A DNA stretch of 30,595 nucleotides. Source: a virus. The stretch lies in IMG/VR virus record IMGVR_UViG_3300032087_004114, positions 1 through 30,595 of that record, one strand, 5' to 3'. The notes under the pieces are model-generated. The model was given only the letters and a program-made list of their open reading frames with translations. It was not told the DNA's origin and ran no database searches. Of this stretch, positions 1-30,595 are shown one piece after another; position 1 is the first letter of the stretch, and each line of letters opens with the position of its first letter. A program made the translations under genes and the position numbers.

Positions 1-521
1 ATAGCTCTTTCGTGTTCAGGCCATTTTGGTGATAACTCTTCCCAAAGTTGTAAGCAAAGCTCAGAGTCTTTCAAAGCATACTCATCGACTTCTTCCTGAA
101 AACCTTCGAGCATATCATCCCACTTCTTGCCCGACATATTATCTCTAGTTTCTTTACTAACCTCTAAATCAAAAACAACGGCAGTTGATCCTTTAAGTGA
201 TCTAGGCAAACCGCAGTAGACTGCTAAGTCAGCCGTGCAATGCCACTCTGCATACTTTACACCAGGCCACCAGTCTTGTTTTATGCCATAAAGATATAGC
301 GTCTCATCAAAGGAAGCATTGTGACTGAGAACACGATTGCCTTCTAATAAATCCCAATCAAAATCTTTTGGATGTCCTACAAATTTTGTTCCCTCATCTC
401 CCCAAACAGAAACTCGATAAGCATCAAACTCAGGGTGACTAAAATATCCTAAAGGACCAAGAGTTTTGATAGAGCAGTTTTTATCGTAGTAAGTTTCGTA
501 ATCAAGGGCAAAAGTATTCAT
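1..521 (-). CDS. Family-A DNA polymerase, 3'-5' exonuclease domain (partial, C-terminus off window)
   Basis: The ATG at 521 opens a frame that runs off the left edge after 173 codons, so only the N-terminus is seen. It carries the three DEDD exonuclease motifs: Exo I as LDYET (D7, E9), Exo II as HNASFDE (D72), and Exo III as YALKDS (Y148, D152). This is the proofreading domain normally fused to a family-A polymerase in phages of this gene content. A stand-alone exonuclease cannot be excluded because the polymerase palm lies outside. Family knowledge: it removes mismatched 3' nucleotides during phage DNA replication. It is the last visible gene of the leftward replication block. A terminator-like hairpin ends about 13 nt before its start codon, so it may have its own promoter or be attenuated. 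No SD is obvious. Confidence 0.88.
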   Translation of the reverse strand, partial: MNTFALDYETYYDKNCSIKTLGPLGYFSHPEFDAYRVSVWGDEGTKFVGHPKDFDWDLLEGNRVLSHNASFDETLYLYGIKQDWWPGVKYAEWHCTADLAVYCGLPRSLKGSTAVVFDLEVSKETRDNMSGKKWDDMLEGFQEEVDEYALKDSELCLQLWEELSPKWPEHERA

Positions 522-534
522 AGGGGTAAAAAGT

Positions 535-580
535 CCCTAGTGATCTTGGCAGAAAGCAAGAAAAACCAAGACCACTAGGG
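535..580 (-). terminator. Rho-independent terminator upstream of the polymerase
   Basis: Arms 535-549 and 566-580 pair over 15 positions with one mismatch (CCCTAGTG core). On the minus strand the stem is followed by AC and then TTTTT. It ends the transcript of the genes from 3904 down to 613, and its U-tract sits only a few bases before the polymerase ATG. Confidence 0.75.
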
Positions 581-585
581 TAAGG

Positions 586-605
586 AAGGAGTCCCTCAAC
601 TCCTT
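586..605 (-). other. Small hairpin next to the terminator
   Basis: AAGGAGT (586-592) pairs with ACTCCTT (599-605) across a 6-nt loop. It lies just after the stop of the 64-aa gene and before the larger terminator stem, so two hairpins stand in series. It may help termination or protect the 3' end. Confidence 0.45.
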
Positions 606-612
606 GGGCTAC

Positions 613-807
613 CTAGCTGTCCACGCTAGAATCTTTTTCTTCTTTTGGGTCTGGACCACCCATTGCTTCTAACTCTTTGCTGAAGATATTGCTAAGTAGA
701 TTCATTCTTCCTAGCATTTGAGTGAGGTCTTGAAGGTTCTTTCTCACCTCTACTATACTCTCTTGCACAGCTTCGAGTTCTTTTTGTATAATCTCTTTTT
801 CGGTCAT
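613..807 (-). CDS. Small coiled-coil protein of unknown function
   Basis: This is a 64-aa protein I do not recognise. Residues 3-50 are rich in E, K, Q, L and I with heptad-like spacing (for example KEIIQKELEAVQESIVEV), which predicts a helical coiled coil. The tail (PDPKEEKDSSVDS) is acidic and probably disordered. Its ATG overlaps the stop of the 225-aa gene by four bases (ATGA), so translation is probably coupled. Its place between a recombination nuclease and the DNA polymerase suggests a small replication accessory or chaperone-like partner, but that rests on context only. Two hairpins follow its stop. Confidence 0.6.
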   Translation of the reverse strand: MTEKEIIQKELEAVQESIVEVRKNLQDLTQMLGRMNLLSNIFSKELEAMGGPDPKEEKDSSVDS

Positions 808-1481
808 GATAATATGGCTCTCATTCTGACCGCAAGATCTTTAGCTTCTTGTGGGACTGGCTTATTACAAGGCTCTACACGAGGCTCCATCCAACGATTT
901 CTTTTGAACTCTTGTTCAACTGTTCTAAACGTCCAACACATGTCTTCACATTCAGCATTAAGGTTGGTAACAAGAAAAGTAGCTATCTTTTCATAGGTTC
1001 CTTTATAGGCTCCTTTCCATACAAACATCTTGCCAAAAGCATAGTTCTTATCTCCTAGAGCATATGTGAATGGCGAATCATCTTCGCAATCCTCAGGCTG
1101 TGGAACTAAGAAGGTAAGGTCAGCGCACTTACGAACCACAAACTCAGACTCTTCTTCTAGAGCTTCTGCTTCTTCTTCTGTGTGAACAATGCGTGGTTTG
1201 ATATCATTTTCATAGCCTACATCTTCCATCCAATATTTTTTAATATCTACAAAGATAATATCACTAGTTGTGTTTGGGGGTATAACTTCTACCTCCATGT
1301 TGTATACTAAAGATCCAGAAGATCCTGCTTCGTACCCTGAAGAGTTTTGTTTAACATTAAACTTCGATACGTTAATATCGTCTCTTGATATAGTGAATCT
1401 TGCTGATTCAGTATCTGCTGCTAACTCTGCCTTCTCAGGCTTTACAATTTCCGCTTTAGGCGGATTTTTCGTTTTACTCAT
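804..1481 (-). CDS. Unknown 225-aa protein of the replication block (possible ssDNA-binding protein)
   Basis: The start at 1481 is preceded by a pure A/T leader with no SD. Residues 1-25 are a K/E/A-rich, probably disordered tail. The rest looks like a compact beta-rich domain with repeated V/I-x-V patterns (YNMEVEVIPP, DIIFVDIKKYW), an acidic stretch near 100-115 (EEEAEALEEESE) and a conserved-looking Cys/Trp-rich end (ECEDMCWTFRTVE). I recognise no named family. In many phages a gene between a DUF2800 nuclease and the DNA polymerase encodes a single-strand DNA-binding protein. The beta-rich core fits that role, but no OB-fold motif can be shown. It is translationally coupled to the 64-aa gene after it. 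Confidence 0.65.
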   Translation of the reverse strand: MSKTKNPPKAEIVKPEKAELAADTESARFTISRDDINVSKFNVKQNSSGYEAGSSGSLVYNMEVEVIPPNTTSDIIFVDIKKYWMEDVGYENDIKPRIVHTEEEAEALEEESEFVVRKCADLTFLVPQPEDCEDDSPFTYALGDKNYAFGKMFVWKGAYKGTYEKIATFLVTNLNAECEDMCWTFRTVEQEFKRNRWMEPRVEPCNKPVPQEAKDLAVRMRAILS

Positions 1482-1500
1482 TTTTATATTTTATTTTAAT

Positions 1501-2619
1501 TTACGTCAATGTGTACCTTGTTTCGGAGACATCGACAATTTTTTCATCAAGCAAATCATTCAAAAAATCCTGTTTCGCTTGTCCTTTCTCCCCATCAGGG
1601 GCCTGTTTACTTACAGCAGTTGCAACCTTTTGCAAAGGAAAAGTTGCAAGTGTGAGTAATTCTTCATCCGACAAGTTATGTTTCTTAGCAATTTCAGCTA
1701 ATTTTTTATTGTCGTTACATTTTTTTGTAGCCCCCATTGACTTTAATCTCAATGAAGGAAACTCTTCTCCCTCTTTTGCCATAGTAATAGCTTTGGCTTT
1801 TATACGTGTTGCCCAGTTAGTTACTATCTTTGCAATTGCCCAAAGTTCTTCAAGAGTCTTTGGATCATCAGGATCAGATATATCTGTATCAGGGATAGAA
1901 TGGTCGGCTACCTTTTTAGCTACTTGTATGGCTATCGCACCTAAAGCAGGGCACTTAGCTTCAAAAGCACAGAATCTACAATTAACAGTTGGGTTAACAT
2001 CGGCTATAGCAGGTTTACCATACTCCCACTGTGGTCTAATTTTTTCGCCTTGTAAGATGACTAAAGAAAGTTCATGAGTCATCTCCTCCATTTCTTCACG
2101 TTTAAATACATCGTGTAGAACTTCATTCCTAACAGGAACATAAAATACAAAAGTAATTTCCTCGATTTGTTTAAACTTTTGAAAAGCTCCCAAAGCATAT
2201 GCTTTAGCTTGCCAATTGTCTCTAGGGGAATCAATAACTGATATACCAGTTTTGTAATCACCCATAATCGCTTTATTCCCATATAGTATTAAACGATCAC
2301 AAGTCCCCCAGGTACTAGTCCCATTTAACTGTACGTGAGTGAGCATTTCATTATGCTCTTCATATTCCTCATCGCCAATAATTTTCTGCATGAACTCAGC
2401 TTCATCTTTTACAATCTGCTCATAAATCTCAAGTTCCTCTTCATCGTGCAATGCTGAAGGATCTCTAATCTCTAAAGCTTCGTGTATCCGTGTGCCTTTT
2501 TCTGCTGCTTCGTTAGTACCACTTCGCCCTTTAAAGCCAGGACAAGTGGCTACGTATTTAAGGCTAGATGGGGAGAACTCTGCGTGTCCTCTACTTCCGT
2601 GATCTGGTTGGTTATCCAT
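1501..2619 (-). CDS. Cas4/RecB-like PD-(D/E)XK exonuclease with Fe-S cluster (DUF2800-type)
   Basis: The 372-aa protein has the layout of RecB/Cas4-type nucleases. There is a first cysteine C26 (ATCPGF), a helix histidine H46 (GTRIHEALE), D108 (WGTCDR), the D121-x-K123 motif (MGDYKTG), the helix QAKAYALGAF in the position of the usual Q-x-x-x-Y motif (Q137, Y141), and a cysteine triplet C214-C217-C223 (CRFCAFEAKC). C26 plus the triplet would bind a 4Fe-4S cluster, as known for Cas4 and AddB. Family knowledge: such phage proteins are DNA exonucleases or recombination nucleases that use metal ions. The ATG overlaps the helicase stop by 8 nt, so the two are co-translated and may work together on DNA ends or forks. 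The last ~70 residues are a K/A-rich helical extension. Confidence 0.88.
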   Translation of the reverse strand: MDNQPDHGSRGHAEFSPSSLKYVATCPGFKGRSGTNEAAEKGTRIHEALEIRDPSALHDEEELEIYEQIVKDEAEFMQKIIGDEEYEEHNEMLTHVQLNGTSTWGTCDRLILYGNKAIMGDYKTGISVIDSPRDNWQAKAYALGAFQKFKQIEEITFVFYVPVRNEVLHDVFKREEMEEMTHELSLVILQGEKIRPQWEYGKPAIADVNPTVNCRFCAFEAKCPALGAIAIQVAKKVADHSIPDTDISDPDDPKTLEELWAIAKIVTNWATRIKAKAITMAKEGEEFPSLRLKSMGATKKCNDNKKLAEIAKKHNLSDEELLTLATFPLQKVATAVSKQAPDGEKGQAKQDFLNDLLDEKIVDVSETRYTLT

Positions 2620-3904
2620 GTAATGTTTCTAAGTTTTTAAGTTTTCTTTCTATGGCTTTCATTACGTTCTCTTCAATAGATCCCGCAGCCACTAATATCT
2701 TTTGTACAGCATCTGACTTTGCTCCGTTCCTGTGTATTCTTCCTAGAACTTGTAGATGATTTTTAGCAGAGAAAGAAGGGCTAATCAAGCTAACTCTAGG
2801 ATGTTTACCTTTCACATCATGCAGAGACAGTCCTGTACCCCCTGCTGCGGTGTTGACCGCAAGTATTCTTCTTTTATCAGATTGAAAATCATCAATCTCT
2901 TTCTGTCTTTCTTGAGCAGTTTGACCACCATCAATCCTGCCACAATCTAGTTTTTGGCAAAGGGTATCAATCGTTTCTTTGAAGTTAACAAAGATGACAA
3001 CAGAGTTACCCTGATGGTACAGATCAGTTGCCATATCGGCTAGGTCTAAAACCTTGTAGCTCTCAGCAAGCATTCTAGCACGTAGGATATTCACAATATC
3101 AAAGTCACTGTTCTCAACACTACCGTGCTCAATAAATTGTTGTACGATGTCTGGAGTAACTCCTAAGTCCTCGTAAGCTTTTATAATTTTATTAGGAGCA
3201 TTGAATTGTATTGGTTCTACAAAAACTCGGTTATCTCTAAATGAATCAGGGAAGTCTTCAATAGTTAATTTAAAACCTGTAACCCCATAAATCGATTCTT
3301 TGACAGCCTCTAGTTTTTTCCTACTAGCTAGCTTCCAAGTCTTCCATTGGTCTTGTAGACATCCATTAGATAACATCCATGAGTACCAACTCCTTTTCGG
3401 AGGAACAGATTTGTTCAGACTATGCAATCCTAACATGTATCCTATAGCTCTCATTTCTGTAGGGTCTTCACATGCGGTAGCACTCATGCCATGCACTAAA
3501 AACTTTTGGGTAATCAAAGATATTAATAGTTGTGCATTTTGAGTATAAGGACCTTTTGCTTTATGTATCTCGTCCATTAGGATGATGGTGTCTTCAGGTA
3601 AATGCCAAGTCATTATTTTCTTACCTCGCTTAGTCATAAACTTAGTGTTACCAGTCCTTATCTTTTCATAATTCAATACAAATAAAGGCTTTACACCAAA
3701 TTCTTCTAACTCTCTTTCCCATGATGGGATGACAGCTTTTGGGCAAATAACAGCAACTGGTCTTCCTAACTCTTTTGATATGTGGCTAGCGACTACAGTT
3801 TTACCTGTACCTACGCTAGAAGTATCAATAGTCGATTTACCATTACTGAGGGCGTTAATAAAAAAGTCGGCAGCAGTGCCTTGCTTTGGGTAGAGTGCTT
3901 TCAT
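2612..3904 (-). CDS. SNF2/DEAD-type superfamily 2 DNA helicase
   Basis: This 430-aa protein is a compact SF2 helicase. Motif I is SSVGTGKTVVA (K35), Ia is around AVICPKAVIPSW, motif II is LMDEIHKAKG (D111, E112), and motif III is MSATA (141-145). The C-terminal RecA lobe has VNTAAGGTGLSLHD (motif V) and QVLGRIHRNG (motif VI, arginine finger). Motif VI of the form GRxHRxG and the small size are typical of phage SNF2-like helicases. It likely unwinds or remodels DNA during replication or recombination. It starts at ATG 3904, shortly after the terminator that follows the resolvase gene, so it probably has its own promoter in the AT-rich gap. It overlaps the nuclease gene by 8 nt. Confidence 0.9.
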   Translation of the reverse strand: MKALYPKQGTAADFFINALSNGKSTIDTSSVGTGKTVVASHISKELGRPVAVICPKAVIPSWERELEEFGVKPLFVLNYEKIRTGNTKFMTKRGKKIMTWHLPEDTIILMDEIHKAKGPYTQNAQLLISLITQKFLVHGMSATACEDPTEMRAIGYMLGLHSLNKSVPPKRSWYSWMLSNGCLQDQWKTWKLASRKKLEAVKESIYGVTGFKLTIEDFPDSFRDNRVFVEPIQFNAPNKIIKAYEDLGVTPDIVQQFIEHGSVENSDFDIVNILRARMLAESYKVLDLADMATDLYHQGNSVVIFVNFKETIDTLCQKLDCGRIDGGQTAQERQKEIDDFQSDKRRILAVNTAAGGTGLSLHDVKGKHPRVSLISPSFSAKNHLQVLGRIHRNGAKSDAVQKILVAAGSIEENVMKAIERKLKNLETLHG

Positions 3905-3935
3905 TAAATTTTAATTAGCACACCTAAAATAAAAA

Positions 3936-3968
3936 AGCTAGAACTATTTTCCTCTAATGTATCTAGCT
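3936..3968 (-). terminator. Rho-independent terminator at the end of the resolvase gene
   Basis: AGCTAGA and TCTAGCT arms (3962-3968 and 3936-3942) pair around the resolvase stop codon. On the minus strand the stem is followed by a T-rich tract (TTTTTATTTT). It would separate the packaging/resolvase transcript from the helicase transcript. Confidence 0.6.
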
Positions 3969-4429
3969 ATTAAAAAAGCATCAATCATCCCATCATGCGG
4001 TTTTCTAGCTCTTTTACTTTTTTGCCAACACTCATCAGGAGCTAAACATTCAGCTTTCCATGCTGCGGCTTCTTTGGTCATCCCTTTAGGAACGTGCCCT
4101 AACACTTTCTTTTGCCACTTATGTACAGAAACACAACAATGATCCCATTGCTGTGACTCACATAACCCCTTTATTTTACCAAAAGACATAGCCATCGATC
4201 TAACTGCTTGCGATGACTTTGCATGGTGTAGAGGTTCTTCAATAGCTATAATAAACTCCTCAGGTCCTGGGTCACAACTTAGCACCCACTGGTAAACCTT
4301 GTAAGCATCCACTTCTCGTTTCTTACTACGTTGAAGGGTAGGCATGACCGACTTACAGATTATGTTTCCTGTCCGATTATCAACAGCTACTAACCCACCA
4401 TCAAGACCGTTATCAATGCCTATTATCAT
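3944..4429 (-). CDS. RuvC-like Holliday junction resolvase
   Basis: The 161-aa protein starts with IIGIDNGLDGGLVAVD, the RuvC/RNase H first strand with catalytic D6. A second acidic residue follows a strand at FIIAIEEP (E64). The C-terminal helix KPHDGMIDAFLIARY gives D146 and D150. Four acidic residues in this order are the RuvC active-site pattern, and the length fits RuvC (about 160-175 aa). Known role: it cuts four-way or branched DNA in two symmetric places, and phages use it to debranch DNA before packaging. The start overlaps the previous stop by one base (TAATG). Its position in the same run as the terminase-small-like gene agrees with a role just before packaging. Confidence 0.87.
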   Translation of the reverse strand: MIIGIDNGLDGGLVAVDNRTGNIICKSVMPTLQRSKKREVDAYKVYQWVLSCDPGPEEFIIAIEEPLHHAKSSQAVRSMAMSFGKIKGLCESQQWDHCCVSVHKWQKKVLGHVPKGMTKEAAAWKAECLAPDECWQKSKRARKPHDGMIDAFLIARYIRGK

Positions 4430-4689
4430 TACTCAACAATAAACAAACGATCTACAACTTTGCTTGATAATATTAGACCATCTCCTTCAACAGGTATCAT
4501 AACGTCCACATTTTTAACAAGCATTTGGATGTAGAAAATTTCTTTAGCTGTTTGGGGGATCACTAAATAAAATGTACCTACCCTTTTTTCTACGACAAAC
4601 TGGAAGTCATCGTTAGGTAGATTCTTCCTAATAACCACACTAGGATTATTAACCCTTACTCGATCATGAAACATTTGGCGGGTCATCAT
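4429..4689 (-). CDS. Hypothetical 86-aa protein
   Basis: I do not recognise this protein. It is mostly short beta-like stretches (FQFVVEKRVGTFYLVIP, DVMIPVEGDGLIL) with no cysteine, no membrane segment and no clear motif, so a small soluble beta-rich fold is likely. Two ATGs occur in a row (4689 and 4686), and either may be used. Its 5' end overlaps the 85-aa gene by 26 nt and its stop shares a base with the resolvase ATG (TAATG), which points to coupled translation with the resolvase. A function in recombination or packaging is possible from context only. Confidence 0.6.
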   Translation of the reverse strand: MMTRQMFHDRVRVNNPSVVIRKNLPNDDFQFVVEKRVGTFYLVIPQTAKEIFYIQMLVKNVDVMIPVEGDGLILSSKVVDRLFIVE

Positions 4690-4921
4690 TCAAAAAACAA
4701 GGAGTAGCTTCTCCGTGATTGCTAAGTAAATATTCAAATTCATACCTGTCTCTAGCTTGCTTATCAGTTAAATCGTATTCTTCTTTCAGAACTTTGATTA
4801 CTAATCGCTTACTATAACAAGCAATTGGTGGTTGACCATATCTTTCTACGCTCCCAATAAAAGCGTTTTGAAGTCCTTCATATAGTAACAGAGCGGTATC
4901 TCCGTCTTCGTGTGTTGACAT
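4664..4921 (-). CDS. Hypothetical 85-aa protein
   Basis: This is a small acidic protein of unknown function. It begins STHEDGDTALLLYEGLQNAF and contains a helix-rich middle (SKRLVIKVLKEEYDLTDKQA) and a KQARDRYEFEYL stretch. The pattern, a helix followed by a charged helix-loop, recalls small phage regulators or terminase partners, but no family is recognised. Its ATG directly follows the stop of the terminase-small-like gene with no gap, and its 3' end overlaps the next gene by 26 nt. It is therefore surely part of the same transcript. Confidence 0.6.
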   Translation of the reverse strand: MSTHEDGDTALLLYEGLQNAFIGSVERYGQPPIACYSKRLVIKVLKEEYDLTDKQARDRYEFEYLLSNHGEATPCFLNDDPPNVS

Positions 4922-5455
4922 TTATTTTTTATCTTCAGGTTCACTTTCCTCCGCATCTATAATCTTTCCTTTCTTTTTCCAGTCTTCCCTAAGAATTGAT
5001 AAATCTATTTGGATCTTGCCACTAGGCCCGCCCCCATTTTGTCCCGATAACCCTAAATTCTCTCTAGCAATTTTATTCCAAATCTCTGCATCCCTCGCTG
5101 TTCTAATTGGACCTAACGTCCCTAACTTATCAGCGTCTTTTAATTTTTTAAGAGACAGTCCTGCCATGAACGCTTGATACTGTTCAGCAGGAGTAGCTTG
5201 AGCATCTGCAATTTGCTCAATAGTATTCCTCTCTTCAATATGGGTATCATGTTTAGTGAGTGTCTCTTCAACATAATCTTTTGACCTAACATCTTTAGGC
5301 TTTCTACCCGCTTTATCTTTTAACCATCTCCTAATCGTTGTGCCAGGAATGTCTAGTTCTCTAGCAATACTAGCAGGTTTTAAACCTTGATGGTATAAAT
5401 CAACTGCTCTTTGAACTAACTCTTCTCTATTATCTTTAGCCAAACCACTTAACAT
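4922..5455 (-). CDS. HTH protein, probable terminase small subunit
   Basis: Residues 10-48 form a helix-turn-helix of the resolvase/transposase-like type (AVDLYHQGLKPASIARELD, then GTTIRRWLKDKAG). This is followed by a basic linker (GRKPKDVRSKDY) and a helical domain (YQAFMAGLSLKKLKDADKL, then IWNKIARENLGL). It ends in an acidic/lysine tail. An N-terminal HTH plus the ARENLGL helix and a short beta-like GKIQIDL segment are common in phage terminase small subunits, which recognise the packaging site and feed the ATPase. It sits next to the large terminase gene but on the opposite strand, 33 nt away, which is unusual. The alternative is a transcription regulator of the divergent promoter. Confidence 0.68.
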   Translation of the reverse strand: MLSGLAKDNREELVQRAVDLYHQGLKPASIARELDIPGTTIRRWLKDKAGRKPKDVRSKDYVEETLTKHDTHIEERNTIEQIADAQATPAEQYQAFMAGLSLKKLKDADKLGTLGPIRTARDAEIWNKIARENLGLSGQNGGGPSGKIQIDLSILREDWKKKGKIIDAEESEPEDKK

Positions 5456-5488
5456 ATACTATTATAACTGCTATATTTCAAGTATCTC
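5456..5488. promoter_or_regulatory. 33-nt divergent intergenic region between the small-terminase-like and large terminase genes
   Basis: The whole gap is AT-rich. On the minus strand a perfect TATAAT lies at 5466-5461, six bases before the ATG at 5455. A -10 element there would start a leaderless or nearly leaderless message. No good -35 stands at the right distance. On the plus strand there is no SD before the terminase ATG at 5489. With only 33 nt, promoters of both directions must overlap each other or the coding ends. Confidence 0.4.
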
Positions 5489-7258
5489 ATGACTCCAACT
5501 AAAATTATTTATGAGCCAACTATAGATGCTAAAACAAAAATGATGGATGTAGGCGGTATGAAAATACCTCCATGCAATCTGATCTCTGCACTTTTGTACG
5601 GCTTTTCTAAACACACAAAAGACTCAGCTAGGGAATATTACTTTTGGAGACTTTGCGACGAGATTTGGAATAACCCTGATGTCCCTGAACCTTTAATGGT
5701 AAGACACCCTTGGGCAGAAGAAATAGTAAAAGCGTGTATCAAAAATAAATATGTTGCTGTAGGAGGTGCAGCATCTAGTGGCAAGTCACATACAATGGCA
5801 GCATGGGGAATCATCAATTGGATGGCTGCTCCACATGAAACCTTAATCCTGCTCACTTCTACTACACTCAGAGAAGCAAGGAAAAGGATTTGGGGTTCAG
5901 TGATCAGTTTACTCTCTGTTTTAGAAGGTGCTCCATTTAAGATTAGAGATTCTATCGGTAATGTTGCTTATATAAACGAACAAGGGAACTTAGTCGAAAG
6001 AGCTGGATTATCTTTGATCGCTGCTGAAAAATCCAAAACAAGAGAAGCAGTTGGTAAATTTATAGGTATCAAACAGAAAAAAGTCTTCTTAATCGCTGAC
6101 GAGCTTAGTGAATTAAGTGAAGCTATTCTACAAGCAGGTTTATCAAACTTGTCAAAAAACCCTTACTTCTCGCTAGTGGGTATGAGTAACCCATCAAGTA
6201 GGTTTGATGCTTTCGGTGTATGGAGTACCCCAAAAGAAGCTGGAGGTTGGGAATCTGTTAATGTAGAAACAGATGACACATGGGAAACTAAATGGGGAGG
6301 AACGTATATAAGACTCGATGGAGAAAGATCTCCTAATGTCTTAGCAGGAGAAGACTTGTACCCTTGGCTCCCAACCACACAGAAAATTCAAGAAGATGCT
6401 GAGTTGTTAGGCCCTGAGAGTAGAGGGTATATGCGAATGGTCAGAGCAGTATTCTTTGACTCAGATGAAGCCGAAACCGTGTACAGTGAATCAGAGATCA
6501 TAAGATCAGGGTCCATGAATCAGGTTCAATGGAAAAGTAAACCTACAGCGATTGCCGGATTTGACCCTGCTTTTACGAATAATGGCGACAGATCTATCCT
6601 ATACTTTGGTAAAGTTGGAGTAGATATAACAGGTCAATTTGTTTGTGAGTTGGGAGAAGCTGTTCAGCTTATGGACGATGCCACCAACAAAGCGGTCCCT
6701 CGCTCTTATCAGATTGTTCAGCAGGTGAAAGAGGCATGTCAAAAGAGGGGGGTTCAACCGTATGATCTTGCGATTGACTCGACAGGTGCGGGATCTCCTT
6801 TGGCTGACATACTGGCTGCGGAGTTTGGCGAGGGGATTCTTCGTGTTTCTTTTGGTGGGAAGGCATCGGATAAGAAGGTTAGTTCTAAAAGTAAGCTAAC
6901 AGGGTATGAGCTTTACTTTAACAGAGTAAGTGAGCTTTGGTTTGTTGGCAAAGAGTTATGTAGGACAAAGCAATTGTTTGGTATATCAGGTGATTTAGCT
7001 AAAGAAATAACTAGCAGGAACTATGATTTGGTAAAAAGCACTACGCTACGCATGAAATTAGAGTCAAAACCTGAGTATAAAGCTCGTTTTGGGCAATCAC
7101 CAGACTTAGCGGATGCGGCATTTTTGTGTTTGGATTTAGCCAGGCAGAGGCACGGATTGGTTGCAGTTGATCCTCCTACGAAAAATTCAGACGGAATTTT
7201 CTCAAAAGGGAGAAGTTTGAAGAAACTTTCTAATATTTTAGCTACAGATCAGCTTTAG
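5489..7258 (+). CDS. terL: Terminase large subunit (packaging ATPase/nuclease)
   Basis: The 589-aa protein has both terminase domains. The N-terminal ATPase shows Walker A GAASSGKS (93-100, K99) and Walker B VFLIADEL (D204, catalytic E205). The C-terminal RNase-H-like nuclease shows AGFDPAFTNNGDRS (D359), LAIDSTGAG (D430) and PDLADAAFL (D539, D542). Length and motif order are normal for TerL. It packs DNA into the procapsid, with ATP-driven translocation followed by cutting of the concatemer. No SD is visible before the ATG. It is the first gene of the rightward late block. The two closest minus-strand genes that could assist packaging (the HTH protein and RuvC-like resolvase) lie on the other side of the divergent gap. 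Confidence 0.95.
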   Translation: MTPTKIIYEPTIDAKTKMMDVGGMKIPPCNLISALLYGFSKHTKDSAREYYFWRLCDEIWNNPDVPEPLMVRHPWAEEIVKACIKNKYVAVGGAASSGKSHTMAAWGIINWMAAPHETLILLTSTTLREARKRIWGSVISLLSVLEGAPFKIRDSIGNVAYINEQGNLVERAGLSLIAAEKSKTREAVGKFIGIKQKKVFLIADELSELSEAILQAGLSNLSKNPYFSLVGMSNPSSRFDAFGVWSTPKEAGGWESVNVETDDTWETKWGGTYIRLDGERSPNVLAGEDLYPWLPTTQKIQEDAELLGPESRGYMRMVRAVFFDSDEAETVYSESEIIRSGSMNQVQWKSKPTAIAGFDPAFTNNGDRSILYFGKVGVDITGQFVCELGEAVQLMDDATNKAVPRSYQIVQQVKEACQKRGVQPYDLAIDSTGAGSPLADILAAEFGEGILRVSFGGKASDKKVSSKSKLTGYELYFNRVSELWFVGKELCRTKQLFGISGDLAKEITSRNYDLVKSTTLRMKLESKPEYKARFGQSPDLADAAFLCLDLARQRHGLVAVDPPTKNSDGIFSKGRSLKKLSNILATDQL

Positions 7259-7545
7259 GGGGTACTCTAAAAACTCCTATACATAGGTTAAGCATTTTAC
7301 AACAATATGTAATAATATGCTTAATAGGTATATGTAAAGTTTTCAGATAGGGGTACTACTTTTGCAAAAAACTTACCTACCCTTTTTAAAAAGGTATGTA
7401 CTAAAAAGGGGTACTACTTTTACAAAAAACTTACCTACCCTTTTTTGTGGTAGTTGTGATCTAGTCGATTGGTTGACTTACTGCTAATAAACCTTAAATT
7501 TATACATTCTTCTTTTCTTATGAACTTAATTTTTTTTTGATATAA
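7259..7545. other. 287-nt AT-rich gap after terL
   Basis: No gene fits here: the longest ATG frame near the end (7519) is 6 codons. It holds the 39-nt tandem repeats and a TTGACT at 7473-7478 that could be a -35 element. No well-spaced -10 follows (TATACA at 7501 is 22 nt away). The last 40 bases before the ATG at 7546 are almost pure A/T with no SD. It most likely holds the promoter of the virion-protein genes. Confidence 0.5.
7349..7445. repeat. Tandem direct repeat, two 39-nt copies 58 nt apart
   Basis: Copies at 7349-7387 and 7407-7445 differ at one base. Each begins AGGGGTACTACTTTT and ends ACTTACCTACCCTTTTT. A shorter GGGGTACT copy lies at 7259-7266, just after the terL stop. Copy 1 runs into a perfect 14-bp palindrome (7381-7394, CCTTTTTAAAAAGG). 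Possible roles are tandem phage promoters, a binding array for a phage protein, a packaging site near terL, or a terminator. Confidence 0.8.
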
Positions 7546-9072
7546 ATGTCTTGGCTTAACAAATTACAAACAGGTTTAGATGTAGCAGGTATGACCCCCA
7601 TAGTTGGCAACTTTGTTGACTTGATAAATGCGGGTATTTCTTTTGGAAGAGGCGATGTTGCCTCAGGTGTTTTAAGAGCTTCAGCAGCTTTACCTGGTGC
7701 GGGTCAAGCGATAACCCTAGGAAAATTAGGTAAAACTGCTGCTAAAGGAGCTACTAAGGGTACAGGAAAACAAGTTGCTAGTGTCAAAAGACTACCTGCT
7801 CCGAATGCTAAAGCAGACCAAATTGCTGCTGCTCAAAAAGCGGGAGCTTCACAAAAACAATTAGATATCCTTAGGAAACGAGGAGAAACGCCCGCTACAC
7901 AATTATCTATTCCAGGAAAAAATGTTTTACCAAAGGCAGGTAAACCAACTAGACTAAATAGGTTTACGGAAATGCTTAGAAGCGGAAGTAGAGTTAGACC
8001 TAAAACAAGAATAGGTGCGACTCTTTTGCAAGGAGGAGAGCCACTCCCTAAAATATCAGAAGATGCTTCAGCTTTAGGAACTCCTTCAGCAGAGCCTTTA
8101 GATTTAAAAGCTTTTAGAGCACAGCAGATGGCAGGTCTTGTCGAACCTGAAGCTCCTGAAGAAATGTCTCAAGCTCGTAAAGATTATATGGAAAAGATCT
8201 TAGAAGATGCGAGGACGAGAGCCTTTGAAGAAAGTCAGGCTGAGACTTTATCTAATGTAGATAGACGAAGAGAGTTAGGTAATCAGATCATTTCTAGAAT
8301 GACTAGAGAAGGTGCAGCAGATCCCATGTACTTCAGTAAAAATCCTGAGGAAAAAGCTAGGATTTTGAGAGAAGGTAGAAAATTAGGTGAATCATCTTTT
8401 GATGAAAGAGATTTTGATAGGGTTGTTCGAGCAACTAAGGGTAAAGCTAAACAGCAACAAATAAAAGATTATAGAGCAGAAGTCTTTAAAAAGGGAGATG
8501 CTGAACAAAGTCAGAAAGGATTAGATTTTACACAGAGTAAACTCTTAGAAAGAAAGATAGCAATGGGAGAACCTTTCGGTCCTCAAGACATGGCATTGTT
8601 TAGAGACATAATGAATAGGCAAGCACCTAAAAAAGCGAAACCCGCTGAAAAAAGATTGCCTGATGATATGCTTACTGCTTTTGATGCTACTAAAGATGTT
8701 GCTAAAACTCCTGAACAAAAACCGTTATCTGCTGCTGATGAGCTAAAAGCAATAGAAGCAGAGAAGGCTGAGTTTGATATGCTACGAGCAGAAGAACAAG
8801 AAAAGTTTGGGAAAGCTCAAGAAGAATACCAAAAGAAGTTAGCTGAAGTTGATGAGGCTGTTAAGAAAGAAGAAGAGAAAAGAGCAGAAGAAGCTAAGAA
8901 GAAAGAGATTGAAGCTACAGCAGCTAAAGAAGCTAAAAGAAAGTTAGCCGAACAAGAAGCTAGGAAAAAGCGTAGTTTAGCAACTTTGTTTAAAGAAGAA
9001 GTGGCAGATCCTGTCGCTGGTGCAGGAGAAGGTTTGAAAGATATGTTAATTGGAGGAGGAAAATACCGCTAA
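7546..9072 (+). CDS. Probable internal virion protein with pretoxin-like hydrophobic N-terminus
   Basis: The 508-aa protein begins with an amphipathic/hydrophobic region, TPIVGNFVDLINAGISFG then SGVLRASAALPGAG (about residues 17-60). This P-I-V-G-(D/N)...N-A...G-D...A-L-P-G-x-G pattern is familiar from the pretoxin region of polymorphic toxins and from phage membrane-active virion proteins. Residues 60-200 are basic and low-complexity. Residues 210-370 are helical and charged. Residues 380-490 are a long E/K/A coiled coil (EEEKRAEEAKKKEIEATAAK). It starts at ATG 7546 after an A/T leader. It precedes two other large virion-like genes, as the core/ejection genes of podoviruses do. I infer a role in the internal core or in DNA ejection through the cell envelope; no enzymatic motif is seen. 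Confidence 0.6.
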   Translation: MSWLNKLQTGLDVAGMTPIVGNFVDLINAGISFGRGDVASGVLRASAALPGAGQAITLGKLGKTAAKGATKGTGKQVASVKRLPAPNAKADQIAAAQKAGASQKQLDILRKRGETPATQLSIPGKNVLPKAGKPTRLNRFTEMLRSGSRVRPKTRIGATLLQGGEPLPKISEDASALGTPSAEPLDLKAFRAQQMAGLVEPEAPEEMSQARKDYMEKILEDARTRAFEESQAETLSNVDRRRELGNQIISRMTREGAADPMYFSKNPEEKARILREGRKLGESSFDERDFDRVVRATKGKAKQQQIKDYRAEVFKKGDAEQSQKGLDFTQSKLLERKIAMGEPFGPQDMALFRDIMNRQAPKKAKPAEKRLPDDMLTAFDATKDVAKTPEQKPLSAADELKAIEAEKAEFDMLRAEEQEKFGKAQEEYQKKLAEVDEAVKKEEEKRAEEAKKKEIEATAAKEAKRKLAEQEARKKRSLATLFKEEVADPVAGAGEGLKDMLIGGGKYR

Positions 9073-9073
9073 G

Positions 9074-10153
9074 ATGTCGTACAGGGATACACTTAGTGCT
9101 AGACAAAAAGCTTCTTACGACAACATAAATCGTCAAGCGGAGTTTCTTCTAGCAGATGCACAAGCTAGGTCAGCGAGTCCACGAGATTCGTTTGGGGTAG
9201 AAGATATACAGGCTTTGAAGAGCGACATATTTAGTATGTCAATAGGGAGCCCGCACGGATCACAAATACGAAAAGAGTACGGCCCTGCTTTTGATAAATT
9301 AGAATCAGAAGAATATAGCGATTCTTACAGAAAACTTGATACTGCTCAGAAAGAGTTAGCTCTTAGACAACAAAATGCAAAGATTAAACGTGAAGCAGAA
9401 ACTCTAAGAAAAGATAGAGAGATGGAGCAAAGGTTTGCAATGATGTCTGAAAGACTTAGCCCTATCTTTGAATCTGATGCAACACCTTCTGAACAAGCAA
9501 ACTTTGCATACAGACAGTTGTTTTCTGACCCTACTCTTTTACAAACTGACAGAGGTAAAAAATTATTAGATATCACTACATCGGCTATCAAAAATGTAAC
9601 AGATCCTAATGTCTCTAACTTAGGAGTAAAATTATTTTCTGATGCTATAGCTACTCAGTCTCCTGAAGCTGTTGAAGAAGCAGCCAAATCAATTGGGATG
9701 GCCCCTACTAGTCCTATTGTTAAAGGAGCTAAAGAAGCTATCAAAGGATCTATCAAAAAAGAACAAAGAGAGAAACAAGATGAGTTGTCTAAAGACAGGA
9801 TCACAGCTTTAAAGAGCTTCGTTGAAAGCTCTGTAGGGGATGATGCTAGTTGGGAATCTCTTAAAAATGCTTCTGATATGGTTTTAGCAGAAGCTGCTGC
9901 GATGGGGCTTATGGGTTCTGAAGCTTATAAAAAACTTTTTGATTGGACTCAACAGCCTAAACCATCAGAAGAAGATCTTTATGGAGGGGCAATTTTTGCA
10001 GAGCCGAAAAGTTTTTTACAATCTTTACTTTATAGAGTTAGCTCTCAGCCTGTAACAGGTGTGAGAAAAATAAATAGGTTTGACCCTAGCTCAAGGGGTG
10101 TTGGGGGTATATCTTCTGGATTAGGTGGATTAGGAATCCCTCCTAAAATATAA
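9074..10153 (+). CDS. Hypothetical helical virion-associated protein
   Basis: I chose ATG 9074 (359 aa) because GGAGGAGGA at 9052-9060 is a strong SD for it. The frame can be extended back to a TTG at 9050, but that TTG lies directly on the SD. The protein is mostly helical and charged. Coiled-coil stretches occur around residues 85-130 (QKELALRQQNAKIKREAET). An S/A-rich middle follows, and the last 40 residues are glycine-rich (SSRGVGGISSGLGGLGIPP). No membrane segment or enzymatic motif is seen and I do not recognise a family. It sits between the pretoxin-like protein and the giant polyvalent protein, so it is likely another internal or ejection protein, comparable by position only to the middle T7 core proteins. 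Confidence 0.6.
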   Translation: MSYRDTLSARQKASYDNINRQAEFLLADAQARSASPRDSFGVEDIQALKSDIFSMSIGSPHGSQIRKEYGPAFDKLESEEYSDSYRKLDTAQKELALRQQNAKIKREAETLRKDREMEQRFAMMSERLSPIFESDATPSEQANFAYRQLFSDPTLLQTDRGKKLLDITTSAIKNVTDPNVSNLGVKLFSDAIATQSPEAVEEAAKSIGMAPTSPIVKGAKEAIKGSIKKEQREKQDELSKDRITALKSFVESSVGDDASWESLKNASDMVLAEAAAMGLMGSEAYKKLFDWTQQPKPSEEDLYGGAIFAEPKSFLQSLLYRVSSQPVTGVRKINRFDPSSRGVGGISSGLGGLGIPPKI

Positions 10154-10175
10154 TTTTAACAAATAATACTTTGTC

Positions 10176-13100
10176 GTGGCACTTAACAGATCAAATTTAG
10201 CGACTGCTGAAACACCAATTAATAATGAATTAGGTTCTATATATTCATATCCTCAATGGAAACAAATTAACAGTGACGAGGATTTAACGACAGAGCAGGA
10301 TCTACCTCAATACTTAGATTATTACAGAACAGAACTCTTTAAAAAAGGAGAGTTAACTAGAGAGAAAGAAGCTGATATTCAGAACTACTATGTAAATTGG
10401 GCTTCAAATGGGGAAGAAGTTTCAGATGCTGAGTTTGCGGCATTGGCAGACAAATCAACCGCCTTCCAGTCAGGAAACTTAAATGATGAGCGCATTGTAA
10501 ACAAAGTTTTTCCTAACGTAGATTTTGCTGCTATTGATGAAGCTAAACAAAATGAGTATCTGAATAGGGCAAAAAGATCTTTGATGGCAAGTGGGCAACT
10601 TCCCTTTGCTACTATTTTAGAAGGCGGTAGAGGGACTGTAGAAGTAGGAGATTTTGAATCTTTAGGGACTACTCCTGAGAAAAAAAAGTTAGCTAGTGAA
10701 AGAGCACTAAGTGCGGTAACGCTAGGTGCTGTTGACCCTAGAGATCTTTGGCAAGTTTCTGAAGGCTTAGAATCTACAAGAGTTCCTAACAAAACAAATT
10801 TTGAAGCAGACTTAGATGCAGAAGATTTAGGTCTATTACGTGAAATGATTGGGGATAAAGATTCCCCTTATGCTAAAATTATTAATGATGCAATTGTTAA
10901 ATCAATTGATCTTGAGACTTATAGGACAGAAGGAAATTGGCTACAACAAATTTTTGCGGATAGACCCGAAGAGATAAATCAAATCTTAGCAGATGAGTTG
11001 CCTGGCGAAATAGAAGAAATTACTCCAGCAATATTAGATGAGTTTGCAAGAAGAAAAGGTTGGGGAGATGCCCAAGGAGCAGGTCTTTCTGTTGATAATT
11101 CTTATAGGTTTTCTAGTGAAAGAATATCTAACTTAATTAAAGAACTATCTATTGTCCACACGAACAATCAGGGGGCTTTTAAATATGATGAAGACAAACC
11201 TGAAAACAATTTAAGAATAACTCCAATGGGAGTGCCTATTGCACACCCAACTGTAATGGAGAACCCAAAAGCTTTTAATGAACTATTAAAAGATAAAAGG
11301 CTGACCTACAATCAAATAAGAGCCCTTAGGGAGTCTAGAAGAAACTATATGTATTCTAGATCTTACCACATCGATGATGTACTTAGCAGTGAGCATTTAG
11401 AATCAGCGGTTGGAGACAAGTGGGCTAGAGCAAAAGCTGAGAACCCGCAGAAATGGAAAGATGATAGAGTTGCCTTTGTTGATGAGTTTCTTTCTAATGA
11501 GAAAAACTATGATGCTTCAAAGAACTGGTGGGGCGGTGTCCGTGCATCTGTACCTGAAGCAATTATAGGAATTGGTGCTTCTATTGGAGCCTTACTAGGC
11601 AACGACGCTTCTGCTGATTACTTAAAAGAATCTCAAAAGAAACAGTCACAAAGGAGAGAACTTGATAGTCTCTTTGGTGGAGAGTTTGGTATTGGTTATG
11701 ATTTAGCAACAATACTACCTTCTGTTGGAGCAGACTTAGCATCTACTTATTTCTTAGCAGGTCCATTAACTAAAGGAGCTAAAGCTTTAGGGGTTGGTAA
11801 AACATTAGACAAAGGTGTTGCTAAAGATGTTGCTCTTAAAAAGATTATTTCAGATTCTGCACTAGACTCTAAGAAAACTCCATTAGCTATAGGTCGTTTT
11901 AATGAGCAAACAGCACAGAAGTTTGGTATTACTTCTTCTTTGTTTTTAACTTCTGCTAACAGATCAGCAGGAGCTACCTACGCTTCTATCTATAACTCTT
12001 TGCCAGAAGATATGAGTCATGAAGAAAAACATGACAAAGCTTTAGGAGCTGCTTTTGCAAGAGGTACTTTGACTGGTGTTATAACTTCTGGATTTTCTGC
12101 TTTAGGGGCAGGTGGTTTAGAAAACATTGTAGCTAGAGGAGCATCCTTTAGGCAGTTTAAAAATGCTATAAACAAAGTTCCTAATGTTGCTTTCCAAGCA
12201 AACGATAGAACAACTAAACAATTATTAAGAAACGTCATTGCCAAGCAAGCTGCTGAGTTATACAAGAAGGAAGCAAACTCTAGCTTAATTAAAAAAGCAT
12301 TAGGAAGTGCTGCTGCGGAAGGTGCTGAAGAAGGTCTTGATGAGTTCATAGGATCTTTTGTAGACAGTGCTGTATTGAATGAGTTTGTTCCTATGAAGGA
12401 GCGTATCAATCAAGGTCTTTATGCAGGTGGGTTAGGAAGTATTCTAGGGGGTACTATGACTGTTGGGTCAGAAACTTTCTTTGGTCCAGACAGGTTGATA
12501 AAATCAACTAATGTAAAAAGTGAAGAGAACAAAAAAGTTCTTGCTGTAGATAAGGCGATAGATCAAGCATCACAAGCTTTAGATGAAGCAGGTTTAGTTA
12601 TTAGTTCAGAGCAACTAAAAGAATATTTAAAGACTACTGACACGGATGCTCAAGCTACTCCTCCTGCCGTTGATGAGACTGTTGACGAGTTTGGTGATGC
12701 TGTTGATCAATTTGTCGATGATACCAAAGAGGGTTCCGATGTACCTATTGAGGAATCAAGTAAATCCATATTCACTAATTTTGGCAAAAACTTTACTAAA
12801 GAAGACGTAACTGATTATATAAATGGATGGGCTCCCACTAAGATTAAAGAAGACATATTTATACAATATGTTGATGGGAAACTTCCTGACAACAACCCAA
12901 TGAGGGTCGGAATCAATGCTGGTACAACTGATAACCCAAACATTGTTTTACAAGTAGACACAGAAAAAGTAACCACTGCTCTCAAAGACTTAAAAACTCA
13001 TAAACAGCGTAAAGCAGCTTTAGATGCAATGCTTGCACATGAGTTTGTTCATCTTAGTGAGAGCTCTATGTTAAAACAAATGTGGAGGAAAAGGTCTTCT

Positions 13101-16100
13101 CAGGAGGAAGATCTTAACTTTATTGAATTCTCTAAAAGAAAACTTTCTGAAATATATGATTCTTTGGTTGCTGACGAAGAGTCTAAAAAGCTTATAGTAG
13201 AATCTGTTGCTGCATACAAAGGTTTAGATGAAACCGAAGTATCTTTACCAGGCAAAGCTCTAACACAAGAGGAAATAGCTAGTGGTAAATCTTTCACAAT
13301 GGAGAAAGATGAAATTGTTTCAGAGTTTACTAGACAATTTATTGGGAGTAAAAACAAACTTGAAGACATTGTAGAAAACAAAGATCTACTAACTCATTTC
13401 CAATCTCTTGTTTCACACGTAAGTAGTTTCTTAGATCCTGATACTAGTGTTAAAGACAGATACTCTTCTTTAAATGAGAATGTTTCTAATTATCTAAATG
13501 ATATAGAAGCAGCTTATATAGGAGTATTAGAAAAGTCTTTGGGAGCAAGGTTTAAAGAATTTGATCCAAAAAAAGTTCCAAACATAAAGCAAGAAGCTAT
13601 TGAAGAATTTGAAGAAGAGATCGTTGAAGAGACAGTAGATCCTGAAGACACTCTTTGGTTAGAGGCTAATAAAGTTGCTAATAGGAAACTTTCTAAAAGA
13701 GGAGTAAGAGAAGAAACAGAAGCTAAAGCACAACAGGCTAAAATAGACAAGGTAGAAGCCTATCTTCTTTCTGACCCTAAAATGCAGGAGAGCATTCCTG
13801 GGTTCAATCGTGATATACTTAATCTGATTAAGGCTAAATATGAATCTGTTTTAGATTCTAAAATAGCAAAATCAGATTCTAAGACTTTTACATTTCCAGA
13901 AATATCTGACCGTAATGGAGAGAACTATGTGAATGGCAATACTGTAAAGACTATAAAAGAATTAATAATTGATTCAAAAAGACCTGATTTAAATGGGGTT
14001 GGTCAAAACAGTGACTCAACAGATGTCTTCTTAACTAAAGTTTTATTAGAGCTAGGTACTAATGTTACTACAGAAACACAATCTGCTGAAACAATTATAG
14101 AAAATAACCCTCCTTCTAAAATATTTAGAGTTGAGTCTAAGCGAGTTGTTAGACCTTTAAATAACAAACAAGCTGATAAAACTTCTCAGTTTACTGAAGA
14201 AGCTAACGAACTCCTTGAGGAGGCAGACATCCATGTAAAAAACCTAAGACGCAATTATCGTAAAGGTAATTACGGCACATATGGTGCAACAGAACTTGCT
14301 TACGAAGAGATTACTACAGTTGACGATAAATATTTAGAGTTAGCTCAAGATCCTAAGAAGAACGAACAAGCTCTTCAAAACCTAGTGGACGAAGTTGCTC
14401 AACAAGAAGGGTATACCTTTGGTCCTGTATATCACGGAACTAAGAAAAAATTTACGACCTTTGAAGCAAGGAAAAAAGATGGGTTAATGTTCTTTTCTTT
14501 GGATGAATCTTTTGCAAAAAGCTACGCAAGAAATAAACGTCCTTCTATTGAAGATGAAAAAAGAATGGACAAAGCATACGAAAAGTCTGTTCAGTTAAAG
14601 GAAAAATTATTACGAGAAAATCCTGACATAGACTTAGAAACCCTTAAAGAAGCACAGAATGATCTTGAAAGATCATTGCTTGATGGGATGACATGGTCAG
14701 AGGCCAAACGTGACTTAGGAACAGTAATCATTAAAGGGTACTTAAAAGCAGACAAAATTTTTGACCCTACTAAAAACTGGCAAGAGTTTGAAGCTGAGTT
14801 AAAAGAAAGTTGGTCGAAGGGTAACGTTTATGTCAACGGTAAAAGAGATACTATTCCAGAGTTTCAACTAGAACTTATCAAAAAAGCTCATTATACCGCT
14901 TGGGAGAAGCCTGAAATTATATCAGCCGTTTTCAAAAAATATGATGCCATATTACTTAGTGAGGGCAATAAAGGGGCTTCTCCAAATAATATCGCTATTA
15001 AAAATATATCAGCAATAAAATCCGCAGATCCAGTAACGTATGATATTAATGGTGATGTAATTCCTTTATCACAAAGGTTTGATATTTCTAAAAGATCTAT
15101 TCTTTTTTCTGAGGAAATTAATATTGGTCTTACAGAAGAAGGGGAAAGAGATATAAAAGCATCTCCTGAGGAGATACGAGATTTTATACGATCAGGCAAA
15201 GTAAAAAAAGGTTGGTTTAGTGGAGGTGCTGCCGATGACATCACTCAAGGTAAAACTGCTGAAGAAGTAGCTGACTATATTATATCTACAACTAACAATA
15301 GGGCACATGCCTATTTACTTAACAGGATAAAAGGATACCTCGAAGGGTTTGTCGTTAAAGCTCCTGTTCAAGGAGATAAATACTTAACATCAGCTCATCC
15401 TAGCAGAGCCAAAGGGTACGCTGTCCAAGATCTTCTAAGCTCTCCTGAAGCAGTGGATATCTTTAAAAGAAACGGAGGCTATTCTTCTTGGACTCCTAGA
15501 AATATTTATATTAATGAGCGAGGACTAAGCTCAGAGATTATTACTCATGAGCTAGTACATGCTGCTACTGAAGCCAGGCTTATGGCAGGTTTGTATGATG
15601 CGGATAAAGATTCCGACTTATACAAGAATGTTAAAGAGCTTGTAGGTCTTGTAAAAGGGACAGTAGAGAAAATCCCTCCAAAGTTTAAGCCTCTTATAGA
15701 TAAAGGAGCTAAGTTGGGAGACTTTGATTATTTTAGTTACACTTTAAATGGTCGGATCGTAAATGAGGGGAGGCCCTCTGATAAAACTATAAGTGAGTTT
15801 GTTGCTTATGGGCTATCTAACGTAGAGTTTCAAAATTTCTTAAAGAGTGTACAAATAAAAAATGAGCCTGATGGACTGACTAAATTTGTTTCTTTTATAC
15901 GTAAAGTATTAGGTATACCGAAAAGTCAAAACAATGCTTTATCAGAACTTATAAGACTGACTGATAACGTACTTAATACTCCTAAAGATGCCGCTACTAT
16001 GAGAGCGGAAAATGAGCAAGTAGCTTCTTGGTTCGCAGGACCCCAACCAGACCCTTATGACGTTTATGAGTTAGCGTTCCCTGCTACTCCTCAAAGAGGA

Positions 16101-19100
16101 GCAGGAACATTTCCAAAAGAACATATTATTCAAAAAAGATTAGAACAAGGAGCTAAACTATTAGGATCTTCAGGTGTCCCAGAAAACATTGAAGAGATAG
16201 CTTCAGATTGGCCTAAAGTAATGTTATCTCACACTAACATTACTCTTGGAAGAAAGAGCAGAATAGAAGGTAATGCTGTTTATGACCCTGAGTATCCAGC
16301 GGGTGTGATGCCATACTCATTAAAGTTTGCTTTACCTAAAAATAAAGAGGTAAAATATAATGCTTTTAATGTTCGTTTGAAAAATGTTGGGATTCAACTA
16401 GATAAATACAAAACTTTTATCGATGGGGATAAGTTTGAAGTTCCAGAAGAAATGTCTTTAGAGTCTGTTCTTAATTCTATCAATATACAGCTAGGTAGAA
16501 AACAAGAAAAAGTAATACCTATGAATGATTTTCTTCTATCGAATCCTTCGTTAAAGGGTATGGGTAAAGTTCCTAAAGGAACTATTGTTTATGCTCAAGG
16601 AGCTAAAGAAGTTCTAGGAGGCCCTACAGGAGATCTTGTTTCTTATAATGAAGACATAGATTTGAACCAAGAAATTTCTTCAGGAGAATGGTCAGCAATA
16701 GCTTACAACCCAGCTCAAGGGAATTACTTTTACAAAGTTTCAGGAGATGAAAAGAATCCTGTTTTTGAAGTTGATCAAGAATTTGTTGGAGCTGAAGAGA
16801 TATTAATGGTTAGTGATTTAGGAAAGCAATCAGGAGAGCGAGGAGCTAATCATGCTCTTTTAGTTAAGAATGCAAAGTTCAAAAAACTTACGGCTGCACA
16901 AGTAAGTGAAGAATCTTTTTCCAAAAAACTAGAAGCTAATTTAGCTAATAAAGAAGCGAAGATACTTATTAAAGCAAAGTTTACAAAACCTCAAAAGGCT
17001 CGTGCAAATGATCTTGTTTACAGATCATTTGAAGAAACAACTGAAGTATTTGACTCGCCTGACTTAGACCCTATTTCAGTTGAAGAAGGCTTCATTAAAA
17101 CTAATGAAGTAGCATTAGTTAATGCACTAGCTGATTATAGGAAAACAAGAGGGGAAGACATTCCTTTAGATGGTTACCTAGAATCTGAATTTGCAATCAA
17201 GTCTATTGAGGATGGGTTTTTAATGGACTACGCTGTTGAATCCTTCGCTGATTTAGGAATATCAAATAAATACTTATCTTTTATTTCTTCTGAAAACGTT
17301 CCTTTGTTTGGGCCGGATTCTTTGTTTGCAGAAGACGCAATTAAAGATGAAGAAGTTGTTAAGAGTATTGTTTCTAAAACTATCAAAAAGCTTACTGCTG
17401 AAGCAATTAGCGGTAAGAACTATAGTGATTCTTTAGCTATCATCGGAGCATTTCCAAAGTTAAAAGAGATAGCAATGAAATCTTTGGATACCACCATTGA
17501 AACCTTAACAGCGAACCTTGATCCAGACTTAACTTCAGATGTGGATAAAGAGATTGCTTTAAAATTAAAAAGATTAGGTACAGCAAGAACTCATCTACGA
17601 AGGAACTTATCTTCACAAACAACTCCTCAAAAAGTTATTGTATATAACGGAGGAGCTACTGCTGAAGCAGGGCTGGAACAAATAAGAAATGTAATAACTA
17701 AAGCTGATGACCCGCAAGCTTTAACAGACATTGAAAAAGAATTTAGAACATTAATTGAAGTACCTATAGGTCAGCTAGGTTCTTACACTAGCCCTATTGA
17801 AGGTAAATCTAATTGGATCAAAACTCTTTGGTCTTGGTTCACTGGCTTAAAAGATCCTAGATGGAAAAGGGAAATGGAGCGGAGAGAAAGCTTCATGAAT
17901 GGTATCCGTACAGAAGCGGAATCATACATAGGGCAAATAGAAAGACTTGTTAAAGAAGGTTGGGGAGGATTCACTACAGAAATAAATACTTTATTAGAAC
18001 AAGCTACTGGAGAAAGAAACAACCTAACAATAAGTGAAGAGATTGATGCAGCACTTATCACTGAGAGAGATGCTGCTAAACAAGAGGCATTGAATTTAGA
18101 AGACCCTAAAGAGGCGTTCAAAGTTATTGCCCAGGCAGATGAGGACTATGAACTATTGGTTCAAAAAGAATTGAACAAAGTCCGTCAAGAGACTCGTAGA
18201 AGAGTAAACGCTGCTTTAGATAAGATAAGTGAGAAGTCTCCTGAATTGGCAGAGACAGTTAGAGGATTAAGATATAAGATAACTTCTTCCTCTAGGTATG
18301 TTTCAGAGAAGCTATCTGAAGTAGATCGTGAAGATTACAAGGACATAGAAGCACGGTTCAGTGCTCAAGAAGGTTTTTACTTAACAAGAACTTATAGAAT
18401 TTTTGAAGATCCTTCTTGGAGTAAGTTCCTTTATGATAAAGATGATCCTAGAGCAAAAGCAATACGACTTAATGCAGCTAGGGAAATGTTTAAAAAACAG
18501 CAAGAAGATGTTTTATCTGAGCAAATAGTATCTTTAGACAAAGAAGCCTATAAGAATAATGATGTTGAGTGGTTAGCTAAATCAGAAGCTGCTAAGAGAG
18601 AAGAAGTAGGAGCTATAAAAAGTTTAGATGAAGTCCTAAAAGAAAAGGGCATGACTGAAGAAGACTTTTTAGAAACTGTCTTTGAAACTAATTTTGCTCG
18701 TTATCAAGAGGATCAAGGTCCAGATATTCTTAAAAGGAAAAAAGATGTTCCTAAAGCAATAAGAGTTGCTTTGGGTGAGATCCCTGACGGAACTTGGAAC
18801 ATAATTAAAACCTATGAAAAAGTAAGTTATCTCGCTAACCGAATAGCTATTGATGCAAACTTAGAGAGATTAGGTAATCCTAAAAATGAAGAAGGAGAAG
18901 AAATAGCTAGACCAGATCAAAAGTGGTTGCTTACAGAAGAAGAAACAATCGAATTAGGTTTAGATAATTATGAGCCTATTGATCCTGCTTTGAAATCAAA
19001 TGAAGGTGATAGATATAGTCCTTTACTAGGTAAAGGTTACTTTGCTTCGCCTGAAATGATTGAGTCTATTAGAGAGACACGGGCGTTCACTCCTGAACCA

Positions 19101-20981
19101 TCAACATTAGGTGAAAAGATTAGAGCTAAGATTGATAAAGGTGTCCGTAAAACAATAGGTCTTTCATTAGGTGTTAAGACATTAACTAGTTCTACATACT
19201 ATGTGAGGAACGTGGTTGGTAACACAACTTACTTTGCTTTATCTTTAGGTCTGCCACCAGGCACAGGGATGAGCAAAATTCTAAGCTTTAGAGAAGGTAA
19301 GGTTAAAGGAGAGTTAGCACGGGCTGTTTTAAATCCTAAAGAAGTTGATGAGTACGTTAACAAACTTGTAAAAGATGGTGTAATTGAAAGAGAGTTCTCA
19401 GTAGCTGTTTATGAAGACATGCTTCAAGGAACAATCAATGAAGAAAGTTTAGAAAAAGAGACTTTTGAAATCTTAGATAAGATCCAAAAAGAAAATGGAT
19501 TAGAAACTATAGAAGTAGATAGTGACAAATCTTTACTAGAGACACTTAAACACGCAGCAAAGAAAGGTTTAAAAGTATCGAAGAAGCTTGAAAATAGATT
19601 GCAAAAATTATCTTTGGCATCGGACTCATTCTACAAAATAGCCGTGTACGAATATGAATTAAGCACTCTTAAAAAAGCTAGAGAATACGACAAAGAGAGT
19701 GGAGTTGATACTGGATTCAGAGGTAAGTCTGACAGAGAGCTTGAGTTGATGGCGATTGATAAGCTAAAGAAGACTGCTCAATACTTTTCTCAGAACATGC
19801 CTGGCACAGAAGGCTTTAGTAGATCCTTTGCAGGGGCTTTAGTTGCTCCTTACTACAGATTTAGAGTAGAGGTTGCTAGAATAATGGTGAATAATTCTAG
19901 GCTAGCTTACAATGAAATAAAATCAGAGAACCCAATCATTAAGAAAAGAGGATACCAAAGGGCAGCTGGAGCTGCTACAGTTGGGGCAATTTCAACTACA
20001 GCTACGTTTGCTGCTGAAGCTGCATTACTACTATTCGCATATGGTTTAGGTCACAGACCTGCTGACTTAACTGACGAGGAAAAAGAAGCACTTCAACTTA
20101 GTGTCCCGCCATACTTGAAGACACATACTTTCTTATACACTATGAAAGATGGGAAGTACCATTCATGGGACTTAACTTACCTTAATCCTTATTCAGCCTA
20201 TCTAGACTCTGTTCCAACATTCCAACGTGCTCTTAAACGAGGCGAGAGTATTTCTTCAGCACTGATGGAGAGTTCGCATGTATTGTTTACCGCTCCTTTC
20301 CTTGAAGGTCAGATAGCAACTAAAGCATTCTACAATGCATTGAATAATAAGAACTCAAAGGATGAAGCTATTTACTTTGAGCATGATGACGTTGGTACTA
20401 AAGCTGCTAAAAGTATAGCTAGTGTTCTGAAAGAAGCCTATGGAGCTCCAACCTACATGAGGTTGAGCGAAAATATTAAAGGCATGATGAGTGATGACCC
20501 CACATATACTATGGGTAAATTACTGAAGGATGAACTATCACCTCTGAAATCTTATGAGATTAAACCGCAGACTGCCTTGTACAACTTTACCAGACCTATG
20601 GAGCAGGATAAGCTAGCTATGCGTAAAGCACTTAATAAACTAGCTACCTCAAAGCCAGTGTCTGATGACGAACTTAGGAGAGTTATAAAAGGACTTAAAA
20701 ATAGTTATGGTAGATTAGCTAAGAGATACAAAGATCATTCTCCTAGCTTGTTAAAAATTGGTGCTACTGTAAATGACATTAAAAAGAATGGAGAGGAACT
20801 CTTTACTAAAGAAGGGTATAAAAACCTTGTGCAATTGAATGCTGTTCCCGCTTTATTCTTTAGCGACAGGATGAAAGAAGTTCTAAGGAGAAGTTCTAAT
20901 CCTGAAGTACGAGCAAGACTAGCTAAAGCTGCGGGTATTCTTTTAGAAGAAACTAACAATGGGTTTATTCCTCTTGATTAA
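10176..20981 (+). CDS. Giant polyvalent virion protein (ART-like, two metallopeptidase motifs, membrane segments)
   Basis: One open frame of 3601 codons (about 400 kDa) starts at GTG 10176 with no SD. Residues 1-450 are charged and helical. Hydrophobic stretches fall near 460-475, 512-540, 630-650 and 750-775, with AEGAEEGLDEFIGSFVDS near 712-730. HEFVH at 955-959 is a first zinc-peptidase motif. VYHGTKKKFTTF (Y1419, H1420) and MFFSLDESFAKSYA open an ADP-ribosyltransferase-like domain. It closes at IKSADPVTYDINGDVIPLSQ (about 1610-1635), a sequence widely seen in phage polyvalent proteins. HELVH at 1791-1795 with E1874 (SEFVAYGLS) is a second peptidase. GFYLTRTYRIFEDP lies near 2731, YYVRNVVGNTTYFALSLG near 3005 and NMPGTEGFSRSFAG near 3205. 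A strong membrane segment follows near 3264-3295. Family knowledge (polyvalent proteins of phages and conjugative elements) suggests it enters the host with the DNA and modifies or cleaves host targets. Confidence 0.85.
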   Translation: MALNRSNLATAETPINNELGSIYSYPQWKQINSDEDLTTEQDLPQYLDYYRTELFKKGELTREKEADIQNYYVNWASNGEEVSDAEFAALADKSTAFQSGNLNDERIVNKVFPNVDFAAIDEAKQNEYLNRAKRSLMASGQLPFATILEGGRGTVEVGDFESLGTTPEKKKLASERALSAVTLGAVDPRDLWQVSEGLESTRVPNKTNFEADLDAEDLGLLREMIGDKDSPYAKIINDAIVKSIDLETYRTEGNWLQQIFADRPEEINQILADELPGEIEEITPAILDEFARRKGWGDAQGAGLSVDNSYRFSSERISNLIKELSIVHTNNQGAFKYDEDKPENNLRITPMGVPIAHPTVMENPKAFNELLKDKRLTYNQIRALRESRRNYMYSRSYHIDDVLSSEHLESAVGDKWARAKAENPQKWKDDRVAFVDEFLSNEKNYDASKNWWGGVRASVPEAIIGIGASIGALLGNDASADYLKESQKKQSQRRELDSLFGGEFGIGYDLATILPSVGADLASTYFLAGPLTKGAKALGVGKTLDKGVAKDVALKKIISDSALDSKKTPLAIGRFNEQTAQKFGITSSLFLTSANRSAGATYASIYNSLPEDMSHEEKHDKALGAAFARGTLTGVITSGFSALGAGGLENIVARGASFRQFKNAINKVPNVAFQANDRTTKQLLRNVIAKQAAELYKKEANSSLIKKALGSAAAEGAEEGLDEFIGSFVDSAVLNEFVPMKERINQGLYAGGLGSILGGTMTVGSETFFGPDRLIKSTNVKSEENKKVLAVDKAIDQASQALDEAGLVISSEQLKEYLKTTDTDAQATPPAVDETVDEFGDAVDQFVDDTKEGSDVPIEESSKSIFTNFGKNFTKEDVTDYINGWAPTKIKEDIFIQYVDGKLPDNNPMRVGINAGTTDNPNIVLQVDTEKVTTALKDLKTHKQRKAALDAMLAHEFVHLSESSMLKQMWRKRSSQEEDLNFIEFSKRKLSEIYDSLVADEESKKLIVESVAAYKGLDETEVSLPGKALTQEEIASGKSFTMEKDEIVSEFTRQFIGSKNKLEDIVENKDLLTHFQSLVSHVSSFLDPDTSVKDRYSSLNENVSNYLNDIEAAYIGVLEKSLGARFKEFDPKKVPNIKQEAIEEFEEEIVEETVDPEDTLWLEANKVANRKLSKRGVREETEAKAQQAKIDKVEAYLLSDPKMQESIPGFNRDILNLIKAKYESVLDSKIAKSDSKTFTFPEISDRNGENYVNGNTVKTIKELIIDSKRPDLNGVGQNSDSTDVFLTKVLLELGTNVTTETQSAETIIENNPPSKIFRVESKRVVRPLNNKQADKTSQFTEEANELLEEADIHVKNLRRNYRKGNYGTYGATELAYEEITTVDDKYLELAQDPKKNEQALQNLVDEVAQQEGYTFGPVYHGTKKKFTTFEARKKDGLMFFSLDESFAKSYARNKRPSIEDEKRMDKAYEKSVQLKEKLLRENPDIDLETLKEAQNDLERSLLDGMTWSEAKRDLGTVIIKGYLKADKIFDPTKNWQEFEAELKESWSKGNVYVNGKRDTIPEFQLELIKKAHYTAWEKPEIISAVFKKYDAILLSEGNKGASPNNIAIKNISAIKSADPVTYDINGDVIPLSQRFDISKRSILFSEEINIGLTEEGERDIKASPEEIRDFIRSGKVKKGWFSGGAADDITQGKTAEEVADYIISTTNNRAHAYLLNRIKGYLEGFVVKAPVQGDKYLTSAHPSRAKGYAVQDLLSSPEAVDIFKRNGGYSSWTPRNIYINERGLSSEIITHELVHAATEARLMAGLYDADKDSDLYKNVKELVGLVKGTVEKIPPKFKPLIDKGAKLGDFDYFSYTLNGRIVNEGRPSDKTISEFVAYGLSNVEFQNFLKSVQIKNEPDGLTKFVSFIRKVLGIPKSQNNALSELIRLTDNVLNTPKDAATMRAENEQVASWFAGPQPDPYDVYELAFPATPQRGAGTFPKEHIIQKRLEQGAKLLGSSGVPENIEEIASDWPKVMLSHTNITLGRKSRIEGNAVYDPEYPAGVMPYSLKFALPKNKEVKYNAFNVRLKNVGIQLDKYKTFIDGDKFEVPEEMSLESVLNSINIQLGRKQEKVIPMNDFLLSNPSLKGMGKVPKGTIVYAQGAKEVLGGPTGDLVSYNEDIDLNQEISSGEWSAIAYNPAQGNYFYKVSGDEKNPVFEVDQEFVGAEEILMVSDLGKQSGERGANHALLVKNAKFKKLTAAQVSEESFSKKLEANLANKEAKILIKAKFTKPQKARANDLVYRSFEETTEVFDSPDLDPISVEEGFIKTNEVALVNALADYRKTRGEDIPLDGYLESEFAIKSIEDGFLMDYAVESFADLGISNKYLSFISSENVPLFGPDSLFAEDAIKDEEVVKSIVSKTIKKLTAEAISGKNYSDSLAIIGAFPKLKEIAMKSLDTTIETLTANLDPDLTSDVDKEIALKLKRLGTARTHLRRNLSSQTTPQKVIVYNGGATAEAGLEQIRNVITKADDPQALTDIEKEFRTLIEVPIGQLGSYTSPIEGKSNWIKTLWSWFTGLKDPRWKREMERRESFMNGIRTEAESYIGQIERLVKEGWGGFTTEINTLLEQATGERNNLTISEEIDAALITERDAAKQEALNLEDPKEAFKVIAQADEDYELLVQKELNKVRQETRRRVNAALDKISEKSPELAETVRGLRYKITSSSRYVSEKLSEVDREDYKDIEARFSAQEGFYLTRTYRIFEDPSWSKFLYDKDDPRAKAIRLNAAREMFKKQQEDVLSEQIVSLDKEAYKNNDVEWLAKSEAAKREEVGAIKSLDEVLKEKGMTEEDFLETVFETNFARYQEDQGPDILKRKKDVPKAIRVALGEIPDGTWNIIKTYEKVSYLANRIAIDANLERLGNPKNEEGEEIARPDQKWLLTEEETIELGLDNYEPIDPALKSNEGDRYSPLLGKGYFASPEMIESIRETRAFTPEPSTLGEKIRAKIDKGVRKTIGLSLGVKTLTSSTYYVRNVVGNTTYFALSLGLPPGTGMSKILSFREGKVKGELARAVLNPKEVDEYVNKLVKDGVIEREFSVAVYEDMLQGTINEESLEKETFEILDKIQKENGLETIEVDSDKSLLETLKHAAKKGLKVSKKLENRLQKLSLASDSFYKIAVYEYELSTLKKAREYDKESGVDTGFRGKSDRELELMAIDKLKKTAQYFSQNMPGTEGFSRSFAGALVAPYYRFRVEVARIMVNNSRLAYNEIKSENPIIKKRGYQRAAGAATVGAISTTATFAAEAALLLFAYGLGHRPADLTDEEKEALQLSVPPYLKTHTFLYTMKDGKYHSWDLTYLNPYSAYLDSVPTFQRALKRGESISSALMESSHVLFTAPFLEGQIATKAFYNALNNKNSKDEAIYFEHDDVGTKAAKSIASVLKEAYGAPTYMRLSENIKGMMSDDPTYTMGKLLKDELSPLKSYEIKPQTALYNFTRPMEQDKLAMRKALNKLATSKPVSDDELRRVIKGLKNSYGRLAKRYKDHSPSLLKIGATVNDIKKNGEELFTKEGYKNLVQLNAVPALFFSDRMKEVLRRSSNPEVRARLAKAAGILLEETNNGFIPLD

Positions 20982-20983
20982 AG

Positions 20984-21071
20984 GGATCACATGGTGATCA
21001 ATGTAGGAGGCGAACAGAAGGATGAACCCCCTTGTTGCAGGATCTCCCTGCACTCTACATCCATGTGATCC
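20984..21071. terminator. Long structured inverted repeat filling the convergent gap (bidirectional terminator or ncRNA)
   Basis: GGATCACATGG (20984-20994) pairs with 21061-21071. After a TGATCA bulge, ATGTAG (21001-21006) pairs with CTACAT (21055-21060). A third hairpin TGCAGG/CCTGCA stands at 21036-21052. It begins two bases after the giant gene's stop and ends six bases before the convergent gene's stop. There is no U-tract on either strand, so simple rho-independent termination is not certain. Confidence 0.6.
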
Positions 21072-21077
21072 AAATTG

Positions 21078-21323
21078 TTAGACGTGTTCAGCGTCTTCCC
21101 ATAAGGCGATACAAGTTAAACACTCTGCAAGAGTTTTACAATTGTTTATAAATGATAAATGATGTTCTTCTTCTTGCCACACTCCCCAATATCCTTCAAT
21201 AGATCCTTTGACATCTTTAGGTAAGTTCCGTGCGTTTGGAGATTTTGTGTCTTCTACATAGTAGATATTCTTGAACTCATCTGTTACTTTGTATACACCT
21301 TTGTCTTCTTTTTTTATTATCAT
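21078..21323 (-). CDS. Hypothetical 81-aa protein
   Basis: This is the last gene of the right-hand leftward block. The protein begins MIIKKEDKGVYKVTDEFKNI and looks like a small beta-rich fold with aromatic residues (YWGVWQEEEHHLSF). It has a Cys pair in its C-terminal part (CKTLAECLTC). The pattern 'K-x-x-x-G-x-Y-x-V-x-D' is common in small phage proteins of unknown role. No membrane segment is seen. The start ATG has an A/T leader (TAAAACAAAT) without an SD, and two hairpins stand between it and the preceding 59-aa gene, so it may be made from its own promoter. Its stop faces the giant gene across the structured gap. Confidence 0.55.
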   Translation of the reverse strand: MIIKKEDKGVYKVTDEFKNIYYVEDTKSPNARNLPKDVKGSIEGYWGVWQEEEHHLSFINNCKTLAECLTCIALWEDAEHV

Positions 21324-21347
21324 ATTTGTTTTACTTTAAAATTAAAT

Positions 21348-21408
21348 GCCTCGCCACCTGCCCTCCACAAACAGATGACGAGGCTTCCCTCACAGTGCCG
21401 ATACGGCA
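21348..21408 (-). terminator. Two hairpins, the second terminator-like
   Basis: In transcript order TGCCG-ATA-CGGCA forms a tight hairpin (21396-21408). Then GCCTCG pairs with CGAGGC (21348-21353 with 21379-21384) and is followed on the minus strand by ATTTAATTTT. This would end the transcript after the 59-aa gene, 24 nt before the next start. Confidence 0.55.
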
Positions 21409-21410
21409 AA

Positions 21411-21590
21411 TTATTTCTTACGTTTATAACTACATCTTATTGTATGATTATAGAACTTGGCTATTTGTCGAGCTACTTTTTTAGTAGGGATATTTCTCTC
21501 AGTTAGTTTTGGAAACTTAACAAAGTACAGTGTAAAGTTCCCATCAGATTCTTCATACAATACAGCTGGAAATGTTTTTGGTCTAGGCAT
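21411..21590 (-). CDS. Small basic protein (59 aa) overlapping the methyltransferase end
   Basis: ATG 21590 is preceded by AGGAGG at the ideal distance (AGGAGGTTCAATG), one of the best ribosome sites in the window. Together with an 8-nt overlap with the methyltransferase stop, this makes the gene convincing although it is short. The protein begins MPRPKTFPAVLYEESDGNF, continues LYFVKFPKLTERNIPTKKVA, and ends strongly basic (TIRCSYKRKK). The N-terminal part has the beta-strand look of HicB-like or small RNase-H-fold domains (AVLYEESDGNFTLYFVKFP). The match is too short for a claim. A nucleic-acid-binding role is plausible from the charge. Confidence 0.65.
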   Translation of the reverse strand: MPRPKTFPAVLYEESDGNFTLYFVKFPKLTERNIPTKKVARQIAKFYNHTIRCSYKRKK

Positions 21591-22812
21591 TGAACCTCCT
21601 TACTAAAGTTACAAATGCTTTTTCTGCAACCTGTGGTACAACACCGTTGCCTAACAATCTTAGTCGATCCACTCTGTTGGCAATTGGGTCCACCCCACAG
21701 GTAGCCCCATCAGTTGCTCCACCCAATTCGCATTGAGCTTCTTCCCTGTGTTGTGCTGTACTTGCTCCCCCAAGTTGCTCTTGCCCCTGTCTGTGTGAGC
21801 TGCTCTGCTGTCTACCTCCTTTGGGGTTCCCCATAATAACTCTCGGCTCTTCCCACTCTTGTTGGGCTTCGCCTGGTCGTGAAGGCCAGCTTTGGATAAT
21901 CCTTTCCTGTCCTTGTGAAGCTTCTCCCTCTGCACTTTCTGCCCATGTACTTCGGGATGGTTGCTCAGTCCTAGCTGTCCATAGTTCGGATTGTTCCCAA
22001 TCTTCCCTCCCTCTGCTACTGTTGGTGTCGGCCAATTCTCGTGCGTCTCCACTGCGTCTCTTAGCTTCGCTCCAAACCATTGGGCGCTCTTCTTCCTCTT
22101 GCTTCTGAATCCTTTGTCCGTTAGCTCCGTCTCGATCCTTCCCCCCTCTGCATCCGATGTCCTCGCTGTCGGCCAACTCAACATCTCCTGTGCTTCCACT
22201 GCGTCTGGTAGTAAGTTTCTGAACCGCTTCTTTTGGCTCTCTACATTGTAGTATCCTTTCCAATCCCTCGCTGCTGGAGTAGGCCAGGATGAAGACTCGC
22301 TTTCTCTGATGAGTTGCTCCGACTTCAGACGCTGAGAATATTCCTGCCTCTGCGACGTAACCCACTTCTTCCAACGATCTGAGGACATAGTGGAGAACTG
22401 ATTCTCCATCGGCTGTCTTGCAACTGATGATCCCTTCGACGTTTTCGAGGAACAAGACAGTGGGTCTACACTCTTTGATTCCTTCAAGGATGTAGGGGAA
22501 CAAGTGTCTTGGATCTTCTGTTGCTTTCTTGAGTCCTGCTCCTGAGAAAGGTTGGCAGGGGAATCCACCAGACAGGATGTCAACGCATCCACGAAACTTT
22601 CTGAATGGGAATTCTTTAAGGTCCGTGAACACAGGTGCTGGATGAATTTGGTTCGCTTCCATCTTCGCAACCAAGTTGCAGATAGCGAAGGTTTCGATTT
22701 CAACATGAGCGATTTCTCGCACATTTGGGAGAACTCTTCTGAGTCCACTTCCGATTCCCTCGTAACCTGAACAGAGGGATAGGTGTCTGATATATTCTTT
22801 GGGATTATCCAC
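21583..22812 (-). CDS. C5-cytosine DNA methyltransferase (Dcm-like)
   Basis: The 409-aa protein has the ordered C5-MTase motifs: I HLSLCSGYEGIG (10-21, AdoMet binding), IV GGFPCQPFSG (catalytic C86), VI LENVEG (123-127), VIII QRKRVFIL (169-176) and X LLGNGVVPQVAE (387-395). It methylates cytosine in DNA, most likely to protect phage DNA from host restriction. Between VIII and X, where the target-recognition domain lies, residues 178-375 are low-complexity E/Q/R/S/G with repeats LADS, LADT and IMGN. That is odd for a folded domain and is explained by an overlapping open frame. The only usable start is GTG 22812, since a stop lies four codons upstream in this frame. An ATG two bases upstream opens the other frame. 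The gene looks richer in GC than the block around the giant gene, suggesting transfer. Confidence 0.88.
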   Translation of the reverse strand: MDNPKEYIRHLSLCSGYEGIGSGLRRVLPNVREIAHVEIETFAICNLVAKMEANQIHPAPVFTDLKEFPFRKFRGCVDILSGGFPCQPFSGAGLKKATEDPRHLFPYILEGIKECRPTVLFLENVEGIISCKTADGESVLHYVLRSLEEVGYVAEAGIFSASEVGATHQRKRVFILAYSSSEGLERILQCREPKEAVQKLTTRRSGSTGDVELADSEDIGCRGGKDRDGANGQRIQKQEEEERPMVWSEAKRRSGDARELADTNSSRGREDWEQSELWTARTEQPSRSTWAESAEGEASQGQERIIQSWPSRPGEAQQEWEEPRVIMGNPKGGRQQSSSHRQGQEQLGGASTAQHREEAQCELGGATDGATCGVDPIANRVDRLRLLGNGVVPQVAEKAFVTLVRRFNA

Positions 22813-22814
22813 AT
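21660..22814 (-). CDS. Overlapping +1-frame ORF with WPTP repeats inside the methyltransferase gene
   Basis: A 384-codon frame starts at ATG 22814, two bases before the methyltransferase GTG, and stays open nearly to its end. It has W-P-T-P-type units at W177 (SSWPTPAARDWKG), W214 (SWPTARTSD), W261 (NWPTPTVAEGG) and W328 (LWGTPKEVD), and a closing LNANWVEQLMGLPVGWTQL. From memory, repeats WPTP-x-A-x-D and an LNPxWVEWLMGxPxGWT end are common in phage proteins annotated as cytosine methyltransferase or as fragments of it, so this frame is unlikely to be noise. The same DNA gives L-A-D-S/T in the other frame. Options: a second protein made from the same mRNA, an alternative TRD reached by frameshifting, or a relic. 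Whether it is expressed is unknown. Confidence 0.5.
   Translation of the reverse strand: MWIIPKNISDTYPSVQVTRESEVDSEEFSQMCEKSLMLKSKPSLSATWLRRWKRTKFIQHLCSRTLKNSHSESFVDALTSCLVDSPANLSQEQDSRKQQKIQDTCSPTSLKESKSVDPLSCSSKTSKGSSVARQPMENQFSTMSSDRWKKWVTSQRQEYSQRLKSEQLIRESESSSWPTPAARDWKGYYNVESQKKRFRNLLPDAVEAQEMLSWPTARTSDAEGGRIETELTDKGFRSKRKKSAQWFGAKLRDAVETHENWPTPTVAEGGKIGNNPNYGQLGLSNHPEVHGQKVQREKLHKDRKGLSKAGLHDQAKPNKSGKSRELLWGTPKEVDSRAAHTDRGKSNLGEQVQHNTGKKLNANWVEQLMGLPVGWTQLPTEWID
22805..22813 (+). promoter_or_regulatory. Perfect DnaA-box sequence over the methyltransferase start
   Basis: TTATCCACA matches the bacterial DnaA-box consensus exactly. On the minus strand it reads TGTGGATAA and covers the overlapping ATG/GTG starts. 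By chance one such 9-mer on either strand is expected about 0.2 times in this window, so it may be accidental. The phage also encodes a DnaA-domain-IV-like protein about 300 nt away. Confidence 0.3.
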
Positions 22815-22837
22815 TATTTGCTTTCTATTTTTTAGGT

Positions 22838-23035
22838 TTACTTCTTATCGTTATTGAGGATCTCGTTGAAGAATGCATCTGCACGAGCTTCCTCTTCACT
22901 TTCAAAAAGGACTTCGTTTAATCCTTTCTGTTTTATACCCATAACTCTCCATAGGTTTTTATTTGTACTAAACAAAAGGGCTATGGATTTGTAAGGATAA
23001 AATTCAACTTTTCTTATTTGTATTACTGTCGACAT
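22838..23035 (-). CDS. Hypothetical 65-aa protein
   Basis: The protein begins MSTVIQIRKVEFYPYKSIAL and reads like a small alpha/beta fold. A basic/aromatic N-terminal half is followed by an acidic helix (VLFESEEEARADAFFNEILN). I do not recognise a family. It lies 23 nt upstream of the methyltransferase start, so the two are probably transcribed together. Its own start is nested in the 3' end of the 39-codon membrane-peptide frame (32-nt overlap). No SD is visible. The role is unknown. Confidence 0.5.
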   Translation of the reverse strand: MSTVIQIRKVEFYPYKSIALLFSTNKNLWRVMGIKQKGLNEVLFESEEEARADAFFNEILNNDKK

Positions 23036-23123
23036 TTTTCTTTTCGATTCCGTTTGATACAGAGAAAAATCTGCATACTAAAAACAAAAACATAAAATAA
23101 AATATAATAATTGCTAACCACAT
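23004..23123 (-). CDS. 39-aa single-pass membrane microprotein
   Basis: ATG 23123 overlaps the stop of the DnaA-like gene by one base (TAATG). The peptide begins MWLAIIIFYFMFLFLVCRFF, which is one strong transmembrane helix of about 19 residues. A short polar, lysine-rich tail (SNGIEKKNVDSNTNKKS) follows, predicted on the cytoplasmic side if the positive-inside rule holds. It overlaps the next gene by 32 nt in another frame. It fills an otherwise unexplained 87-nt gap. It resembles small phage membrane peptides that modify the host membrane or block superinfection. A holin is less likely because it has one helix and lies far from any lysis gene. The coupling supports a real gene, but the size leaves doubt. 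Confidence 0.5.
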   Translation of the reverse strand: MWLAIIIFYFMFLFLVCRFFSVSNGIEKKNVDSNTNKKS

Positions 23124-23404
23124 TACTCTACCCTTTCTAATATCTTATCAATGATAGGCTGGTAATGATCCAACTTGTCTTCGATCTCTTTGACCTTGCG
23201 GTATACAATACCTTGCTTCCTGCCATAATGTTTGGCAGCACTCTCTGCTGTCTCTCCTTCTTTGGTCATCAGGTACATGCCTAACGTAGCCCAAGAGGTG
23301 ACAGTGTGCTTGCGACTTGTCTCAAGTTCAATCATAGATTTACCTGAGACATCCACAATCGCTTTCTTTATTGCTTCTATCCTTTTACTATTTACTAGTC
23401 TCAT
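23123..23404 (-). CDS. DnaA domain-IV-like DNA-binding protein
   Basis: In this 93-aa protein, residues about 30-78 (SRKHTVTSWATLGMYLM, then ESAAKHYGRKQGIVYRKV) follow the DnaA C-terminal domain. That family has a helix around R-K...A...A-M-Y-L, then a helix-turn-helix ending in G-R-x-x-(T/G)-x-V. The DnaA domain IV binds TTATNCACA boxes, but here the family's D-H-T-T loop reads K-Q-G-I, so the DNA specificity may differ. There is no AAA+ domain; such short DnaA-C proteins occur in phages and are thought to bind origin or promoter DNA. It heads a small run coupled by TAATG to the 39-aa membrane peptide. It may act on the host or phage origin, or as a regulator. Confidence 0.62.
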   Translation of the reverse strand: MRLVNSKRIEAIKKAIVDVSGKSMIELETSRKHTVTSWATLGMYLMTKEGETAESAAKHYGRKQGIVYRKVKEIEDKLDHYQPIIDKILERVE

Positions 23405-23434
23405 AATTTATTATTATTAATTTTATACTATTTG

Positions 23435-23725
23435 TCAACTATTACTAGCTTCCAACTTATCTTTTAGGGTTTGTAATATGCTCCTCGCAACATCCACATC
23501 AGTAGTTGCTTCCAAGAAGTCAGGGTGTTCTGTGACGAATCCAGTTAGAAGAATGATCACTTGACCTAAGGTGCTAGTAATCATCCTCTTTGTATCATCA
23601 GGCTTACTCAATTCCTCATCTAGCTTAACTAGTAAGGCGGTGATATCCTCATACGTTTCTCCGTGTTGCGGGAACGCTTGAACAAAGTCATCAAGGATTT
23701 CTTTTAAGTTTCGTTTCTTTGTCAT
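23435..23725 (-). CDS. Hypothetical 96-aa helical protein
   Basis: I take ATG 23725, one base after the preceding stop (TAAT-ATG). The longer frame would need a TTG at 23740. The protein begins MTKKRNLKEILDDFVQAFPQ and is mostly helical, with repeated hydrophobic/charged spacing (DITALLVKLDEELSKPDD, then SILQTLKDKLEASNS). It has one hydrophobic stretch (TLGQVIILLTGFV) too short and polar-flanked for a clear membrane helix. No known family is recognised. It is probably a small soluble helical-bundle protein transcribed with the Gp88-like gene upstream, given the one-base spacing. Confidence 0.58.
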   Translation of the reverse strand: MTKKRNLKEILDDFVQAFPQHGETYEDITALLVKLDEELSKPDDTKRMITSTLGQVIILLTGFVTEHPDFLEATTDVDVARSILQTLKDKLEASNS

Positions 23726-23726
23726 A

Positions 23727-24566
23727 TTAATGGAGGCCAATTGCTATTGGTACGTTCTTAAATGAATCTAACCCACAGGCATGTCCTTGTGGGGTGCATG
23801 TGTCGCATGTGCCTGGGCAGACAAACACTCGCTTGCCTACTGCATTACGCACTGCTTTCTTGTATTCTCTTGTCTTGTATCCTGCTTTCGCAGCAAGCTT
23901 GTCAATCGCTACAGTAAGGAAGTCTCCTCTTGTACAAGGCAACTCCTTCATCTGTCTACGCTTACCTTCACCATAACGACTGTCACTAGACAGGTTGAGC
24001 TTGTAGTTAGGTGGGAATGGCTGACCCAACTCATGCCACCTAAGAAACAAGTCCCAACTCTTGCTATACCCATACGCCTTGATGTCTGGTCGTAGCTCCA
24101 ACATCTTGAACCAAAAGGCTAGCGTCTTTGTGTCATGGATGTCACCATCAACATACAATCGTACTGTGACATCTTTTGGTAGCTTCATCCATTCCTCTTC
24201 AATGATCCCTGTGCAGGGTTCATGGTTCAGGAGCCATAAGTTCTGTGCTTGCCTGAAGAAGGCAGCTGGATACCTCCATGCTTTGAATGAGTAACAAAAC
24301 TTGGCACATGCTCCTGCACCAGGGCAAGAGACTAGCGGAAGCACTGACCATGCTTTGAAGGATAACTTCTTGTTACCATCTGCAAACAGAGAGAACTCTG
24401 GTTTGCCTGTATCTAAAAAGCGTTGGAACTTGTGAGCGTAGTAAGCCCACGTTCCAACCTTTGTGATGTCCCCCAGGACGTTTTCGTCTAGCCATTGTTG
24501 TAATCGCCAGGGTTTCTTTTCAGTCTGCACCATCTGTGCAAACTGCATTAGTTGCTTTCTGTTCAT
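23727..24566 (-). CDS. Gp88-family protein with two cysteine clusters
   Basis: The 279-aa protein carries SCPGAGACAKFCYSFKAWRY, with C81, C87 and C91, which is the hallmark of the mycobacteriophage gene-88-like family (KLS...LPxxxTCPGAxxCxxxCYAxxG). A second cluster CPGTCDTCTPQGHAC near the end has C250, C254, C257 and C264. Seven conserved-type cysteines suggest an Fe-S cluster and/or zinc site. The middle (RLYVDGDIHDTKTLAFWFKM, then IKAYGYSKSW) has the beta-alpha look of TIM-barrel enzymes. The function of the family is not established; an Fe-S enzyme acting on nucleotide or RNA substrates would be an inference. It starts at ATG 24566 and its stop is followed one base later by the next ATG. 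Confidence 0.8.
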   Translation of the reverse strand: MNRKQLMQFAQMVQTEKKPWRLQQWLDENVLGDITKVGTWAYYAHKFQRFLDTGKPEFSLFADGNKKLSFKAWSVLPLVSCPGAGACAKFCYSFKAWRYPAAFFRQAQNLWLLNHEPCTGIIEEEWMKLPKDVTVRLYVDGDIHDTKTLAFWFKMLELRPDIKAYGYSKSWDLFLRWHELGQPFPPNYKLNLSSDSRYGEGKRRQMKELPCTRGDFLTVAIDKLAAKAGYKTREYKKAVRNAVGKRVFVCPGTCDTCTPQGHACGLDSFKNVPIAIGLH

Positions 24567-24575
24567 AAGATTATT

Positions 24576-24935
24576 CTATGCAAATATGTTTTTGTCTGGA
24601 CCTTCCCACTCTTGGGTTTCTCCATTCCATTTTGATAATGGCGTTACCTTATAAGTTCCTTCATCAATACTTCCTTCATATTTGAATTTCTGTTTTACCT
24701 TTAGTGAAGTACTTATACTTACTATTTCCTTAAACCAAGGGTTAGCTCCAAGGGTGTCTAGGATTCTCCCAAAGTCTGGAAGACCTTCGTCATCTTTACT
24801 GTGTATTTGATCGTCTATGTCTCTAATTAGAGTGTCATATACTGACCCTACTTCAGCCCCCTCTAAGGAACTGTGAATCATGTAAAGAGCTGCTTGGAGA
24901 TACACGAGAAACTCATCTTCTATTTCAATTGTCAT
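24576..24935 (-). CDS. Hypothetical 119-aa protein
   Basis: This is an acidic protein beginning MTIEIEDEFLVYLQAALYMI. Residues 1-50 are helical (YMIHSSLEGAEVGSVYDTLI) with an acidic patch (RDIDDQIHSKDDEG). The C-terminal half is beta-like and ends KWNGETQEWEGPDKNIFA. I recognise no family and there is no membrane segment. Its ATG overlaps the stop of the preceding gene (ATGA), so they are translated in sequence. It is followed after 9 nt by the Gp88-like gene. A role in host takeover is plausible for this kind of early-block gene, but the sequence does not show one. Confidence 0.55.
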   Translation of the reverse strand: MTIEIEDEFLVYLQAALYMIHSSLEGAEVGSVYDTLIRDIDDQIHSKDDEGLPDFGRILDTLGANPWFKEIVSISTSLKVKQKFKYEGSIDEGTYKVTPLSKWNGETQEWEGPDKNIFA

Positions 24936-25486
24936 TCGGATACCTCCTCATAAGTCCAGTCTAGATTGCTTTTTAATTCAGTCTTTACAAACTCACACAC
25001 ATAATCCTCTAGGTCATCTTCATGACATCGGAACTGTACACCAGGCAGTGAAAGAGAAATGTGTGTACTGAATAGTTTCTCACTCTCTCTTTCTTTATCT
25101 AGCTCTCTATCCCTCTTTACATCAGGCCAGTGGCCGTCGCTACTTACCCGTATTAAATCACCGAAGTGTTTTTCTGCGAGTATAAGAACGTCAACCACGT
25201 ACTTGTCGTATGGTTTCTGTGCAGTCTTACAGCAGTCAAACCTTTCACCGTCAGACTCCCGTCGTCCACGATTTCTAGACATGGAGAAAGTCTCGTGCCC
25301 CTTGTTACCTATGCCATCAAAGGTACAGTATTCATCTGTGATGTAAGGGAAGATCTTATCTTTCCTACTCCAGACTATGCCTTCAGCAGCATCTGAATCC
25401 AACAACTCTTTACAGTCATTGGTGAATGCATCCCACTTATCAGCGGGTATCTCTTTTTTGGTATACCAATAATGTGTATATCCCAT
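24932..25486 (-). CDS. Conserved phage hypothetical protein of the MGYTHYW type (184 aa)
   Basis: I choose ATG 25486 because MGYTHYWYTKKEIPADKWDA is a start seen again and again in phage and bacterial hypothetical proteins, and because the upstream 44 codons of this frame are occupied by another gene in a different frame (25488-25667). The family has a conserved tryptophan-rich N-terminus. Here it is followed by GIVWSRKDKIFPYI, FDGIGNKGHETFSMSR and DGERFDCCKTAQKPYD. No catalytic motif is known for it. The C-terminal half is helical and acidic. The ATG lies 1 nt after the stop of the 59-aa gene and its stop overlaps the next ATG (ATGA). Confidence 0.7.
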   Translation of the reverse strand: MGYTHYWYTKKEIPADKWDAFTNDCKELLDSDAAEGIVWSRKDKIFPYITDEYCTFDGIGNKGHETFSMSRNRGRRESDGERFDCCKTAQKPYDKYVVDVLILAEKHFGDLIRVSSDGHWPDVKRDRELDKERESEKLFSTHISLSLPGVQFRCHEDDLEDYVCEFVKTELKSNLDWTYEEVSE

Positions 25487-25487
25487 T

Positions 25488-25667
25488 TTATTTTTCCTTT
25501 CTTTTGTAGCCAAAACCTTCAAAGGTTTCGACAAGTTTATATATAGCGTGTAATGAAACAACAATAGATGTTTCTTCTGTTCCGTTATTCCACTCAAATA
25601 AATAATTAAGGGGTGCACGGGAACAACATCCGTTTGTGTCTACAAGTATCTTATAATCATATTCCAT
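25488..25667 (-). CDS. Small protein (59 aa) with CC motif
   Basis: ATG 25667 starts 2 nt after the stop of the 173-aa gene. The frame ends TAA one base before the MGYTHYW start, so it exactly fills the gap between the two. The protein begins MEYDYKILVDTNGCCSRAPL, has YLFEWNNGTEETSIVVSLHA and ends FEGFGYKRKEK. It has two adjacent cysteines and an alternating beta pattern. Family is unknown. Its exact fit between two genes and intact spacing argue that it is real despite the length. The reading frame that extends the downstream gene through this region would be in competition and has no good start. Confidence 0.6.
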   Translation of the reverse strand: MEYDYKILVDTNGCCSRAPLNYLFEWNNGTEETSIVVSLHAIYKLVETFEGFGYKRKEK

Positions 25668-25669
25668 AA

Positions 25670-26191
25670 CTATTCTCCCTTGTAAGCTGTTAGATACTTC
25701 TCCAAGAACTCAGCTCTTGTAATGTTGTTAAGAAAAACATTATTGTCCTTCCACCAACTTGCTGACTTCAGCCACTCCTCTGCTCTACCAGACTTGATAT
25801 CTTCAGAAGTCATGTTGCCTTTGTCGGCAGACCATATCTTGCCATCCTGAAGGTACACCAACTTACTTCTCTTTAGCTTTTGGAAGTCTCTCCAATATAA
25901 CTCATCATACAAAAGACCTTCTATCAGTTCTTCGATTCCGAATTGACGGTGCTTCTTTGCCCACTTGTGCAGATCCTTTATAACTTTCTTATCCCTGTCC
26001 TCGCAAACAGGATAGTTAGTTTCGGGATCTCGTTTACCTTTCCATGCGACTCGCACATCTGTAGGTCCTCCGTGTCCAGCATTCTCAGCTTGACCGACAT
26101 GTTTTCCGTTGACATATACCTTGCCACTAAAGGCAGGTGTTTCTTGGCTTAACGCCTCGCAGTATTTTATGCTCTTCAGCTCTACTTTCAT
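25670..26191 (-). CDS. Hypothetical 173-aa protein
   Basis: I do not recognise this protein. It starts MKVELKSIKYCEALSQETPA and then has a beta-hairpin-like segment (FSGKVYVNGKHVGQAENAGH, followed by GGPTDVRVAW). This is a pattern I have seen in phage hypotheticals that carry a 'V-x-x-x-G-K/R-x-V/I-G-x-A-x-N-x-G-x-G-G' motif. The middle is helical with many K and E. The C-terminus contains WLKSASWWKDNNVF and ends ITRAEFLEKYLTAYKGE. No membrane segment or known active site is seen. The 5' end overlaps the 58-aa gene (to 26127) by 65 nt in a different frame. Confidence 0.6.
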   Translation of the reverse strand: MKVELKSIKYCEALSQETPAFSGKVYVNGKHVGQAENAGHGGPTDVRVAWKGKRDPETNYPVCEDRDKKVIKDLHKWAKKHRQFGIEELIEGLLYDELYWRDFQKLKRSKLVYLQDGKIWSADKGNMTSEDIKSGRAEEWLKSASWWKDNNVFLNNITRAEFLEKYLTAYKGE

Positions 26192-26303
26192 TTTCTTCTT
26201 GTTCTTTTAGTTTATCTAGAAGTCTCTTTAGATCTTCTAGCTTCCATGTAGCATAAGCTCGTGGACCATCGTCCATGAGTTCATGAATCTGTTTTATTGT
26301 CAT
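26127..26303 (-). CDS. Small helical protein (58 aa)
   Basis: ATG 26303 overlaps the stop of the 65-aa gene (ATGA), a typical coupling in this block, and the frame runs 58 codons to a TAG at 26127. The protein begins MTIKQIHELMDDGPRAYATW, then KLEDLKRLLDKLKEQEENES, a clear charged helix with coiled-coil spacing, and ends KILRGVKPRNTCL. It overlaps the 173-aa gene by 65 nt. The conserved coupling and the regular helix support it. The family is unknown. Confidence 0.55.
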   Translation of the reverse strand: MTIKQIHELMDDGPRAYATWKLEDLKRLLDKLKEQEENESRAEEHKILRGVKPRNTCL

Positions 26304-26497
26304 ACTATGACAGTGATTGATTTCTGTGAAAGAATATTCAAAGCAACTTCTAGTAGTTGCTCTTCATGTTCTGTGCCCTCGTTTCGTTCCTCATCAGGTC
26401 TTGCACCTAAGTCAGAGAGGCGAGTGTTAATAAGATCAGCGACTAGCTCGTAAGCATCATCCACCAACTTCTGTTTCTTTGGATCGTTGTGTATCAT
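26300..26497 (-). CDS. Hypothetical 65-aa helical acidic protein
   Basis: This is a short acidic helical protein (MIHNDPKKQKLVDDAYELVA, then DLINTRLSDLGARPDEERNE) ending QKSITVIV, with no motif I recognise. The ATG overlaps the stop of the ferredoxin-like gene (ATGA) and its own stop overlaps the next ATG. It therefore sits in an unbroken coupled chain from 27117 to 26127. The regular helix with D/E and L spacing fits a protein-binding peptide or an inhibitor of a host factor, but this is inference from the small size and position. Confidence 0.55.
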   Translation of the reverse strand: MIHNDPKKQKLVDDAYELVADLINTRLSDLGARPDEERNEGTEHEEQLLEVALNILSQKSITVIV

Positions 26498-27117
26498 CCA
26501 CCCACCTCCTCATTCTCTTTGTGCATATCATACCTTTCCTCACTGCTGATGAAGTCTAAGGTGTATGCTTTCTCAATGATATCAAACAGTGAACTGTTTC
26601 TATCTGATGTCTCAACCACTTCACCATTCGAGAACATCTGTCCTGCGAACATGTATCCCTCATCAAGGTACTTCATACTTATCTCAAAGTTTGGGAAAAG
26701 CTTCTGCATCTTGTGGATGACTCTGTATGGAGGTGACCAGGCAGTTGCAAAACGCCCACCTGATTTGTACAGGTTGATAGTATCATCTTCATTGGAAGAA
26801 TCTACACCACTGTATACATCATAGGCATCCCATTTAGTATCCCAATGGTCTAACCTCCAACTGTACCAGTCATTACTAGGAGCCTCATCACTCAGCCTGG
26901 CTGAAGTAGGTTTAGTCACATCCAACCTGCCACCATAGTCTTCATGGTAGTCAGGCATTGGAACTATCTTCTCGAAGGTAAACCTTGATAACAAGGCTGC
27001 CATCCTATCTCCTGCCATAGCAGGTGGTGCATCAAGTACGTCTATCTTCTTTGAGTTAGCGTACTTACCGCTTCCTTTCTTCTTTACACTTAGTTTAATT
27101 TGCGTGTGATTTGGCAT
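26494..27117 (-). CDS. YubB/Api92-like ferredoxin-fold protein (DUF1281 type)
   Basis: The 207-aa protein begins MPNHTQIKLSVKKKGSGKYA. It has KIVPMPDYHEDYGG, WYSWRLDHWDTKWDAYDV and GGRFATAWSPPYRVIHKM, followed by KYLDEGYMFAGQMFSNGEV. The order PNH/PNW...F..I.PMP...W...W-G/D-T-K-W...F.TAW.PP....Y.dEG..FAG is the pattern of the DUF1281/YubB ferredoxin-like domain found in conjugative plasmids and phages. Its role is not established; the fold suggests RNA or protein binding or regulation. The 3' end overlaps the next ATG (ATGA). The 5' end overlaps the 64-aa gene by 23 nt. Confidence 0.75.
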   Translation of the reverse strand: MPNHTQIKLSVKKKGSGKYANSKKIDVLDAPPAMAGDRMAALLSRFTFEKIVPMPDYHEDYGGRLDVTKPTSARLSDEAPSNDWYSWRLDHWDTKWDAYDVYSGVDSSNEDDTINLYKSGGRFATAWSPPYRVIHKMQKLFPNFEISMKYLDEGYMFAGQMFSNGEVVETSDRNSSLFDIIEKAYTLDFISSEERYDMHKENEEVGG

Positions 27118-27289
27118 ATTTCTTTGCTTCTATTTTTACTTTGCTCAAGATCTCTTGAACTTCTCTTATGTTTTCAATAGCAAGTTTTCTTTCTAGCCTC
27201 TCAGCTGGAACTACTTGCATGTATCTTATCTGTGATTCTAGATCTCCCAATGCACGGATTGCGACATCTATTCTATCTAGGTCTATCAT
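27095..27289 (-). CDS. Hypothetical 64-aa helical protein
   Basis: This is a small helical protein beginning MIDLDRIDVAIRALGDLESQ, followed by IRYMQVVPAERLERKLAIEN and a lysine-rich end (KVKIEAKKYAKSHAN). It looks like one long helix with heptad hydrophobic spacing and a basic tail, and may dimerise. The ATG lies 8 nt after the strong terminator hairpin (27297-27329), almost in its U-tract, so it likely has its own transcript start or depends on read-through. It overlaps the ferredoxin-like gene by 23 nt. The family is unknown. Confidence 0.55.
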   Translation of the reverse strand: MIDLDRIDVAIRALGDLESQIRYMQVVPAERLERKLAIENIREVQEILSKVKIEAKKYAKSHAN

Positions 27290-27296
27290 AATAAAA

Positions 27297-27329
27297 ACAC
27301 AGAACCCTAGACTGCATAGGGTTCTGTGT
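27297..27329 (-). terminator. Strong rho-independent terminator
   Basis: A perfect 13-bp stem (27297-27309 with 27317-27329) has a 7-nt loop, and on the minus strand the stem is followed by TTTTATTATG. It lies 18 nt after the DUF932-like gene's stop. On the plus strand it is followed by AATTTTG, so it could act weakly in both directions. Confidence 0.85.
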
Positions 27330-27347
27330 AATTTTGTTTGCTTCTAG

Positions 27348-28475
27348 TTATGCAGCCAATACTAACTTGTTCCACTGATCCTCTGTCTGCTCGACAATCC
27401 TACCACCAATGCGGTCAAGCTCTGCTCTCCTGTCAAAGGTTTCTACCCTTTGTGCTGCTGCTGTGAATGCAGCTTGTATACCATAAGCATGACGCTCATG
27501 TGGTTTGAACTCCTCTTTGGCGAGATCAATCTCCTCTTTACTGAGGCTGTAATGTCTACCAAACTTGTCGATGATATCATCAGCATCCCCGTCAAAGGTT
27601 CTCTCGAATGAAAGCTCCAACATGTTACGAATCATTTGGATGTTATCGAGTTGGAACATCCTAAACAAATGTCTTTGTATGTTTCTGATATCCTCATAAT
27701 GTGGTTGACGTTGAGGCTTTAGCCCTGTCCCTATGACAGCCCTGCCCAAGTGCTTCATGTAGAACTCTCCTAGTTCTAAGTCCTGTCTGCCAAAGACCAT
27801 ACCATTGTCACAGTATGCGTCGCAGATAAAGAACTCAATGTACAATCCTGATGCACCGACTTCTGATGTCCTGACTTGAAAGCCTAAGTACATCTTACGC
27901 TCACCTTTCTCATACACAGCCTCTTCACTGATGAACCTAGCATGAGTGATGACACCGTCATTACGTCCACCTAAGAACTTCATCTTGAAGTCCAGCTGTT
28001 CAAGCACACGATCAATAAGTGGGAATAACACATCGTTATCTAACCGCTTGTACTTTGTAGACAGCAGTGCCCTGGCTTCAAAGGTTGGCAATACACTTTC
28101 GATGTCAGTCCTTTGCTTAGTCCTGATCAACATCTTCTTATCAGACCTGTCCAATTGCTCATGAACATTCCTTAAGAGGAGATCAAGCTGACCTGTTGAG
28201 TGTAGCATTCTACCATAACGGACGAGTCCATTGCCACCAATCTCCGTGAGAAGATCAGTCGTGAACCGCTTGTTACTTAGAACAGGTCTACCATTATTAG
28301 GTAGGATTACCATATACGACTTAGCATCGTGATTATAGCCAAAGGATAAGTCACGTAACCTATGCACGTAATCTTCTTTAGCTCCTTTTACATTCACTCT
28401 GTCGAGTGTGTGATAGCCTGTATCAGGCTCTACTACTTGTGTATCATCTGATGATACATTACTTGGTGTTACCAT
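27348..28475 (-). CDS. DUF932-like phage/plasmid protein
   Basis: I choose ATG 28475 (375 aa) because AGAAGGA lies just upstream. The frame can be extended 17 codons to an ATG at 28526 without a ribosome site. Two family-like segments are seen: ARALLSTKYKRLDNDVLFPL (the R-A-x-L-S-x-x-Y-x-x-x-D-N pattern) and FICDAYCDNGMVFGRQ (the C-x-N-G-M pattern). This is the DUF932 / phage-plasmid-like family. Members sit in phage and plasmid accessory regions with YubB-type proteins and single-strand binding genes, and their role is not settled. N- and C-terminal parts are helical and charged. It is the largest gene of the right-hand block, with its own terminator after it. A perfect 8-bp-arm palindrome at 28441-28457 lies in its 5' end. 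Confidence 0.75.
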   Translation of the reverse strand: MVTPSNVSSDDTQVVEPDTGYHTLDRVNVKGAKEDYVHRLRDLSFGYNHDAKSYMVILPNNGRPVLSNKRFTTDLLTEIGGNGLVRYGRMLHSTGQLDLLLRNVHEQLDRSDKKMLIRTKQRTDIESVLPTFEARALLSTKYKRLDNDVLFPLIDRVLEQLDFKMKFLGGRNDGVITHARFISEEAVYEKGERKMYLGFQVRTSEVGASGLYIEFFICDAYCDNGMVFGRQDLELGEFYMKHLGRAVIGTGLKPQRQPHYEDIRNIQRHLFRMFQLDNIQMIRNMLELSFERTFDGDADDIIDKFGRHYSLSKEEIDLAKEEFKPHERHAYGIQAAFTAAAQRVETFDRRAELDRIGGRIVEQTEDQWNKLVLAA

Positions 28476-28573
28476 AGTATTTTTTCCTTCTATTTTAGTT
28501 ATGCTTTCGTCTGGTGAAACATACACCAGGGAAATTGTTATACTTTAATTACTATTATTTGTCTAGTAATTTG

Positions 28574-28948
28574 TTACTGTTTAGTGAAAAGATTAGTCGG
28601 ATCTATAACCTTTCCTGTTACATGGTGATACCTCAAATTAGATACCCTGTGCATGTACTCCGCTACTTCATCTGCTCCTATGTAAGCCACTACTGAATCA
28701 TCTACGGCATTGATTTCCATAAGCTCACCTTCTGGATTGATGATAGCTATCTCTACTTGAAGTGAATAACTCACCTCTTCAGGTAACTTCTTTCCTGTAG
28801 CATAGTGATCCCCATAATTAAATGAACTCCACTGCACGGATACCATGAAGCCATTCTCAAACTTCATATAAAAGCCAGGTTCTTCTAACCTATCGGTTAT
28901 TTCAAAACCTACTTTGCGATTCTTACGCCATTCATTTACTGCAATCAT
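28574..28948 (-). CDS. Hypothetical 124-aa beta-rich protein
   Basis: I choose ATG 28948. The frame extends to 29002, but those 18 codons lie in the terminator hairpin (28977-29027). The leader before 28948 is A-rich like others here. The protein begins MIAVNEWRKNRKVGFEITDR and is rich in beta strands (FYMKFENGFMVSVQWSSFNY, then SYSLQVEIAIINPEGELMEI). It ends with a helix DEVAEYMHRVSNLRYHH. A pattern such as FYMKFENGFMVSVQW...GxxY is common in small phage proteins of unknown role. No active site is visible. It probably starts a transcript that also contains the DUF932-like gene, since no strong terminator lies between them. Confidence 0.6.
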   Translation of the reverse strand: MIAVNEWRKNRKVGFEITDRLEEPGFYMKFENGFMVSVQWSSFNYGDHYATGKKLPEEVSYSLQVEIAIINPEGELMEINAVDDSVVAYIGADEVAEYMHRVSNLRYHHVTGKVIDPTNLFTKQ

Positions 28949-28976
28949 TTTACTTTTTATTTCTTTGTTTAAATGA

Positions 28977-29027
28977 AACAAGGCAACCCGTCCATGATTC
29001 ATAGTTCATGGATCAGGTTGCCTTGTT
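28977..29027 (-). terminator. Long two-part hairpin terminator
   Basis: Outer arms AACAAGGCAACC (28977-28988) and GGTTGCCTTGTT (29016-29027) pair perfectly over 12 bp. Inner arms TCCATGA (28991-28997) and TCATGGA (29006-29012) pair over 7 bp. The T-richness after the stem on the minus strand (TTCATTTAAAC) is moderate. It separates the small genes above 29038 from the 124-aa gene. Confidence 0.7.
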
Positions 29028-29037
29028 ATTGTTTAGG

Positions 29038-29223
29038 TTACCCTTCTAGCTTGGCTATGTGTCTATCCGCTAATCCCTTCAGCCTGTCAATGTAGCCAGG
29101 TCTAGCGAAATCATATTCGCCATTCTCTTCTTTCCTCTTCGCAGCTCTGTAGAGCTTCTTGATATCTGCAACAGTTGTTGCCTTCTTAATCTGGGAACGA
29201 GTCCCTTCATTTGCTTTCTTCAT
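29038..29223 (-). CDS. Small basic protein (61 aa)
   Basis: I take ATG 29223. The frame can be extended to a TTG at 29292, overlapping the membrane-protein gene by 35 nt, so the start is uncertain. The protein begins MKKANEGTRSQIKKATTVAD and continues IKKLYRAAKRKEENGEYDFA, a strongly basic helical region. It ends GYIDRLKGLADRHIAKLEG. The charge fits a DNA- or RNA-binding peptide. No known family is recognised. It is followed closely by the two-part terminator. Confidence 0.5.
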   Translation of the reverse strand: MKKANEGTRSQIKKATTVADIKKLYRAAKRKEENGEYDFARPGYIDRLKGLADRHIAKLEG

Positions 29224-29257
29224 ATGTATGAATGCCTCTTGCGAGGTCTTGGTATGG

Positions 29258-29497
29258 TTAAATGCTATTAATCTTATTGATTGCTCTTTCAATAGCCGTA
29301 AACAAAACGGCTACACTTAGTGGTAGTAATACAACGAACTGATAGAACTCTAAGCCTGATACACTCTTTATAAACTGCACGGCTGACTTTTCAGTGGAAT
29401 ACATGACGCTAGTCATGAGCAGGAACAATAACAATGTCCCTTGTACGAATAGTATTCGTAAGTACCAAGTCACTACTTCGTTAATGAATCTCTTCAT
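29258..29497 (-). CDS. Small membrane protein, two predicted helices
   Basis: The 79-aa protein has a first hydrophobic helix at about residues 12-33 (LRILFVQGTLLLFLLMTSVM) and a second at about 51-68 (YQFVVLLPLSVAVLFTAI), with charged ends (MKRFINEVV, ERAINKINSI). The two-helix layout with short polar loop (STEKSAVQFIKSVSGLEF) is compatible with a holin or a membrane-remodelling early protein. No endolysin is near and the gene is in an early-type block, so a holin role is uncertain. Its ATG overlaps the stop of the 56-aa gene (ATGA), so it is translated with that gene. Confidence 0.6.
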   Translation of the reverse strand: MKRFINEVVTWYLRILFVQGTLLLFLLMTSVMYSTEKSAVQFIKSVSGLEFYQFVVLLPLSVAVLFTAIERAINKINSI

Positions 29498-29664
29498 GCT
29501 CCTATCAAGTCTAATGCTTTACGCACGGTGTTAATACTTCCTCTGTTCCTGGGACTTTCATCCCCCTGCTTTGCAGATAATATATCTGCTTGGTTGCTTG
29601 GTGTCTTACTGTTGATAAGATCACGGGTCTTCTGTGTAGGCACAGTCCTTTTGTTTTTATACAT
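29494..29664 (-). CDS. Small basic protein (56 aa)
   Basis: The frame can start at TTG 29685, but the ATG at 29664 comes four bases after the stop of the 22-aa frame (TAG-ATTT-ATG) and fits coupling better, so I use it. The protein begins MYKNKRTVPTQKTRDLINSK, then TPSNQADILSAKQGDESPRN, and ends SINTVRKALDLIGA. It is rich in K, R, S and N with one likely C-terminal helix. The middle could be a short helix-turn-helix, but I cannot show it. It overlaps the membrane protein by ATGA. Confidence 0.45.
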   Translation of the reverse strand: MYKNKRTVPTQKTRDLINSKTPSNQADILSAKQGDESPRNRGSINTVRKALDLIGA

Positions 29665-29668
29665 AAAT

Positions 29669-29737
29669 CTATACTGTGAATTCAATCTCTCTTACCTCTT
29701 CGCCTTCATCTAATCTATCTGATATTGTCCTGCTCAT
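29669..29737 (-). CDS. 22-codon micro-ORF with strong ribosome site
   Basis: ATG 29737 is preceded by AAGGAG at about 6 nt, among the best ribosome sites here, and overlaps the stop of the upstream gene (ATGA). The peptide MSRTISDRLDEGEEVREIEF-TV is acidic and helical. It ends 4 nt before the next ATG, so it may act as a coupling or leader peptide or be a small protein. Its length makes it tentative. Confidence 0.4.
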   Translation of the reverse strand: MSRTISDRLDEGEEVREIEFTV

Positions 29738-30009
29738 TTCTTTCTCCTTCCTCTTGCTTTTAGTTTCTTCTTACTTGTGAACCTGCGTCCCTCTTTCATC
29801 TCCGTGCTAGTGATGCTCTTGGGGAATATGTCTAGGTTATTATACTTTTTTTCTTTTCCTGTAACCAAGCCTGAAGTCTTACCATGAATACGGGAGGGCC
29901 TGGCGTGATGATCACCAGCATAGGGGTGGTGGTCAGTGATCGACTTCATATAACACGTAGTCGGTGAATCGTACACATGAGGGTACGATGTAACTTTTAA
30001 CATAGTCAT
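29734..30009 (-). CDS. Hypothetical basic protein, first gene of the leftward block (about 91 aa)
   Basis: The start is chosen at ATG 30009 because the longer frame (30045) begins inside a hairpin (30041-30080). ATG 30003 is also possible. The protein has the N-terminus MTMLKVTSYPHVYDSPTTCY, a histidine-rich stretch (MKSITDHHPYAGDHHARPSR), then a glycine/threonine/lysine-rich middle. It ends in a very basic tail (FTSKKKLKARGRRKK). It looks like a nucleic-acid-binding protein; no family is recognised. It is the first gene after the long non-coding control region and so is probably made early. The frame ends in ATGA with the 22-aa ORF. Confidence 0.5.
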   Translation of the reverse strand: MTMLKVTSYPHVYDSPTTCYMKSITDHHPYAGDHHARPSRIHGKTSGLVTGKEKKYNNLDIFPKSITSTEMKEGRRFTSKKKLKARGRRKK

Positions 30010-30040
30010 TTGCTTTCGTTGTGGTTTACGTCCACATGAC

Positions 30041-30080
30041 TGCACATCTCCATCGTCATGATGATTTCAAGAGATGTGCA
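30041..30080. repeat. 10-bp inverted repeat (hairpin)
   Basis: TGCACATCTC (30041-30050) and GAGATGTGCA (30071-30080) pair perfectly. Flanking CACATG and TATGTG extend the stem imperfectly. It lies just upstream of the chosen start 30009 and contains the rejected start 30045. Confidence 0.7.
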
Positions 30081-30106
30081 GGTTATGTGAAAATAATGTC
30101 CTGCTC

Positions 30107-30124
30107 TGTACTGATTACAGTACA
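30107..30124. repeat. 7-bp hairpin TGTACTG/CAGTACA
   Basis: A perfect 7-bp stem with a 4-nt loop ATTA. The two-fold symmetry would suit an operator for a dimeric repressor. Confidence 0.55.
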
Positions 30125-30253
30125 CTCTCATAAGGTCGTACATTTAGCGATGTGAACGTAGGACAACGTCATGATTCATTAGCTCATAAATCATAGATCA
30201 TAGTTCACACTTCAGTGCTCATATGTTCCCTTTTCCAAGTTTACTGATTAGGG

Positions 30254-30280
30254 CATTGCATTAAACGTTCCAATGCAATG
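30254..30280. repeat. 9-bp inverted repeat
   Basis: CATTGCATT (30254-30262) pairs with AATGCAATG (30272-30280) around a 9-nt loop. No U-tract follows, so it is more likely a protein-binding or structural site than a terminator. Confidence 0.6.
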
Positions 30281-30411
30281 GTGTAATCTTTTACCATATA
30301 TTTCGTTCGCTCTTAAGGCGTAGGTCTTGCGCTACAAATCTTGCTAGTGATTTGATATATCATTAATGAATTAAGTATTGCAACAATAGCTATTGAATAG
30401 AATTGTCAGAG

Positions 30412-30438
30412 ATTACATGACAATAAAAGTCATGTAAT
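30412..30438. repeat. 10-bp inverted repeat
   Basis: ATTACATGAC (30412-30421) and GTCATGTAAT (30429-30438) pair perfectly around AATAAAA. An imperfect palindrome, TGAGATAGCTACCTCA, follows at 30438-30453. Confidence 0.65.
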
Positions 30439-30526
30439 GAGATAGCTACCTCATTAGGCAAGTGATCTAAGATTGTCTCGAATCGATTTAATAAAGGCTA
30501 ATAATCGGAGTAAGTGAGACGATAAA

Positions 30527-30595
30527 AGGCTTTAGCCGTTTTACTTTGCTTACTCGTTTTACAATACACGTTGCAAAATTTGAGGCTTTAGCCGT
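30527..30595. repeat. 13-nt direct repeat, 56 nt apart, ending at the window edge
   Basis: AGGCTTTAGCCGT occurs at 30527-30539 and 30583-30595. Each copy contains a small GGCT/AGCC hairpin. A shortened version (AAGGCTA) lies near 30494. GAGTAAG and CTTACTC flank the first copy as an inverted pair. It could be an iteron, a terminal repeat or an assembly edge. Confidence 0.5.

Follow-up and report, generated by a model that had tools for sequence, protein, structure and literature searches.

To our knowledge, leader RNAs of defined fold are scarce among phages. Some of the GOLLD and other large ornate RNAs are borne by phages; the region described here resembles these in that its product would also be a long folded RNA. 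It differs in that it has no Rfam match and in that the putative RNA directly precedes a protein gene. According to PMC9378689, putL and putR of phage HK022 are folded RNAs that suppress termination; made close to the beginning of an early phage operon, they act in cis on transcription, as we propose for this region, and by that analogy put RNA would be its nearest functional analogue. As described there, put RNA measures ~70 nt, has two stem-loops and belongs to a lambdoid phage, in contrast to at least six hairpins over ~430 nt here. Since size and shape differ, we do not claim membership and compare the two by description. PMC2864571 gives manA, wcaG and PhotoRC-II as candidate structured RNAs obtained by comparative genomics, present in some phages, with Rfam accessions. 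While this region is likewise a phage-carried candidate found comparatively, it matches no Rfam 15 family: there were 0 matches on the window at gathering score, and E-value searches with loci L041-L043 and window 29600-30595 returned only miRNA matches, below gathering scores. In the open PMC literature, we found no description of the element.

The window, by which we mean the whole stretch of DNA that was analysed, is one complete IMG/VR virus record, 30,595 bases long and classified as linear, and represents part of the genome of an uncultivated phage. Its genes include one that matches the large terminase family phrog_2 (5489-7258) and one that matches a DNA methyltransferase family (21583-22812). 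A leftward gene block fills the right end, from ~30045 down to 21078. At the nucleotide level, window 28000-30595 matches nothing in the phage collection; near and distant nucleotide searches of phages and a distant one of plasmids gave no match, nor did tblastn in the phage collection with the terminase and portal proteins, the two tested from this phage group. From comparison of related sequences, we consider it rather likely that the minus strand of the region just upstream of the leftward block, ~30003-30487, codes for a structured 5' leader RNA, which would act in cis on the leftward operon. If the RNA is transcribed and cis-acting, it would offer a testable case in which genes of an uncultivated phage lineage are controlled at the RNA level, and the alignment of its core provides a model for seeking the element in other collections.

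A hairpin-rich region upstream of the leftward operon

A sequence-only reading of this DNA had listed four perfect inverted repeats and a 13-nt repeat at the right end of the window. All four inverted repeats are present: 30040-30081 (11-bp arms and a 20-nt loop; given earlier as 30041-30080), 30107-30124 (7-bp arms, 4-nt loop), 30254-30280 (9-bp arms, 9-nt loop) and 30412-30438 (10-bp arms, 7-nt loop). A further palindrome, at 30435-30456, is imperfect in the window and perfect in the relative G001, and the 13-nt direct repeat, AGGCTTTAGCCGT, was recovered at 30527-30539 and 30583-30595. The density of hairpins is not random. With arms of at least 9 and loops of 3-25, three of the seven perfect repeats in the window lie in 30039-30595, a number reached by 0 of 300 shuffles; shuffles of this segment contain 0.09 such repeats on average. 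The features of the putative minus-strand RNA, which would be read from high to low coordinates, and of its surroundings are as follows.

30488-30595, minus strand: partial open frame, truncated by the end of the window; contains both copies of the 13-nt repeat
30003-30487, minus strand: non-coding region, the putative leader, between that frame and the first gene of the leftward operon; no long frame
30435-30456, minus strand: H7, near-palindromic hairpin; window and G001 only
30412-30438, minus strand: H6, hairpin with 10-bp arms; aligned in the window and G001 only
30254-30280, minus strand: H5, hairpin; loop GAACG(T/C) common to four of five genomes, stem rewritten
30094-30244, minus strand: conserved core of the putative RNA (alignment A5)
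30132-30232, minus strand: P0, alternative closing helix formed by 30223-30232 and 30132-30143; both sides have changed in two pairs
30195-30229, minus strand: helix Px (30221-30229 with 30195-30203); RNAalifold consensus
30171-30194, minus strand: helix P2, loop GAGCTA; three variable pairs, all retained as G-U on the minus strand
30096-30166, minus strand: PL, long-range helix (30161-30166 with 30096-30101) enclosing P3; RNAalifold consensus
30107-30124, minus strand: P3, hairpin of 7 bp with a 4-nt loop; five of five genomes
30040-30081, minus strand: P4, hairpin directly upstream of the first gene
29734-30045, minus strand: first downstream gene, a small variable protein of 103 aa from GTG 30045
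27297-27329, minus strand: strong intrinsic-terminator-like hairpin within the leftward gene block

From 5' to 3' on the minus strand the order is thus H7, H6, H5, the core (30244-30094), P4 and the first gene. Read by eye, ATG 30003 fits the shorter relatives of that gene better as a start than GTG 30045. The claim that the region is gene-free stands for ~30003-30487 and fails from 30488 to the window end, where a minus-strand frame stays open for 35 codons; this frame may be the end of a small upstream gene. Across the leader of the five genomes that carry it (see below), every frame contains 5-17 stops, and the longest stop-free stretches are 49, 51, 57, 47 and 57 codons. We do not regard a 45-aa ORF spanning the leader (30006-30143) as a gene because, on reading by eye, neither G002 nor G006 preserves it. 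Upstream of the leader in G001 (L002 4690-5025), repeated GCTTTTAGGGG-type blocks are seen by eye inside a 111-aa open frame.

The remark that none of the repeats ends in a U-tract is borne out, as no T-run follows any of the perfect repeats; on the plus strand, four T come after an imperfect extension of H5 (30246-30288). A terminator scan of both strands of 29990-30595, confined to loops of 3-8, returned no site. The loops of P4 and H5 exceed that limit, and T-runs there were judged by reading the sequence; in window 29990-30595, we found no G+C-rich hairpin followed by a U-tract. Promoter-like sites showed no excess over shuffles in the window, G002 or G006, and we therefore propose no promoter.

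Conservation in related phages

Nine related records were searched at the DNA level, and four matched the region: G001, a contig of 60,507 bases that is the one contig closely matching the window, with 90% identity, and G002, G005 and G006, with 71-74% identity over parts of 30093-30246, up to 150 nt of the core. The RNA core would start with GUAAA(C/A)UUGG on the minus strand. In this search, G003 and G004 have the portal gene and no match to the region, and neither portal nor region was found in G007-G009, which are contigs of 10.9-19.9 kb. The window and G001 are identical at 439 of 468 positions over 30003-30470, at 202 of 206 over 30040-30245 and at 221 of 269 in the adjoining coding stretch 29734-30002, and they diverge past ~30470. 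The core is not uniquely conserved, since several other genes reach 97-98.6% against G001.

The wider family comprises 103 confirmed portal relatives, of which the best 80, together with the window, made up 81 sources. Model R1 gave five clear matches in these sources (E <= 1e-19, next best 0.3), and model R2 picked out the same five genomes among 86 sources (next best 0.06), both models being built from the very five sequences matched. The next-best matches mostly fall on this element's own opposite strand. Among the best 80 of the 103 portal relatives and the window, the element was thus found only in the window and its four known relatives, and the comparative base is five sequences in three clades. 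A search for the portal in bacterial and archaeal genomes gave 238 pattern stretches, 0 of them confirmed. Six loci encode relatives of the 27348-28526 protein, and the element is absent from the two that were searched, L259 and L260. A degenerate core pattern hit seven contig stretches, the new ones among which (L248-L250) match neither R1 nor R2 and were rejected, as was a weak L070 match on reading by eye.

Pairing on the minus strand

Because MAFFT misaligned P3 and P4, pairs were counted by script. The arms of P3 differ among the window/G001 pair, G002, G005 and G006, and its 7-bp stem and 4-nt loop are constant; for the five genomes, 77, 85, 160, 164 and 3 of 5000 segment shuffles attain that stem length. 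P4 also keeps its place with changed arms. Its Watson-Crick stem is 11 bp in the window, G001, G002 and G005 (reached by 0, 0, 1 and 4 of 500 shuffles; with G-U allowed, 3, 2, 26 and 22 of 500 reach the stem). For G006, Watson-Crick pairs alone make a stem of 5 bp (455 of 500 shuffles), and pairing that includes G-U makes one of 17 bp (0 of 500). For H5, Watson-Crick pairing stands out only in the window and G001 (0 and 0 of 500 shuffles) and is ordinary in G002, G005 and G006 (69, 238 and 192 of 500); once G-U is allowed, 0, 2, 2, 19 and 11 of 500 shuffles match it in the five genomes. Between the window and G001, one pair of H6 changes from T-A to G-C and another from C-G to U-G, and H7 on the minus strand has one G-U pair in the window and is perfect in G001.

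The two strands were compared with P3, P4, H5 and the core in each of the five genomes. The longest stem was longer on the minus than on the plus strand in 14 of these 20 cases, equal in 6 and shorter in 0. In the hand-defined helices, 11 G-U pairs stood against 1 A-C on the minus strand over 23 helix-by-genome rows, where composition alone predicts odds of 0.92-1.23; this count leaves out P1, Px, PL and repeated rows, and it comes from helices picked by eye in related genomes that are not independent. Pairs flanking these helices include some A-C besides G-U. Tolerance of G-U on one strand is expected of a conserved structured RNA, and it was found on the minus strand. Folding of the alignments gave z of -3.75, -2.89 and -4.04 on the minus versus -2.72, -2.49 and -2.73 on the plus strand, and when the 3' partner was slid, paired cells fell from 95.5% to at most 46.4%. 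Pairing that is better on one strand points to RNA.

Single sequences separate the strands hardly at all, and G005 is weak: for the window, G001, G002, G005 and G006, z is -2.84, -3.08, -3.79, -1.66 and -4.04 on the minus and -2.71, -3.18, -3.20, -1.65 and -3.25 on the plus strand. Five same-strand windows of the gene block, used for comparison, gave z of -0.38 to -2.32. The shorter stretch 30038-30244 has z of -2.31 (minus) and -2.19 (plus), and that of G002 -2.34 on the sense and -2.46 on the opposite strand. Compensatory changes are seen in P3, P4 and P0; five sequences from three clades make for weak formal covariation controls. In P0 (alignment A6), two pairs are changed on both sides, which is equalled by 195 of 500 shuffles; in Px, P2 and PL (alignment A5), 0 pairs are, and the shuffle control (500 of 500) is uninformative.

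RNAalifold gives Px, P2 and PL as the consensus helices. Px and P0 are mutually exclusive because P0/P1 use the same 5' strand as Px. In the register of G002, five of nine pairs of P1 form in the window and G001 and four of nine are broken. The competition between Px and P0/P1 hints at a two-state switch; it may be such a switch, or one set of helices may be wrong. It is a tentative idea, and one we think unlikely, that the element represents a new class of large phage RNA, in which exclusive folds (Px/PL versus P0/P1) would switch a phage operon or a protein-free RNA would act on the host transcription machinery.

A proposed cis-acting leader and alternatives

Taken together, the comparisons indicate that the hairpin-rich region probably acts as an RNA control element. 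As a leader, the RNA would be made as the 5' portion of the operon's mRNA, with H5-H7 lying 5' of a 150-nt core (Px or P0/P1, P2, PL and P3) and P4 before the first gene. Its length would be between ~200 nt (core and P4) and 430 nt (H7 to P4). We give this as a range of 200-430 nt since the RNA may start after weak terminator-like sites that lie towards the 5' end of the leader in G006 (L043 1694-1707, five pairs) and G002 (L042 1735-1752, seven pairs). Two routes of action in cis can be envisaged: RNA-based read-through of internal terminators, for example that at 27297-27329, or control of translation or stability via P4.

It is possible, though we hold it to be unlikely, that the region instead yields a separate non-coding RNA that acts in trans, for instance on the host RNA polymerase or as a regulator, and is either expressed from a promoter of its own or excised from the operon transcript. 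A conserved and folded core would suit such an RNA, as would the terminator-like sites on the 5' side in G002 and G006, which divide the region from the preceding gene; each of these genomes has an upstream gene of 116-117 aa in the same orientation, with a terminator-like hairpin behind it (L042 1439-1464; L043 1405-1430). However, between P4 and the first gene there is no terminator-like site in the window, G002 or G006, as expected of a leader rather than a stand-alone RNA, and only 13 nt (G002) and 46 nt (G006) separate the end of P4 from the start of that gene.

The sequence-only reading had seen in this region an origin or multiple operators. What stands of this is that a non-coding element, conserved and rich in hairpins, precedes an operon; multiple operators are not supported, and an origin has no positive support. 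In a replication origin, the hairpins would serve DNA unwinding or priming, and the hairpin-dense non-coding region does lie near a divergent junction. GC skew had been proposed as a check, and in the 60.5-kb relative G001 it has a local minimum near the region. However, the cumulative skew of G001 turns several times, at ~20.5, 32.5, 44.5 and 54.5 kb, the first three of which lie at changes of gene direction, and an origin therefore lacks support; nor is an advantage of G-U pairing on one strand expected of DNA structure. We judge an origin to be improbable.

Protein-binding operators or a multi-site promoter region, in which the dyads would be DNA sites, fit the position of the inverted repeats upstream of an operon. 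This is nevertheless improbable, because the arms of P3, P4 and H5 are rewritten between clades with pairing retained, on top of the better pairing on one strand, and because the hairpins, which share no common dyad or arm sequence, do not form an operator array.

It is very improbable that some hairpins are functionless by-products of 7-nt repeats found family-wide (GAWYCMT) and self-complementary in register. In favour of this are the 7-nt register of P1/P2 in G002, seen by eye, and the abundance of tandem heptamers (68 in 81 sequences, against 1, 2 and 0 adjacent doublets in three first-order Markov controls). Against it, it would cover P1/P2 only, P3, P4, H5 and H6 not being heptamer-built, and the degenerate motif shows no clear enrichment in the window (22 matches, equalled by 6 of 100 shuffles).

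The tandem heptamers with the consensus GAWYCMT occur at loci L050-L129 and, in the window, at 24228 and 29014 on the minus strand. Pairs spaced by 0, 7 and 14 bases number 68, 56 and 23, and other gaps 0-9. Frames of at least 90 aa make up 79% of the bases, and 38 of the 75 arrays fall outside them. As a marker of the host, the heptamers were rejected, given that arrays of five copies occur in bacteria of many phyla among the matches listed. Degenerate heptamers can be made out by eye on the minus strand at 30169-30207, the P1/P2 part of the leader. At 28957-29055 (minus strand), a hairpin formed by AACAAGGCAACC and GGTTGCCTTGTT, whose loop is filled with heptamers, lies at the start of the gene 28574-29002; it is closely kept in G001, G002 and G005.

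Elsewhere in the window, a single open frame of 3601 aa occupies 10176-20981 on the plus strand and has a weak Pfam match to ART-PolyVal (22.1 bits, versus a cut-off of 31.2). A block of ~85 nt at 7269-7353 is 78% identical to G001 20216-20301 and can also be aligned in G002 (L042 ~555-660) and G006 (L043 ~535-640). By eye, it contains a TTAAGCAT/ATGCTTAA-like dyad, and it is a candidate for a shared promoter or regulator site.
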